A stretch of 48,152 nt of DNA from a virus: IMG/VR virus record IMGVR_UViG_3300007346_000045, positions 1 to 48,152 of that record. One strand, given 5' to 3'. Position 1 is the first letter of the stretch; every line of letters begins with the position of its first letter. The notes beneath the pieces were generated by a model, which saw nothing but the letters and a program-made list of their open reading frames with translations, was not told the origin of the DNA and did not search any database. Shown one piece after another: positions 1 through 48,152 of this stretch. The translations under genes and the position numbers were made by a program.

Positions 1-226
1 AAAACGATGCCATTCAAGCTAAGTAGACGGAGCCTTGATAAGTTAGAGGGCGTTGACGAAAGGCTGCAAGCCGTAGCTAAACAAGCCATTACTCTTTCGA
101 AAATCGACTTTGGTGTTATTCAAGGCATGAGAACCATCGAACAGCAAAAAGAACTTGTAGCAAAGGGCGCAAGTAAAACGATGAAGTCTTTGCACTTAGA
201 GGGCAAAGCAATCGACGTCATGGCTT
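1..226 (+). repeat. Left copy of a 226-bp imperfect terminal direct repeat
   Basis: Bases 1-226 match 47927-48152 without gaps. The first 62 or so bases are identical; the rest carries 15 substitutions by my count, almost all synonymous in the endolysin frame (only Thr29 to Ser and Ile33 to Thr change the protein). This is most simply a circular or permuted genome whose assembled ends come from two strain variants. Confidence 0.9.
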
Positions 227-462
227 ACATCAATGGTCGCGCAAGCTGGGAACTAAATCTGTATGATGATCTTGCGGATGCAATCAAAGAGGCAGCGATT
301 ATTGTTGGGGTGCCTATCAGATGGGGCGCGGCTTGGCACATAGACGATATTAGGAAGTGGGATGGCACAATGGAAGATGCTATGAATGCGTATGTAGACC
401 TCCGTAGATCGCAAGGTAAACGTCCATTTATAGATGGACCGCATTTCGAAATAAGAGAGTAG
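7..462 (+). CDS. Endolysin, M15-type L-alanyl-D-glutamate / D-Ala-D-Ala peptidase
   Basis: A 151-residue zinc peptidase expected to cut peptidoglycan peptide cross-links at lysis. The VanY/M15 signature is visible: SLHLEGKAID gives zinc ligands H63 and D70, and DGPHFE near the C-terminus gives the catalytic Asp (D143) and the third zinc ligand (H146), as in the T5 endolysin family. No signal peptide or wall-binding domain is seen, so release should depend on the holin-like genes at 46-48 kb, which lie directly upstream once the genome is closed into a circle. In the copy at the right end the start is preceded by TTGGAGAAAA. A second, partial and diverged copy lies at 47933-48152. Family call is firm; the exact bond cut is inferred. 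Confidence 0.9.
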   Translation: MPFKLSRRSLDKLEGVDERLQAVAKQAITLSKIDFGVIQGMRTIEQQKELVAKGASKTMKSLHLEGKAIDVMAYINGRASWELNLYDDLADAIKEAAIIVGVPIRWGAAWHIDDIRKWDGTMEDAMNAYVDLRRSQGKRPFIDGPHFEIRE

Positions 463-499
463 TTGCATTCAAAAAAAATCTGTGTTTTTATAGTTTTGG

Positions 500-585
500 G
501 AAACAGGGGAAAATCAGAACAGATTGTGTTTTTCTATGGATACTACTGTATTTTGTGGTGAAATCCTGTATTCATGCCCTGTTTC
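500..585. other. Convergent intergenic region with a long-range inverted repeat
   Basis: GAAACAGGG at 500-508 is matched by CCCTGTTTC at 577-585, flanking the gap between the converging endolysin and methyltransferase genes. The loop is about 68 bases and there is no U-tract, so it is not a standard intrinsic terminator. Two related T-rich strings (TGTGTTTTTATAG near 481 and TGTGTTTTTCTAT near 526) lie in or beside it. It may help separate the late rightward and early leftward transcripts, but that is a guess. Confidence 0.3.
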
Positions 586-1338
586 TCACGAAATTTCTGC
601 ATAGATAATACAATGGGCTTTTCCCTCATTTAGTGTGGGGGATTTAGGTATCTGTTTTATAAGACTTATTTGCCTGTGAGGGTCTAGACTGTCTTTTACT
701 TTGTCATTCCAAAAAAGATGAGATTGTTCAATAAGAACATTATGGTTCAGCCTATAGTCCTTTATTTGAAAGCCTATAGATGAAAGTGTTTTTTCCCAGT
801 TATCTTTTGACCGAAAAGACATTTCCCATCTACTAGAGTAATAGTAATCTGCGCCAAAATAACAGTAGTCTTTAATTAGAATTTTATCAGTATAGTTCGA
901 AATGTTCGCAAGAGCTTTCGGCCCATCCATGTGGCACAAGCTGTCAAAGAATACTGCAATATCAAATCTGTCATTTGAGAAATAGTTTTCTGCTTTTGTT
1001 AAGTAGCAGGTTAATAGTGGCGATACGGCTTTGTATTGCGATTTTGAATTTGTAATACAAGTAATTCGGCACTCTGGTTTGTGCTTGGAAATGTAACGCG
1101 CTGGACCTCCATATCCACAGCCAACATCCAGTATTGATTTGACGCCATTTAGATAAGGAAGTGCATTATGAGTATAGTTCTCAAATAGATTTAGATGCGG
1201 ACCTTTCTCCATATAATGATAGTTAAGGTCATCATCTAAATAAGCTTTTAGATTTAAATCGTATAGATCAGTTATATTTTTTTCCCCTCTACGCGCAAAC
1301 TTCGCACAAATTTTTCTAGCTCTTTTCTTGCTCTCCAC
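586..1338 (-). CDS. Class I SAM-dependent methyltransferase (small-molecule type)
   Basis: A 250-residue methyltransferase. Motif I is clear (ILDVGCGYGG, residues 69-78), followed by a second strand with CITNSKSQ and an acidic FDIAVFFDSLCHMD stretch typical of motifs II-IV. The YD...HLNL N-terminal pattern resembles sarcosine/tocopherol-type methyltransferases rather than DNA methylases, so the substrate is probably a small molecule, lipid or sugar; this is inferred. The only upstream start is GTG at 1338, with no good ribosome-binding site and 67 bases of overlap with the preceding gene. The first 20 residues are very basic and look like an out-of-frame reading of that gene, so the true N-terminus may come from a downstream non-ATG start or a frameshift at the A7 run near 1278. 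It is the last gene of the leftward operon. Confidence 0.75.
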   Translation of the reverse strand: MESKKRARKICAKFARRGEKNITDLYDLNLKAYLDDDLNYHYMEKGPHLNLFENYTHNALPYLNGVKSILDVGCGYGGPARYISKHKPECRITCITNSKSQYKAVSPLLTCYLTKAENYFSNDRFDIAVFFDSLCHMDGPKALANISNYTDKILIKDYCYFGADYYYSSRWEMSFRSKDNWEKTLSSIGFQIKDYRLNHNVLIEQSHLFWNDKVKDSLDPHRQISLIKQIPKSPTLNEGKAHCIIYAEIS

Positions 1339-1457
1339 AGGTCTTGTTGAACATTAGGGTGTTTTGTACCTGTGCGAAGGTAAGCGTCTAGACATCGTTC
1401 TTCCTCTCGCTTTAGATGACGTAAAAGTGCGTGATCCGCTGGTGTGAGTTCTAGCAT
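1272..1457 (-). CDS. Small charged helical protein, unknown function
   Basis: A 61-residue protein rich in Leu, Arg, Lys and Glu that should form one or two amphipathic helices (residues 8-30 and 36-55). The ATG at 1457 follows a good ribosome-binding site (GAGAGG), which supports it over the overlapping reading of the zinc-ribbon gene. It ends in GAG GGG AAA AAA ATA TAA, an A7 run where a -1 slip would enter the methyltransferase frame. I do not recognise the family. Confidence 0.55.
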   Translation of the reverse strand: MLELTPADHALLRHLKREEERCLDAYLRTGTKHPNVQQDLWRARKELEKFVRSLRVEGKKI

Positions 1458-1554
1458 TTTCTACCTCTCTGCGCATATAGCATTCGGCACACAGTGTGTC
1501 ATAGTCTGATTTTACCAGAGCATCCCTATCGCAGTACACACATTTCTCAGTCAT
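1354..1554 (-). CDS. Zinc-ribbon-like microprotein, unknown function
   Basis: The 66-residue product has two CxxC knuckles (C5-C8 and C22-C25) spaced like a treble-clef or zinc ribbon, so residues 1-28 look real. The start overlaps the stop of the preceding gene as TAATG. The remaining 38 residues are Ser/Thr/Arg-rich, overlap the next gene by 104 bases and look like non-coding frame. A TAG in the +1 frame sits just before the next ATG (TAGAAAATG), so an ancestral ending near residue 30 later altered by an indel is possible. Confidence 0.5.
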   Translation of the reverse strand: MTEKCVYCDRDALVKSDYDTLCAECYMRREVENARTHTSGSRTFTSSKARGRTMSRRLPSHRYKTP

Positions 1555-1976
1555 TATTCTTCTCCCTTGTTTAAGTGTTTTCTATATTTTTTTTCAAAGC
1601 CCCCCATGTCCGCGCAACATTCATCAAGATTTGATAAAAGTGTTGCATAATCTTTATCTCCTAACGCCTCTTTCATGCGTAGATGATTTTCTTTCATCGT
1701 TTTTCTAACCCCTTTTGCTAATTCAATCATTTTGAAAAGTGCCTCAACGTCACCGCCAGAATGAATATTTGTCGGCCTGTCTTTTTTTCTGAGATTTTGA
1801 TTAAAGTCTAGGTAAGTTTTAAAGAATTTAGAAAGCGCTTGGCGCATTTCCATTTGATCTTTCATTGGCATGTTTTTGAAAATGGTATCTTGGTTGCAAA
1901 CTGCAAAGCCATAAATCGCATTTAATAAGCCAAGATGTTTGCTCTTTATTGTTACAGAAAAAACTTTTTTAGTCAT
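1554..1976 (-). CDS. Hypothetical early protein (140 aa)
   Basis: A 140-residue soluble, Lys/Met-rich, mostly helical protein. No catalytic motif or signal peptide is visible; three cysteines occur (NQD region, and a CC pair near residue 118). It overlaps the upstream gene by 8 bases and its stop overlaps the downstream start (TAATG), so it is translated within the leftward operon that starts near 3700. I do not recognise it. Phage proteins in this position are often host-takeover factors, but nothing here shows that. Confidence 0.7.
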   Translation of the reverse strand: MTKKVFSVTIKSKHLGLLNAIYGFAVCNQDTIFKNMPMKDQMEMRQALSKFFKTYLDFNQNLRKKDRPTNIHSGGDVEALFKMIELAKGVRKTMKENHLRMKEALGDKDYATLLSNLDECCADMGGFEKKYRKHLNKGEE

Positions 1977-2289
1977 GACAAAGCTCCGTAATTACAAAAC
2001 TCCATTTTAGTGCGTTCCAAGTTCTACATTCATCTAGTGCCAGTTTAAAAGCTTCTGCTTCTTTTTGTGTTCTAAAAGAATATTTTTTTAATGTTTGATA
2101 CTCACCCTCTGCTCCCCAAAGGAGCGTTACAATGTTTTGAGGGTGCCCTGCTTTGAGGTGCTTTGAAATATCTTTCTTTCTTATTGTTGTAATTGTTTTT
2201 GATGCCAGTTTCATCGTTTTTTCGTTTGATTTTTTTGAAACGCATTTACTGTTCCAAAAAGGTGGATTGTCGTTATATTTTATTTTCAT
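1969..2289 (-). CDS. Hypothetical early protein (106 aa)
   Basis: A 106-residue basic protein. The central part (TIRKKDISKHLKAG) is Lys-rich, and the C-terminal half has alternating strands and a helix (FRTQKEAEAFKLALDEC), reminiscent of small alpha/beta single-domain proteins. The start overlaps the preceding stop as ATGA. No function is recognised. It belongs to the leftward early operon, between two other small proteins. Confidence 0.7.
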   Translation of the reverse strand: MKIKYNDNPPFWNSKCVSKKSNEKTMKLASKTITTIRKKDISKHLKAGHPQNIVTLLWGAEGEYQTLKKYSFRTQKEAEAFKLALDECRTWNALKWSFVITELCHD

Positions 2290-2519
2290 GGTCTTGCCCT
2301 TGGTCTAAGTACGGATGACACAACGTCTGTTTCTACGCAGGTCATAAAAATGTCATTGCCGTACAGCTTTACGATATGATCGTAGATCGGGTCAGCCAAC
2401 CCCTGATCCATTACTTGTTGACAATGGCTTTCCGAGGCGTAGACGATGGATGCAAGCGGCGCTGCATTGAATGACGCCATTTCGTAGTCGATCATCAGGA
2501 CAGTAAAGAACTCAATCAT
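2286..2519 (-). CDS. Hypothetical early protein (77 aa)
   Basis: Predicted 77 residues from ATG 2519. This start is chosen because its ATGA overlaps the stop of the small membrane-peptide gene; an in-frame GTG at 2528 would add three residues but breaks the overlap pattern of the operon. The protein has a hydrophobic N-terminus (IEFFTVLMIDYEM) and ends in a basic RPRARP. Function unknown. Confidence 0.65.
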   Translation of the reverse strand: MIEFFTVLMIDYEMASFNAAPLASIVYASESHCQQVMDQGLADPIYDHIVKLYGNDIFMTCVETDVVSSVLRPRARP

Positions 2520-2611
2520 AGCCACCACCCCGCGCTAATACCTGTTACGAATATTGCTGCAAGTACTATGGTCAATCCGAAGATGATCCAATCTTGTTTA
2601 TCAATGTTCAT
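2516..2611 (-). CDS. 31-residue single-span membrane peptide
   Basis: Starts MNIDKQDW and then has a hydrophobic run of about 20 residues (WIIFGLTIVLAAIFVTGISA) ending in GWWL. Both ends are joined to neighbours by ATGA overlaps: the start overlaps the stop of the helix-turn-helix gene and the stop overlaps the start of the next gene. That arrangement is strong evidence of real translation despite the small size. A negatively charged N-terminus followed by one membrane span suggests a small inner-membrane protein; its role is unknown. Confidence 0.7.
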   Translation of the reverse strand: MNIDKQDWIIFGLTIVLAAIFVTGISAGWWL

Positions 2612-2826
2612 AGCTCTGTCCTTTGCCCTTGTTTTTTTACCTTCCAATCAATCCCATATCTTTGTGCATAGTTATTGATCAGTGTGAGTGAGCGGCCTAG
2701 TATTCTAGCCGCTTCTGTTTGAGTGTAACCGCTCTCTGAAAGAGAGAGCAAAAGTTCTTTCTTTTCTCTCTTGTGACGAGCGGAAATTTCATCCCAAGTT
2801 TCAATGTATCTGTGAAGGTTTTCCAC
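2608..2826 (-). CDS. Helix-turn-helix protein (Fis/resolvase-like HTH)
   Basis: A 72-residue protein with a clear HTH (YTQTEAARILGRSLTLINNY) in its C-terminal half, preceded by a charged helix (SARHKREKKELLLSL). I prefer GTG at 2826: it follows AGGGAGAATGAC at ideal spacing, the same leader as the GTG-started gene at 8500. An in-frame ATG at 2853 would add nine residues and overlap the upstream gene. Likely a small DNA-binding regulator within the leftward operon; the target is unknown. Confidence 0.7.
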   Translation of the reverse strand: MENLHRYIETWDEISARHKREKKELLLSLSESGYTQTEAARILGRSLTLINNYAQRYGIDWKVKKQGQRTEL

Positions 2827-2836
2827 GTCATTCTCC

Positions 2837-3163
2837 CTAAAAGTTATAGTCATAAAAGCGGCGTGGCTTTTCGCTTAATCGGTATTTTGACCCATAGCGG
2901 TCTCGCCAAACCCCATCTTTATGTAATCGAATGCGAAGTGTGCGAAGGTTGTCATCGTTAGTAATTATCCATCGCTGTTCCGCGCTGTTTGCGCAGTGTC
3001 CAGCAAAGCCGCCCTGTTCCCATTTTGGGGTCCATGTAGGGTCTTGTTCAGCGTTCATTTCCCGTATTTCTAAGGTTTTCTCGCTTATCTTTTTGACAAC
3101 CTCATATGGATGAATGTCGCTATATCCGTGATAATTTGCGTATTGCATTTTTACTATCCTCAT
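2837..3163 (-). CDS. Hypothetical early protein (108 aa)
   Basis: A 108-residue soluble protein, aromatic and basic at the C-terminus (KPRRFYDYNF), with a Trp-rich middle (DPTWTPKWEQGGF). The start overlaps the preceding stop as ATGA. No known domain is visible to me. Part of the leftward early operon. Confidence 0.7.
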   Translation of the reverse strand: MRIVKMQYANYHGYSDIHPYEVVKKISEKTLEIREMNAEQDPTWTPKWEQGGFAGHCANSAEQRWIITNDDNLRTLRIRLHKDGVWRDRYGSKYRLSEKPRRFYDYNF

Positions 3164-3471
3164 TCGTAGAAGGCGAGGTCAAAGCCCCAATATGTTTCGC
3201 AGTGACCCCAAGGCCCATTTGCGAAAACTGCGATTGCCCAATCATGTGGACCGCTTTCCCAGCAAACGTGCCAAGCCTTCCCAACATATCCATGCTGTTG
3301 ACTTTCTTCTGGTGATTTAATCCAGACCTCATAATGAGGGTTCATGCCAGAGGCTCTACAAGCTTCGCAGAGTGCCTTATAAAGTGCTTTGGCTGCTGAT
3401 GCCTTGGTTTTGTATTTTGATGGCTCCCAGCGCAGGTTTAGGCGCTCTCCGGCCCATGTTTCGATAAGCAT
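3160..3471 (-). CDS. Hypothetical early protein (103 aa)
   Basis: 103 residues from ATG 3471. This start shares its A with the upstream stop (TAATG) and has AGGAAGGA at good distance; the in-frame ATG at 3480 sits directly on that Shine-Dalgarno and is less likely. The sequence is rich in Trp, His and Cys (HYEVWIK, WHVCWESGPHDW, FANGPWGHCE), suggesting a compact fold, possibly metal-binding. Function unknown. Confidence 0.7.
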   Translation of the reverse strand: MLIETWAGERLNLRWEPSKYKTKASAAKALYKALCEACRASGMNPHYEVWIKSPEESQQHGYVGKAWHVCWESGPHDWAIAVFANGPWGHCETYWGFDLAFYE

Positions 3472-3671
3472 TAGTCCCATTCCTTCCTGTCGATTTGATT
3501 GTCATAACCCTCGTAATAGTCAGCGATTTGCTCTGGGGTCATATCTTCCTCAAGAACTGGGTATCCCTTGTAAGTGCCTTGAGGCCAGTAATGTGGCTTT
3601 GCTGTACGCCAGTAATAAGCATCCGCTGATCCGCGATCCATTGGTGATCCGTGTTTGGGAAAGCTATTCAT
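3471..3671 (-). CDS. Conserved small phage protein with HGSPMDRGSADAYYW motif
   Basis: A 66-residue protein, the first gene of the leftward operon. Its N-terminal pattern (SFPKHGSPxDRGSADxYY, then PHYWP and TYKG) resembles small uncharacterised proteins I have seen in other phages and prophages; function unknown. It is highly polar and Tyr-rich. The start is well supported by AAGGAGAA ten bases upstream and by the promoter at 3701-3729. Confidence 0.75.
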   Translation of the reverse strand: MNSFPKHGSPMDRGSADAYYWRTAKPHYWPQGTYKGYPVLEEDMTPEQIADYYEGYDNQIDRKEWD

Positions 3672-3700
3672 ATTTGGTTCTCCTTATTGCCGATAAGAAC

Positions 3701-3729
3701 ACAATATTTTATTTTTGTGGATATGTCAA
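3701..3729 (-). promoter_or_regulatory. Leftward early promoter with TATCCACA element
   Basis: On the minus strand: TTGACA (3729-3724), 17-base spacer, TATTGT (3706-3701). TATCCACA follows the -35 directly. The transcript leader carries GGCAATAAGGAGAA before the 3671 start. The same module recurs at 4988-5016 and 20796-20824. Confidence 0.7.
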
Positions 3730-3780
3730 CACCTTTTGTGAAATTATTTCACTTTTTTGTGCATCAATCCATATTCTGTA

Positions 3781-4116
3781 TTACAAGCCGAATATGCGTT
3801 TCATTGTTTTTGTAATGAAATACCCTTCATGTTGCGGGTGTCGCGCCATAAATAAACGGGCGTACAGCGCAATAAAGTCATTGGAAACTTTATAAACTTC
3901 GTCATGCGTCATTGCAGTTTCCCATCTGACCCTGTTAGCGACCATCCAAGCGGAGCCGCGCTTAGGTCGACGCTGTATCATTTGTAAGCTGAACTGCTCA
4001 AAGAACTGAAAGGTCGCTGGATTGGTGCGCATGTGATATAAGAACTCAGTAGCAAGACATCCCTTTTCATTTGTCTTAACGCTATCAAGATAGTTAAAGA
4101 ACTCATTCTCATTCAT
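3781..4116 (-). CDS. Conserved phage/bacterial protein of unknown function (ANRVRWET family)
   Basis: A 111-residue protein with a pattern I recognise from many phages and prophages: a helix with FFEQFSLQMI, then SAWMVANRVRWETA, then NDFIALYARLFMARHPQHEGYF. No member with a proven function is known to me. The ATG at 4116 follows AAAGGAAA at good distance. It ends the 4961-3781 operon, just upstream of the next leftward promoter. Confidence 0.8.
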   Translation of the reverse strand: MNENEFFNYLDSVKTNEKGCLATEFLYHMRTNPATFQFFEQFSLQMIQRRPKRGSAWMVANRVRWETAMTHDEVYKVSNDFIALYARLFMARHPQHEGYFITKTMKRIFGL

Positions 4117-4137
4117 AGTCTGGTTTCCTTTTTTTGA

Positions 4138-4425
4138 TTACATCCATATTGTGCATGTGCCGCGACCATAAAAGTATTCATCTGGCATATCTGCGACAGT
4201 GTAGACAACTCTGTATCTTTGACCGATGTTGTCTTTGATTTGATCTTCGCTGGTAAGCTGTTCTTCCTCTGGTCGATTGATTGTTACACCATCTCTCTTG
4301 ATTGAGTTATTATGAGTAATTGTTATTTCGGACCCTTGCTCAAAATGCCAAATTGCCCACTCCTCATTGTAAGTCCAGAATACCCTTCTAGGCGTTGAAA
4401 TCCTAAACTGTAGTTTAGCTGTCAT
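4138..4425 (-). CDS. Hypothetical early protein (95 aa)
   Basis: 95 residues from ATG 4425, chosen over an in-frame TTG at 4437 because GGGGG lies just upstream of the ATG. The protein is mainly beta-prone with a Trp-rich segment (WTYNEEWAIWHFEQG) and ends DEYFYGRGTCTIWM. It overlaps the upstream gene by 11 bases. Function unknown. Confidence 0.65.
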   Translation of the reverse strand: MTAKLQFRISTPRRVFWTYNEEWAIWHFEQGSEITITHNNSIKRDGVTINRPEEEQLTSEDQIKDNIGQRYRVVYTVADMPDEYFYGRGTCTIWM

Positions 4426-4633
4426 CGTTACCCCCAAAGCATTGGTTCCACTCTTCTGGGATAATTCCCGACATCAAGAACTCGCGCTCATCATCGTTAA
4501 GCTGTGGCATTGCGTGCTGGATAAGTCTGCCGCTCTGCCAATCGTCAAGCTGCTCTTTGGTTATGGGCAGTTCCATTTCGTTAAGTTTTCCAGTTAACAT
4601 ACTGCGCTTTTGGATAAACATTCTGTGCCTCAT
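4415..4633 (-). CDS. Hypothetical early protein (72 aa)
   Basis: 72 residues from ATG 4633, which overlaps the upstream stop as ATGA and follows GGGGGAC; an in-frame TTG at 4648 is rejected. The first residues are basic (MRHRMFIQKRS) and the rest acidic with LNDDEREFLMSGIIPEEWN, which resembles small regulatory helical proteins. Not recognised. Confidence 0.65.
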   Translation of the reverse strand: MRHRMFIQKRSMLTGKLNEMELPITKEQLDDWQSGRLIQHAMPQLNDDEREFLMSGIIPEEWNQCFGGNDDS

Positions 4634-4797
4634 TGTTTTGTCCCCCAAGCATCGTCCATAAGGATTTGTTTGACTTGTGCTTCGGTCAGATCAAAGTGCC
4701 TCGCAACCTGCTTTATGGTTACGTTCATATTGCTGTCAAAGAACCAGCAAATTTCTTTCCGCATCATAAGGTCAACTTCTGAAATCCAATCGCCCAT
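4630..4797 (-). CDS. Small helix-turn-helix protein (55 aa)
   Basis: 55 residues from ATG 4797. The C-terminal half reads as an HTH (VTIKQVARHFDLTEAQVKQIL), a typical small DNA-binding unit; the N-terminal half is an amphipathic helix. An in-frame TTG at 4812 is less likely. The gene lies 2 bases from the upstream stop and overlaps the next start by ATGA. Probably a regulator; target unknown. Confidence 0.65.
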   Translation of the reverse strand: MGDWISEVDLMMRKEICWFFDSNMNVTIKQVARHFDLTEAQVKQILMDDAWGTKQ

Positions 4798-4799
4798 TT

Positions 4800-4961
4800 T
4801 TAATACTCCCAAATTGGTGAGAACCCGATGTCATGATCAAGGTAAACAACTGCTGATCCCAAGAATTTCCAATCGCATGACTTTGCGATGTATTCGCCCC
4901 AAGTTTTAGCTTCGTCTAAAGTGCTGAAGATTTTTTCTGATGTAAGTCTGTTAGCAATCAT
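4800..4961 (-). CDS. Short first gene of the 4961-3781 operon (53 aa)
   Basis: The frame from ATG 4961 runs 53 residues (MIANRLTSEKIFSTLDEAKT...SPIWEY). An excellent ribosome-binding site (AAGGAGAAAATGAC) is directly upstream, as is the shared promoter-leader module, so this is the first gene of the operon. The sequence is compact with a helix (TLDEAKTWGEYIAK) followed by strands. Function unknown. Confidence 0.7.
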   Translation of the reverse strand: MIANRLTSEKIFSTLDEAKTWGEYIAKSCDWKFLGSAVVYLDHDIGFSPIWEY

Positions 4962-4987
4962 GTCATTTTCTCCTTTTGCCTATTTAA

Positions 4988-5016
4988 CGAATATCACAAG
5001 ATTGTGGATAGGTCAA
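4988..5016 (-). promoter_or_regulatory. Leftward early promoter with TATCCACA element
   Basis: On the minus strand: TTGACC (5016-5011), 17-base spacer containing TATCCACA directly after the -35, then TATTCG (4993-4988, a weak -10). The leader has AGGCAAAAGGAGAA before the 4961 start. Closely parallels the module at 3701-3729. Confidence 0.6.
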
Positions 5017-5064
5017 CATCTTTTTTAAAATAATCATCGTTAATTTTACATAAAGTAACATCAG

Positions 5065-5091
5065 AAAAAATGGTAGCCCTTACGAGGGCTA
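5065..5091 (-). terminator. Probable intrinsic terminator for leftward transcription
   Basis: A perfect 7-bp stem TAGCCCT/AGGGCTA (5074-5091) with a 4-base loop; on the minus strand it is followed by CCA and six Ts. It would stop the 8500-5518 operon after it has run antisense through rusA. On the plus strand the same hairpin lies in the rusA leader. Confidence 0.55.
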
Positions 5092-5108
5092 TCTACTATA
5101 TCTAGTGC

Positions 5109-5582
5109 ATGGCACTACAGATATGTGAATTTAAAGTATATGGCACACCAATAGGTAAAGGCAGACCGCGCTTTACTCGTAATGGTCATACTTACACGCC
5201 AACCAAAACCAAAGACTATGAAAAGCGGGTTGCTTCGGCTGCATGGGCAGAAATGAAACGACAGGGTATCCAGCCTACAGATAGGCGGGTCAATATGATA
5301 ATTACAGCGTTCTTTGATATTCCTAAGTCATACTCAAAGGCTAAGACGATAGAATGCCAATGTGGAATAGTTATACCGCCACGCCCTGATATAGATAACA
5401 TCGGTAAAATCATTGCGGATGCTTGCAACAAAATTGTTTATGTAGATGACGCTCAAATTTGGTTTTTGGCTATGTCAAAGCAATATTGTGATCAAGGACA
5501 GCAAGCTCATGTCCATGTTAAAGTTCAGTGGGATGATCCGAGTAAGAATAGTCGGGACCATATAGTTCTCGCCACAATTTAG
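5109..5582 (+). CDS. rusA: RusA-family Holliday junction resolvase
   Basis: A 157-residue RusA-type endonuclease that resolves Holliday junctions and branched DNA during recombination and before packaging. The fold signature is clear: an N-terminal strand then IGKGRPRFTRNG, and the catalytic Asp cluster RPDIDNIGKIIADACN followed by VYVDDAQI. It is the only rightward gene in this early region; its 3' end overlaps the HNH gene on the other strand by 65 bases, so the two transcripts are antisense to each other. No good Shine-Dalgarno precedes the ATG; the only GAGGG is inside the hairpin at 5074-5091, about 20 bases away. Family assignment is secure. Confidence 0.9.
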   Translation: MALQICEFKVYGTPIGKGRPRFTRNGHTYTPTKTKDYEKRVASAAWAEMKRQGIQPTDRRVNMIITAFFDIPKSYSKAKTIECQCGIVIPPRPDIDNIGKIIADACNKIVYVDDAQIWFLAMSKQYCDQGQQAHVHVKVQWDDPSKNSRDHIVLATI

Positions 5583-5850
5583 GCTGTCTGTGTATAGCTA
5601 CCTTTGAGCTATCCCAAAGACCTTGATGATGCCCTTCGCACAATGGAATAGCGTCTAAATCAGAACGCTTCCTTGTGCTATATCTATCGTGAATGGGATG
5701 GTGCGCTGTGGTCGCTGACATTTGAACCTCATTAAAAGTTTTACAAATAATGCAGCGTCTTGATCTTATTGATTGTAAAAAGCGTTCATTCTTCTGTTTT
5801 TTGGATTTGTCTTTCAGTCCTACGGGCGGCTTGTTCGCCAAGTTTGTCAT
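5518..5850 (-). CDS. HNH-type nuclease, Ref (RecA-dependent nuclease)-like
   Basis: 110 residues. Visible features are a CxxC pair (C33-C36), AHHPIHDRYSTRKRSD, IPLCEGHHQG and AIHRQPKLW. This order matches the phage P1 Ref family and DUF968-like proteins, HNH-fold nucleases linked to RecA-dependent recombination. It is the last gene of the leftward recombination operon with ERF, SSB and Gp157, which fits a recombination role. Its C-terminus (YGPDY) is also typical. The exact subfamily (Ref versus another HNH) is inferred. Confidence 0.8.
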   Translation of the reverse strand: MTNLANKPPVGLKDKSKKQKNERFLQSIRSRRCIICKTFNEVQMSATTAHHPIHDRYSTRKRSDLDAIPLCEGHHQGLWDSSKVAIHRQPKLWRELYGPDYSYSDHPTEL

Positions 5851-5855
5851 GGAAA

Positions 5856-6200
5856 TTAACCTCTCTTCGCAAAAGGTCCATCTGTTCTTTTATCTCCGAG
5901 TTCACCATAGTCCCCTGCGATGATTTCAGAAATTCGTCCTTGATTGACATTGTATTTCTCCGCTAATGCCCTTGTACTCATCCAAGGCTCTTGCAGATGC
6001 CATTGTAACACACTGTCTCTTATTTGTGGAGTTATGGGGTTCGCGGTCGCTGGTGCTTTTTGATTTTTGTGTTTTTTCCGCACCATATGACTAAGCGCGG
6101 ATTGCACAGACGCCCTTATGAACATGGGGTCAGATGTGCCATCTTCCATTGCGTCCAGAAGTCGTTCTAATATTGCTCTAGCGCGTGGAATGTCGCTCAT
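5856..6200 (-). CDS. Helix-turn-helix DNA-binding protein
   Basis: 114 residues. The C-terminal half has an HTH of homeodomain-like type (STRALAEKYNVNQGRISEII). The N-terminus is an acidic helix (ARAILERLLDAMEDG) and the middle is a Lys-rich linker (RKKHKNQKAPATANP). Likely an operon regulator or an accessory DNA-binding protein. It overlaps the upstream gene by 4 bases (ATGA). Confidence 0.7.
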   Translation of the reverse strand: MSDIPRARAILERLLDAMEDGTSDPMFIRASVQSALSHMVRKKHKNQKAPATANPITPQIRDSVLQWHLQEPWMSTRALAEKYNVNQGRISEIIAGDYGELGDKRTDGPFAKRG

Positions 6201-6442
6201 TGTAGAAACCTTTCTTTGATTAAGCCATTGTAATCGAAAACCATAAGGTCCTCTAACTCTGGGTGCATAATGATTATTATATTAGAGCCAAGTCCGTTAC
6301 TTTCAGAGAAAATCGGGAAAGGACATAAGGTAATCGCTTCATTGTCAAACATATCAAAAAGTTTTGGCAATGCGGCGCACATTTGCTCAATCGAAACGCC
6401 TTCCCCTCTAAATACTTCATATGGCTCAGTTTTATCTGTCAT
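6197..6442 (-). CDS. Hypothetical protein in recombination operon (81 aa)
   Basis: An 81-residue acidic protein with no recognised motif. The N-terminus (YEVFRGEGVSIEQMCAALPKLFDMFDNE) predicts one helix and the rest strands (ITLCPFPIF, NIIIIMHPEL). It sits between the DUF1367-like and HTH genes and overlaps its upstream neighbour by 11 bases. Confidence 0.65.
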   Translation of the reverse strand: MTDKTEPYEVFRGEGVSIEQMCAALPKLFDMFDNEAITLCPFPIFSESNGLGSNIIIIMHPELEDLMVFDYNGLIKERFLQ

Positions 6443-6845
6443 TTAATAACTCCATTGGGTCAAAGCCTATTGCCTCTGACAGTTTCTGCATTACTGCCTC
6501 AAAGAATGTATTGAACTCTTGCTGGTCCATTTTGTCTAAAGCAATGCTGTCAGGGAAATAATAAACCCCGCCAAATTCGCTTGCTACAACCTGATAGTAT
6601 CCACAGGCTATTTTAAGCTCTCTATGCAAATGCTCTGATGTAGGCCAGCGTCCAGTAGCCTTGACCACTTTCCCCAGAATTGACCAATACATTTTATGAT
6701 GTTCGGGCGACCTGTCTCTTAAAGGCAATAAGGAGAATGCAGTGCCGCCCGAACACTGAGCCAACATTTCCGCATCATATGGAGTAGCTGGCTCAAGAAC
6801 CCCGCTGGACATGCGTACTGTTATGCGGGGTTGTTCTTTCTTCAT
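6432..6845 (-). CDS. DUF1367-like phage recombination-operon protein
   Basis: 137 residues. The pattern LLPLRDRSPEHHKMYWSILGKVV followed by YYFPDSIALDKMDQQEFNTFFEAVM resembles the DUF1367/NinX-like proteins that sit beside SSB and recombination genes in many phages. Biochemical function is not known. The gene is 17 bases downstream of ssb and overlaps the next gene by 11 bases, so it is co-transcribed with the recombination set. The family is recalled from pattern only. Confidence 0.65.
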   Translation of the reverse strand: MKKEQPRITVRMSSGVLEPATPYDAEMLAQCSGGTAFSLLPLRDRSPEHHKMYWSILGKVVKATGRWPTSEHLHRELKIACGYYQVVASEFGGVYYFPDSIALDKMDQQEFNTFFEAVMQKLSEAIGFDPMELLNDR

Positions 6846-6862
6846 ATCAGGACTTTTTCTTT

Positions 6863-7222
6863 TTAAAAAGGTATTGCGTCATCATAATCTGGGTCTGCTT
6901 TCTGTTGAGTTGGTGACATATTGACCTCATGCGATTTAGATCGTTGCCCCAGCGTTAAGCTGGACACTCTACATTGCAAATATTTATTGCCGTTATACTC
7001 TCGCCAACTTAAATCTCCGACAACGGTAAGTTGTTTGCCCTTCTCAATGTATGGAGCAACAGCTTCACCAGCTTTGCCCCAATAATTACAATCAAAGAAA
7101 TAGGTTTCATTTGCTCTTTTGTCATTAACAGCCAGAGAAAATGAGCAAACCACATCACCATTCTGAGTTGTTCTTATCTCTGCATCTCTTACTGCATTTC
7201 CGACCAATGTTATCATTTTCAT
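6863..7222 (-). CDS. ssb: Single-stranded DNA-binding protein
   Basis: A 119-residue SSB with an OB-fold: MITLVGNAVRDAEIRTTQNGD, FSLAVNDK, FFDCNYWGKAGE and LTVVGDLSWREYNGNKYLQ are the usual strands. It ends in the acidic tip DYDDAIPF, the conserved docking tail that recruits recombination and replication partners. The linker between fold and tail is short, so the protein is smaller than E. coli SSB (178 aa). It would cover single strands made in replication and cooperate with the ERF protein just upstream, with which it shares an ATGA overlap. Confidence 0.95.
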   Translation of the reverse strand: MKMITLVGNAVRDAEIRTTQNGDVVCSFSLAVNDKRANETYFFDCNYWGKAGEAVAPYIEKGKQLTVVGDLSWREYNGNKYLQCRVSSLTLGQRSKSHEVNMSPTQQKADPDYDDAIPF

Positions 7223-7827
7223 TTTATAATCTCCGCTTCACGGTTATTGTAAGCAAGCTCTAGTTCGCTTGCTCTGATGCTGTTAAAACCCTTTATATTA
7301 GAAATCAGGTTATGCACCTCAGGGCCAAACTGTATCATTTGATCCGCTGTCGCATCGGTTAAAAAGGTTTCCAGCTTTTCCGCTCTGTTTAACATTTCCT
7401 GTTGCTGTCTTGTAAGGCGCTTTTCTTTGACGTCTTGCTTAACCTGCATTCTCCCCATGCCAACCGCTGTGTTGCCATCATCATCTGCGACTGCAATACC
7501 CGTTAAAGATAGCAAACCATATCTACGTGCATAGGTAATCGCGCCACCTAAAGACTGCATGTCGCCTTTCTTGTATTCTAGGTACACTTTGCTGTGAAAT
7601 CCCTCGCCTGTTTCATGGAGAATTTCCGTTCTTACATAAAAACCATGTTCATCTGCATTACAGCACTGTATAATAGCAAATCCATGTGCATGGAATACTG
7701 GAAAAACAGCGTCTTGAACTGATTGCAAGTCCGCATAGCTGTTTTTCAAAAATGGGTTTGTTGCGTTTTTTAAGGCGACCCCCATTTCACTTTGCGCTTT
7801 TGTAAACGCTTTGATTGCGTCAGTCAT
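7219..7827 (-). CDS. erf: ERF-family single-strand annealing recombinase
   Basis: 202 residues. Signature stretches are NPFLKNSYADLQSVQDAV near the N-terminus and SLGGAITYARRYGLLSLTGI around residues 90-110, the ERF core that forms rings on single-stranded DNA and anneals complementary strands. This allows phage genome circularisation and recombination without RecA. The C-terminal 60 residues are charged and helical. It is flanked by ssb and the Gp157-like gene, the usual operon arrangement. Starts at ATG 7827 (TAATG overlap). Confidence 0.92.
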   Translation of the reverse strand: MTDAIKAFTKAQSEMGVALKNATNPFLKNSYADLQSVQDAVFPVFHAHGFAIIQCCNADEHGFYVRTEILHETGEGFHSKVYLEYKKGDMQSLGGAITYARRYGLLSLTGIAVADDDGNTAVGMGRMQVKQDVKEKRLTRQQQEMLNRAEKLETFLTDATADQMIQFGPEVHNLISNIKGFNSIRASELELAYNNREAEIIK

Positions 7828-8309
7828 TATTTCATCCTTATTGATATAGTTTCGGGTCCAGCGACCAATTCGGCCCCATCAATCTGAACTCCAGCTTTCA
7901 GTTGATTTTTTATTGCTACTTTATCTGGTGTGATAGTCACCTTGCAGAGTTGACTTGGTATCTTCCTTTCGTCGTGTATTAGCAAAGCCTCTGCGCCTTT
8001 GCGTAATGATATGGTTGCGAGTGTATGTGGTATTTTGCTTTGTCCCGTCCAAAGCAGTAGACGCTTTAGTGATAGCTTGAGACTATCGCGGCGTCTCTGA
8101 ATTGTATTCTTGCGATTGCTGTATTTTTCTATAATGGTTTGAACGGCCTCATATTGAGCATCGGTCTCTACGATTTGTTCAATAATGCTCCCTACAGCTT
8201 CCATAACATCTGTTTCCCCATCAAGTGTATCCCAGAATACTTCTAAGTCATCTTTAAACGGAGCAAGTTCCTCAGAAAGCATTGTAATAATTGCGCTGTC
8301 TAGTTTCAT
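7827..8309 (-). CDS. Siphovirus Gp157-like protein
   Basis: 160 residues. The layout matches the Gp157 family: an acidic helical N-terminal half (VMEAVGSIIEQIVETDAQYEAVQTIIEKYSNRK), then an Arg/Lys helix, then a strand-rich end with TISLRKGAEALLIHDERKIPSQ. Family members sit beside ERF or RecT annealases and were first noted in Streptococcus phage resistance; their activity is unknown. Both ends overlap neighbours by single-codon overlaps (ATGA, TAATG). Confidence 0.85.
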   Translation of the reverse strand: MKLDSAIITMLSEELAPFKDDLEVFWDTLDGETDVMEAVGSIIEQIVETDAQYEAVQTIIEKYSNRKNTIQRRRDSLKLSLKRLLLWTGQSKIPHTLATISLRKGAEALLIHDERKIPSQLCKVTITPDKVAIKNQLKAGVQIDGAELVAGPETISIRMK

Positions 8310-8500
8310 GGGGTTTTTCTCCCGTGCGCAATTTCAATGGCCTTGTTAATAATATCAGTCATTCCAACTGGTATTGATCGCTGCAAATACTTGAGGTGAT
8401 CTATTTCACCAGCTTCATATTGATCGTCAACTTGTCGCTGATGATCAATGAAAAGTTTGATTAATTCATCCTTCAAGTCAGCTGTGCTGGGTCTTTTCAC
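8306..8500 (-). CDS. First gene of the recombination operon, hypothetical (64 aa)
   Basis: A 64-residue helical, charged protein with no recognised domain. It starts at GTG 8500, after AAGGAGAATGAC at ideal spacing, and the promoter-leader module lies just upstream. Divergent from the regulator gene at 8581. Function unknown. Confidence 0.75.
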   Translation of the reverse strand: MKRPSTADLKDELIKLFIDHQRQVDDQYEAGEIDHLKYLQRSIPVGMTDIINKAIEIAHGRKTP

Positions 8501-8522
8501 GTCATTCTCCTTAAATTGCCTG

Positions 8523-8557
8523 TTTACTTATCTATCGAAAATGATAAATAATGTAAA
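8523..8557. promoter_or_regulatory. Divergent promoters and candidate operator
   Basis: Leftward: TTTACA (8557-8552), 17 bases, TAGATA (8534-8529). Rightward: TTTACT (8523-8528), 16 bases, TAAATA (8545-8550). Between and over the two lies an inverted repeat TTATC (8528-8532) / GATAA (8543-8547), spaced 10 bases, a fitting operator for the 63-residue repressor-like protein encoded to the right. Confidence 0.6.
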
Positions 8558-8580
8558 GAAAAAAATAGAAGGATTAACAA

Positions 8581-8771
8581 TGGAAGAAAAAACTAGCGGT
8601 TACATATCTGTTGAAGAGGCACGAGAGCGCCTCAAAGATAGGCGACTTAAATATGTAGCGGAAAGCATAGGCGTTACATACATGAGCCTCAGTAGATTGA
8701 TGAGAGGCGAAGGTAATCCCTCATTTAAGCTGTTGAGCGGCTTGACGGATTATTTTAATGAGAGGCCATAA
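8581..8771 (+). CDS. Cro/CI-type helix-turn-helix transcription regulator
   Basis: 63 residues from ATG 8581, following AGAAGGATTAACA. The HTH is visible as LKYVAESIGVTYMSLSRLMRG, followed by NPSFKLLSGLTDYF, which is the lambda-repressor-like (HTH_3) pattern of Cro-size regulators. It faces the recombination operon across an inverted repeat and should repress it or itself. No integrase or CI-sized partner is seen, so a regulator of early-to-late timing is as likely as a lysogeny switch. Confidence 0.8.
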
Positions 8772-8795
8772 AAAAAGACCCCCGCTCGGAGGGTC
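8770..8795 (-). terminator. Hairpin with a minus-strand U-tract
   Basis: A strong stem GACCC/GGGTC with inner CCG/CGG (8777-8795) stands right after the regulator stop. The A7 run is on its left, so the U-tract exists only on the minus strand. It could stop leftward antisense transcription, or act as a weak terminator for the regulator gene in the plus direction. Confidence 0.5.
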
Positions 8796-8846
8796 CAGAT
8801 ATGAGGCAGTTCGAACAGTAGTAAAACTTAAAGAGGATTAAGTTTC

Positions 8847-9536
8847 ATGTCCCATTATATGACCGCTCTTGCCATGAAGCAAGTAGGATTAAAGCCAGCA
8901 ACGAAAATAGTTCTTTATTGGCTTTCTGATCATCATAACAGCGAAACAGGAGAATGTTTCCCTAGCCATAAAAGATTAGCGGAGCTTTGCGAGATGACAG
9001 ACCGCAGCGTTCGCAATCACCTTGAGGAGTTGCAAAATTTGGGCCTCATAAAGATCGTAGAGAGAAAGCGCGATAATGGCTCACAGACTAGCAATAGCTA
9101 CCTACTGCAACTTATGGATACTTATGGCGACAACCACCCTAGGAAAAATATTCCTACCCCCTTGGAAAATATTTCCGACCAGCCAAGGAAAAATATTCCT
9201 ACCCTTAACCTTGGAAATAATAATCATGTAATTGAACCTAATAGGGCAAAATCAAAAAGAGCTACTTCTTTGCCAGATCAATGGGTTCCAAACCAAAAGA
9301 ATATTGCAGATGCAATATCAAGAGATTTTACAGAAGAGGAAATAACACATGAAGCGGAACAGTTCAGAAATTATCACCTTTCCAAAGGATCAACTTTCAA
9401 ATCATGGGATGCAGCATGGCGCACATGGCTTGGCAACGCTAGAAAGTTTTCCAAAGCATATAACGCCAGAACAGGCGGCAATGCTCAAACAATGCTGTCA
9501 GCATTTGGTAAACTCGCAAATAGATTGCAAGGATGA
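8847..9536 (+). CDS. Replication initiator, lambda O-like winged-helix protein
   Basis: 229 residues. The N-terminal ~90 are a winged-helix of the kind in phage replication O proteins and HTH_36 families (KIVLYWLSDHHNSETGECFPSHKRLAELC, then DRSVRNHLEELQNLGLI). The central part holds two near-identical peptide repeats (PRKNIPTP/ PRKNIPTL) that are encoded by palindromic DNA iterons. The C-terminal part resembles the DUF/phage O C-terminus (WDAAWRTWLGNA). It should bind the iterons and load host replication proteins with the next gene. ATG 8847 has AGAGGA upstream. Replication-origin-in-gene organisation strongly supports the call. Confidence 0.8.
   Translation: MSHYMTALAMKQVGLKPATKIVLYWLSDHHNSETGECFPSHKRLAELCEMTDRSVRNHLEELQNLGLIKIVERKRDNGSQTSNSYLLQLMDTYGDNHPRKNIPTPLENISDQPRKNIPTLNLGNNNHVIEPNRAKSKRATSLPDQWVPNQKNIADAISRDFTEEEITHEAEQFRNYHLSKGSTFKSWDAAWRTWLGNARKFSKAYNARTGGNAQTMLSAFGKLANRLQG
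9138..9225 (+). other. Candidate origin of replication: palindromic iterons inside the initiator gene
   Basis: Three copies of the dyad GGAAAAATATTCC or close variant lie at 9142-9154, 9164-9176 and 9187-9199, with a half-match GGAAATAATAA at 9213. Spacings are 22, 23 and 26 bases, about two helical turns, and an AT-rich stretch follows. This is the plan of lambda ori, where O protein binds iterons inside its own gene. Confidence 0.7.
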
Positions 9537-9858
9537 TTTACCATTCTTTGAAATGGCTTTAGGGAAATTAACAGAGCCAGTAACTTCCAAATGGCTGTTT
9601 GGGCGTGTCGCAACGCTGCAAGCCCATTACTATACGCAAGCGATGCCAGAAGAATTACTAGAGGCTTTAGGCATGGACTGGTATGAAGAGCTAAAAGACT
9701 TCCCTGCATGGGCTATCAGCAATGCTTGCAGATGGTGGATGAGCGCAGACAATGAAAAGCGAAGATACAAGCCAGTTTGCGGCGATATATCAGCAAGAGC
9801 AAAAACCGAATTGGGTATCGCCAGCATTATTAAATTACGCCTAAAACAACACGCTTGA
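9481..9858 (+). CDS. Probable helicase loader (P-like) replication protein
   Basis: Most likely 125 residues from ATG 9481, overlapping the initiator gene by 56 bases; the frame is open further upstream to 9349 but lacks a better start. The helical protein has FPAWAISNACRWWMSADNEKRR and KPVCGDISARAKTE, patterns seen in small replication proteins that follow O-like genes in phages of Rhodobacterales. Position downstream of an O-like initiator suggests a helicase-loading role like lambda P; this is inferred from context. Confidence 0.6.
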   Translation: MLKQCCQHLVNSQIDCKDDLPFFEMALGKLTEPVTSKWLFGRVATLQAHYYTQAMPEELLEALGMDWYEELKDFPAWAISNACRWWMSADNEKRRYKPVCGDISARAKTELGIASIIKLRLKQHA

Positions 9859-9907
9859 TAATATATCTAACATGATTTAGGAATAAATAAACATACGGAG
9901 GTAAAAA

Positions 9908-10483
9908 ATGAGCCAGTGGGCGGCAAAAGAGATCGAACAGATTGCAGTTGAAGATTTAATTCCATACGACAGAAACCCTAAAATTCATCCAGATACTCAA
10001 GTCAAACAGCTTGCAAATAGTATCCGTGAATGGGGTTGGACTATGCCTATTCTAGTAGATGAAAACACACAGGTAATTGCGGGGCATGGGCGTCTATTCG
10101 CAGCCAAAGAGTTAGACATGAAAGAGGTTCCTTGTATTAGAGCTACTGGATGGACGGAACAGCAAAAGAAAGCCTATGTTATTGCAGATAATAAACTTGC
10201 AGAAAATGGCGAGTGGGACACTAATGAGTATTTTTCTCAGCTAAAGGAAATGAGTAATGACGGCTTTGATCTGGGACTTATGGGTGTTGATATTGATATG
10301 TCAGCTTTTAACTATAACCCAGTATATGAGCCAACATTTGATGCGTCAGAGATTGACGAAAGCAAGATGGTAAAGGCAGACCAATATATGCAGCGCGACC
10401 AAGAGAACAGATTGATGGGTCGGGAGGGGACAGAAGTAATCTGCCCTCATTGCATGGAAACATTCGTATTTACGGGTAGATAA
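9908..10483 (+). CDS. ParB/Srx-domain protein with C-terminal zinc knuckle
   Basis: 191 residues. Residues 10-110 form a ParB N-terminal (ParB/sulfiredoxin) domain: LIPYDRNPKIHPD, then IREWGWTMPILVDENTQVIAGHGRLFAAK with the GHGR signature at 59-62. The C-terminus carries CPHC followed by ETFVFTGR, half of a zinc ribbon. Free-standing ParB domains in phages often precede DNA methyltransferases and modification genes. It opens the coupled cassette 9908-13713 and has a very strong Shine-Dalgarno (CGGAGGTAAAAA). NTP use versus DNA nuclease activity cannot be told from sequence. Confidence 0.85.
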   Translation: MSQWAAKEIEQIAVEDLIPYDRNPKIHPDTQVKQLANSIREWGWTMPILVDENTQVIAGHGRLFAAKELDMKEVPCIRATGWTEQQKKAYVIADNKLAENGEWDTNEYFSQLKEMSNDGFDLGLMGVDIDMSAFNYNPVYEPTFDASEIDESKMVKADQYMQRDQENRLMGREGTEVICPHCMETFVFTGR

Positions 10484-10779
10484 TGTCCATAGAAAGATTG
10501 TCAGAGAACTTGAGGAACGCGACCTATAAGTTCGCAAAGACAATGCCCTACATGCCGCATTTCTACACTGTTGGAAAAACGTGGGATGACTACAAAGAAT
10601 TTCTTTGGACATGTCATGCAATACAGGAACATGGGATTAAGCAGCAGTTTTTCAAAGACCCTAGAAAATACTTTTATTTAGATGGTTGGCGATATTGGAT
10701 TATGGACAAAGACCCCAATGACGCGGCAATCATAAACCGAGAGCGTGAAACAATTAGGATGCCAAAATGGTCAGAATAA
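10483..10779 (+). CDS. Conserved phage protein (YTVGKTWDD / WRYWIMD family), unknown function
   Basis: 98 residues starting in a TAATG overlap with the ParB-like gene. The order PHFYTVGKTWDDYKEFLW, HGIKQQFF, YFYLDGWRYWIMDKDP and INRERE recalls a widely distributed phage family usually next to DNA modification or glycosyltransferase genes. Aromatic residues are dense. No enzymatic motif is obvious. Its fixed place between ParB-like and glycosyltransferase genes suggests it serves the same pathway. Confidence 0.7.
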   Translation: MSIERLSENLRNATYKFAKTMPYMPHFYTVGKTWDDYKEFLWTCHAIQEHGIKQQFFKDPRKYFYLDGWRYWIMDKDPNDAAIINRERETIRMPKWSE

Positions 10780-11336
10780 TTGTAAAAGCTATGCCATCCA
10801 GACAGCCGTATATTGATTATTTACGGAAATATTTGCCGCAAGCCGAATTTTGCATGGACCAAGGTAAAGGCGCATTTGATACTTTTTTGCGTGCTTTGAA
10901 AATGGCTGGTACAGAGCCATGCATACATATGGAAGAAGATGTCATTTTGACCGATGGGTTTTACAACAAGATACATGAGATCATAGCAAAAAAGCCCAAT
11001 AACTTTATACAGTTTTTTTCGATGCGGCAGAAGGACCTTACAGAAGGTTCGCGTTGGGATAATAATTTTCTAATGAACCAATGTTGGTATGCACCAATGT
11101 TCTATTCGGAAAAGATGCTTAAGTATGCGATGGGATGGTACTTGAAAAATGGAAAAATACACCCAACAGGAACAGATACTATGGTGTGTGATTGGTTAAA
11201 GTCTCGCAAGGAAAAGTATTGGATACACTGCCCAAGTCTTGTTGATCATCGAATTGGCAAGTCAGCTATAGACCCGCGCCGTTCTTCTAAGCGTCAATCA
11301 CTAACATTTAGGAATGGTATATATGACGATTTATAA
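10767..11336 (+). CDS. Phage glycosyltransferase-like protein
   Basis: 189 residues. A nucleotide-sugar site is suggested by CIHMEEDVILTDGF (an EED version of the D-x-D metal-binding motif) around residue 55. The ending CPSLVDHRIGKSAIDPRRSSKRQSLTF is a hallmark I know from phage-encoded glycosyltransferases of the GT25-like type. It could glycosylate DNA bases made by neighbouring enzymes or a virion or host surface target. The cassette context favours DNA. It overlaps both neighbours by 13 and 14 bases. Confidence 0.7.
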   Translation: MVRIIVKAMPSRQPYIDYLRKYLPQAEFCMDQGKGAFDTFLRALKMAGTEPCIHMEEDVILTDGFYNKIHEIIAKKPNNFIQFFSMRQKDLTEGSRWDNNFLMNQCWYAPMFYSEKMLKYAMGWYLKNGKIHPTGTDTMVCDWLKSRKEKYWIHCPSLVDHRIGKSAIDPRRSSKRQSLTFRNGIYDDL

Positions 11337-11919
11337 CTCAGCATTAAAAAACGGCACAAAGCAATTCGAGGGATACCCGCCCACACAAAGGTTTGAACAT
11401 GAGGGCTGCATCGGTATGCGGCGTAACATAATAACCGAGGGGTATTTTGCAGAGTTAGAAACCTGTGATATTATTTATTGCGAGCCACCATTCCCTGCGG
11501 GAGTAAAGGTGTTTGATGAGCGAGCTAAAGAAAAGACATCATCTTATAACGATTTTGCCCACCAGTTTGCAGTGCTTTGGGAAAGACTTTCACACAAACC
11601 AAGATTGGCTATTACTAACAAGCGGTTAGAAAAAGCACTTCCAAAACCAGATGTGCAAGTAAAAGTCAGGCTGAATACCAATTGGGAAACACTTAGCTGT
11701 TGGGGCATAACACCACCTAGCGGAATGAGTAATCTAGGGGTGTGTGAATATCTGGGTAAGACATTCAATAGAATGGGGGATATTACATGCGGCTATGGTG
11801 TTCCTGTCTTGCACTTTAAGAAAGTAAAATCTGGCAATACATTTGTAGCATCAGATTATGACGCTCACTGCATTACAGTTTTAAGGATGTTGATGAATGA
11901 AAATACACCTCAAAGATAA
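11323..11919 (+). CDS. DNA methyltransferase-like protein (beta-class order, degenerate motifs)
   Basis: 198 residues from ATG 11323, which has AGGAA nine bases upstream; an in-frame ATG at 11314 sits on that Shine-Dalgarno. The catalytic motif appears as CDIIYCEPPFPAG (EPPF in place of DPPY), and a SAM-site-like GDITCGYGVPVLHF followed by VASDYDAHCITVL (motif I and II style) comes afterwards, the permuted order of beta-class amino-methyltransferases. EPPF rather than D/N-PP-Y/F is unusual and may mean another base chemistry. It is linked by overlap to both glycosyltransferase and IbrA-like genes. Confidence 0.6.
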   Translation: MTIYNSALKNGTKQFEGYPPTQRFEHEGCIGMRRNIITEGYFAELETCDIIYCEPPFPAGVKVFDERAKEKTSSYNDFAHQFAVLWERLSHKPRLAITNKRLEKALPKPDVQVKVRLNTNWETLSCWGITPPSGMSNLGVCEYLGKTFNRMGDITCGYGVPVLHFKKVKSGNTFVASDYDAHCITVLRMLMNENTPQR

Positions 11920-13054
11920 TGTTTGCGATGCAGCATTAGAGCGTATTCGTTACATCTTTGACGAGTTTGAGAACGTAATAGTATCGTTTTCAGGCGGCAA
12001 GGATAGCACAGTAACCCTTGAGATGGCGTTAATCGTTGCGCGTGAAAGAAATCGCTTGCCGCTTAAAGTATTATTTTTAGATCAGGAAGCCGAATGGCAG
12101 TGCGTAATTGACTATGTGCAAGAAGTCATGGAGCGGGATGAGATTGAACCGATGTGGTTTCAAATGCCCATCCGTTTGACCAATAGTACATCGAATGAGC
12201 AACACTATCTGCATTGTTGGGAGGACGGTAGCGAATGGATGCGCGAAAAAGTCCCTTACGCTATTACAGAAAACGATTATGGCACAGATCGGTTCCACGA
12301 ACTTTTCCCCGCAATATACAAAAAGCACTGGGATGGGCAAAGGCTTGCTGTTTTGGCAGGGATCAGGGCAGAAGAAAGCCCCGCTCGACTAGCGGGACTA
12401 ACAACGGCGGCGACTTATAAGTGGGTTACATGGGGTAAACATCCAAACAAAAGCCGAGAGCATTACAATTTCTACCCCCTGTATGATTGGTCATATACTG
12501 ATATTTGGAAATCCATCCATGACAATAATTGGTCATATTCCAAAGCGTATGATTACTTTTATCAATATGGAGTAAGCCCAACCAAGATGCGCGTGTCAAA
12601 TCTTCACCATGAAACAGCAGTTCATCAGTTGTTTTATTTACAGGAGATTGAGCGAGACACATGGAACAAGCTGACAAAGCGTCTAGGCGGTATTAATCAG
12701 GCACGGCATATGACGAAAGAGGATATGTTCCAAGCCAAGAAACTTCCATATATGTTCAAGGATTGGAAAGAATACAGAGATCATCTGTTGATAAATCTTG
12801 TTACTGATCATGATTACCAAGAGGCCATGCGTAAGAAGTTCGCGCAGATGGACAATGTTTATGCTGCAATGAAAGATATATCCAAGCTGCATAAGGTGCA
12901 TGTTGCTACAGTCTTAGCACAGGATATTGATTTCACTAAATGCAGTAATTTCGAGCAAGGGCCGTATGCTATAACTTATCGTCGTTGGAAGCGCGGCGAC
13001 ACGAAGTTTGTGCAGCGGTCAGAACATAGGGACTGGATACCAGTAAAGACATGA
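11897..13054 (+). CDS. IbrA-like PAPS-reductase-family protein (DUF3440)
   Basis: 385 residues. The PP-loop of PAPS reductases/ATP pyrophosphatases, SGGKDST, is at 32-38. AVLAGIRAEESPAR follows, then FYPLYDWSYTDIW and the long DUF3440 C-terminal part (VSPTKMRVSNLHHE, QEIERDTWNKLTKRLGGINQARH). This is the IbrA layout. E. coli IbrA works with IbrB, a ParB-like protein, and the next gene is just that. The enzyme should activate a substrate with ATP, for instance in sulfur transfer or base modification; the substrate is unknown. It overlaps the methyltransferase-like gene by 23 bases. Confidence 0.88.
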   Translation: MKIHLKDNVCDAALERIRYIFDEFENVIVSFSGGKDSTVTLEMALIVARERNRLPLKVLFLDQEAEWQCVIDYVQEVMERDEIEPMWFQMPIRLTNSTSNEQHYLHCWEDGSEWMREKVPYAITENDYGTDRFHELFPAIYKKHWDGQRLAVLAGIRAEESPARLAGLTTAATYKWVTWGKHPNKSREHYNFYPLYDWSYTDIWKSIHDNNWSYSKAYDYFYQYGVSPTKMRVSNLHHETAVHQLFYLQEIERDTWNKLTKRLGGINQARHMTKEDMFQAKKLPYMFKDWKEYRDHLLINLVTDHDYQEAMRKKFAQMDNVYAAMKDISKLHKVHVATVLAQDIDFTKCSNFEQGPYAITYRRWKRGDTKFVQRSEHRDWIPVKT

Positions 13055-13713
13055 AGATCATTAGTCAACTAGAGCAAGCCTTACATGGGCTAAGTGAGAA
13101 CGACAAAATAGAAATGATCGAAAAGATCAAAGATCACTTGCATAAGGAAAGCCCAATCCAACAGCCCGTTGATCGGGTCTATTGGGTTGATGTTGATAAA
13201 GTAGAGGCTAACGATTACAACCCCAACAGTGTAGCGGGTAAAGAAATGCGTTTGCTTTACACCTCAATCAAGCATGACGGATACACGCAGCCCGTAGTAA
13301 CCATCTATGACGAAGAAAAAGGCAAGTATGTCATCGTAGATGGGTTTCACCGCTATTTTATCTGTAAGAGCAATCAGGACATCAGAGATCGTAACAAGGG
13401 CAGACTGCCCATCGTTGTCATTGAGAAAGACATCAATGATCGTATGGCCTCAACAGTCCGTCACAATCGGGCCAGAGGCGCACACTCAGTCGATGGCATG
13501 GCGAACATGGTATTCTCTATGTTAGAGGAAGGTTGGGGCGATGCGGAAATCTGTAACCAGTTGGGTATGGAGCCAGAAGAATTATTGCGGCTAAAGCATA
13601 TTACTGGCTTCTCAAAGCTATTTGTAGATGCCGAATACAAAAAGGCATGGGTAACTAAACAGCAAATCTTGATTAAAAAGAAGTGGCAAGATGAGCATGG
13701 GGTTGACCAATAG
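13051..13713 (+). CDS. IbrB-like ParB-domain protein
   Basis: 220 residues. The ParB/Srx core is at about 44-125: VDVDKVEANDYNPNSV, IKHDGYTQPVV, YVIVDGFHRYFI (DGFHR at 97-101), then VRHNRARGAHSVDGMANMVFSMLEEGW, a trait of IbrB and related ParB proteins. An HTH-like helix pair (DAEICNQLGMEPEELLRL) follows. It starts within the IbrA-like stop (ATGA), the usual IbrA-IbrB order. The pair is thought to act together; target in phages is not established. Confidence 0.88.
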   Translation: MKIISQLEQALHGLSENDKIEMIEKIKDHLHKESPIQQPVDRVYWVDVDKVEANDYNPNSVAGKEMRLLYTSIKHDGYTQPVVTIYDEEKGKYVIVDGFHRYFICKSNQDIRDRNKGRLPIVVIEKDINDRMASTVRHNRARGAHSVDGMANMVFSMLEEGWGDAEICNQLGMEPEELLRLKHITGFSKLFVDAEYKKAWVTKQQILIKKKWQDEHGVDQ

Positions 13714-13757
13714 CTTACCGCTGGTAAAAAGTGAAAATAAGTGATAATGTTGGTGAC

Positions 13758-14378
13758 ATGAGTAACAAAATAGAAGAGGCGCTACGCCGAAAGATCAAAG
13801 AAGAGTTTGTTCATGGCTACATCGATGAAAACGGTGTGCGCCAATACCCCTCTATTATAGCTCTATCCAAGCGACACGATGTTGCTAATGTTTCCCTGCA
13901 CAGATGGTCAAAAAAAGAAGATTGGCAGGGGGAAAAGAACAAAGTGCAGACCGAATATGAATTAGCGGTGCAAAGAGAGCGTCAACAATTAATGGTGCAA
14001 AATGGCACCTTATTAGACGATAGGTCAATCAATCTTGCTTTTGGGATGATGAGCGATGTAGCAAGGCGCTTAACCGAAGATCAAGAAAACAGAAAAACAT
14101 TGAACGAAATTCTTAATATCCCAAGTGCTCAAGAAAGAGATGAGCAACTAAGAAAGTTCAACACTAAACATAAAATTCTGACAGCGCATGATTTAAACTC
14201 AATTGCGGGGGTTGTGGCTACTGCTCAAAAGATCGGCAAATTAGCACTTGGTCAGGCTCAAGAGATTAGCAAGGTTTCCGCTCATGTTACAGCACCAGAT
14301 AGTTTACGACAGGTTATCGCAGACTTGGACGAACTTGCCGCAGCGAAGTCATCAACAGCAAAGCACACTATACAGTGA
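13758..14378 (+). CDS. terS: Terminase small subunit
   Basis: 206 residues from ATG 13758 (GGTGAC upstream), preferred to GTG 13731. The N-terminal third has an HTH-like region (SIIALSKRHDVANVSLHRWSKKEDW) that would recognise the packaging site, followed by long helices expected to oligomerise. It precedes and overlaps the large terminase, the standard place. Assignment is by HTH and position; the family is divergent. Confidence 0.75.
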   Translation: MSNKIEEALRRKIKEEFVHGYIDENGVRQYPSIIALSKRHDVANVSLHRWSKKEDWQGEKNKVQTEYELAVQRERQQLMVQNGTLLDDRSINLAFGMMSDVARRLTEDQENRKTLNEILNIPSAQERDEQLRKFNTKHKILTAHDLNSIAGVVATAQKIGKLALGQAQEISKVSAHVTAPDSLRQVIADLDELAAAKSSTAKHTIQ

Positions 14379-15579
14379 TTGGCTGAAAATGGCTCGACCA
14401 GAGCAAATTACCCCTGTTGGGGATTGGAATGTCTGGTTAATCTTAGCGGGGCGTGGTTGGGGCAAGACAATGACGGGGGCATTTGATACGATGATCTATG
14501 CCCTTAACAATCCAGAAAGCCGTGTAGCTGTAGTCGTTCCTACATTTGGCGATCTTCGCCGTGTAGCTTTTGGTGGTGTTTCTGGTATACTCAAGTGGTT
14601 ACCAGATGAGTGCTTGCTAAAAGGCAGAGGTCAAGGATACTCCTCATCAGCGCAAGAAATAAGGCTTTACAATGGCTCATTGATACAAGGCTTTGCGGCT
14701 ACAGAGCCAGAACGACTTAGGGGGCCACAGTTTCATAGGGCTTGGTGCGACGAGGTTGCAGCTTGGTTTTATCCAGAAGCTTTTGACCAACTAATGTTTG
14801 GCTTGCGTCTAGGCGAAAATCCGCAATGCGTTATTACAACAACACCAAAGCCGAATGAGCTTACCCGTTCATTGATCAAGAGAACTGGTACTGTTGTGAC
14901 TAGGGGTAGCACGTTTGACAATGCTGCAAATCTTGCTCCCGCCGCATTGCAGCAATTGAAAGAAAAATATGACGGGACAAGGCTTGGCAGACAAGAGCTT
15001 TACGCAGAGGTGCTTGATGATATAGAAGGCGCACTCTGGTCTTGGTCTATGATTGAGGGAAGTAGACTTTCAGATCAAAATTTACCAGAGCTTCAAAGAA
15101 TTGTGGTAGCTTTGGACCCCGCTGTTACAAGCGGTGACGATAGCGATGAAACAGGGATAATTGTTGCAGCAAGGGGTGAAAATGATGAGTTTTATGTGTT
15201 AGAAGATGCTACAATGAAGGCAAGTCCCGATGGGTGGGCGCGAAAAGCGGTAGAGCTTTACCACAAATATAACGCGGATCGAATTATCGCAGAAGTAAAC
15301 AACGGTGGAGATTTGGTCGAAAGAGTGGTAAGAACTATAGAGAGAGTTCCTTACTCAGCAGTTCGCGCTAGTCGTGGTAAGCTAGTAAGGGCTGAACCGA
15401 TTGCGGCGCTTTATGAGCAAAGGAAAGTTCATCATGTCAAAGAATTTAAAGAGTTGGAGGACCAATTGATTTCATATACTCCAACATCCAAATCGTCACC
15501 TGACAGATTGGACGCCCTTGTATGGGCTTTGACAGAGTTATCGCAGCGTAGTGGCAAGCCATCGTGGAGAATAAGTTAA
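14284..15579 (+). CDS. terL: Terminase large subunit
   Basis: A 431-residue packaging motor. Walker A is AGRGWGKT (55-62), Walker B is AWCDEVAAW (CDE) near residue 153, and the C-terminal RNase H-like nuclease has VVALDPAVTSGDDSDETG and AEVNNGGD with a late Asp in SPDRLDALVWAL. The start is uncertain: I choose ATG 14284 because the upstream LSQTWTNLP...WLKMARPEQ region is typical of homologues, although it overlaps terS by 95 bases; ATG 14389 is an alternative. ATP-driven packaging and headful or site-specific cutting are expected. Confidence 0.93.
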   Translation: MLQHQIVYDRLSQTWTNLPQRSHQQQSTLYSDWLKMARPEQITPVGDWNVWLILAGRGWGKTMTGAFDTMIYALNNPESRVAVVVPTFGDLRRVAFGGVSGILKWLPDECLLKGRGQGYSSSAQEIRLYNGSLIQGFAATEPERLRGPQFHRAWCDEVAAWFYPEAFDQLMFGLRLGENPQCVITTTPKPNELTRSLIKRTGTVVTRGSTFDNAANLAPAALQQLKEKYDGTRLGRQELYAEVLDDIEGALWSWSMIEGSRLSDQNLPELQRIVVALDPAVTSGDDSDETGIIVAARGENDEFYVLEDATMKASPDGWARKAVELYHKYNADRIIAEVNNGGDLVERVVRTIERVPYSAVRASRGKLVRAEPIAALYEQRKVHHVKEFKELEDQLISYTPTSKSSPDRLDALVWALTELSQRSGKPSWRIS

Positions 15580-17744
15580 TGGGTATTTTCGACAATCTGC
15601 GCAGCGCAGTATTTGGGCAAAGATTTGAGATCAAGGAAGCACCAAAGGTCTATGTTCAAGGCGCGATGATGAATTATACAAGGCGCGATAACTTCAAGGC
15701 TTATGCCAAAGAGGGGTATCAAGAGAACGCTATTGTGTACCGCTGTGTTAATGAGATAGCAAACGGGGCTGCATCTATTCCGTTCAAGGTCTATCAGGGG
15801 GATGTAGAACTTGAAAGCCACCCTCTTATAAGCCTGTTAGAAAGACCAAACCCGATGCAAGCAAGCGTCGAATACTTTCAAGCATTGTATTCATTTCTTT
15901 TGCTATCTGGTAATAGTTACGCTCTGTCCTCTGGTGTTAACCAGATACCTACAGAGCTTTACCTTCTTCGACCAGATAGGGTTGAAATTGAGCCAAGCGA
16001 CACATCAATCCCAAAAAGTTACAAGTATAAGCTTAACAGCCAAGTGGTAGCGCGATATGAAGCTGATCCCGTAACAGGACAGTCTGAGGTTAAGCACTTT
16101 AAGCTTTGGAACCCCTTAGATGATTATTTGGGTCTATCACCCTTAATGGCGGCGGCTGTTGATCTTGATCAGCATAACATGATTGCAAAGCACAATATTG
16201 GGTTGCTTAATAACGGGGCGCGGCCTTCGGGTGCAATTGTGTTTAAGCCACAAGATGATCTTGGCAATGCCATGACATTGACTGAAACGCAAAGACAGCA
16301 AGTAATGCGTGACTTAGAGGCTAGATTTACGGGTGAAAAGAACGCTGGTCGCCCTATGCTTTTAGAAGGCGACTTTGATTGGAAAGAGATGGCTATGTCA
16401 CCGCGTGATATGGACTTCTTGCAAAACAAGCATATGGCTGCAAAGGACATTGCGCTTTGTTTCGGGGTTCCCTCTCAGCTTATCGGGATACCTGACAGCC
16501 AAACCTATGCGAATGTTCAAGAGGCGCGTCTTGCGCTATATGAGGAAACCATCATTCCTCTAGCGCGTAGAGTTGAGAGCGACCTTAACGAATGGTTGGC
16601 GCCTAGTTTTGGTGACGATATTTCAATAGAATATGATATTGATGCTATACCAGCGATGACGGAGCGCCGCCGCCGTATATATGAAAATGTTACAAATGCG
16701 GTTGCACAAGGCATAATAAGCCGTAATGAAGCGAGAGAGAGACTAGGATTAGAGCCTATCAATGGTGGTGATGAGGTTTACATCGCGGCTAATCTCTTTC
16801 CCCTTGGTGGCCCAGACATAGCGCCAAGCGAGGGTCAAACACCAGAAGAAGCAGGTAAGCAAGCTTACGGAGAGCAAAAGCTTGACTTTTATCCAGATGG
16901 TGAAGAGGTTCCCGACAACTTACCAGATGCTTATCGTATGGGGGATGGTGAAGAGCGGTGCGGCAACTGCATGCACTTTGATCAGCAATATTGTGATTTA
17001 TTTGATGCAGAGGTCAGGGCGCAGTATGTTTGCGGCAAATGGGAGCCACAAGACGACGAAGAGAAAGCAGAAAGTGATGTTGACACAGTGCCAACAACGG
17101 CAATGGCACGAAACGCAGAGCGTGGACTTGAGCTTCGCAAAGAGTATGGTCGTGGTGGCACTATCATCGGTGTTACAAGGGCAAATCAGCTAAAGAGCCG
17201 CGAGCGTCTTAGCCCAAGCGTTGTGCGAAGAATGCACAGTTATTTTTCAAGGCACGAAGTAGATAAGAGGGCGCAAGGATTTCGGCGCGGGGAAGATGGT
17301 TGGCCTACAGCTGGATTGGTAGCATGGTTGCTTTGGGGCGGCGATGAGGGTCAAACTTGGGCGGCAAGCAAGGTTAAGCAGCTTGATCGTGAACGCGATA
17401 AGATGTGCGAAGCAGTTGATGAGACAAAAGCGCCTACCAAGATTTCGGATGCAATCAAGAAATCGCTTGCTTCTAAGGTAAAGGAACACAATGACGAATA
17501 TGGGGATCAAAAGGGTAAACGGGTAACGCAAGGGATGCTTGAGGCCGTATTCCGTAGAGGCGTTGGCGCTTATCACACCAATCCGCAATCAGTAAGACCT
17601 ACTGTTCAAGGTCCAGATCAATGGGGTTTAGGACGTGTAAATGTTTTCTTGAGGGCGGTTAGAACGAATAGGTTCCCAAGTGGTAAATTTGACACCGATC
17701 TTTTACCAGAGGATCATCCCTTAAAAACAGGAAAAGATAAATGA
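15579..17744 (+). CDS. Portal protein (HK97 type) with long C-terminal extension
   Basis: 721 residues from ATG 15579 (TAATG overlap with terL). Residues 1-400 are a complete HK97-type portal (YRCVNEIANGAASIPF, LISLLERPNP, MAAKDIALCFGVPSQLIGIP, YEETIIPLARRVE). Beyond about 440 come extra domains: a four-Cys segment (CGNCMHFDQQYCDLF...YVCGKW), an Arg-rich region (RGLELRKEYGRGGTIIGV, LSPSVVRRMHSYFSRHEVDKRA, WLLWGGDEG), and a DUF5824-like end (RRGVGAYHTNPQSVRP, DTDLLPEDHP). Most HK97 portals are about 400-500 residues, so this is a fusion that adds roughly 280. The extension may bind DNA, terminase or scaffold; that is inferred. Confidence 0.88.
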   Translation: MGIFDNLRSAVFGQRFEIKEAPKVYVQGAMMNYTRRDNFKAYAKEGYQENAIVYRCVNEIANGAASIPFKVYQGDVELESHPLISLLERPNPMQASVEYFQALYSFLLLSGNSYALSSGVNQIPTELYLLRPDRVEIEPSDTSIPKSYKYKLNSQVVARYEADPVTGQSEVKHFKLWNPLDDYLGLSPLMAAAVDLDQHNMIAKHNIGLLNNGARPSGAIVFKPQDDLGNAMTLTETQRQQVMRDLEARFTGEKNAGRPMLLEGDFDWKEMAMSPRDMDFLQNKHMAAKDIALCFGVPSQLIGIPDSQTYANVQEARLALYEETIIPLARRVESDLNEWLAPSFGDDISIEYDIDAIPAMTERRRRIYENVTNAVAQGIISRNEARERLGLEPINGGDEVYIAANLFPLGGPDIAPSEGQTPEEAGKQAYGEQKLDFYPDGEEVPDNLPDAYRMGDGEERCGNCMHFDQQYCDLFDAEVRAQYVCGKWEPQDDEEKAESDVDTVPTTAMARNAERGLELRKEYGRGGTIIGVTRANQLKSRERLSPSVVRRMHSYFSRHEVDKRAQGFRRGEDGWPTAGLVAWLLWGGDEGQTWAASKVKQLDRERDKMCEAVDETKAPTKISDAIKKSLASKVKEHNDEYGDQKGKRVTQGMLEAVFRRGVGAYHTNPQSVRPTVQGPDQWGLGRVNVFLRAVRTNRFPSGKFDTDLLPEDHPLKTGKDK

Positions 17745-18448
17745 ATATCGGATCAGTGCAAGCGGCTAAAGGTTCTTATGGACCAGCCATATATAAGTTC
17801 GGTTTTAATGCAGCGATTACAACCGATGAGGAAACAGTATGGGACGCTGGGGGTGTTTATAATTATCCATCAAGCGCGGGGGTGGCAACGGTTGTAAGCT
17901 CATCAACGGCAGATGATCTTGTTGGCACTGGCGCACAGAAGGTAAAGATTGAGGGTCTTGATGCTAACTATAATGCTCAAATCGTCGAAGTCGAAATGGA
18001 TGGGACGACTAATGTTTCAACAACCGAAACATTTATAAGGGTATATCGTGTTTATGTAAGCCAAGCTGGTAGCGGCAAGGTTAATGCTGGAAACATTACG
18101 ATCTCTATCGGTGGTTCGGTAAGGGCGCAGATTAGTGCCAATCAGGGGCAAACGCTAATGGCTGTATATACCGTTCCAGCGGGATTTACAGGGTATGTTA
18201 CGCAATGGTCATTTAGTTCTGGTGCTTCAGCATCTAACAAGTATTTAGATGGGCGGCTAATAATTCAAAGGTTCGCGGGGATCATTCAAACAAAGGCGCG
18301 TTCAACAATTCAAAACACCTCTTTCGTTCAAGACTTGCAGGTCGCTACGGTAGCTAATGAAAAGGACGATATAGAAATTCGGGCTGTTACTTCATCAGGC
18401 ACAGATGCGGTTTCTGGTACATTCTCTGTTTTATTGAAGAGAAATTAA
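17741..18448 (+). CDS. Putative virion decoration/structural protein
   Basis: A 235-residue beta-rich protein with few charged clusters (VKIEGLDANYNAQIVEVEMDG, IRVYRVYVSQAGSG, MAVYTVPAGFTGYVTQWSF). The pattern is like structural proteins I know from marine phages located near portal genes. It starts in an ATGA overlap with portal. It could be a head decoration or head-fibre protein; no motif fixes this. Confidence 0.6.
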   Translation: MNIGSVQAAKGSYGPAIYKFGFNAAITTDEETVWDAGGVYNYPSSAGVATVVSSSTADDLVGTGAQKVKIEGLDANYNAQIVEVEMDGTTNVSTTETFIRVYRVYVSQAGSGKVNAGNITISIGGSVRAQISANQGQTLMAVYTVPAGFTGYVTQWSFSSGASASNKYLDGRLIIQRFAGIIQTKARSTIQNTSFVQDLQVATVANEKDDIEIRAVTSSGTDAVSGTFSVLLKRN

Positions 18449-18780
18449 TGAAACTTACAAAAACTGATGCCGTTGATCTTTTCCAAGAGATAGGCCGAAT
18501 ATTTGAACGTGATTGGAATGAGCTATCAGGCATGGAGCTTTCAAAGTGGGATCAAGATTTGCTTATGGGGGTCGCCTGTTACAGTGCTTTATTCCTGAGA
18601 GGCGAATATAAAACGCTAGACTTGGCACAAGAGAAAGTTCTTCAACATATACGAGATCAGGCGACAAAGAACCCAAATTACAACAAGGTAAGAAAGCGCA
18701 CCACCTTGGGCATCTACAAGCTATTCCGCGAACTAGAAAAGCAAATGGATGCGACGATACCGAAAGATAAGGATTTGTGA
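18448..18780 (+). CDS. Hypothetical protein (110 aa)
   Basis: A 110-residue alpha-helical, charged protein with Trp-rich segment (FERDWNELSGMELSKWDQDLL). Start codon overlaps the previous stop (TAATG). Position between structural genes suggests a morphogenesis or packaging accessory role; not recognised. Confidence 0.65.
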   Translation: MKLTKTDAVDLFQEIGRIFERDWNELSGMELSKWDQDLLMGVACYSALFLRGEYKTLDLAQEKVLQHIRDQATKNPNYNKVRKRTTLGIYKLFRELEKQMDATIPKDKDL

Positions 18781-19049
18781 TGAGCCAGTACAGTGGAAGA
18801 GATTGGCCTTTTCCTTGGGAAACCCAAAAGCATTTTGTTCCAAAGGTAGACATCGCATCAAGGCTTGAGAGGGCGGCTTTGTTTTTGGGTGGCAGGGAAA
18901 ATAAGCACTCTGAACTTTATACTTCGGCTGCGGACGAAATATATCGTTTACGTTTGCTATGTAATCAGAACAAGATTGATTATGGGGAAGTTCTGCCAAG
19001 GTGGGATGAATGGAATAACAGGCTTGAAAAGAAAAATCTTTTAGGATAG
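18780..19049 (+). CDS. Hypothetical protein (89 aa)
   Basis: 89 residues from ATG 18780 (TGATG overlap with the previous gene; GTG 18777 rejected). N-terminus is aromatic (SGRDWPFPW), the rest helical and charged (IASRLERAALFLGG...AADEIYRLRLLC). Last gene before a terminator. Unknown function. Confidence 0.65.
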   Translation: MSQYSGRDWPFPWETQKHFVPKVDIASRLERAALFLGGRENKHSELYTSAADEIYRLRLLCNQNKIDYGEVLPRWDEWNNRLEKKNLLG

Positions 19050-19091
19050 TGTTTTCTTATCGTACATGTCTGAAGTTACTATATTGGTCGG

Positions 19092-19129
19092 AAAAGGGGG
19101 TAAGTGCTTGCGTACTCGCCCCCCTTTTT
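19092..19129. terminator. Bidirectional intrinsic terminator
   Basis: AAAAGGGGG (19092-19100) pairs with CCCCC and TTTTT (19120-19129) around an 18-base loop. Both strands show a GC stem followed by four or five Us, so it can end the rightward head transcript from 13758-19049 and any leftward read-through from the island. Confidence 0.8.
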
Positions 19130-19172
19130 CTTAATTGAATTGGTTTTGATCAAGAGAAATTAGCGCATAGCG

Positions 19173-19202
19173 TTTAATGTTATTTTATGGTATATTTAAG
19201 TT
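19173..19202 (+). promoter_or_regulatory. Candidate promoter for a short RNA
   Basis: TTTAAT (19173-19178), 18-base AT-rich spacer, TAAGTT (19197-19202). The TAAGTT -10 recurs in the promoters at 20858-20886, 25038-25066 and 32701-32730. Weak -35. Confidence 0.4.
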
Positions 19203-19208
19203 GCGATG

Positions 19209-19270
19209 TAGTTGAGTGCATCGTTCCTCCCTGTTAGACTGGGCCACGATTAAACCCGTGGCCCATTTTT
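19209..19270 (+). ncRNA. Candidate small RNA (about 60 nt) with CU-rich segment and intrinsic terminator
   Basis: The interval between the TAAGTT promoter and the strong hairpin at 19240-19270 contains no start codon with a frame, but includes GTTCCTCCCTG (from about 19223), complementary to Shine-Dalgarno sequences GGGAGG/AGGAG. A short transcript with an anti-Shine-Dalgarno single-stranded part and a terminator stem would look like a bacterial trans-acting sRNA. It is antisense to nothing but the last few codons of the gene at 19250. No expression evidence. Confidence 0.3.
19240..19270 (+). terminator. Intrinsic terminator
   Basis: Nine-bp stem TGGGCCACG (19240-19248) / CGTGGCCCA (19257-19265), eight-base loop, then TTTTT (19266-19270) on the plus strand. 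It overlaps the last codons of the leftward gene at 19250. Confidence 0.75.
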
Positions 19271-19432
19271 CAAGAAGTCCTTTATTTCCTCTTCGCTCCA
19301 CCTGTTTCCAACGCCCATATAATGAGGCTGTGGTAGGCTTTTGTTCCTGACGCCCCCTAAGAAGTCGGTTATCGTTAAGCCCAGCATACGGGCCGCTTGG
19401 ACGGCCTTGATGTACTTAGGGAACCTAGACAT
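19250..19432 (-). CDS. Excisionase/MerR-like HTH protein (60 aa)
   Basis: 60 residues. An HTH_17/excisionase-type winged helix is visible: IKAVQAARMLGLTITDFLGGV, then LPQPHYMGVGNRWSEEEIKDFL, with the aromatic W before the second helix. Likely a small DNA-binding regulator. No integrase lies near, so excision is not implied. Overlaps the upstream gene by 8 bases; the terminator hairpin covers its last codons. Confidence 0.75.
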   Translation of the reverse strand: MSRFPKYIKAVQAARMLGLTITDFLGGVRNKSLPQPHYMGVGNRWSEEEIKDFLKNGPRV

Positions 19433-19706
19433 CCTGCTCTAACCGATCCTGTGCGCCTGATATAATTGCTTTTAGGGTATATCTGTCAGCACTGTCTAGT
19501 ATTCCGTTAATGAGTTTAGTACAGTCTGTTCCCCGAAATTCTATCCATCCGGTTGGGGCAACATTATTGCTTATATCTATGGTAAAGACATCAGGGAGGT
19601 AGTCGCTATATTGCCTCTCAAGGCTGTACGCTCTGTTTTCACGCCCATGAAAAGAAATTCTTTTTTTTGCGATAAAGTTCGGGTCGCACGTTATAATTTC
19701 AATCAT
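19425..19706 (-). CDS. Hypothetical accessory protein (93 aa)
   Basis: A 93-residue soluble protein without recognised motifs. Its start has a perfect GGAGGTAAACG leader, identical in sequence to that of the GIY-YIG gene 640 bases upstream (GAGGTAAACGATGA). The N-terminus MIEIITCDPNFIAKKR and a later DISNNVAPTGWIEF suggest alternating strands. Function unknown. Confidence 0.65.
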   Translation of the reverse strand: MIEIITCDPNFIAKKRISFHGRENRAYSLERQYSDYLPDVFTIDISNNVAPTGWIEFRGTDCTKLINGILDSADRYTLKAIISGAQDRLEQDV

Positions 19707-19764
19707 CGTTTACCTCCAAAGTTTTAAGATATTGTATTGGTTTAAGCCTAGCAGAACCCGACAT
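19699..19764 (-). CDS. Possible 21-codon coupling ORF
   Basis: A very short frame (MSGSARLKPIQYLKTLEVNDD) starts at ATG 19764 with a strong CGGAGGTAATC leader and stops over the start of the next gene. It overlaps the end of the GIY-YIG gene. It may bring ribosomes to the 19706 start rather than make a functional peptide. Confidence 0.35.
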   Translation of the reverse strand: MSGSARLKPIQYLKTLEVNDD

Positions 19765-20347
19765 GATTACCTCCGTAATAATCAAAGTAATCATCTCCAC
19801 AAATGACGTCAGCATTTATCAAGTCTACAAAATTATAAACCTCTGTAAAAACTGGTTTGTTTTTCTTCAATCTGTTTTTTCTCACTACTTGTTTATTAAA
19901 TATTGGTCGCATCTTTGCAATCGCTAACGCTTCTACATCTCTTGCCTCTTCATATGTTTGGAAATATGATGTCATAATAAAATCAACTGAGTACCACCAT
20001 GATTTATCATTTCGGTGCTGTCTTATTCGACTGCGAAGATTGTAAGTACAGCCAATGTAAAGGGGTATTACTCTCTTGTTTGGGCTATTCCCCTCTTTGT
20101 CGGCGTCTGGTAAAGAGCCAAGCAAGTAAACAGAATAGTGTTTTTTGAATGTTTTATGAGAACGATCCCTGCCCTCTGGCAAGCACTCAAAATGGTTCCA
20201 GATAAAGGCATTAGCAAATTGTTCATCTGAGGCCGCAGTTAATGGTTTGTCTTTCGGAAATGACATGGAATAGTTAAGACCATGGTTCCAATAATACATA
20301 GTCTCAGGGGGCGTTCTGGTCCATTTCTTTAGAGAAAGTTTAGTCAT
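19748..20347 (-). CDS. GIY-YIG endonuclease
   Basis: 199 residues. The catalytic GIY-YIG core spans about 70-155: KHYSVYLLG (71-77, GIY strand), PLYIGCTYNLRSRIRQH (LYIG at 96-99 with the conserved Arg and His), then SYFQTYEEARDVEALAIAKMRPIFNK with the catalytic Glu and Asn. The first 60 residues are an unfamiliar extension. Could be a homing endonuclease, a restriction-like nuclease or an anti-competitor factor. It lies in the accessory island that splits the head genes, as mobile nucleases often do. Confidence 0.88.
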   Translation of the reverse strand: MTKLSLKKWTRTPPETMYYWNHGLNYSMSFPKDKPLTAASDEQFANAFIWNHFECLPEGRDRSHKTFKKHYSVYLLGSLPDADKEGNSPNKRVIPLYIGCTYNLRSRIRQHRNDKSWWYSVDFIMTSYFQTYEEARDVEALAIAKMRPIFNKQVVRKNRLKKNKPVFTEVYNFVDLINADVICGDDYFDYYGGNHVGFC

Positions 20348-20510
20348 CGTTTACCTCCGAGGGGTCCATATACTCCTCTGCTATAACGAAGTCTTTTATT
20401 TCATCTTCGCTCAAGTAAACGCAAAAGCTGCGTATTACCTGTTCAAGATTATAATATCCTTGGTCAACCCGATCCAAGAATTTGTTAGTAACTTTGCGAG
20501 TGTATTCCAT
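20340..20510 (-). CDS. Small acidic protein (56 aa)
   Basis: The 56-residue frame starts at ATG 20510 (MEYTRKVTNKFLDRVDQGYYNLEQV...SEVNDD) and ends over the start of the GIY-YIG gene (8-base overlap), inside the leftward transcript of the island. N-terminus is basic and the rest acidic and helical. Its start has only a weak ribosome-binding site. Function unknown. Confidence 0.6.
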   Translation of the reverse strand: MEYTRKVTNKFLDRVDQGYYNLEQVIRSFCVYLSEDEIKDFVIAEEYMDPSEVNDD

Positions 20511-20514
20511 TCGA

Positions 20515-20766
20515 TTAACCCTTTGCTGCTTTGTCGATGCCGAATGCTAAGTTGATGCCGTATGTTGCGCAATTGTGCATGCGTCTTGCGAGTGCGCTAT
20601 GACTGCTTGCTGGATTTACCTTTGCAGCTTTTTCAGAACGAGCAGCTTGGTCAATAAAATATTGAATGGCTTTTGAGCCATCGTTATCAAGCTCGCGCAT
20701 TTTAGCGTTGAAGATTTTTTTGGCTGTTTCCCATTTTGTAGGAAATTTTGGGTAGATGCTTGTCAT
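20515..20766 (-). CDS. Hypothetical accessory protein (83 aa)
   Basis: The first gene of the leftward island operon, with AAGGAGAAAACGAA upstream and the promoter at 20796-20824. Predicted all-helical and basic (KKIFNAKMRELDNDGSKAIQYFIDQAARSEKAAKV, then ALARRMHNCATYGINLAFG). The two-helix bundle look resembles small DNA-binding or toxin-inhibitor proteins, but I do not recognise it. Confidence 0.7.
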   Translation of the reverse strand: MTSIYPKFPTKWETAKKIFNAKMRELDNDGSKAIQYFIDQAARSEKAAKVNPASSHSALARRMHNCATYGINLAFGIDKAAKG

Positions 20767-20795
20767 TTCGTTTTCTCCTTATTGCCTATGTAACT

Positions 20796-20824
20796 TATAT
20801 AGCATCTGTGGATATTGCTGTCAA
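20796..20824 (-). promoter_or_regulatory. Leftward promoter with TATCCACA element
   Basis: Minus strand TTGACA (20824-20819), 17-base spacer with TATCCACA four bases after the -35, TATATA (20801-20796). Leader contains AGGCAATAAGGAGAA before the 20766 start. The best match to the sigma-70 consensus of the set. Confidence 0.8.
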
Positions 20825-20857
20825 CGCAAAAAGTTAAAATAATTAACAAAAAAGTTA

Positions 20858-20886
20858 TTGACATCAACAAATTTTGTGGATAAGTT
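20858..20886 (+). promoter_or_regulatory. Rightward promoter with perfect DnaA-box-like site
   Basis: TTGACA (20858-20863), 17-base spacer, TAAGTT (20881-20886). TGTGGATAA (20875-20883) is the reverse complement of the consensus DnaA box TTATCCACA and overlaps the -10. The leader repeats AAGGCAAAGGAGAA before the 20912 start. Back to back with the leftward promoter at 20796-20824. Confidence 0.75.
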
Positions 20887-20911
20887 GTATGCAAGGCAAA
20901 GGAGAAAGCAC

Positions 20912-21253
20912 ATGAGATACGATCTTTACCAAATCAAAGCAGCTACAGCGACACCCGCAGCGGACAAGGCCAAAATCGACATGATGATGGATTTCAGCGA
21001 CAACAAGATAGGCGGTATAGCGCGGGATGCTTGGGACAAATTCTTTTATACTAGAGTGGCAACACTTGATGCGAAAGATTACAACGATGCTTTCGAGGTC
21101 GGGAATATTGGACCAGAAGAAAAGATTACTCGCTATGCTGCACTTTCATCAGCATCAGTCGGAGACATACTTATCGCAGAGGATGGCACCATCGCAGTAA
21201 TAGCAAATATCGGATTTATCCAAATCGGATACAGCGCAGTACACGCAGCATAA
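20912..21253 (+). CDS. Hypothetical accessory protein (113 aa)
   Basis: 113 residues from ATG 20912, set by AAAGGAGAAAGCAC upstream and the promoter; the frame is open upstream but that part holds the promoter. Sequence: helical start (YDLYQIKAATATPAADKAKIDMMMDF) then a strand-rich end (GDILIAEDGTIAVIANIGFIQIGYSAV), an alpha/beta plan like small inhibitor or chaperone proteins. Not recognised. First gene of the rightward part of the island, leading into head genes. Confidence 0.65.
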   Translation: MRYDLYQIKAATATPAADKAKIDMMMDFSDNKIGGIARDAWDKFFYTRVATLDAKDYNDAFEVGNIGPEEKITRYAALSSASVGDILIAEDGTIAVIANIGFIQIGYSAVHAA

Positions 21254-21265
21254 GGGGGAATGAAA

Positions 21266-21445
21266 ATGGTAAGAGAGGGACAAGTTATAGATGCGATTGA
21301 TCACATCTTAGAGACAATGGATCGCAGAGGTTGGGACAAGCTGTCCGAGAAAAGCAAGAAGTCTTACGAGGCTTTATGGGCTTTACGCGAGGGGCTTGAG
21401 GGCAACCCAGATGATGGTACAAAGATGATCTTTTATATACCGTAA
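21266..21445 (+). CDS. Small helical protein (59 aa)
   Basis: 59 residues from ATG 21266, preferred over ATG 21260 because the AGGGGG Shine-Dalgarno sits one base from the latter. A helix pair (IDAIDHILETMDRR, LSEKSKKSYEALWALREGL) followed by a short strand. Unknown function. Confidence 0.6.
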   Translation: MVREGQVIDAIDHILETMDRRGWDKLSEKSKKSYEALWALREGLEGNPDDGTKMIFYIP

Positions 21446-21456
21446 GGAGACAGACA

Positions 21457-21720
21457 GTGTTCCAATACAGCAAAAAGCGAGTTCACAAGGATGTTCCAGC
21501 TTGGGATATTTTTTACGGCGACAAGCGTTGTGGCTTGCTCACAGCATTTCCTCTGGACGGCCCAACGGCTACTATAAAGGTTGAACAGAATGTTAAAAGC
21601 GATATGAAGGCGATCGTAGAGCGCACGGTTGACGCCTCTACAGTCAATATGTGCTTTAACAGGGCTACAGAGTTGCACCAAGAAATGATTGAACATATAG
21701 TCATGGAGCTTTATTCGTGA
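21457..21720 (+). CDS. Hypothetical accessory protein (87 aa)
   Basis: 87 residues starting at GTG 21457 with TAAGGAGACAGACA upstream. Alpha/beta-looking (VPAWDIFYGDKRCGLLTAF, PTATIKVEQNVKS, then a C-terminal helix AIVERTVDASTVNM...ELHQEMIEHIVMEL). I do not recognise a family. It is just 12 bases before the Mu F-like head gene. Confidence 0.6.
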   Translation: MFQYSKKRVHKDVPAWDIFYGDKRCGLLTAFPLDGPTATIKVEQNVKSDMKAIVERTVDASTVNMCFNRATELHQEMIEHIVMELYS

Positions 21721-21732
21721 TACATCAATCAT

Positions 21733-22515
21733 ATGAACATACCAGTTTTTATCAAAGCCGAGGGTCGCAGACGATTAAACATTGCGAGAGAGCTTGGTGA
21801 AATAAACAGGCTTCGGCTGTCTTATGAAAAGTCTCTTGGCACCGCGATGCTTGCGGTCTTTGCAAAAGCTGGACAGCAAGCGGCAAATAATTTTGAACGC
21901 TTCAACAGCTTTACAATGAGAGACCTTCAACACGAGGCCGATGTTGAAAGGGTTCTTCGCGCACATTACGCAAGCGTCATTACTACTTTCAGCAATAGGG
22001 TTTATGACAATACAAAGCGCACGGCGTTTGAGCTTTTGATTGATCAATACATCTTGTTATATGGGGCAAACCGCATAACAGGAATAAGCAACACTACAGC
22101 TAATATTATCAGGGGTGCCATATTCGCAGGGGAAGCAGACGCGCTTGGAGTAGCCGCGATTGCTAGTTTGATCAGGGAACGCACAGGCGGCGCAATGGGG
22201 CGATCTAGGGCGGCTACAATAGCGCGAACAGAAACGCATGGCGCTGCATCATGGGCTACCCATACAGCGATACAAGATCAGCCTCTTAGATATAACAAGC
22301 AATGGGCTGCGGTATCAGATAGCCGCTCAAGGTCGCACCATGCGGTAATGAATGGTGTGCAAGTAGGACCAGACGAGGATTTTATAGTGCGTTACAATGG
22401 CGTTGAATATCGCATGTCGCATACGCATGATCCAAGAGGCGGTCCAGCGAACAATGTAAATTGCAGATGTGCAACTCTTTATGTTGCGGATGAGGACGAA
22501 ATCTTTAGGGATTAA
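21733..22515 (+). CDS. Minor head protein, phage Mu F-like
   Basis: 260 residues. The C-terminal 120 residues are a Mu F/SPP1 gp7-type domain: ARTETHGAASWA, KQWAAVSDSRSRSHHAVMNG, and the ending HTHDPRGGPANNVNCRC with its paired cysteines. Such proteins bind portal and are ejected or act in early head assembly. The helical N-terminus (INRLRLSYEKSLGTAML) would contact portal. The gene follows the accessory island but belongs to the head group. Confidence 0.9.
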   Translation: MNIPVFIKAEGRRRLNIARELGEINRLRLSYEKSLGTAMLAVFAKAGQQAANNFERFNSFTMRDLQHEADVERVLRAHYASVITTFSNRVYDNTKRTAFELLIDQYILLYGANRITGISNTTANIIRGAIFAGEADALGVAAIASLIRERTGGAMGRSRAATIARTETHGAASWATHTAIQDQPLRYNKQWAAVSDSRSRSHHAVMNGVQVGPDEDFIVRYNGVEYRMSHTHDPRGGPANNVNCRCATLYVADEDEIFRD

Positions 22516-22573
22516 CATATACTTCAAAAACCACTATTAGTATGTTACATTAGCTTAAACAACGAGGTCTAGT

Positions 22574-23425
22574 ATGCCATTGCCACAGCCAAACTTGGGT
22601 GAAGATCGGGATGACTTTATGTCCAGATGTATGGGCGATGAAAAGGTAAGAGACGAATTTCCAGATAGTAATCAAAGGGTTGCTGTTTGTAATTCCCAGT
22701 ACGAGGGCGCAAAGATGGTAAATGACAATACAGTTGATTGCGATGAAATGGAAGCAATTGACGAAACAAAATCAGAAACAATAGATATTGCGTTTGAGTA
22801 TAAAGCGCATGATGACGCAGAGGAAAAGGGCGTATTTACTGGATATGGCTCAATTTTTGGCAACAAAGACCTTGGAAATGACATTGTTGTCGAGGGTGCT
22901 TTTGCTTCGTCAATTGGCAAAAAGGGCGCAAAAGCTGTCAAAATGCTTTACCAGCACCGTCAAGATGAACCAATTGGCGTTTTTGATGAAATCATAGAGG
23001 ACCGCCGTGGCCTTAAAGTAAAGGGTCGTCTTGCTATGGGAACGCAGCGCGGACGCGAAGTTTATGAGCTTATGAAGATGGGTGCGCTTGATGGCCTTTC
23101 AATCGGCTATCGCGTAGACCCAAAGGGGGTTGAATATGATGAGAAGCGTAAAAGGCGCTATCTAAAATCTGTTGACCTAATGGAGATTTCCGCAGTCACT
23201 TTCCCCATGAACCCCCGTGCACGGGTTCAGGCAGTAAAGGGTGCGGAACGCACGGTGCGTGAATGGGAGGAACTTCTGCGGGATGCAGGTAGCCTATCGC
23301 GCAACGAGGCAAAGGTCGCCGCATCTGCGGTCGCCGTGGCACTGGAACAGCGGGATGCTGTAAAAGAGGAGACGCCAGAAGTCCTTGAAGCGATTAGTCG
23401 CTTTACAAACATCCTTAAATCCTAA
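22574..23425 (+). CDS. Prohead protease, HK97 (peptidase U35) type
   Basis: 283 residues. The serine protease core occupies residues 70-215: IAFEYKAHD...FTGYGSIFGN, H128 in LYQHRQDEPIG, S176 in DGLSIGYRV, and VDLMEISAVTFPMNP. The first 45 residues (PLPQPNLGEDRDDFMSRCMGDEKV, QRVAVCNSQ) form an extra Cys-containing segment found in several phage proteases. The protease cleaves the N-terminal delta domain of the capsid protein and itself in the prohead. Next gene is the capsid, as expected. Confidence 0.93.
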   Translation: MPLPQPNLGEDRDDFMSRCMGDEKVRDEFPDSNQRVAVCNSQYEGAKMVNDNTVDCDEMEAIDETKSETIDIAFEYKAHDDAEEKGVFTGYGSIFGNKDLGNDIVVEGAFASSIGKKGAKAVKMLYQHRQDEPIGVFDEIIEDRRGLKVKGRLAMGTQRGREVYELMKMGALDGLSIGYRVDPKGVEYDEKRKRRYLKSVDLMEISAVTFPMNPRARVQAVKGAERTVREWEELLRDAGSLSRNEAKVAASAVAVALEQRDAVKEETPEVLEAISRFTNILKS

Positions 23426-23441
23426 TCAACGGAGTGATCAA

Positions 23442-24656
23442 ATGGAAGATCAGGTAAAAGTAGCCGTTGACGCAATGGCGGGTGCCTTTGAAGAGTTCAA
23501 AAAGGTAAACGATGCGCGTCTAGCGGAAATTGAAGCCAAGGGTTCATCTGACCCTGTAACAGAGGAAAAGCTTGCGAAAATCGAAGCTGACCTTGACCGT
23601 TACGAAGCCATTAACCAAAAGCTGGTGCAGCAAGAGAAAGCCAGCGAAAACTTTGGTGAAAAGCTTGGCGAAATCGAAAAGATGTTGAGACGCCCTGCAA
23701 ACGCAATGGAAGCCAAAGAAGTCGACATTAGCCTCAAGGCTTGGGACAGCTTCATGCGCAAGGGTGAGCAAGGTATGGACGAAATGGAGCTTAAAGCTCT
23801 TACAGTCGGTACTGCGGCAACTGCGGGTAACTTGGCACCAGCCGAGTACGTTGAAGAGCTTGTAAAAGTAATTACAGAGATTTCTCCTGTTCGTTCTGTT
23901 GCGCGTGTTCGCCAGACATCAAACAAGGAAATCGAAGTTCCAAGCAAAACAGCGACTTTCGCGGCGGCATGGACAGCTGAAACTGGATCACGTACAGAGA
24001 CAACTGGTTATACCACTTCTCTGAATACGATCCCAACCCATGAGCTTTACGCTCTGGTTGATATTTCAAGTGCATTGCTTGAAGACAGCGTGTTTGATCT
24101 TGAAGCGGAAATGAACCAAGAGTTTGCAGAGCAATTTGCAAAAGCGGAAGGTGCAGCGTTTATTTCTGGAAACGGAACCAACAAGCCAACAGGTATTACC
24201 AACGGCACAACGGTTTCATCAACAACGGCGGCGGGTGCAGCGGCAATTACTACCGATGACTTGATGGATTTGGTTCACGACCTCAAATCAGACTATGCCC
24301 GTGCAGCTTCATTTATGATGAACCGCTCTACACTTGGTGCAATCCGTAAGCTGAAAGATACTGCTGGTCAGTACATCTTCCAGACAGGGTTCTCAGGTCA
24401 GTCTGGTTTGCCAAACACAATCTTGGGCCATCCATATGTAGAGGCGCTTGATGTTGCGGATATTGGCACAGGAAACAAATCTGTAATCTTCGGTGATTAT
24501 CGCCGTGGCTTTATGATTGTTGATCGTGTTGCGCTTTCTGTTCTGCGCGATCCATACTCACAAGCCTCATCGGGTAACGTGCGTTACATTGCACGCCGCC
24601 GCGTAGGTGGTGAAGTAGTGCTTGCAGAGGCAATGCGCGTTCTTGAACATCCGTAA
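23442..24656 (+). CDS. Major capsid protein, HK97 fold
   Basis: 404 residues from ATG 23442 (GGAGTGATCAA upstream). The first ~105 residues are a charged coiled-coil delta domain (DARLAEIEAKGSSD, KLAKIEADLDRYEAINQKL) to be removed by the protease. The mature part starts in the ...GTAATAGNLAPAEYVEEL region and shows typical HK97 pieces: ISPVRSVARVRQTSNKEIEVP, TAETGSRTETT, VDISSALLEDSVFDLEAEM, FISGNGTNKPTGI, SFMMNRSTLGAIRKLKD. Isopeptide cross-linking residues cannot be judged from sequence alone. Confidence 0.95.
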   Translation: MEDQVKVAVDAMAGAFEEFKKVNDARLAEIEAKGSSDPVTEEKLAKIEADLDRYEAINQKLVQQEKASENFGEKLGEIEKMLRRPANAMEAKEVDISLKAWDSFMRKGEQGMDEMELKALTVGTAATAGNLAPAEYVEELVKVITEISPVRSVARVRQTSNKEIEVPSKTATFAAAWTAETGSRTETTGYTTSLNTIPTHELYALVDISSALLEDSVFDLEAEMNQEFAEQFAKAEGAAFISGNGTNKPTGITNGTTVSSTTAAGAAAITTDDLMDLVHDLKSDYARAASFMMNRSTLGAIRKLKDTAGQYIFQTGFSGQSGLPNTILGHPYVEALDVADIGTGNKSVIFGDYRRGFMIVDRVALSVLRDPYSQASSGNVRYIARRRVGGEVVLAEAMRVLEHP

Positions 24657-24665
24657 AAATTGAAC

Positions 24666-24683
24666 GGGGGGCTTCGGCCCCCC
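24666..24683 (+). terminator. GC hairpin with UUCG tetraloop after the capsid gene
   Basis: GGGGGGC/GCCCCCC with a TTCG loop, a very stable 7-bp stem just after the capsid stop. Only two Ts follow, so it is more likely an mRNA 3'-end stabiliser or partial terminator that raises capsid relative to downstream expression. Confidence 0.55.
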
Positions 24684-24704
24684 CTTCACCTCTGGGAGTA
24701 GCAC

Positions 24705-25022
24705 ATGAAGATAATGATGGTTAAGACCGCAAGTGGAAAAGCCCGTGAAGATGGTGCTGTGTCAATGAAGTATCTTGCGGGTACCCAATACGAAGCTACC
24801 GAAAAATGGCAAGAGAAGGTATTCTCTACTTTAGTATCTCTTGGATTTGCAAACGAAATCGGTGGCAACGCAGGGCCGACAGAAACAAAGAGAAAACGTG
24901 CTAGAGATGCAAAAGGTAAATTGAAGGCTGATGACCCTAGCACTCCTGATGTGAATGAAGCATGGGAAGAACCCACGCCGCCAAAGAAAAAGCGCGGACG
25001 TCCCCCGAAAGTAAAAAAATAG
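24705..25022 (+). CDS. Small protein with C-terminal AT-hook-like motif
   Basis: 105 residues. N-terminal part (MKIMMVKTASGKAR...YLAGTQYEATEKWQEKV) resembles short proteins encoded after capsid genes in many phages. The C-terminal 45 residues are disordered and basic, ending PPKKKRGRPPKVKK: RGRPPK is an AT-hook-like DNA-binding core. It could bind packaged DNA inside the head; inferred. Confidence 0.6.
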   Translation: MKIMMVKTASGKAREDGAVSMKYLAGTQYEATEKWQEKVFSTLVSLGFANEIGGNAGPTETKRKRARDAKGKLKADDPSTPDVNEAWEEPTPPKKKRGRPPKVKK

Positions 25023-25037
25023 ACAAGGCTCTAATCG

Positions 25038-25066
25038 TTGAGTGTGATCATTGTTTGTGCTAAGTT
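25038..25066 (+). promoter_or_regulatory. Rightward promoter, TAAGTT class
   Basis: TTGAGT (25038-25043), 17-base spacer, TAAGTT (25061-25066), with TTTGTGC directly upstream of the -10 as at 20858-20886 (TTTTGTGGA). Would drive the 25103 gene and the fibre region. Confidence 0.55.
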
Positions 25067-25102
25067 CATGGTGCATATGCAACAATCAACGGAGGGCCGA
25101 AA

Positions 25103-25474
25103 ATGGCAACCTTAAATGATCGCGTCTTTGATAGTGGCCTATCGGTTCTGGACACTGAAGCCTCTCGCATCGACGTAACTTCTCAAGAAGCCACTACTTA
25201 CACAGAAGCTACTTCCACGTACACTCTTGGAAATTCAACTTCTCTTTCTATTGCTGCACCAAGCGATAGAACGGGCGGGGGGCGCAAAGTGACGGTGGCG
25301 GCTATTACTGATGGATCAATCAGTGCTACTGGAACAGCCACACATTACGCGATTACTGACACAAGCAACTCACGCCTCTTGGCAACGGGAACGCTTACAG
25401 CGTCACAGGCAGTTACCTCTGGCAACACCTTTACTCTAGCAACATTTGATATTGGTATCCCTGATCCAGCATAA
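25103..25474 (+). CDS. Conserved marine-phage structural protein (MATLNDRV family)
   Basis: 123 residues: MATLNDRVFDSGLSVLDTEASR, ATTYTEATSTYTLGNSTSLSI, and a strand-rich end. I recognise the pattern from phages of marine Alphaproteobacteria, where it follows the capsid region; it is probably a decoration or head-associated virion protein. Function not proven. Strong Shine-Dalgarno (CGGAGGGCC). Confidence 0.7.
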   Translation: MATLNDRVFDSGLSVLDTEASRIDVTSQEATTYTEATSTYTLGNSTSLSIAAPSDRTGGGRKVTVAAITDGSISATGTATHYAITDTSNSRLLATGTLTASQAVTSGNTFTLATFDIGIPDPA

Positions 25475-25506
25475 TTTGCTAGTAATTTAAAATAGGAGAA
25501 CTCGCT

Positions 25507-28500
25507 ATGGCGAAAAAAGTGTTCGTGAATAGAGCCAAAATGTCCACAGCGACTACAGGCACATCGACAATTACCTTAGGGTCAGCCGTAGCGGGTTATC
25601 AAACATTTGAAGAAGCAGGGGTCGTAAACGGAGATGAGGTCCGTTACGTCATTGAGGATGGCGACAACTGGGAAATTGGCACTGGCACATACACAAGTTC
25701 GGGTACTTCACTTTCCAGAACAGTTTTGGAAAGCAATAATGCTGATAGCGCAATAAGCCTGTCAGGAACAGCCTATGTATTTATTACCTCTGCGGCTGAT
25801 GATTTCGTCCAGTTAGATGGCGATACAATGACGGGCGATCTTGGGTTGACTGACAACTCAAAGCTTTCAATCGGTACTGATAATGATCTTGAAATCGTTC
25901 ATAACGGAACGAACACTATAATTAATGAGCGTGGCACAGGTTCCTTAAAGTTCCAAGTTGGTGGGACAGATGTTGCGACAGTAACCAGTAGCGGGTTTAC
26001 AACTAATGTTACGGGTAATGTTACGGGTAACTTAACGGGGGATGTTAAGGCAACTAATGGCACATCTGTATTGGACAGCGGTACTGATGGAACAGATGCG
26101 ACCTTTACTGGAAGCGTTACTGGTAATGTTACTGGTAATTTAACAGGGGATGTTACTGGAAATGCAGATACCGCCTCTGCCCTTGAGACAGGGCGTACAA
26201 TTAGCCTAACGGGTGATGTTAGTGGCAGCACCACATTTGACGGTTCAGCTAATGTCAGCATCACTGCAACGGTTGCAGACGATAGCCATGACCACACTAA
26301 TGCGACTACAAGCGCAGATGGCTTCATGTCCGCATCTGACAAAACGAAGCTTGATGGGGTTGAGGCAAACGCTACAGCGGATCAAACAGCCAGTGAGATA
26401 TTGACCGCCATTAAAACAGTTGATGGCTCTGGTTCAGGGTTAGATGCAGACCTTCTTGATGGTAATCAAGCAAGTGCGTTTGCTACTTCAAGCCATAACC
26501 ACACTCTGGATAGCCTTTCCAATGTTACTATTACATCGAATAGTTCGGGTGAAATCCTAAAATGGAATGGAACCGCGTGGGTAAACAATACTCTTGAAGA
26601 GGTAGGGGCGCTTACTGCGAACCAAACAATCACACTGAGCGGAGATGTAAGCGGTTCTGGGACCACATCTATTAGCGTGACTGTGGCGGATGATAGCCAT
26701 AACCACGTCATTTCAAATGTCGATGGACTGCAAACATCTCTGAACAGTAAGTTAAGTCTCAGCGGCGGGACAATGACGGGTACTCTGACCTTGAATGCTG
26801 ATCCTACTTCTAATTTACACGCTGCGACGAAAGAATATGTGGATACAATTGCTGCGGCGGGTATTCATTACCATGATCCAGTTAGGGTTGAAGCACCAAG
26901 CAATCTCAACGCTACATACAACAACGGCTCATCTGGTGTGGGTGCCACTCTTACAAATGCAGGGACCAATGCGGCTATAAGCATTGATGGGGTTTCTCTA
27001 AGCCTCAATGATCGTGTGTTGGTCTATAATCAAACAAACTCAGCGCACAATGGGATTTATTACGTTTCAACTGTTGGGGATGGCTCAACCGCTTGGGTTC
27101 TTACCCGTGCTACGGATGCAGATAGCTATGGTGCTTCTGACAAGGATGCTCTTGGTGAGGGCGATGCGTTCTTTGTAAAGGAAGGTAGTACTGGCGCGGG
27201 TGAACTCTATGTAATGAACCAAACTGGTGCGATTACCTTTGGCACAACAGCGATTACATTCACAGTTGTTGCTGAAACGGCGGTCTATACCGCTGGAACT
27301 GGCATCACTTTGACAGGAACTCAATTCTCTATTGGTCAAGATGTTGCTACCACAGCAAGCCCAAGTTTTGCGGGAGCAACCTTTACGGGTGATGTAACTT
27401 TTTCAGGCAGTGTTTATGACGTTGTTTGGGATAATTCTACTAATTCCTTAGAATTTCCAGATAACGCACAGATAAGACTTGGTTCATCTTCTGATTTTAC
27501 ACTATATCATTCAACTAATAATTTTATAGATATTTATACGGGTAATCTCTATATAAGGCAATTTGGTAATGATTTAGATGTTCTTATTCAAAGTGATAAT
27601 GGCTCTGGCGGTACTACAAATTATTTTATTGCAGATGGATCAACAGGCGAAGTTCAGCTATATCATTATGGGAGCCAGAAGCTTGCGACAAAGACAGGCG
27701 GTGTCGAAGTAACAGGAACAGTAACCGCAACCGCATTCTCAGGGGATGGCTCTTCCCTTACGGGTATCTCTACTGATTTGGTAGGTGACACCACACCTCA
27801 ACTTGGCGGGACACTTGATACCAATGGCAATTTAATTCAATTTGGAGACAGTGGTAGTGCAACTGATGATAGGCTGCAATTTGGTGCTTCCCAAGACCTA
27901 GAAATTTATCATGATGGAAGCCACACGCGCCTTGTAAAAAGTGGTGATGGAAAACTCATAGTATCGTCTGGCGCTAATAACAATATCGACATTAATGCAG
28001 GGACAGGCGGGAATACTATTGAGTTGATAGCATCAACGGGGCAGGTAAAGCTATATTATGGGGGTTCAAAAAAGTTTGAAACAACATCAACTGGCGCACT
28101 GGTTACGGGGCAGCTTGACGTAGGTGATATTAGTATTGACGAAAGTACAATAAGTGACGCAACTGGTGCCTTAACAATAGATGTCGCCACCGAAATCATT
28201 TTAGATGCAGACGATTTTGGCAAAGTTCAGTTTTATGACGGTGGAACGCATTACGGAACTTTTCGAAGAAACGGCAGTGATGTAGAAATAAAAACTATTA
28301 TATCAGATGCAGATATAAAGTTTATTGGTGTTGATGGTGGTGGTGCAGTTACCGCCCTTACCCTTGATATGTCTGATGCTGGTACAGCTATCTTCAACCA
28401 TGACATATCATTGCCCGACAATGGTAAGGTTAAAATTGGGTCTTCAGATGATCTGCAACTTTACCACAATACAGCTACAAGTTTTATAGATAATTATGTA

Positions 28501-29964
28501 GGTAATTTAGATATAAGAAACTTTTCAGACGATGCAAATGTTCGTATTCAAAGTGATAATGGCTCTGGTGGCACTGCAACATACCTTACAGCAAATGGGT
28601 CAACTGGAGAAGTTCAGCTATACCATTACGGATCAGAAAAACTTGCAACGAAAAGCACAGGTATTGATGTTACTGGCAACATAACAGTATCAGGCACCGT
28701 TGATGGTCGTGATGTTGCTACTGATGGCACTAAACTTGATACTATTGCAACAAACGCAGATGTCACGCCTTCTTGGGTTCCAGCAAGTGATCCCAGCTAT
28801 TTAACTGCACACCCAAGCATCACGGCGGCTTCAAGCGTTGACAATACTGGCGCGGCTGTAATCCAAGACGTAACGCTAGATACCAATGGTCACGTCACTG
28901 GGCTTGCCTCTAAGACACTTAGCTATACAGATGTAGGCGCTGCGGCTTCTAGCCACACGCACACATCAAGTCAAATCACTGACTTCCAAGAGGCTGTTGA
29001 AGACAGAATTGGTGCGGCTATTACCGCAGGTTCAAACATTACAGTCAGCTATAATGACACTACTGGGGAAACAACAATTGCCGCAACCGATACGAACACC
29101 ACATATTCGGCTGGTTCTGGTATAGACCTTACTGGGACAACATTCAGCCATTCGGACACGTCCTCTCAAGCCTCTGTAAGCAATGCAGGGCGCACATACA
29201 TCCAAAGCATAACATTGGACACATATGGGCATATTACTTCTATCTCAAGCGGGACTGAGACTGTTGTAAACACTGATACAAACACCACAAGCCTAGCGAT
29301 TGAAAATGGAAGTGGCGCATCGCAATTTACTGTAACGGATACGGTAGGATTGGAATTTGCTGCGAGTGGCGCGACATCAGTTGCTTTCGATAGCACCAAT
29401 AAACGGGTTACATTTTCAAGCACAGATACCAATACAACTTATGGTGCTGGCAGCGGGCTTACCCTTTCAAGCACTACCTTCAGCGTAAACGCGGATCAGA
29501 GGTCCGTAATTACACAAATCGGTCAAGATACAAACGATTACATTTCTGTTGGTACAACCAATATTGATTTTGTGCTTGATGGGAATGTTGATGCGCGTAT
29601 TGAAAACGATGGTGACTTCCATGCAGATGGAAACGTCATAGCGTATTCAACCACTATCTCTGATCCACGCCTCAAAGAAAACATAAAGCCTGTAACAAAT
29701 GGGCTTGAGAAGGTCATGCAGCTTAATGGCTACACCTTCGATTACAAGGCTGATGGGGTATCAAGCGCGGGTGTTATGTCCCCAGAGGTCGCAAAGGTTC
29801 TGCCTTCTGCTATTAAGAAGTCAAAGCTGAAACTGAAAATGGGCGATGATAACGAAACTGAATATGATATTGTTCAGTATGATCAGCTTACAGCTTTGCT
29901 CATCGAAGCTATCAAAGACTTAAAAGCAGAAATTGAGGAACTAAAAAATGGCTCTCACAAGTAG
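25507..29964 (+). CDS. Long tail fibre with C-terminal S74 intramolecular chaperone
   Basis: A 1485-residue fibre. The N-terminus (MAKKVFVNRAKMST...) likely attaches to the virion; then come low-complexity VTGNVTGNLTGDV repeats, and two long similar blocks about 320 residues apart (SSSDFTLYH..., GTTNYFIADGSTGEVQLYHYG and SSDDLQLYH..., GTATYLTANGSTGEVQLYHYG), suggesting a duplicated beta-helical shaft. The end carries the S74 chaperone: SDPRLKENI at 1385-1393, the autocleavage Ser being 1385, then NGYTFDYKADG and a coiled-coil. About 101 residues would be released. Needed for trimer folding; the receptor is unknown. Confidence 0.88.
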   Translation: MAKKVFVNRAKMSTATTGTSTITLGSAVAGYQTFEEAGVVNGDEVRYVIEDGDNWEIGTGTYTSSGTSLSRTVLESNNADSAISLSGTAYVFITSAADDFVQLDGDTMTGDLGLTDNSKLSIGTDNDLEIVHNGTNTIINERGTGSLKFQVGGTDVATVTSSGFTTNVTGNVTGNLTGDVKATNGTSVLDSGTDGTDATFTGSVTGNVTGNLTGDVTGNADTASALETGRTISLTGDVSGSTTFDGSANVSITATVADDSHDHTNATTSADGFMSASDKTKLDGVEANATADQTASEILTAIKTVDGSGSGLDADLLDGNQASAFATSSHNHTLDSLSNVTITSNSSGEILKWNGTAWVNNTLEEVGALTANQTITLSGDVSGSGTTSISVTVADDSHNHVISNVDGLQTSLNSKLSLSGGTMTGTLTLNADPTSNLHAATKEYVDTIAAAGIHYHDPVRVEAPSNLNATYNNGSSGVGATLTNAGTNAAISIDGVSLSLNDRVLVYNQTNSAHNGIYYVSTVGDGSTAWVLTRATDADSYGASDKDALGEGDAFFVKEGSTGAGELYVMNQTGAITFGTTAITFTVVAETAVYTAGTGITLTGTQFSIGQDVATTASPSFAGATFTGDVTFSGSVYDVVWDNSTNSLEFPDNAQIRLGSSSDFTLYHSTNNFIDIYTGNLYIRQFGNDLDVLIQSDNGSGGTTNYFIADGSTGEVQLYHYGSQKLATKTGGVEVTGTVTATAFSGDGSSLTGISTDLVGDTTPQLGGTLDTNGNLIQFGDSGSATDDRLQFGASQDLEIYHDGSHTRLVKSGDGKLIVSSGANNNIDINAGTGGNTIELIASTGQVKLYYGGSKKFETTSTGALVTGQLDVGDISIDESTISDATGALTIDVATEIILDADDFGKVQFYDGGTHYGTFRRNGSDVEIKTIISDADIKFIGVDGGGAVTALTLDMSDAGTAIFNHDISLPDNGKVKIGSSDDLQLYHNTATSFIDNYVGNLDIRNFSDDANVRIQSDNGSGGTATYLTANGSTGEVQLYHYGSEKLATKSTGIDVTGNITVSGTVDGRDVATDGTKLDTIATNADVTPSWVPASDPSYLTAHPSITAASSVDNTGAAVIQDVTLDTNGHVTGLASKTLSYTDVGAAASSHTHTSSQITDFQEAVEDRIGAAITAGSNITVSYNDTTGETTIAATDTNTTYSAGSGIDLTGTTFSHSDTSSQASVSNAGRTYIQSITLDTYGHITSISSGTETVVNTDTNTTSLAIENGSGASQFTVTDTVGLEFAASGATSVAFDSTNKRVTFSSTDTNTTYGAGSGLTLSSTTFSVNADQRSVITQIGQDTNDYISVGTTNIDFVLDGNVDARIENDGDFHADGNVIAYSTTISDPRLKENIKPVTNGLEKVMQLNGYTFDYKADGVSSAGVMSPEVAKVLPSAIKKSKLKLKMGDDNETEYDIVQYDQLTALLIEAIKDLKAEIEELKNGSHK
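27580..28680 (+). repeat. Internal duplication within the tail fibre gene
   Basis: Exact string TATTCAAAGTGATAATGGCT with flanking similarity occurs near 27585 and 28545, 960 bases apart, and similarity continues into AGTTCAGCTATA. The two blocks encode about 60 near-identical residues each, a duplication of a shaft unit. Confidence 0.65.
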
Positions 29965-31273
29965 CGGTCAAATTGATCTCAACGCAATGCATGTCGAAGC
30001 GGGGGGCACTACTGGTACCGAATGCACTTTGAACGATGCAGATATTCGCGGCTTAATCAGCAAGGGCGCGGGGGCGCAGAACGCATTCAACGAATATTAC
30101 GGGGCAAGTTCTTCAGCTACGCCACAAAACATTTCAAGTACCTCATCAATAAATGGAACCACTATTAATGGTTTCATGGCTATATATGCACATGATAATG
30201 GCGACTTTCAGTTACATTTTAGATATGATGGATTAAATTATAATACTCGCGCTATGTCGACAAATGATGGTGCTAGTTGGAGTACAACCGCCCAAACAGG
30301 CCCAAGTGGAAGTAACACGACTAATGTACCGCTAACAGTTTTTACCAATGCCAATAGGACGTTTTTACCATTTGGCAGTGCAGGGGGGCTTTACGCTCAG
30401 TATCAATCAGGAAAATTTTCCAATATGTCTTTTTGGATTTTGACTGATAATGGCCATGACCTTCAAATACCTAATAGTCAGAATTATGGAGTACAAGTAT
30501 TTCAACTAGGCAGGGATCAAAACAATAAAACAGGTCAAATTATTGCTGTAGGATCATCCCAAAATGGTTGGCAGTGGAACGGGTCGTATTCATCTACCGC
30601 AGTAGCAAGTTCGAATGTAACCAGTTTCCCAATGCCATCAACCTCAATTGGTTATGCTTACTCAAGACCTTGGAAAAAAGGCAGTAATCTTTTCATTGTA
30701 GGAAGGGGTGGTAGTAATTCAACTCAAGACCCAATTGTTTCACTTTATTCTTCAAATAGTGGATCAAGTTATTCGGCAACCACAATTAGAACTCTAAATA
30801 CCAGCACTGAGGCCAATCAAAACTTATGGATACAGGGTTACGCGGTAGATGAAGCAAATGATGATTTTTATTGTTTAATACGCGTAACCCTGAATACTGG
30901 AGGAAGTAGAGATCATATGTACAAAACAACCGCCTCTAATGCTGGCGCAAGTTGGACGCAAGTAAGTAGTGATATTTTAGATGATTGTTTTGGCAGAACA
31001 AATACTAATGATGTTGGCACTGTGAGTGATTTTGATGTTTACGGTGGTTGTTTCTGTGTAGCATGGACAAATGTTTCGGGAACTAGTGCAAACTATTCTT
31101 CTGGTTCATCTGTTTATAGTTTGCGTGATGGTGGATGGGGTAGTTCTAGTTGGGTCAATCACTTAGTAACGCTTTCTACCCGACAAACTAATCAGGGGAT
31201 CAAGAAGGTAGCAATAAATAGCAACAAAAAAGCCATTGCGCTAGAGCTTCATACATTGAGGAGATTTTATTAA
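29948..31273 (+). CDS. Putative receptor-binding protein with Asp-box (BNR-like) repeats
   Basis: 441 residues. The N-terminal 50 residues (SSGQIDLNAMHVEAGG...NDADIRGLI...NEYYGASS) are an anchor module like that of the 44684 adhesin. The rest is beta-rich and contains three Asp-box-like repeats (STNDGASWS, SSNSGSSYS, SNAGASWTQ), the signature of sialidase-type beta-propellers. It may bind or cut a surface sugar; no catalytic triad can be assigned. Start overlaps the fibre stop by 17 bases. Interpretation is moderate. Confidence 0.65.
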   Translation: MALTSSGQIDLNAMHVEAGGTTGTECTLNDADIRGLISKGAGAQNAFNEYYGASSSATPQNISSTSSINGTTINGFMAIYAHDNGDFQLHFRYDGLNYNTRAMSTNDGASWSTTAQTGPSGSNTTNVPLTVFTNANRTFLPFGSAGGLYAQYQSGKFSNMSFWILTDNGHDLQIPNSQNYGVQVFQLGRDQNNKTGQIIAVGSSQNGWQWNGSYSSTAVASSNVTSFPMPSTSIGYAYSRPWKKGSNLFIVGRGGSNSTQDPIVSLYSSNSGSSYSATTIRTLNTSTEANQNLWIQGYAVDEANDDFYCLIRVTLNTGGSRDHMYKTTASNAGASWTQVSSDILDDCFGRTNTNDVGTVSDFDVYGGCFCVAWTNVSGTSANYSSGSSVYSLRDGGWGSSSWVNHLVTLSTRQTNQGIKKVAINSNKKAIALELHTLRRFY

Positions 31274-31825
31274 ATGTATGAATTTAGATGTGAAGATGAA
31301 TATGATCCTGAAAAAATGATATATGTTTTATCAGATAGTCAAAAGGCTATGTCTGAAGCGGTTATGTTTAAACAGGGGTCTGATGATTTAGAATATTTAA
31401 TAAATTATTGGGATAGCACAATTCGCACCCTTGCGGAGCAAGAGGAATACAAATTCCATCAAGCATGGCGTGGCGATCAATTGGTAATGTATGGCGTTGC
31501 TGGGGTTTTCAATGATAGATACCATCAAGGCGCTGGGTTTTACAGATCATACGAAGGTAGTCGAACTTGGACATTTTCAAGGGAATTTTGGCTGCAACAC
31601 GTTGAATATTGCAAAACATTGCATACAAATAGAATAAGTGCGGACGTAAAGAAGCTTGATGATAATAATGAACAAACTCCTCATTGGTCAATGTTGCAGC
31701 TTATCCCTCAAAGGATTGGTCTTTGGATGACAACAGAAGAGACAGAACAGGAAAACGTAGGTAGATGGACTATGTATTTTAATGAGAGAATATATCAAGA
31801 ACTCAATCCACACCTTCACGACTAG
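31274..31825 (+). CDS. Unknown protein upstream of an ANL-type enzyme
   Basis: 183 residues, mixed alpha/beta, aromatic-rich (AWRGDQLVMYGVAGVFNDRY, GFYRSYEGSRTWTF). The order of a Gly-rich strand, a charged strand and a helix is loosely like a GNAT acyltransferase, but I cannot identify the acetyl-CoA motif. It starts immediately after the Asp-box protein and overlaps the next gene by 44 bases. A pair of acyltransferase and acid-activating enzyme would be chemically sensible, but this rests on inference only. Confidence 0.55.
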   Translation: MYEFRCEDEYDPEKMIYVLSDSQKAMSEAVMFKQGSDDLEYLINYWDSTIRTLAEQEEYKFHQAWRGDQLVMYGVAGVFNDRYHQGAGFYRSYEGSRTWTFSREFWLQHVEYCKTLHTNRISADVKKLDDNNEQTPHWSMLQLIPQRIGLWMTTEETEQENVGRWTMYFNERIYQELNPHLHD

Positions 31826-32699
31826 CGGCACAACAGGGCATCCAAAACAGGTTCAACACAGCCAAGAGTTTTTGGATGAAGTTTCCCAAGCAAACATTGA
31901 TCTGTATGGTCATACCAAAAAATCCAAACTGTTGAACTATATGGCTCCTATGAGCATAGGAACGGCGGTCATGATGGATAATGTTCAGCGCATGATTGGG
32001 TGTGAAGTTCTGCATGAGAAGTTTAATCCATTTACATTCATAGATTATATCCATGAGGTAAGACCAACATTTATGGTAATGCCGCCAAATATGTGGCGCG
32101 TCTTATCTAAGATGAGTTCATGGCAGAAATTGGATATGTCCTCATTTGATTTTGTCTCTGTTGGCGGTGATTTCACAGCCAATGGTATGTTACATGATAT
32201 AGCAAGGCGTGGAGCTAAGAAGGTTCTCAACGTCTATGGATCAACAGAGGTTCCCCCGCCTGTTTTGTATAGCTATGGAGAAAATCATTATTCTCGCTAT
32301 AAAACCCCTGATGGTGTCAGCATGAAGTTCTCAGACAGGCGAACTCTAATGTGCAAGTGGGATAGTCAAGGTGAATGGTGGGACAGTGAGGATTTGGTAG
32401 AGGGTAAAACCGTCTGGGATTTTTACCTAAAGGGCAGAGAGCGCAACATGTTCAAACAAGACAGTGTTCGTGTTTACCCAGAGGAAGTTGAAAAAACAGC
32501 CGTCCATTATGGTGCATCCATCGCCCTATGTAGACAGGTGAACTTCAATGCTGTTGTTTTTTACACGGGCGATATGAATGAATTTTCATTGCATCAGGAA
32601 TTGAAACACATTCCAAGGCTGCGAATGAAAAGGGTAAGTCATATTGAGGTAGATGAAAATTTGCGTAAGATTGTAAGAAATCAATCTATCCCTACTTAA
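31782..32699 (+). CDS. Minimal adenylate-forming (ANL/AMP-binding) enzyme
   Basis: 305 residues with a nearly complete ANL signature set: the P-loop TTSGTTGHPK (13-22), YGSTE (152-156), DSEDLVEG (about 201-208, the Asp-motif place), GRERNMFKQDSVRVYPEEVE (218-237), and the C-terminal catalytic Lys in ENLRKIVRN (K296). Acyl-CoA synthetases and adenylation domains start 100-170 residues earlier, so the N-terminal subdomain is missing here. The enzyme should activate a carboxylic acid as acyl-AMP; product acceptor unknown. Location inside the fibre locus is striking. ATG 31782 has a poor ribosome-binding site and the overlap suggests coupling. Confidence 0.82.
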   Translation: MREYIKNSIHTFTTSGTTGHPKQVQHSQEFLDEVSQANIDLYGHTKKSKLLNYMAPMSIGTAVMMDNVQRMIGCEVLHEKFNPFTFIDYIHEVRPTFMVMPPNMWRVLSKMSSWQKLDMSSFDFVSVGGDFTANGMLHDIARRGAKKVLNVYGSTEVPPPVLYSYGENHYSRYKTPDGVSMKFSDRRTLMCKWDSQGEWWDSEDLVEGKTVWDFYLKGRERNMFKQDSVRVYPEEVEKTAVHYGASIALCRQVNFNAVVFYTGDMNEFSLHQELKHIPRLRMKRVSHIEVDENLRKIVRNQSIPT

Positions 32700-32700
32700 A

Positions 32701-32730
32701 TAGACAAACGGCATAGAATTGTGATAAGTT
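32701..32730 (+). promoter_or_regulatory. Rightward promoter, TAAGTT class
   Basis: TAGACA (32701-32706), 18-base spacer, TAAGTT (32725-32730) preceded by TTGTGA. Similar to the promoters at 20858 and 25038. Drives the repeat protein. Confidence 0.45.
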
Positions 32731-32764
32731 GCCTATAGTGTAGCGCACCAAAAAAGGGTTCTCA

Positions 32765-34315
32765 ATGTCATCATTCTTTCCATTCGGCGCATCCCCGTTT
32801 GCAGATGATATTGATGTCATCGAAGTTTTTGGTGGGCAGGGGATTACTTCAGGTTCGCCAGTTGTAGATCAGGTTGATTTTACGCAAGGCCATCAATTTT
32901 CTGCGAATGATTTATCTTCTCAAGCGCCCACAATAGACACATCCACAATTGCACAGGATGAGGTCTTAGCTGCGAATGGTATTACAACTGGCGCGGCTTC
33001 TATAGATGCGGCTGATTTTACGGAAAATAATGTATTCAGTACATCTGATCTGAATACTGGATCGCCATCCTTAGGCACTACACAAATTGACCAGAACCAT
33101 GACTTTGATGCAAATGGAATTACAACTCAACAACCACAGCTTGATCAGCCAACGGGCATTCAAACTCATATACTTACAACCTCTAACCTGATTAGTGGCA
33201 CCCCTAGTGTTGGCAACCTTACAATGTCTGAGGGTGAAACCTTTAATACTGGTGAGGTTTCAACGGGTAATCCTGTTTTGGGGAGTGCATCAATCTCTCA
33301 AGAACATGGTCTGTCTGGAAATGGAATAACCACAGGCGCACCATCTCTTGCAACTCCATTTGTTTTGGAAACAACGCCTCTCTTCGCAGATGGAATTACT
33401 ACTTCAGCGCCTAGTGTACCAAGCGCGACTTTTGATCAAGACCACGTTGTCTCAACAGCCAATTTAAACACAGGGAACCCGTCTGTCCCATCAACTGCAT
33501 TTGCTCAAGTTCATGTGTTGCTTGGTAATACAATATCATTGAATTTGCCTATAGTCGCAAATGCTACAATGTCTGAAGAGGAGACATTCACAACAGCTAA
33601 TTTGGACACGGGTGCGCCTGATCTCTCTACAGCGACTATAAACCAAGAGCATGATTTAGATGCCGATAATGTAGATGCTCAATCTCCCGATATTGATACT
33701 GGCACAATTAATCAAGATCATCAGCTTGGCGGCACTACAATTTCAGCGGGATCACCTTCCGTCGAAAGTGTCCCAATGTCTGAAGAGGAGACATTCAACA
33801 CCGCCAATGTTAGCACTGGTGCGCCTTCACTTGGAACGGCTTCAATTTCTCAAGACCATAAAGTCAATGGGGACAACCTTGATGCTCAAGCCCATGATCT
33901 TGGCACAGCAACTATTGAACAAGACCATCAGCTTGCAGGGGATGATCTTGATAGCGGTTCTCCATCCGTGGGCAATGCCACAATGTCAGAGGATGAAACC
34001 TTTGCTGGGGATGGTTTCGTTACTGGCGCTGTTGATATTGGCTCTGCGGACATTACGGAGAACAACGTATTCTCTACGGCTGAATTTGTTTCTGGAACTC
34101 CAACCCTTGGGGAGCCTTCGCTGTTCCAGCAAAACATCTTTACGGTAAACGGTATTACCACAGGAACACCCTCTATCCCATCGCTGTTGTATGATGCTGG
34201 TATATCGCGCTTTATCAGCGCCTCTGCAAACTCAAGGAATGCTGTAGTCCTTCAAAACACAAATCCAAGAAACTCCGCTGTATTGTCAAACACAGGACGT
34301 AATCGTGCGGCATAA
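32765..34315 (+). CDS. Tandem-repeat virion/tail protein (about 22-residue repeats)
   Basis: 516 residues. Nearly all of it is a 20-23-residue repeat around the pattern xxGITTGxPSLxxxTxxQxHxL, about 20 copies between residues 23 and 470 (for example GITTGAPSLATPF, NLNTGNPSVPSTAF, ANLDTGAPDLSTATI). Some are duplicated at DNA level: the 21-base string around 33571-33590 recurs at 33777-33797. The C-terminal 50 residues (ISRFISASANSRNAVVLQNTNPRNSAVL) are different and probably bind the virion. Repeats of this kind are known in phage structural proteins, probably a fibrous or decoration part; function is unknown. Confidence 0.75.
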   Translation: MSSFFPFGASPFADDIDVIEVFGGQGITSGSPVVDQVDFTQGHQFSANDLSSQAPTIDTSTIAQDEVLAANGITTGAASIDAADFTENNVFSTSDLNTGSPSLGTTQIDQNHDFDANGITTQQPQLDQPTGIQTHILTTSNLISGTPSVGNLTMSEGETFNTGEVSTGNPVLGSASISQEHGLSGNGITTGAPSLATPFVLETTPLFADGITTSAPSVPSATFDQDHVVSTANLNTGNPSVPSTAFAQVHVLLGNTISLNLPIVANATMSEEETFTTANLDTGAPDLSTATINQEHDLDADNVDAQSPDIDTGTINQDHQLGGTTISAGSPSVESVPMSEEETFNTANVSTGAPSLGTASISQDHKVNGDNLDAQAHDLGTATIEQDHQLAGDDLDSGSPSVGNATMSEDETFAGDGFVTGAVDIGSADITENNVFSTAEFVSGTPTLGEPSLFQQNIFTVNGITTGTPSIPSLLYDAGISRFISASANSRNAVVLQNTNPRNSAVLSNTGRNRAA

Positions 34316-34369
34316 CTGGAAATCTTTAAGAATTTGTGTATGATGGGTTCAAATCAAAGGTGAGAAGCC

Positions 34370-34693
34370 ATGCCCTTTAAACTCAAAAAGAACGATACAA
34401 GCCCAATTCTGCAAACCACTATTACTGATGCTGCTAATAATGCGGTTGATCTTACTGGATCATCAGTTCGGTTCCATATGAAGCGTTATGGGGCTTCTAC
34501 TGCAAAGGTAGATGCGGCTGCTACGATATATGATGAAGAAAACGGGATTGTTCGTTATGCGTGGCAATCTTCAGACACAGACACGGGTGGTTCTTTCATA
34601 GGCGAGTTCGAAGTCACCTACAGTGATGGAACAATAGAAACTTTTCCAAATTCTGGGTACATCCAAATTGATGTCTTAGATGATATTACATAG
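34370..34693 (+). CDS. Ig-like/BppU-N-like small structural protein
   Basis: 107 residues with the beta-sandwich pattern KKNDTSPILQTTITDAANNAVDLTGSSVRFHM and GSFIGEFEVTYSDGTIETFPNSGYIQIDV. Such a domain forms the N-terminus of baseplate upper proteins and small fibres, and is also encoded alone. Likely a structural attachment part; exact place unknown. Good Shine-Dalgarno (GGTGAGAAGCC). Confidence 0.65.
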   Translation: MPFKLKKNDTSPILQTTITDAANNAVDLTGSSVRFHMKRYGASTAKVDAAATIYDEENGIVRYAWQSSDTDTGGSFIGEFEVTYSDGTIETFPNSGYIQIDVLDDIT

Positions 34694-34701
34694 GTGCTTC
34701 A

Positions 34702-35382
34702 ATGTCAGGACTGCAAATAGTAACAGAACCAGCCAGAGAGCCAGTTACGGCGATTGAGGCACGGGAACATCTCCGATTAGATGATGACGTCGATAATATC
34801 CAAGTGATGGCCTATATCATGGCGGCGCGTGAATGGGCAGAGAATTACACGGGCAGAGTGTTCATAACGCGAACACTGCGGCAGTTCTTGGATAGTACCC
34901 CCGCAGTTACGAATAACGGTTTCAACGGGTACAGAACAGGCCATCAAAATTCTTTGACGGGTGGTCAATATGCCATTGAGATTGCCGCATCCCCAGTGAT
35001 CAGCGTTACCTCAGTCAAATATTACAATGACGCAGGGACAGAAAGCACATGGGCTACAAGTAATTACTACGTCGATACAGTCAGAGACGTCCCCCGCATT
35101 GTTCTGTTGGATGGCGGTTCATGGCCTACTGATTTGCGCGGTGCCAATGGATTGGAAATCAATTTCACGGCTGGTTATGGTTCTTCCCCAGATAGCGTTC
35201 CAGAGCCTATTAGGTTAGCGATTTTGCAATATTGCACTTTTCTGTATGAGCACAGGGGTGACTTTGAAGGGTCCGCGCTACCTAAGCCGCCTTCATTATT
35301 GCAAGCATTGCTTCAGCCATACAAGATTATGAGATTTGGCGCTACGCCTTATGAGAATGTGTTGAGGTCGGGGATTGGCTGA
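34702..35382 (+). CDS. Head-tail connector (HK97 gp6-like)
   Basis: 226 residues. The N-terminus PAREPVTAIEAREHLRLDDDVDNIQVMAYIMAAREWAENYTGR is the classic Phage_connect_1 / gp6 helix pattern, followed by strands (YYVDTVRDVPRIVLLDGGSWP) and ending in QYCTFLYEHRGD. It should form the ring under the portal. First of the connector set; start ATG 34702. Confidence 0.88.
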   Translation: MSGLQIVTEPAREPVTAIEAREHLRLDDDVDNIQVMAYIMAAREWAENYTGRVFITRTLRQFLDSTPAVTNNGFNGYRTGHQNSLTGGQYAIEIAASPVISVTSVKYYNDAGTESTWATSNYYVDTVRDVPRIVLLDGGSWPTDLRGANGLEINFTAGYGSSPDSVPEPIRLAILQYCTFLYEHRGDFEGSALPKPPSLLQALLQPYKIMRFGATPYENVLRSGIG

Positions 35383-35738
35383 TGTCTATAGGTCGCATGA
35401 GGGAAAGACTTGAACTGCAATCGTACACGCGAACATCTGATGATGGGGGTGGTGCAGCATTATCATGGTCTAAGGTTGCAACTATCTTTGCTAAGATTGA
35501 GCCTCAAAGCGCCAGAGAAAGCGAGTTTGGGCGAGACAACCAATTGAGAGAGGTTGCCAAGCATAAGATCACTGTTCGTTATCGCAAGGATTTGACCCAT
35601 AAAAACAGGCTTTCTCAAACATTTGTAAGATTTGATGGTCAGCAAGAAACGCGAATTTTCAATATCAAGGGCGTGATTAACGTAGATAATCGGTTCAAGT
35701 TTTTGGAATTAGATTGCGAAGAAGGCGTCCCAACATGA
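35382..35738 (+). CDS. Head closure / head-tail joining protein
   Basis: 118 residues, SPP1 gp16 / HK97 gp7-like plan: IGRMRERLELQSYTRTSDDGGG, ALSWSKVATIFAKIEPQSARESEF, KITVRYRKDLTHKNRL, RIFNIKGVINVDNRFKFLEL. Closes the head after packaging. Start overlaps the previous stop by one base (TGATG). Confidence 0.85.
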   Translation: MSIGRMRERLELQSYTRTSDDGGGAALSWSKVATIFAKIEPQSARESEFGRDNQLREVAKHKITVRYRKDLTHKNRLSQTFVRFDGQQETRIFNIKGVINVDNRFKFLELDCEEGVPT

Positions 35739-36160
35739 GCATTCGCACGAAGGTGGTTCGCAAGAGCAATACCGCAAAAGTCAGCAAAGCTTATGAGCGA
35801 AAGGTTCAGCAAATTATCGCTGCAAGTGCGCAGATGGTTAGGAACACGGCTGTTACATCTATTCACGAGCATGGAAGTTCTGGGATTACTTATGAAAAAT
35901 ACAATCCAAGACGGACCCATACGGCATCTTCAGCTGGAAACCCGCCTAATACTGACACTGGATATTTAGCTAATAATATCTCTGAAGTTATTGATGGCGA
36001 CAAAATGGGTGCCAGTGTCGAAAGCAGGGCAGAGTATTCAGAGTTTCTTGAATTTGGCACAAGCAAAATGGATGCGCGTCCTTTCATGCAACCCGCTCTT
36101 GAAGAAAATAGGCCAAAGATAAGAAGAATGTTCAAGCGTCTTAAAGGGAGCGGTCTATAA
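35735..36160 (+). CDS. HK97 gp10-like tail completion protein
   Basis: 141 residues from ATG 35735 (ATGA overlap; the upstream in-frame extension RRRRPN is rejected). Signature: TGYLANNISEVIDGD...ASVESRAEYSEFLEFGTSKMDARPFMQPALEE. Connects head closure and tail tube. Confidence 0.88.
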   Translation: MSIRTKVVRKSNTAKVSKAYERKVQQIIAASAQMVRNTAVTSIHEHGSSGITYEKYNPRRTHTASSAGNPPNTDTGYLANNISEVIDGDKMGASVESRAEYSEFLEFGTSKMDARPFMQPALEENRPKIRRMFKRLKGSGL

Positions 36161-36567
36161 TGTCTTTACATTCGTGGGAATTACAGAAGGCAATCTATTC
36201 AGCCCTTAACGGCAATGTCACTGGGATTGGCGGTACTGGGAATGTTTCTGTTTATGATGATGTGCCAGAGCAAACGTCTTACCCTTATGTCTTGATGGGC
36301 GAAGAAACTACATCGAATAATGGCACAAAAACCCTTGATGGCCTTGAGCATACATTAACCATTCATGCGTGGTCCCAATACAGAGGAAGGCGCGAGATTA
36401 AAGAGATCATGCAAAGTATCTATTCTTTGCTACACGATAGTGCTATAACAGTAGCAGGAGCATCGCTAGTGCTTATCAGACAAGAGTTTTCAACAACACT
36501 AGCGGAGAATGATGGAATAACGCGGCACGGGGTCATGAGATTTCGGGTCGTTATGTTTGACACATAG
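36160..36567 (+). CDS. Tail terminator / tail completion protein (DUF3168)
   Basis: 135 residues. The DUF3168 layout is seen: LQKAIYSALNG, VYDDVPEQTSYPYVLMG, LDGLEHTLTIHAWSQYRGRREIKEIMQSIYSLLHD, VLIRQEFSTTLAENDGITRHGVMRFRV. Caps the tail tube end at the head. TAATG overlap at the start. Confidence 0.88.
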   Translation: MSLHSWELQKAIYSALNGNVTGIGGTGNVSVYDDVPEQTSYPYVLMGEETTSNNGTKTLDGLEHTLTIHAWSQYRGRREIKEIMQSIYSLLHDSAITVAGASLVLIRQEFSTTLAENDGITRHGVMRFRVVMFDT

Positions 36568-36577
36568 GAGATAAAAT

Positions 36578-37003
36578 ATGGCGGCTCAAAAAGGTTCAGC
36601 GATGTTGCTTAAAATCGGCGCGGATAATACTGCGTCTGCGGCAAGCGATACATACACAACCATTGGTGGCTTGAGAACAACATCAATTACTCAGAATGAG
36701 GAAGCGGTTGACGTAACAACCATTGATGATGCAGGTATCCGTAAGCTTTTAGCAAATGGCGGCATTCAGTCTGTTACGATTTCGGGAAGCGGCGTTTTTA
36801 CGGATGCGGCATCAGAAACAACTCTTGAAAGCGCGTTTGCGGCATCAGACTTTCATAACTTCCAAATCTTAATTCCTGATTTCGGAACATACACTGGGGA
36901 GTTCATGGTCGCGTCATTGGCATTCAACGGTGAGTATAACGGAACAGTCCAATACGATGTGACCCTTGAAAGCAGTGGCACAGTTACCTTCGCAACGGTG
37001 TAG
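36578..37003 (+). CDS. Major tail (tube) protein
   Basis: 141 residues, TP901-1/GTA-type tail protein: GSAMLLKIGADNT, YTTIGGLRTTSITQNEEAVDVTT, LESAFAASDFHNFQILIPDFGTYTGEFMVASLAFNGEYNGTVQYDVTLESSG. Polymerises into the tail tube. Strong Shine-Dalgarno (AGGAGATAAAAT). Confidence 0.9.
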   Translation: MAAQKGSAMLLKIGADNTASAASDTYTTIGGLRTTSITQNEEAVDVTTIDDAGIRKLLANGGIQSVTISGSGVFTDAASETTLESAFAASDFHNFQILIPDFGTYTGEFMVASLAFNGEYNGTVQYDVTLESSGTVTFATV

Positions 37004-37011
37004 GCTGATTG

Positions 37012-37272
37012 ATGGCTTGGAACTCTGTTAAAGTAAGTATCAATGACACTGAGGTATCAGGCTTCCAAAAAGGCTTGCTATTTTCAGTGCCATTTGATGC
37101 GGAGATTTCCGTAGGCGCAATTTTGAATGTTGACAAGAATGATTATAAGGTGGTCAGTATTGTTAACGTAGGCAATCGAAATGAGGTCTGCGAAATTCAA
37201 ACAGAGGAGTTAGAAATTGACAAACCCAAAACGCGGAGAGCTAAAGTTAAGTCTGGGAAATCAGACATATAA
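37012..37272 (+). CDS. Small protein between tail tube and chaperone genes
   Basis: 86 residues from ATG 37012 (TTG 37009 rejected). Strands followed by a basic tail (KPKTRRAKVKSGKSD). It overlaps the chaperone gene by 56 bases. Function unknown, probably tail assembly. Confidence 0.6.
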   Translation: MAWNSVKVSINDTEVSGFQKGLLFSVPFDAEISVGAILNVDKNDYKVVSIVNVGNRNEVCEIQTEELEIDKPKTRRAKVKSGKSDI

Positions 37273-37552
37273 CTGCAAAATATCAATGGACACAATAATG
37301 CGTATTGAGCAAAATTGTGGGCGCGGTATTTTGAAGATCGCAAGCGGACTGCAAGACGCAGATTTTTCAGCGACAGATATGGTTTCCATTTTGACGCCAG
37401 TAATCAGAACAAGCGGCACTGATGTCAAAGATCGTGACGTCCAAAAGCTTATCTGGGAAGCTGGGTTTACAGAGGGCATCAGGTTGGTTGCGGAGATCAT
37501 TGTTCATATCTTGGGGGATGAGGAGGGAAACGCGATAGCGGCGGTCGCATAG
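37217..37552 (+). CDS. Tail assembly chaperone, short form (GTA gp11-like)
   Basis: 111 residues starting at TTG 37217, supported by GGAG 8 bases upstream and by homology of the start (TNPKRGELKLSLGNQTYNCKISMDTIMRIEQNCGRGI). This N-terminal plan is that of GTA gp11/TAC proteins that bind the tape measure. The frame ends at TAG 37550, shortly after a slippery GGGAAAC (37525-37531) in the right phase, so both this form and a longer -1 fusion are expected. Confidence 0.82.
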   Translation: MTNPKRGELKLSLGNQTYNCKISMDTIMRIEQNCGRGILKIASGLQDADFSATDMVSILTPVIRTSGTDVKDRDVQKLIWEAGFTEGIRLVAEIIVHILGDEEGNAIAAVA

Positions 37553-37752
37553 CAGTTGAAGAACTGCCTTGGGATGAATGGATCAAAGTTGCCTTGGGCA
37601 AAATGAGAATGAGTTCAAGTGAATTTTGGTCGATGTCATTGCAGGAGTTTTACCTAGCTATTGAAGGATTTAGTGAGTTTCATTCTAGCGGTAAACCGCC
37701 ACCGCTGAAAAAGGATGAACTTGAGAACTTGATGGAGTTATATCCCGACTAA
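37217..37752 (+). CDS. Tail assembly chaperone, -1 frameshift long form
   Basis: The predicted product is 178 residues: 105 from the zero frame, then a -1 slip at G GGA AAC (37525-37531) into a frame that runs to TAA 37750-37752. The added part includes AVEELPWDEWIKVALGKMRM, SSSEFWSMSLQEFYLAIEGF and DELENLMELYPD, which fits the Phage_TAC_6 chaperone that follows gp11 in gene transfer agents. No separate start with a ribosome-binding site is visible for this second part, and it ends in a TAATG with the tape measure. Long-form and short-form proteins in fixed ratio are the classic lambda G/GT arrangement. Confidence 0.78.
37525..37531 (+). promoter_or_regulatory. Programmed -1 ribosomal frameshift site
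   Basis: The heptamer GGGAAAC is read as G GGA AAC in the chaperone frame, the X XXY YYZ form. A stop in the zero frame follows 18 bases later. GC-rich sequence downstream may form a stimulating structure. Confidence 0.75.
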
Positions 37753-39932
37753 TGGCTACGACAGTTGATACCCTCTTAGTCCGCATTGAAGCGGATATGG
37801 CTGATCTCAAGCGTGATCTTGCCAAGGTTTCTCAAACTACTGAGCGACATACAGACCGTATGGCTGATGCTTTCCGAAAGGTAGGGCGAGCCATTGCGGT
37901 TATCGGCGGCACTGCAATCTTTGGTTCTTTCATTAAAAGCGCCATTGATACGGGCGCTGAAATAGAGGGTTTAAGAGTTAAACTTGATGCTTTGCTTGGC
38001 AGCGCGGAACAGGGTGCCAAAGCGTTTGACATTATGGCTGAGTTTGCTGGTCGTGTTCCGTTTTCTTTGGATCAAATCCAAAAAGGTGCTGGCTCTCTTG
38101 CGGCTGCTTCTGACAATGCAGATGAGCTTGGGGAACTATTACAGATAACAGGTAATATTGCAGCACAATTTGGCATCCCATTTGAGATGGCATCAGAAAA
38201 TGTACAACGGGCGCTATCTGCGGGTATTGGCTCTGCGGACTTATTTAAACAGGCTGGTGTTTCTGCTTTTGCAGGATTTGAAGCTGGCGTAAGTTATAGT
38301 GCGTCTGAGACGGCGGCTATTTTGATCAAGCACTTTGGAACAGGCGGCACATCAGATGGCGCTATGGACGCATTTGCAAAAACAACCGCTGGTACTGTTT
38401 CTATGTTCGGTGACGCAATGCACAAATTTAGGGGTGCAATTGCTGAAAGTGGATTGAACGAAGGGTTCAGAGAATTAGTAGCACAATTAACAGATGTTAC
38501 AAATAGCAGCATGGGGCTTGCAGACATCATAGGTAATTTCTTGGGTGCTGCATTCTCAAATCTTGCAAAAACAATTGATTTTGTAAGACAAAGCTTTGCT
38601 ATACTTGCTAATCCAATGCGAAGTGTAATTGAACTAGGCAAAGAAATTTATACTCAGCTTAGTGAAGCTTTTGGCCCATACATTGCCATTATCATAGAAT
38701 ATGTTCAAAAAGCCATTGATGTTGTGCGCGAAAACATGACGCTTTTGATTGTTGCAACGGGCGCATACATTTCTCTTAACGTAGCAAAGTCTTTTTGGAC
38801 CTCTGCGCAAGAAGCATTCAAATTTGCAAGGGCGACTTTGGCGTCTGGTAAAGCTTTTGCATTTATGAATAGAGTGATTAAAAGATCACCAATTTTTCTT
38901 ATTGCTGGCGCACTTGGATATGCTGCGCAACAATTTGGTATGTTTGAGGATATTGCTGATAAGCTTGAGATGACCTTTGATGATATATTGCCTGACAATA
39001 TTAAACAAATGCTCTCTGCAATTTCAGAGGATTTTACAGAAGCGGCTTCTGATATTGACGAAGCGCGTAGGTTAATTTTTGGAGATGCTGCGGGTCAAGC
39101 TTTTGAGCCAGAAACTTTTGCCCCTGCGGGGGAAGCCGCGAGAGCGATAGAAAACATTCAAGCAGCACTCGCTGCGGCGGGTGGTGGAAAGGGTAAAAAA
39201 GGCTTAACAGATTTACAGAAGGCTATTAATTCTAATATAAGCCCTATTCATGCAGTAAGAAAAGAATTTAATTTATTAAATGCCGCTATGGAAACGATGG
39301 GGGACAAAGCTGGTCCAAAGCTTAAAGAGGCATTTACAAATGTCAAAGATGAGTTGGCTAGATTGCAATTAGAAATGCTAGAAAAAACATACCCAGCTTT
39401 GACGTCTATTAGGGATGGCTTTAACGCAATGGCAGATAGCCTAACAGATGCTTTGGTCGATGCTGTAGAAAAGGGCAAACTAAACTTAGAAAGCCTAAGA
39501 GATACATTCAGAGATATTCTAAGACAAATGATCGCAGATGCTATTAAGGCACAGATTATACGACCTATGATCAGTGGTATGTTCAGCGCGGTAGGCGGTG
39601 CAATTGGGGGTGATGCTGGAACATTCATTTCCTCAATAGGGCAAACCAAAGCTACAGGCGGTCCAGTAATGCGAGGAGCGCCCGTTCTGGTAGGGGAGCG
39701 CGGTCCAGAATTGTTTGTGCCTCAAGGCGCTGGTTCTATTGTCAATGCGGCAACCACAAGGGGCATGGGCGGCGGTGTTACTGTCAATCAAACCTTTGCA
39801 TTCTCAGCAAATGGCGATGAGAGCGTCAAGAAAATCATCCACCAAGCTGCACCACAAATTGCAAAAATGACTGAGCAAGGTATAATGGGCAGTAGGCGGC
39901 GCGGCGGTCAAATGAAAGCGGTCTTTGGTTAA
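37752..39932 (+). CDS. Tape measure protein
   Basis: 726 residues, long helical protein that sets tail length. N-terminus VDTLLVRIEADMADLKRDLAKVSQTTERHTDRMADAFRKV is a tape-measure coiled-coil; hydrophobic helices occur at 45-65 and about 300-345 (YIAIIIEYVQ, LLIVATGAYISLNVA) that could cross the host membrane at ejection. The end carries GGPVMRGAPVLVGERGPELFVPQGAGSIVNA, typical of tape measures. With about 0.15 nm per residue the tail would be near 110 nm (rule of thumb). Starts in a TAATG overlap. Confidence 0.93.
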   Translation: MATTVDTLLVRIEADMADLKRDLAKVSQTTERHTDRMADAFRKVGRAIAVIGGTAIFGSFIKSAIDTGAEIEGLRVKLDALLGSAEQGAKAFDIMAEFAGRVPFSLDQIQKGAGSLAAASDNADELGELLQITGNIAAQFGIPFEMASENVQRALSAGIGSADLFKQAGVSAFAGFEAGVSYSASETAAILIKHFGTGGTSDGAMDAFAKTTAGTVSMFGDAMHKFRGAIAESGLNEGFRELVAQLTDVTNSSMGLADIIGNFLGAAFSNLAKTIDFVRQSFAILANPMRSVIELGKEIYTQLSEAFGPYIAIIIEYVQKAIDVVRENMTLLIVATGAYISLNVAKSFWTSAQEAFKFARATLASGKAFAFMNRVIKRSPIFLIAGALGYAAQQFGMFEDIADKLEMTFDDILPDNIKQMLSAISEDFTEAASDIDEARRLIFGDAAGQAFEPETFAPAGEAARAIENIQAALAAAGGGKGKKGLTDLQKAINSNISPIHAVRKEFNLLNAAMETMGDKAGPKLKEAFTNVKDELARLQLEMLEKTYPALTSIRDGFNAMADSLTDALVDAVEKGKLNLESLRDTFRDILRQMIADAIKAQIIRPMISGMFSAVGGAIGGDAGTFISSIGQTKATGGPVMRGAPVLVGERGPELFVPQGAGSIVNAATTRGMGGGVTVNQTFAFSANGDESVKKIIHQAAPQIAKMTEQGIMGSRRRGGQMKAVFG

Positions 39933-40546
39933 TGGCTATTACATACCCCATAACATTGCCCTCAACAGGCATCTCTGCGATTGAGTGGCGATCAATCAAT
40001 GCTGTAATCAATTCTCAGTCTCCATATACGTTTAAACAGCAAATTGTTGTTCTTGGCGGTCAGAGATGGGAAGCAACCGTGACCCTTCCCCCTCAAAAGA
40101 GAGCAACAGCGGCGGCATGGGCTGCGGCTCTTACAAGCTTAAAAGGCGTTGAGGGCAGTATGCTTTTCGGTCATCCTGATCACGCTACCCCCAGAGGAAC
40201 ATTGAGATCGACCAATGCTGGGAATGCGGCAAGCATAACTGGAACCCAAGGCGATAGTTCGGTCACCATTACAATGCAGACAGGTGATCAGGATAAAACA
40301 CTGTTAGCGGGTGACTTTATCCAGTTAGGGTCAAGTAGTTCTGCGGAACTTTATCAAGTGCTTGCAGATAAAACTGGCAATGGCACATTGGAAATTTATC
40401 CAAATCTGCGTCAAACATATTCCTCTGAAACACTGGGAACAAACAACCCGCAAGGGGTTTTTCGTTTATCTACAAATACCGTTTCATGGAACATAGATAA
40501 TATCGCTAGATATGGAATTTCATTTGATATTGTTGAAGTGTTATAG
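39932..40546 (+). CDS. Distal tail-type minor tail protein
   Basis: 204 residues, right after the tape measure (TAATG). Sequence PITLPSTGISAIEWRSINAVINSQSPYTFKQQIVVLGGQRWEATVTLPP resembles proteins encoded here in GTA-like and marine phages, functionally like Dit at the tail tip. Mostly beta. Exact role inferred from position. Confidence 0.7.
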   Translation: MAITYPITLPSTGISAIEWRSINAVINSQSPYTFKQQIVVLGGQRWEATVTLPPQKRATAAAWAAALTSLKGVEGSMLFGHPDHATPRGTLRSTNAGNAASITGTQGDSSVTITMQTGDQDKTLLAGDFIQLGSSSSAELYQVLADKTGNGTLEIYPNLRQTYSSETLGTNNPQGVFRLSTNTVSWNIDNIARYGISFDIVEVL

Positions 40547-40556
40547 GGGTTGATCG

Positions 40557-41147
40557 GTGTCTAGGGATTTATCAAGCGGCGTATCATCTACCTTAAACGA
40601 CGATGTTATATATCCATTTTTTGCTGTTGAGTTAAACTTTGATAGCGGTACTTTTACGGCTGCGGATGGAACAACCCAAGATCGCGTTCTGAGGCTTTGG
40701 ACGGGCTTGGGAACTCTGACATATGATGGCAACCAATATTTTGGAACTGGTAATATGCTAGACATTTCCAGCATCGAAGAAAGCACAGAGATTGCCGCTA
40801 AAGGGGCAACTATAACTCTGAGCGGTGTGCCTAGCCAAGTTGTATCTTTGGCTCTCTCTGAGCAATATCAGGGACGTGAATGCACAATCTATTTTGGTAT
40901 GACGTCCTCTCAATCAAGTCTGACAGAAGTGTTTACGGGATATATGGATCAGATGAGTATTGATGAGGGTCCAGAGAGTTCTACGGTTCAATTGACTGTA
41001 GAGAATAAATTGATTGACTTGGAGCGTCCACGGGTCGGAAGGTTTACTTCCGAATATCAAAAATCTATTTACTCCGAAGATAAGGGTTTTGATTTTGTCG
41101 AAAGTCTTCAAGAGCAAAAACTGACTTGGGGAAGGGCTGGTGTCTAG
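40557..41147 (+). CDS. Minor tail / tail hub protein (DUF2163-like position)
   Basis: 196 residues starting at GTG 40557 with GGGGTTGATC upstream. Beta-rich: FFAVELNFDSGTFTAADGTTQDRVLRLWTG, IAAKGATITLSGVPSQ, ending EYQKSIYSEDKGFDFVESLQEQKLTWGR, which I know from hub genes of marine phages. Tail tip component by position. Confidence 0.7.
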   Translation: MSRDLSSGVSSTLNDDVIYPFFAVELNFDSGTFTAADGTTQDRVLRLWTGLGTLTYDGNQYFGTGNMLDISSIEESTEIAAKGATITLSGVPSQVVSLALSEQYQGRECTIYFGMTSSQSSLTEVFTGYMDQMSIDEGPESSTVQLTVENKLIDLERPRVGRFTSEYQKSIYSEDKGFDFVESLQEQKLTWGRAGV

Positions 41148-41595
41148 TTATCAGCAAGAGTTTCTTGCAAGCGTATATATCGAAATACAAGAACTGATCA
41201 AAGAGCATTGGCAAGAGATTGCGGTCAATAAGTCCAAGATAAAACTCAATCCTGATTGGGACGCTTATGAGGAACTTGAGAAAAATAATCGCCTCAAGAT
41301 ATTTACAGCGCGAGAAGATGGAAAGTTGGTTGGATATTTCGTTGTTATAACGGGCGTCAACATTCATTACAAAGACCATATGTTTGCACAGAATGATGTT
41401 CTTTATCTTTCAAAGGAACATCGAAAGGGATTTACGGGGATCAAGCTTATTAAGTTTGCAGAGCGGTGTTTGAAGGAAGATGGGATTTCCGTTCTTAACA
41501 TAAACACCAAGGCTCATAAGCCCTTTGACAAACTGTTGGATTATATGCGCTATAATATGGTAGAACGGGTCTATCAGAAATATATAGGTGACTGA
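41140..41595 (+). CDS. GNAT-family acetyltransferase-like protein
   Basis: 151 residues. The GNAT core is visible: a strand KIFTAREDGKLVGYFVVI, DVLYLSKEHRKGFTGIKLIKFAERCLKEDG (the acetyl-CoA helix), and LNINTKAHKPFDKLLDYMRYNMVERVYQK. Starts at GTG 41140. Such genes sit in tail regions of many phages and could modify a tail or host protein; target unknown. In Rhodobacterales GTA-like loci this place holds a peptidase, so this is a different enzyme. Confidence 0.8.
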   Translation: MSSYQQEFLASVYIEIQELIKEHWQEIAVNKSKIKLNPDWDAYEELEKNNRLKIFTAREDGKLVGYFVVITGVNIHYKDHMFAQNDVLYLSKEHRKGFTGIKLIKFAERCLKEDGISVLNINTKAHKPFDKLLDYMRYNMVERVYQKYIGD

Positions 41596-44318
41596 TGGCG
41601 ATTTCGGCTGGCATGGCTTTGGTATCAACCCTTTCCACAGGCGCAATGGTTGGAATGGGGGTGACAGGTGCGACCCTTATGGGCGGCTCTATGATGTCGC
41701 ACTTCCTGATTTCTACAGCTATGGGCGCGGCCCTCAATGCGCTTACTCCAAAGCCTTCAATTCCAGATATACCCCAAAACCAAGCGAATAGCGGCTATCA
41801 AGTATCATCAAGGGCGGCGGCTGCAAACCATCAAATCATCTATGGGAAAACCAAAGTAGGCGGTGCAATCGTTTATGATGATGTGTCTGGTGTAAACAAT
41901 AAGGTTTTGCATAGGGTCATTGCCTTTACTGGACATGAGATTGAGGAATTTACAACTTTCTATTTCAACAATGAAGCTTTGACCCTTACCACAGGCACAG
42001 ACAGTCACAGCGATACTTATTATTATCCTACGGTAGCAACCAGCCCATCTGGTGCTACCCATGACAGATATAACGATTATGTTCGTATATACTTCAGAAA
42101 AGGCGGCACAGAGAATGACACAGCGATTGCGAACCTTATCGCAGAGGGTAGCGGATGGACGTCTGATCATAAGCTAAGAGGTGTTGCTTATGCTTATGTA
42201 AGAATGGCGTTTGATGCTGATGCGTTCCCAAATGGTGTTCCTGAGATGTCCTGTCTTATAAAGGGCAAGAAGGTTTATGATCCGCGAACCAGCACAACGG
42301 CTTGGTCAGATAACCCCGCTCTGTGCATAAGGGATTATTTAACAAGCACAACTTATGGCCTTGGGGAAGCGGCGGCTTCAATTGATGATGATAAGGTAGA
42401 GATTGCGGCTGATGTTTGCCAATATGCGGATTACGATGTTAATGATGCGGACCCGCCATCGACCAAAACAGGGGGCAACCGATTTACTTTAAATGGTGCC
42501 TTTACAACAGCCGTAACCCCGCATGATCATCTTATGGATTTGCTGACTGCGATGGGCGGTGTGCTTTGGTATGGTCAAGGCAAATGGCGAATGAAGGCTG
42601 GTCATTATGTCAATCCAACAATTAGCCTTACCACAGATGATCTTCGTTCCAATGTGCAAGTATCTACAAGGCATAGTCGGAGAGATAATTTCAATACAAT
42701 CAAGGGCGTGTTTCGCGGTCCCGCTACAAACTATCAGCCTACAGACTATGCAGAAGTAACAAACCAAGCGTTCATTGACGCTGATGGCGGTCAAAAAAGC
42801 GTTTACAATCTCAGCCTTCCATTTACTGATGATTTCCAAATAGCGCGTCATTTGGCTTTGATAACCTTAGAGCGCAATCGTCAACAGCTAACGGTAAAAG
42901 CGACCTTCGGCATGAAGGCATTTGAGCTTCAAGTTGGCGATGTTGTGAATTTGACAATCGACAGGTTCGGGTTCTCCTCAAAGACATTTGAGGTTATTCA
43001 ATGGACCTTTGGGCTTTCTGGCGCTGAATTGGGCGTAAGTTTGGTTTTGCGGGAAATCAGCGCAAGTGTTTTTGATACTATTTCTGATGGGCAGGTTTAT
43101 GAAAGGGACAACACAAACCTTCTAAGCCCATTTGAAGTTCCCGCTGTAGCTATTGCAACATCAAATCAATATGGTGGCGTGTTTAAAGTTGTCAGTGAAA
43201 AGCTTCTTAGGGAATTGCAGCTAGACGTAACAACTCAAGATGCTTCAAGAATTGATCGCGTTGAGGTTCAGTATAGACCAGCAAGCACTGGCGATTATTT
43301 AAATATTGGAACGGGCGGTCTTGGGCGGTATAGCGTTTTGGATTTAGACGAAGGAAACTATGACGCAAGAGTAAGGGGCATAAACACATTCGGAGTAAAG
43401 GGCGAATATAGCTATCTTTTGAACTTCTTGCTTGCTCCATTTGACAGTCCACCAAGCGATGTATCAAGTTCCAGCTTTGTTTTCGAAGTATCGCAAGGCA
43501 CAATATTCTTGCAATGGGCTGCTATCTCTGACCTTGATCTCTCTTATTATCTAATAAGATACTCCTCAGACCTCACTACAGCTTCACTGAGCGCGGCAAA
43601 TACATTATGGGGCGGTAACTCAAATGTTCTTGTTGAGCGTGTAGGACGCCCCGCTACGAACATCTCTTTACCCGCTAGATCAGGGACATATCTTATCAAG
43701 GCATATGATAAAGCTGGCAACCCAAGTGATAATGTTGGGTATGTGCTTGTCCCTGCGGCTGCTCTTCCAGTTCTTGGAAACAACATTACTCAGACTGAGC
43801 ATTCTACATTCGGCGGCAATACGGGGCTTACAAACTCAAATATTCAAGTTGATACTGTTCCAAGTCCAAATGAATTGAGAATTGATGATACGTCTGCATC
43901 AACACCTTCTGGGACGTATTATTTTGGTGGAGCATTGTCAGGGGCGCAAACTGCATCCAGTGCAGATTACATTGATGTTGGTACTGTTCGCACGGTCACA
44001 ACTAGCGGATCAGTAACATTTGCGCGATACATAGATTATTCTTCTGTGTTTGATAATATCCCGCAAACTTGGGACACTTGGCCTGATACATTCGACGATT
44101 GGACAAATGAAGATGCTGGGTTTGGGGATTTCTCTACAGCTATACAAGTAAGGGCTACAAGCGATGATCCAGCTTCATCGCCTACTTGGGGGGAATGGGC
44201 TGATGCTCTTGGACAACAGGTTGTTGGACGTGGCTTTCAGTTTAGAGTAAACTTGGACGCAACAAATACTGAAGTGTCACCCAAAATAACTGAACTCACA
44301 GGAACAATAGGTTACTAG
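41595..44318 (+). CDS. Tail tip / host-specificity protein (J-like, with Fn3-like domain)
   Basis: 907 residues. An N-terminal hydrophobic Gly/Ala segment (SAGMALVSTLSTGAMVGMGVTGATLMGG) is followed by the hub part (ANHQIIYGKTKVGGAIVYDD, RGVAYAYVRMAFDADAFPNGVPEMSCLIKGKKVYDPRTS, LCIRDYLTSTTYGLG), found in tail tip proteins. A fibronectin-like region (DRVEVQYRPASTG, YDARVRGINTFGVKGEYSYLLNF) follows from about 545. The C-terminal 250 residues vary and probably meet the receptor or hold fibres. Start overlaps the GNAT gene (TGATG). Confidence 0.88.
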   Translation: MAISAGMALVSTLSTGAMVGMGVTGATLMGGSMMSHFLISTAMGAALNALTPKPSIPDIPQNQANSGYQVSSRAAAANHQIIYGKTKVGGAIVYDDVSGVNNKVLHRVIAFTGHEIEEFTTFYFNNEALTLTTGTDSHSDTYYYPTVATSPSGATHDRYNDYVRIYFRKGGTENDTAIANLIAEGSGWTSDHKLRGVAYAYVRMAFDADAFPNGVPEMSCLIKGKKVYDPRTSTTAWSDNPALCIRDYLTSTTYGLGEAAASIDDDKVEIAADVCQYADYDVNDADPPSTKTGGNRFTLNGAFTTAVTPHDHLMDLLTAMGGVLWYGQGKWRMKAGHYVNPTISLTTDDLRSNVQVSTRHSRRDNFNTIKGVFRGPATNYQPTDYAEVTNQAFIDADGGQKSVYNLSLPFTDDFQIARHLALITLERNRQQLTVKATFGMKAFELQVGDVVNLTIDRFGFSSKTFEVIQWTFGLSGAELGVSLVLREISASVFDTISDGQVYERDNTNLLSPFEVPAVAIATSNQYGGVFKVVSEKLLRELQLDVTTQDASRIDRVEVQYRPASTGDYLNIGTGGLGRYSVLDLDEGNYDARVRGINTFGVKGEYSYLLNFLLAPFDSPPSDVSSSSFVFEVSQGTIFLQWAAISDLDLSYYLIRYSSDLTTASLSAANTLWGGNSNVLVERVGRPATNISLPARSGTYLIKAYDKAGNPSDNVGYVLVPAAALPVLGNNITQTEHSTFGGNTGLTNSNIQVDTVPSPNELRIDDTSASTPSGTYYFGGALSGAQTASSADYIDVGTVRTVTTSGSVTFARYIDYSSVFDNIPQTWDTWPDTFDDWTNEDAGFGDFSTAIQVRATSDDPASSPTWGEWADALGQQVVGRGFQFRVNLDATNTEVSPKITELTGTIGY

Positions 44319-44684
44319 ATGTCACAAAACAGCTTAACTATAGGCAACGTATCAGCGAGTGCAGCAAGAACAGCAATTAACAACGCGCTGGATACGTTGA
44401 ACACACTACACTCTGGGGCAAATGCCCCCTCAAGCCCATCCGCTTACATGCTTTGGTTCGAAACAGACACCAATCTTTTGAAGATTTATGACGGGACCGA
44501 TTGGATAACGATTGGAGAATTGGATACCACGAACAACACTTTTCATCCAATTATCGGTCTTTGGAAGTTGGAAAGATCAGGGAATGATTTGCTCTTTGAA
44601 TATAACGGAACTGGTGTGATGAAGCTAACATCCACAGGTTCGTTGACTTGTGTGGGCGATATTACAGCATATGGAACAGTCTAA
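44319..44684 (+). CDS. Short tail fibre-like protein
   Basis: 121 residues: a helix-rich start (SASAARTAINNALDTLNTLHSGANAPSSPS), then YMLWFETDTNLLKIYDGTDWITIGE and a strand-rich end. The pattern MLWxxTxxxxLKIxxG is widespread in marine phage fibres. Starts just after the tail tip gene and ends in TAATG with the adhesin. Confidence 0.7.
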   Translation: MSQNSLTIGNVSASAARTAINNALDTLNTLHSGANAPSSPSAYMLWFETDTNLLKIYDGTDWITIGELDTTNNTFHPIIGLWKLERSGNDLLFEYNGTGVMKLTSTGSLTCVGDITAYGTV

Positions 44685-45430
44685 TGGCAATTGCTTCGAC
44701 AGGCTCTATTTCAATGTCTACAATCCAGACTGAGTTTGGCGGTTCCAATCCTATTTCAATGTCTGAATACTATCGAAGCAACACATATGAAAATAATGTA
44801 AGTGGTAACAATACTGGGGTTCCTCAATCTGGTGAAATTAAGTTAAGTCAATTTAGAGGAACAGTTCTAGCAAGATACATTTCTTATAAGCTTTTGGGCG
44901 GTGGTGGCGGTGGCGGTTACGGGGTTGAGAATGGTGGTGGTTCTGGAAGGGCGGGATCAGGTGGTACAAGTTCTATGAATTTTGGTGGAACCAATATTTC
45001 AGCATCGGGGGGCTTGGGCGGCGGTAATGGCGACACTTATTACACCTCTGACTTTACAAAGGGGCAAGACGCTTCAACTGCACAAGGGTATTCAGAGAAC
45101 TTTGGGTATTCTGGTGGATACACAGCTTACAATCAGAATGCTGCGGCTGGAACTGGTTATGCGGCTGGCGGCTCTGGCGGTGGTGGAGATCAACCCGCAG
45201 ACTATGATGAAAGTGGAAGCCGTGGCTCTGGTGGAAATGCTGGTCAAGAAAAAGGCGGCGCGGGTTATGTTAATGTGGGGTCATCAATAAGTTATACTAT
45301 AGGTTCTGGGGGCGCTGGGGGGCAATCATTCCATGATGGGGCATCTGGGCGCGGTGGATTTTTAAGATTGGTTTCTAATGGGTCAACAGTTGTATCAACT
45401 GGCTCAAGTGGTAGCTATACGGTGGTCTGA
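44684..45430 (+). CDS. Glycine-rich adhesin
   Basis: 248 residues from ATG 44684. N-terminal anchor (STGSISMSTIQTEFGGSNPISMSEYYR, then SGEIKLSQFRGT) like that of the 29948 gene. From residue 70 the protein is Gly-rich (LLGGGGGGGYGVENGGG, GGSGGGGDQP, GSGGAGGQSF) in the manner of S16-type gp38 adhesins, where polyglycine helices hold receptor loops (VENGGGSGRAG, YYTSDFTKGQ). Strong receptor-binding candidate; loops should vary among relatives. Confidence 0.75.
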   Translation: MAIASTGSISMSTIQTEFGGSNPISMSEYYRSNTYENNVSGNNTGVPQSGEIKLSQFRGTVLARYISYKLLGGGGGGGYGVENGGGSGRAGSGGTSSMNFGGTNISASGGLGGGNGDTYYTSDFTKGQDASTAQGYSENFGYSGGYTAYNQNAAAGTGYAAGGSGGGGDQPADYDESGSRGSGGNAGQEKGGAGYVNVGSSISYTIGSGGAGGQSFHDGASGRGGFLRLVSNGSTVVSTGSSGSYTVV

Positions 45431-45963
45431 TGAGTTGGGTAATCAAATTCGCAAAGCATTCTGAGGCGTTTAATGAGATGTCATTTACGCTTTGGCCTTT
45501 CATTACGGAAATAGCTTTCTGCGATAGGCAGGGCGATTTCTCAACCTCTGTTTGTTTTAATGATATTGCGGCATTGAGAGATTATGTAGGCGATATACCT
45601 CCAGAAGTTCTGTCTGCATCTACAACACGCTATGGCTTTAATTTGGAGAGTTTGCGGTCTGGCAATCAGAGGTTTTATGTCAATGGTCAAGCGGATGGAG
45701 AGACAGTCAGGGCTTATCACTACAACGCTCAAAACCAATTAACGCATTGGAAAAGTTATAAAAAAAGTTCAGGTAATTATCCTATATTGATTGATCGGTA
45801 TAATGCTTCTGGGGAGATCATTAGCGCAGATGAGCCAGAAGAAAGCGGGGATAGTTCTTTTTGGACAGGCTCAAGTGAGATTATAGATACCGCTTCGGGT
45901 CATGACGTGATATATCTTAGGAAAGTGAACGCAAATCAAAGTTACATGAGAGTTATGAAATGA
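45430..45963 (+). CDS. Protein downstream of adhesin, unknown
   Basis: 177 residues starting at TGATG with the adhesin. Mixed alpha/beta (MSWVIKFAKHSEAFNEMSFTLWPF, TRYGFNLESLRSGNQRFYVNGQADGETVRAYHYNAQNQL). Position fits a fibre chaperone or a further fibre-tip part, but the sequence is not known to me. Confidence 0.55.
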   Translation: MSWVIKFAKHSEAFNEMSFTLWPFITEIAFCDRQGDFSTSVCFNDIAALRDYVGDIPPEVLSASTTRYGFNLESLRSGNQRFYVNGQADGETVRAYHYNAQNQLTHWKSYKKSSGNYPILIDRYNASGEIISADEPEESGDSSFWTGSSEIIDTASGHDVIYLRKVNANQSYMRVMK

Positions 45964-46193
45964 ATATGTATTTCGGAGTTGATCTAGTCTTAGGTGTTTT
46001 GATTGCTTCAACTGGTTGGTGGGCTAAAACGCAACACGCCAAATTGGACAAACTCTCCGAAAGTTTATCTACAACACGCGAAATAATGGCGCGTGATTAT
46101 ACATCTGTAAACCGTTCACAGTCTGACATGGATAAAGTTATTGCTCGCCTTGATCGGCTGGAAGGCAAGCTAGACAGGCTGATTGAGCGTTAA
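45960..46193 (+). CDS. Small membrane protein with coiled coil
   Basis: 77 residues: an N-terminal membrane span (FGVDLVLGVLIASTGWWA), then a coiled coil (KLDKLSESLSTTREI, MDKVIARLDRLEGKLDRLIER). Such type-II topology resembles i-spanins or small lysis accessory proteins. Starts in an ATGA overlap. Confidence 0.65.
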   Translation: MNMYFGVDLVLGVLIASTGWWAKTQHAKLDKLSESLSTTREIMARDYTSVNRSQSDMDKVIARLDRLEGKLDRLIER

Positions 46194-46358
46194 GTGTGCG
46201 CTTTGGTCGCAATTTTCTGGGGCCAATCTTTCTCACTGGGGTTATATCAGGTTTGTGTGTACGACTGCGGGTATGACAGACCCTCATATTTGTGGTATGA
46301 TAAGAGCTATGTAGTACCCCCCAGCTACTTCTGCCCTGTGAGGATTTACGATACATGA
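46194..46358 (+). CDS. 54-residue Cys-rich exported microprotein
   Basis: The frame begins at GTG 46194 directly after the TAA of the previous gene and in the same frame, and ends at 46358 overlapping the next start (ATGA). N-terminus is hydrophobic (CALVAIFWGQSFSLGLYQ), then a pattern I know from many phages: YQVCVYDCGYDRPS...YVVPPSYFCPVRIYDT, with conserved C, Y and FCP. Possibly an exported or envelope protein acting near lysis. Reinitiation at TAAGTG is likely; read-through cannot be ruled out. Confidence 0.7.
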   Translation: MCALVAIFWGQSFSLGLYQVCVYDCGYDRPSYLWYDKSYVVPPSYFCPVRIYDT

Positions 46359-46822
46359 TTGATCCTGTTACTGCAATCGCGGGAGCTACAGCCGCTTTTA
46401 ATTTTTTGAAAAAAGGCGTGCAGGTTGGGCGTGATCTCCAAGACATGGGGCAACAGCTTCAACAGTGGGCTGGTTGCATGGCTGAACTGGATCAGGCTGA
46501 AAAGATGACGGGGAAGCCACCTTGGTACAAAGCTCTTGGCGGTGGTACTCAGGCGCAAGCGATGGAAGTATTCCTTGCGAGGAAGAAAGCGCAACAGATG
46601 CGCGATGAGCTACGCGAGATCATTAGTCACCCCGCAATACTTGGTCCTTCGCATTGGCAAGAGTTCCTAAGAATAGAGGCTGAGATTAGAAAACAAAAAA
46701 AAGAACATGAGTTTAGGCGCATGGAAATAAAGCAAACTATTCTTGAGTGGTGCGCTGGCATTGCCTTGTTCTTAGTTTTACTTTCTGGTCTTGTTGGTTT
46801 TGTTTGGTTGGCTAATGCTTGA
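46355..46822 (+). CDS. Membrane-anchored helical protein (marine-phage family)
   Basis: 155 residues. Gly/Ala-rich start (DPVTAIAGATAAFNFLKKGVQVGRDLQDMGQQLQQWAGC), charged middle helices (AMEVFLARKKAQQMRDELREII, EAEIRKQKKEHEF), and one C-terminal membrane span (WCAGIALFLVLLSGLVGFVWL). I have seen similar proteins near lysis genes of marine phages. Role uncertain; envelope-associated. Confidence 0.65.
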   Translation: MIDPVTAIAGATAAFNFLKKGVQVGRDLQDMGQQLQQWAGCMAELDQAEKMTGKPPWYKALGGGTQAQAMEVFLARKKAQQMRDELREIISHPAILGPSHWQEFLRIEAEIRKQKKEHEFRRMEIKQTILEWCAGIALFLVLLSGLVGFVWLANA

Positions 46823-47045
46823 TCCTGTAGGAAATTTACCGTTTGCCGTGAGCGTTGAGAGAAGCCGTGAGAGCATCGAAAACCATCAGGCGCAGCAACA
46901 GGTGCAGAAAGAACATAATCGTGCTCACAAGCTCTCTAAGGCGCTTGAGAGACAGCAACTTGATTTAATGCTCAGTTATGATAGGTTTGGGGCGCGTAAT
47001 ACTCAATTGCAACCTCAAGGACAGATCATAGATATGGAGGTCTGA
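46815..47045 (+). CDS. Small Gln-rich helical protein (76 aa)
   Basis: 76 residues from ATG 46815, overlapping the previous gene by 8 bases. N-terminus LDPVGNLPFAV mirrors the DPV start of the previous protein; the rest is Gln/Glu-rich coiled coil (SRESIENHQAQQQVQKEHNRAHKLSKALERQQ). Unknown function, likely virion or envelope accessory. Confidence 0.55.
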   Translation: MLDPVGNLPFAVSVERSRESIENHQAQQQVQKEHNRAHKLSKALERQQLDLMLSYDRFGARNTQLQPQGQIIDMEV

Positions 47046-47046
47046 A

Positions 47047-47304
47047 ATGGTTCAAATCACAGCTAAGTATATTGACAGCCTCAAGATACTGCCACGCCTG
47101 ATGATGCTGGCGGTAACGATACTTACCTATCAAGCGGTTCACTGGTTTATGAGTTTGCCTGATCCTTCTGTTGCTCAAAGCGGTTTAGTTTCTGTGTGCA
47201 TGGGCGCATTGACAGGTTGCTTCGGCATCTGGATGGGCAAAGAAAGCAAGACTACGGTTACTGAAGGTTCGGTAATCAAAGAAGAAAAGTATGGTAAGCC
47301 TTGA
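47047..47304 (+). CDS. Putative holin, two membrane spans
   Basis: 85 residues. Spans at about 15-35 (LPRLMMLAVTILTYQAVHWFM) and 45-62 (LVSVCMGALTGCFGIWMG) with a charged C-terminal tail (KESKTTVTEGSVIKEEK). The PRLMMLAVTxLTY...CMGAxTGCFGIWMGKE pattern is known to me from marine phages, annotated as holin-like. Would open the inner membrane for the endolysin. Strong GGAGGTCTGAA before ATG. Confidence 0.75.
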   Translation: MVQITAKYIDSLKILPRLMMLAVTILTYQAVHWFMSLPDPSVAQSGLVSVCMGALTGCFGIWMGKESKTTVTEGSVIKEEKYGKP

Positions 47305-47389
47305 GGATTTCATGGTGTTCCTGATGGTAAGGGCGCTTGAGTTTCTCCTTAACACAAAGATGGCCCTCTACGGGACGGTGATGGTATGA
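47291..47389 (+). CDS. 32-residue peptide bridging holin and next gene
   Basis: Frame MVSLEDFMVFLMVRALEFLLNTKMALYGTVMV overlaps the holin stop by 14 bases and its stop overlaps the start of the 47386 gene (ATGA). Hydrophobic, could be a membrane peptide. Starts ATG 47291 inside AGTATGG with no obvious Shine-Dalgarno, so translational coupling is needed. Confidence 0.45.
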   Translation: MVSLEDFMVFLMVRALEFLLNTKMALYGTVMV

Positions 47390-47844
47390 TTACACTTCTT
47401 GGAAGTCTGTTGGGCTTTGGCACGTCATTTCTGCCAGAGGTATTGAATTACTTCAAAGCAGGTCAAGAGCATAAGCACAATCTTGAGCGTATGCAGCTTG
47501 AAATGGACATGATGACGAAGCGAAATGAGTTACAGCTCAACATCATGGATAAGCAAGCGGAAATCAAAGAAACAGAAGGTTTGTACAAGCATGACAGTAT
47601 TGACGCTGGTTGGTTCATTAATGGACTTAGAGGGTCTGTCCGTCCTGTCATCACTTATGTTTTTTTTGGTCTTTTCGTTGCCATTAAGGTGACGGCTTTG
47701 ATTGCTCTCATGGATGCGGGTAACGACTTGGGCCGCTCTCTTTCGCTTATCTGGGACGATGCTACATCTGGATTGTTTGCTGCTATAATCAGTTTCTGGT
47801 TTGGGGGTAGGGCTGTAGGCAAATACATGAAAGCGAAGCCCTGA
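47386..47844 (+). CDS. Holin-like / 3TM membrane protein
   Basis: 152 residues. A hydrophobic N-terminus (ITLLGSLLGFGTSFLPEVL), a long charged helix (HNLERMQLEMDMMTKRNELQLNIMDKQAEIKE), then WFINGLRGSVRPVITYVFFGLFVAIKVTALIAL and a last span LFAAIISFWFGGRAVGK. The FWFGGRAxGK end is widespread in phage membrane proteins near lysis cassettes. Likely second lysis or envelope protein. Confidence 0.65.
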   Translation: MITLLGSLLGFGTSFLPEVLNYFKAGQEHKHNLERMQLEMDMMTKRNELQLNIMDKQAEIKETEGLYKHDSIDAGWFINGLRGSVRPVITYVFFGLFVAIKVTALIALMDAGNDLGRSLSLIWDDATSGLFAAIISFWFGGRAVGKYMKAKP

Positions 47845-47948
47845 TGGAGATGTGGCAGTGGATACTGCTCTTTACAGCTGTAAGCCTTAACACGCTGGTC
47901 AATTGCTGGCGCTTATATTTGGAGAAAAAACGATGCCATTCAAGCTAA
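47844..47948 (+). CDS. 34-residue membrane peptide upstream of endolysin
   Basis: Starts at ATG 47844 (TGATG overlap) with MEMWQWILLFTAVSLNTLVNCWRLYLEKKRCHSS, one hydrophobic span then a basic tail. It overlaps the endolysin start by 16 bases; the endolysin Shine-Dalgarno (TTGGAG) lies within it. Resembles small lysis peptides; function not shown. Confidence 0.6.
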   Translation: MEMWQWILLFTAVSLNTLVNCWRLYLEKKRCHSS

Positions 47949-48152
47949 GTAGACGGAGCCTTGATAAGTTAGAGGGCGTTGACGAAAGGTTGCAAGCAGT
48001 AGCGAAGCAAGCCATTAGCCTTTCCAAAACCGATTTCGGTGTAATTCAAGGAATGAGAACCATTGAACAGCAAAAAGAGCTTGTAGCAAAGGGCGCAAGT
48101 AAAACGATGAAGTCTTTGCACTTAGAGGGTAAAGCAATCGACGTCATGGCTT
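47927..48152 (+). repeat. Right copy of the 226-bp imperfect terminal repeat
   Basis: Aligned to bases 1-226, with 15 substitutions and no gaps by eye. See the left copy. Confidence 0.9.
47933..48152 (+). CDS. Endolysin, second copy (truncated by the window end)
   Basis: The first 73 residues of the M15 endolysin appear again, with the same N-terminus, Ser instead of Thr at residue 29 and Thr instead of Ile at 33. The SLHLEGKAID zinc motif is retained. It continues past the window end. Either an allele from another strain at the circular junction or a true tandem second lysin; the mostly synonymous differences favour the former. Shine-Dalgarno TTGGAG upstream. Confidence 0.9.
   Translation, partial: MPFKLSRRSLDKLEGVDERLQAVAKQAISLSKTDFGVIQGMRTIEQQKELVAKGASKTMKSLHLEGKAIDVMA

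Follow-up and report, generated by a model that had tools for sequence, protein, structure and literature searches.

The window analysed here (the whole stretch of 48,152 nucleotides of IMG/VR virus record IMGVR_UViG_3300007346_000045) contains a six-gene cassette that most likely makes a sugar-bearing decoration of DNA, with one enzyme position repeatedly swapped between chemistries. The cassette is conserved and found in many uncultured viruses, and its methyltransferase, as carried in the window, sits in an interchangeable slot.

Layout and distribution of the cassette

The open reading frames of all six genes were confirmed on the + strand of the window (Table 1), and neighbouring genes overlap at all five junctions (by 1, 13, 23, 23 and 4 nt, measured from the most upstream starts), the last being that of IbrA with IbrB directly downstream; the real start of gene 4 may lie a few codons downstream of 11314. 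The first-pass annotation had described a six-gene cassette forming one functional unit. Its gene content is confirmed by the presence of every reading frame, the overlap at each junction and a gene order that recurs in many distinct contigs, and its unity is supported by the wide co-travel of a glycosyltransferase, a methyltransferase of the DNA amino-methyltransferase fold and an IbrA-IbrB core. The genes are under purifying selection in the sampled pairs, with dN/dS of 0.00-0.27 where it was estimable and the genes matched, values that are rough because many dS exceed 1. None of the six proteins has a membrane-like stretch (highest 19-residue Kyte-Doolittle mean 0.84).

Table 1. Cassette genes and neighbouring features in the window
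Feature	Position	Strand	Remarks
Ribosome-binding sequence GGAGGT	9897..9902	+	sequence; precedes gene 1
Gene 1, ParB1	9908..10483	+	ParB_N domain protein, 191 aa; C-terminal CxxC zinc-ribbon-like tail
Gene 2, WRY protein	10483..10779	+	98 aa; without known family
Gene 3, GT25-like glycosyltransferase	10767..11336	+	189 aa; invariant acidic aspartate D58
Gene 4, slot-4 enzyme (in the window a circularly permuted SAM methyltransferase)	11314..11919	+	201 aa; EPPF 57-60, GYG 160-162
Gene 5, IbrA	11897..13054	+	PP-loop (PAPS-reductase superfamily) with DUF3440, 385 aa; SGGKDS loop
Gene 6, IbrB	13051..13713	+	ParB-superfamily partner, 220 aa; DGFHR motif
Probable small terminase	13731..14378	+	neighbour outside the cassette; phrog_4151 DNA binding protein 3.7e-4; precedes large terminase
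Large terminase	14248..15579	+	neighbour; PF17289 1.7e-19, PF03237 2.6e-16; start probably further in

Co-travel was counted in 51 distinct glycosyltransferase loci flanked by at least 3 kb on the left and at least 3.5 kb on the right. Within 5 kb of the glycosyltransferase, IbrA is present in 49 of these, IbrB in 48 and ParB1 in 41, and none of the 51 has IbrA, IbrB or ParB1 on the opposite strand over that distance; the WRY protein is present in 35 of the 51. Glycosyltransferase, IbrA and IbrB are jointly kept in 48, which disposes of the proposed refutation that these genes never travel together; on the other side, two loci (L081 and L118) have the glycosyltransferase without IbrA and ten lack ParB1. 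Taking the most upstream starts, adjacent cassette genes overlap or lie no more than 10 nt apart in 195 of 221 pairs; if starts are restricted to ATG, 174 of 219 pairs do so. A large terminase of the window's type is found at most 7 kb away in 30 of the 51. Across 50,697 named phage records, just 215 contain an IbrA-like gene, so the association of the glycosyltransferase with IbrA is not a matter of background.

In single-sequence queries of the same 50,697 records, the gene 3 glycosyltransferase was found only in the cultured Microbacterium phage Hendrix, and among the 215 records with IbrA-like genes it was matched only in the two Hendrix records. IbrA is the last gene of the Hendrix record, and at the record's start lie a homologue of IbrB (2.9e-87), a pair of ParB1-like proteins and a large terminase; Hendrix is thus among the ten flanked loci in which ParB1 is missing, yet the whole cassette is present across the record ends, next to the terminase. 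The excerpted text of PMC7302621 describes a circularly permuted genome for this phage. IbrA-like genes mostly occur without the cassette glycosyltransferase, an observation that counts against the explanation preferred below.

The exchangeable fourth position

By sequence, the first-pass call of gene 4 as a methyltransferase with an EPPF motif was weak (PF05175, E 0.0013, below the cut-off), but the predicted fold supports it. The model (pLDDT 86.2) has as its best folds the DNA N6A/N4C methyltransferases (Z 12.1, rmsd 3.0, 159 aligned; Foldseek 1.3e-4), the top structural matches being M.BceJIV, the rotifer N4C methyltransferase and M1.HpyAVI. Its Rossmann strand order is permuted, with the PP motif ahead of GYG, so that gene 4 has, in the model, the permuted fold of the beta-class DNA amino-methyltransferases, and methylation of adenine N6 or cytosine N4 in DNA would be the corresponding activity. 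The catalytic tetrapeptide of the beta class is D/N/S-PP-Y/F/W; that of the gene 4 family begins with E, being EPPF or EPPW in six of the eight members and EPAW and EVPW in the remaining two.

The first reading overlooked that this gene is one option of an exchangeable slot. In the 86 loci surveyed, the fourth position holds an oxygenase-like protein (OX) in 48, a GNAT acetyltransferase in 15, the window-type methyltransferase in 8 and none of these in 15, and no locus combines two of the three types. Random placement gave no such lack of overlap in 200,000 trials for the 86 loci, and gave it in 2 of 200,000 for the 51 flanked loci, with relatedness uncorrected in both. Occupancy changed 10-12 times across the trees (11 on the careful glycosyltransferase tree, 12 on those of IbrA and IbrB, 58 rows). 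A rule of one cap per cassette applies to OX, methyltransferase and GNAT only, since L060, L070, L098 and L132 have an extra gene alongside OX and L107 has OX in two copies.

OX, which is absent from the window, is modelled (pLDDT 96.2) as a double-stranded beta-helix with an HxD...H motif, and H84, D86 and H130 are invariant in 42 rows. Foldseek relates the model to AspH at 1e-4; by VIA the best Z is 8.2 (rmsd 3.5, 124 aligned), a value of borderline significance, and plain cupins stand among the matches. AspH has an arginine after the distal histidine (R735, a position taken from entry titles), whereas none is invariant after H130 in the 42 rows, where the invariant residues are S146 and D148; the dependence of OX on 2OG is therefore unsure. 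No TET/JBP Pfam match was obtained at E 0.1 for the 42 OX members or for the six cassette proteins.

The other cassette proteins

The remaining family calls of the first-pass annotation, ParB-like for gene 1, glycosyltransferase-like for gene 3 and an IbrA-like PAPS-reductase with an IbrB-like ParB for genes 5 and 6, all find family matches. IbrA matches PF01507 PAPS_reduct (2.9e-17), PF11922 DUF3440 (6.8e-7) and phrog_2302 (6.2e-84), and the SGGKDS loop is present in 74 of 78 rows, including the window. IbrB matches the ParB family phrog_2159 (2.9e-73) and, under the Pfam cut-off, ParB_N (1.9e-4). Profiles of the two families find the pair annotated IbrA and IbrB in Escherichia phage PhiR5_2 (5.2e-77 and 4.6e-67, respectively). 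Assimilatory PAPS reduction was considered for IbrA and rejected: ECGxH, the motif of that reductase (CysH), is found in none of the 78 rows, and the score against TIGR00434 is 18.4 (cut-off 165.1).

ParB1 matches PF02195 ParB_N (2.4e-7), phrog_620 (4.5e-50) and phrog_498 (1.7e-45). The last is a DNA methyltransferase family, of which ParB1 matches the ParB-like part (29-158 of 633), and the PADLOC model MTase_II likewise matches over the ParB part (7.5e-32). Of the 44 proteins labelled ParB1 in the flanked loci, 43 have a CxxC in their final 35 residues. Some ParB families in PHROGs bear the label nuclease. The WRY protein has no match in Pfam, PHROG, NCBIfam or PADLOC; it matches inside proteins of more than 200 aa in nine loci, and other loci carry a homologous domain in fusion with a class-I SAM methyltransferase (Methyltransf_25, 9.4e-10 in L012 and 1.1e-8 in L144), which the first reading had missed.

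Gene 3 matches the glucosyltransferase family phrog_854 (1e-7). The window's own copy has no Pfam match; in its family, at E 0.1, PF01755 is found in 12 of 65 members (best 5.6e-5) and PF00535 in 3 of 65. D58 is invariant across the 65 rows, as are E56 and D58 together across 13. Among the relatives, L098 has a sugar-nucleotide epimerase (PF01370, 1.9e-44) inside its cassette, and Methyltransf_24 proteins occur in L060, L070 and L132, with TylF matches for L060 and L070.

Likely function and alternatives

Step-wise modification is the best reading of the cassette, and we consider it probable that the phage thereby makes a sugar-bearing modification in several steps, the likeliest target being the bases of its own DNA before packaging. 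The hypermodification proposed in the first-pass annotation stands as an architecture, through gene content, co-travel and the methyltransferase fold; DNA we infer to be the likeliest target, from the N6A/N4C fold of gene 4, the match of ParB1 to a DNA methyltransferase family and the lack of membrane-like stretches. The read-out by two ParB proteins and the protection against host nucleases that were also proposed there are conjecture. Sugar chemistry is suggested by the GT25/GT2 matches, the epimerase and the Methyltransf_24 proteins. ParB1 and IbrB may recruit the enzymes to DNA, consume NTP there, or do both; IbrA would use ATP for adenylating and thereby activating one position in the manner of PP-loop ligases, adenylation being favoured over sulfur transfer because the SGGKDS loop is intact and near-invariant cysteines are lacking. 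The GT25-like enzyme, judged by family matches in relatives, would transfer a sugar, and the slot-4 enzyme may cap or tailor the product, presumably by methylation here and by oxidation or acetylation in relatives. The cap is probably selected to change, since exchange at the slot is frequent, close relatives included, and the core is retained; escape from modification-dependent restriction may be one use of such swapping. It is possible, if somewhat less than an even prospect, that IbrA (through ATP-dependent activation) and IbrB form the core of a new glycosylated-base hypermodification in which an exchangeable gene, traded by recombination to escape such restriction, sets a methyl, hydroxyl or acetyl cap.

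That the target is not DNA is unlikely, though it deserves consideration: the enzymes would tailor sugars of a phage or host surface glycan, a nucleotide or a small molecule, with the ParB proteins acting as an NTPase- or kinase-like fold on the last of these. A glycan or small-molecule substrate is conceivable because the name of GT25 refers to lipopolysaccharide synthesis and that of TylF to a macrolide sugar; the TylF-type methyltransferases and the epimerase of the relatives, and IbrB's weak kinase matches to SbnI (0.012) and SerK (0.016), which lie far under the cut-off, point the same way. The DNA amino-methyltransferase-like fold of gene 4, the two ParB proteins, one of a type that is also part of DNA methyltransferase families, and the six proteins' freedom from membrane-like segments argue otherwise, and no flippase or polymerase partner was noticed. 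IbrA-IbrB are known in E. coli as activators of prophage (eib) gene expression, and a regulator that turns on late or lysogenic-conversion genes, with the other enzymes as passengers, would suit the annotation of the PhiR5_2 homologues as co-activators and the lack of an annotated glycosyltransferase next to the pair in that phage and in Streptococcus phage CHPC1230; passengers, however, would hardly be expected to stay in the tight order seen in 48 of the 51 loci, or under purifying selection, and DNA modification could itself cause a regulatory effect, so that we regard this as improbable.

Modification modules frequently belong to restriction systems, and the MTase_II match of ParB1, with weak BrxP and DndC matches of IbrA, might indicate anti-phage defence or superinfection exclusion by a (pro)phage rather than modification of its own DNA; with no recognised restriction nuclease among the six genes and the terminase so often nearby, we hold this to be very improbable. 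The DndC-like sulfur chemistry suggested in the first-pass annotation, by which IbrA, like DndC or SspD, would make phosphorothioate or a thiolated base, is not sustained and seems to us extremely improbable. The matches that invite it are weak (TIGR03183, E 1.5e-5; PADLOC DndC, 1.4e-7), with an NCBIfam score of 24.1 bits against a cut-off of 290.4. No cysteine of IbrA is near-invariant, the top column having Cys in 48 of 78 rows (C107 in the window) and Ala in 15, and ECGxH is wanting. PADLOC matched no desulfurase, DndD or DndE among the six proteins, and no DndD/DndE or SspB/SspC partners when ten further window ORFs were included.

Several known systems resemble the step-wise modification that we favour. 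In base J, T4 glucosyl-hmC and phages with TET/JBP and a glycosyltransferase, base hydroxylation or methylation is followed by glycosylation, as proposed for the cassette; the window has no OX, and the OX of its relatives resembles AspH-like or cupin proteins. Mom of phage Mu is a GNAT-like DNA modifier, comparable to the GNAT variant in relatives, though the window has no GNAT. PhiR5_2 carries homologues of IbrA and IbrB, likewise with PP-loop/DUF3440 ahead of the ParB-like protein, but in the stretch read lacks the glycosyltransferase, WRY protein and slot-4 enzyme, and its co-activator role is by annotation. Dnd/Ssp phosphorothioation also has a PP-loop protein and a ParB-superfamily protein (DndB) acting on DNA (excerpts of PMC10853773, PMC12839542 and PMC12707154), but the cassette has neither a DndC-level score and near-invariant cysteines nor the Dnd partners; a cysteine dyad is unique to DndC in the excerpted PMC12839542. 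That excerpt also describes Dpd 7-deazaguanine insertion, in which a base-modifying enzyme (DpdA) is paired with a ParB-like ATPase (DpdB); unlike Dpd, the six proteins have no TGT-like Pfam match. CmoA-CmoX-CmoY, the cytosine carboxymethyl hypermodification of Synechococcus phage S-B43, is likewise a phage set of a methyltransferase-fold enzyme and an ATP-dependent, AMP-forming ligase, in which a handle is installed and then extended. According to the excerpted account, LC-MS showed that phage CmoX and the amide ligase CmoY hypermodify DNA, and a ParBc protein accompanies them in many contigs (PMC12783734). CmoX, however, is homologous to C5-cytosine methyltransferases and CmoY to asparagine synthetase (same excerpt), families without a Pfam match at E 0.1 among the six proteins, and relative to the Cmo system as described there the window has a glycosyltransferase in addition and employs IbrA/DUF3440.

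No described activity was found for the IbrA-like genes of the 215 named phage records. In the cassette such genes are joined by a glycosyltransferase and, in the exchangeable position, by a methyltransferase, OX or acetyltransferase, which makes their function testable by mass spectrometry, and Hendrix, a carrier already in culture, could be used for a direct test. Parts of the cassette could serve as reagents for writing groups onto DNA. If the glycosylated-base reading is true, IbrA-IbrB, hitherto "co-activators", gain a function. The swapping of the fourth position suggests that the outer group of a DNA decoration is exchanged much as a surface antigen is.

Organization and co-travel of the cassette

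The six open reading frames named in the first-pass annotation are all present, on the plus strand, with successive junctions that overlap by 1, 13, 23, 23 and 4 nt and a strong ribosome-binding sequence in front of gene 1 (see table). Directly 3' of the cassette lie a small-terminase-like gene and then the large terminase, for which the matches listed are below 50% in identity and come from unrelated hosts. Elsewhere this 48,152-base virus record encodes an endolysin, NinB/Orf, an Erf-like annealing protein, a head maturation protease, a major head protein and a replication-initiation-like gene.

Coordinates of the cassette genes and of other features in the window and related loci
Record	Position	Strand	Feature	Observation
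Window	586-1338	-	250-aa protein	Otherwise without assignment; weak PADLOC match to mads_2 model, 1.6e-5
Window	9897-9902		GGAGGT	Ribosome-binding sequence
Window	9908-10483	+	Gene 1, ParB1	
Window	10483-10779	+	Gene 2, WRY	
Window	10767-11336	+	Gene 3, GT	
Window	11314-11919	+	Gene 4, slot-4 enzyme	
Window	11897-13054	+	Gene 5, IbrA	
Window	13051-13713	+	Gene 6, IbrB	
Window	19748-20347	-	Endonuclease-like gene	phrog_16880, 6.8e-15; opposite strand, between terminase and head genes
Window	41140-41595	+	Second, separate acetyltransferase-like gene	phrog_1249, 1e-10; late region, far from cassette
L111	10031-10870		Glycosyltransferase-2-like by eye	No Pfam hit at 0.01; insertion that separates IbrB from CxxC-tailed ParB
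L115	8154-9017		~285-aa protein	No Pfam match; between slot 4 and IbrA
L138	4460-5308		~285-aa protein	No Pfam match; between slot 4 and IbrA
Hendrix (L158)	1994-2530		Gene annotated 'Rnase E'	Between ParB genes and large terminase; no match to small-terminase profile
Akoma (L152), cultured	1-4474		ParB, two small genes, PAPS-reductase-like, ParB, large terminase	Left end of record

Gene 1 encodes a ParB_N protein of a type that occurs in phages alone or within DNA-methyltransferase families (phrog_620, phrog_498), and it matches PADLOC MTase_II over residues 3-129; a CxxC lies near the C-terminus in 43 of 44 gene-1-type ParB proteins from the flanked loci described below. The 98-aa WRY domain of gene 2 has no family match in Pfam, PHROG, NCBIfam or PADLOC, and recurs in nine other loci at the N-terminus of larger proteins; in two of these (L012 and L144) Pfam identifies the C-terminal part as a class-I SAM methyltransferase, while a Pfam scan of the larger protein of L066 gave no match. 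Gene 3 (GT) matches a PHROG annotated glucosyltransferase at 1e-7; at E 0.1 its relatives match Pfam GT25 in 12 of 65 cases and GT2 in 3 of 65, the window's own copy having no Pfam match at that threshold. Genes 5 and 6 encode a PP-loop/DUF3440 protein and its ParB-like partner, whose homologues in Escherichia phage PhiR5_2 carry the annotations IbrA and IbrB.

An IMG/VR scan with gene 3 yielded 20 loci, among which four hardly differ from the window. More came from profiles of the gene-3 family, for which the viral scan kept 80 of 119 GT relatives, and of the oxygenase-like family (54 loci); the genome contigs, when scanned, contributed five MAG contigs. After repeat removal there were 86 distinct GT loci (distinct meaning that the last 120 GT residues differ), 51 of them with flanks of 3 kb or more to the left and 3.5 kb or more to the right. 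Within 5 kb of the GT, these 51 carry IbrA in 49 cases, IbrB in 48, ParB1 in 41 (by best-label counting, the iterated ParB1 profile also matching IbrB) and WRY in 35 (with a profile from short WRY proteins only, without the fused methyltransferase); a large terminase of the window's type lies within 5 kb in 27 and within 7 kb in 30. Microbacterium phage Hendrix, whose cassette runs over the record ends, is scored here without IbrB and ParB1. Two GT relatives without a convincing IbrA nearby (L081, L118) are exceptions to this co-travel, and in L115 and L138 IbrB lies upstream of the GT. Neighbouring cassette genes overlap or stand at most 10 nt apart in 195 of 221 pairs if the most upstream starts, which favour overlap, are used; the figure for ATG starts alone is 174 of 219. 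Rough estimates of dN/dS for matching genes in pairs of related loci, where estimable, range from 0.00 to 0.27, many with dS above 1; this range leaves out comparisons with 21-25% identity (ParB1 or IbrB against a non-orthologue) or without dS.

Among 50,697 named phage records, a single-sequence query with the GT found Hendrix only, in two records. The end of the Hendrix record carries the GT, a further gene annotated as a glycosyltransferase, genes for a WRY-methyltransferase and a GNAT acetyltransferase (Pfam 1e-8), and IbrA, and its start carries three ParB-like genes and the large terminase; the first ParB-like gene is an IbrB homologue (2.9e-87), and the second and third, both with CxxC tails, match ParB1 at 1.6e-50 and 1.4e-54. 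Since the Hendrix genome is described as circularly permuted (PMC7302621), the two ends form one cassette beside the terminase. Leaf, which like Hendrix grows on Microbacterium, combines IbrA and a WRY-methyltransferase with an acetyltransferase and two glycosyltransferases that belong to another Pfam family. Single-sequence queries of named phage records with WRY, the WRY-methyltransferase fusion of L012, gene 4 and the oxygenase-like protein of L024 found none, as did a query of plasmids with the GT of L066; such queries overlook distant relatives, and the WRY profile does recover the Hendrix and Leaf proteins.

The gene between the glycosyltransferase and IbrA

A model of gene 4, built from 8 sequences (mean pLDDT 86.2), has a Rossmann-like fold in permuted order, with the EPPF strand first and the GYG strand later. 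Its best structural matches are DNA amino-methyltransferases, among them M.BceJIV (Z 12.1, rmsd 3.0, 159 aligned) and a rotifer enzyme that acts on N4 of cytosine in DNA (Z 12.1, rmsd 3.2, 162 aligned), with METTL3 (Z about 9) coming after them; Foldseek gave M1.HpyAVI at 1.3e-4. Most relatives have no homologue of gene 4 between GT and IbrA; a protein of about 170 aa (OX, oxygenase-like) stands there instead. Residues H84, D86 and H130 of OX are invariant in 42 rows, and its model (pLDDT 96.2) is a double-stranded beta-helix, for which the best Foldseek match is an aspartyl/asparaginyl beta-hydroxylase (1e-4) and the best VIA match a non-heme nucleoside-antibiotic hydroxylase (Z 8.2, rmsd 3.5, 124 aligned), with plain cupins not far below. 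We thus predict with good confidence a cupin-type or oxygenase fold, which by itself does not prove 2OG dependence. PDB sequence searches with gene 4, OX and the GT gave chance matches only.

In other loci this slot is filled by a GNAT acetyltransferase or by the gene-4 methyltransferase (MT). Directly between GT and IbrA, 74 loci have OX in 43 cases, GNAT in 12, MT in 7, a WRY-methyltransferase in 4 and none of these in 8. Over all 86 loci the types number 48 OX, 15 GNAT, 8 MT and 15 none, the OX share being inflated by loci that entered through the oxygenase scan and Hendrix being tallied under 'none' because the GNAT profile does not pick up its divergent GNAT (E 0.0017). Two types occur together in 0 of 86, an exclusivity whose statistical test makes no correction for kinship of the loci. 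One locus, L107, has two oxygenase-family genes, one about 3.7 kb upstream of the GT.

Slot types were placed on trees that cover 68 loci, of which 58 have a typed slot. At a minimum the type changes 10 (quick) or 11 (careful) times on the GT tree and 12 times on those of IbrA and IbrB, compared with shuffled-label means of 16.8-17.0; in the GT tree, branches with good support require at least 5 changes for OX, at least 3 for MT and at least 2 for GNAT. The scatter of MT is at chance level (7 changes for 7 rows, shuffled 6.8). A single well-supported GT clade holds L038 (OX), L143 (MT), L034 (OX), L137 (GNAT) and L140 (MT), and the window and L017 share 77% identity in ParB1, 77% in IbrA, 80% in IbrB, 76% in the large terminase and 55% in the GT, with different slot-4 genes. 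Joint exchange of the GT and the slot-4 gene is not claimed, the difference between 10-11 changes and 12 being too small. Some cassettes contain inserted genes as well: the one in L098 encodes a sugar-nucleotide epimerase (PF01370, 1.9e-44), while L060, L070 and L132 carry Methyltransf_24 proteins, which match TylF in L060 and L070.

Possible chemistry, target and precedents

DndC-like sulfur chemistry, a parallel mentioned in the first-pass annotation, was rejected: the DndC score is far under the cut-off, and the conserved cysteines and CysH motif that were sought were not found. SGGKDS is kept in 74 of 78 IbrA rows, no column has cysteine in more than 48 of them, and the CysH motif occurs in 0 of 78. 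With the low DndC score, these features make it more likely, as judged from sequence, that IbrA activates a group through adenylation than that it carries sulfur. A PDB sequence search with IbrA gave only short matches, to PP-loop proteins that differ in function, so its reaction cannot be deduced from them. An IbrA-like gene is found in only 215 of the 50,697 named phage records, and most such genes occur without this GT, as in PhiR5_2 and Streptococcus phage CHPC1230. In Salgado and 022DV001 it stands with ParB proteins and annotated methyltransferases, and in Mycobacterium phage Akoma a ParB protein flanks it on each side, with the large terminase next; these contexts fit, and do not show, an IbrA core used with different partners. 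Other mycobacteriophage records list a PAPS-reductase-like gene at the same position as in Akoma.

In the proposed scheme, IbrA would activate a group by adenylation, the GT would be the source of a sugar on the product, and the slot-4 enzyme would add or alter a terminal group. The amino-methyltransferase fold and GNAT both usually act on amino groups, which hints that the product may carry an amine. The target could be something other than DNA, GT25 and TylF being names from glycan and small-molecule chemistry. We infer that it is DNA from the gene 4 fold, the ParB proteins, the recurrent position beside the terminase, the lack of membrane-like segments in all six cassette proteins, and from precedents. 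One is Synechococcus phage S-B43, where 5-glycylcarboxymethylcytosine, shown by LC-MS, is the product of an AMP-forming amide ligase together with a homologue of C5-methyltransferases; a ParBc protein accompanies such genes in many contigs (PMC12783734). In the Dnd and Dpd systems, too, the modifying enzyme comes with a protein of the ParB superfamily (PMC10853773, PMC12839542). The window's cassette likewise has ParB-type proteins beside its putative modifying enzymes.

We found no description of a cassette of this composition in the open literature searched, whose incomplete coverage is no proof of absence. Phage PAPS-reductase genes are treated as sulfur-metabolism genes in two annotation papers (PMC6145125, PMC10434257), and pelagiphage genes described in PMC9599517 are different from this cassette. 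Hypermodification by phages is of a known kind; what we rate as new here is the exchangeable slot together with the IbrA-IbrB core.
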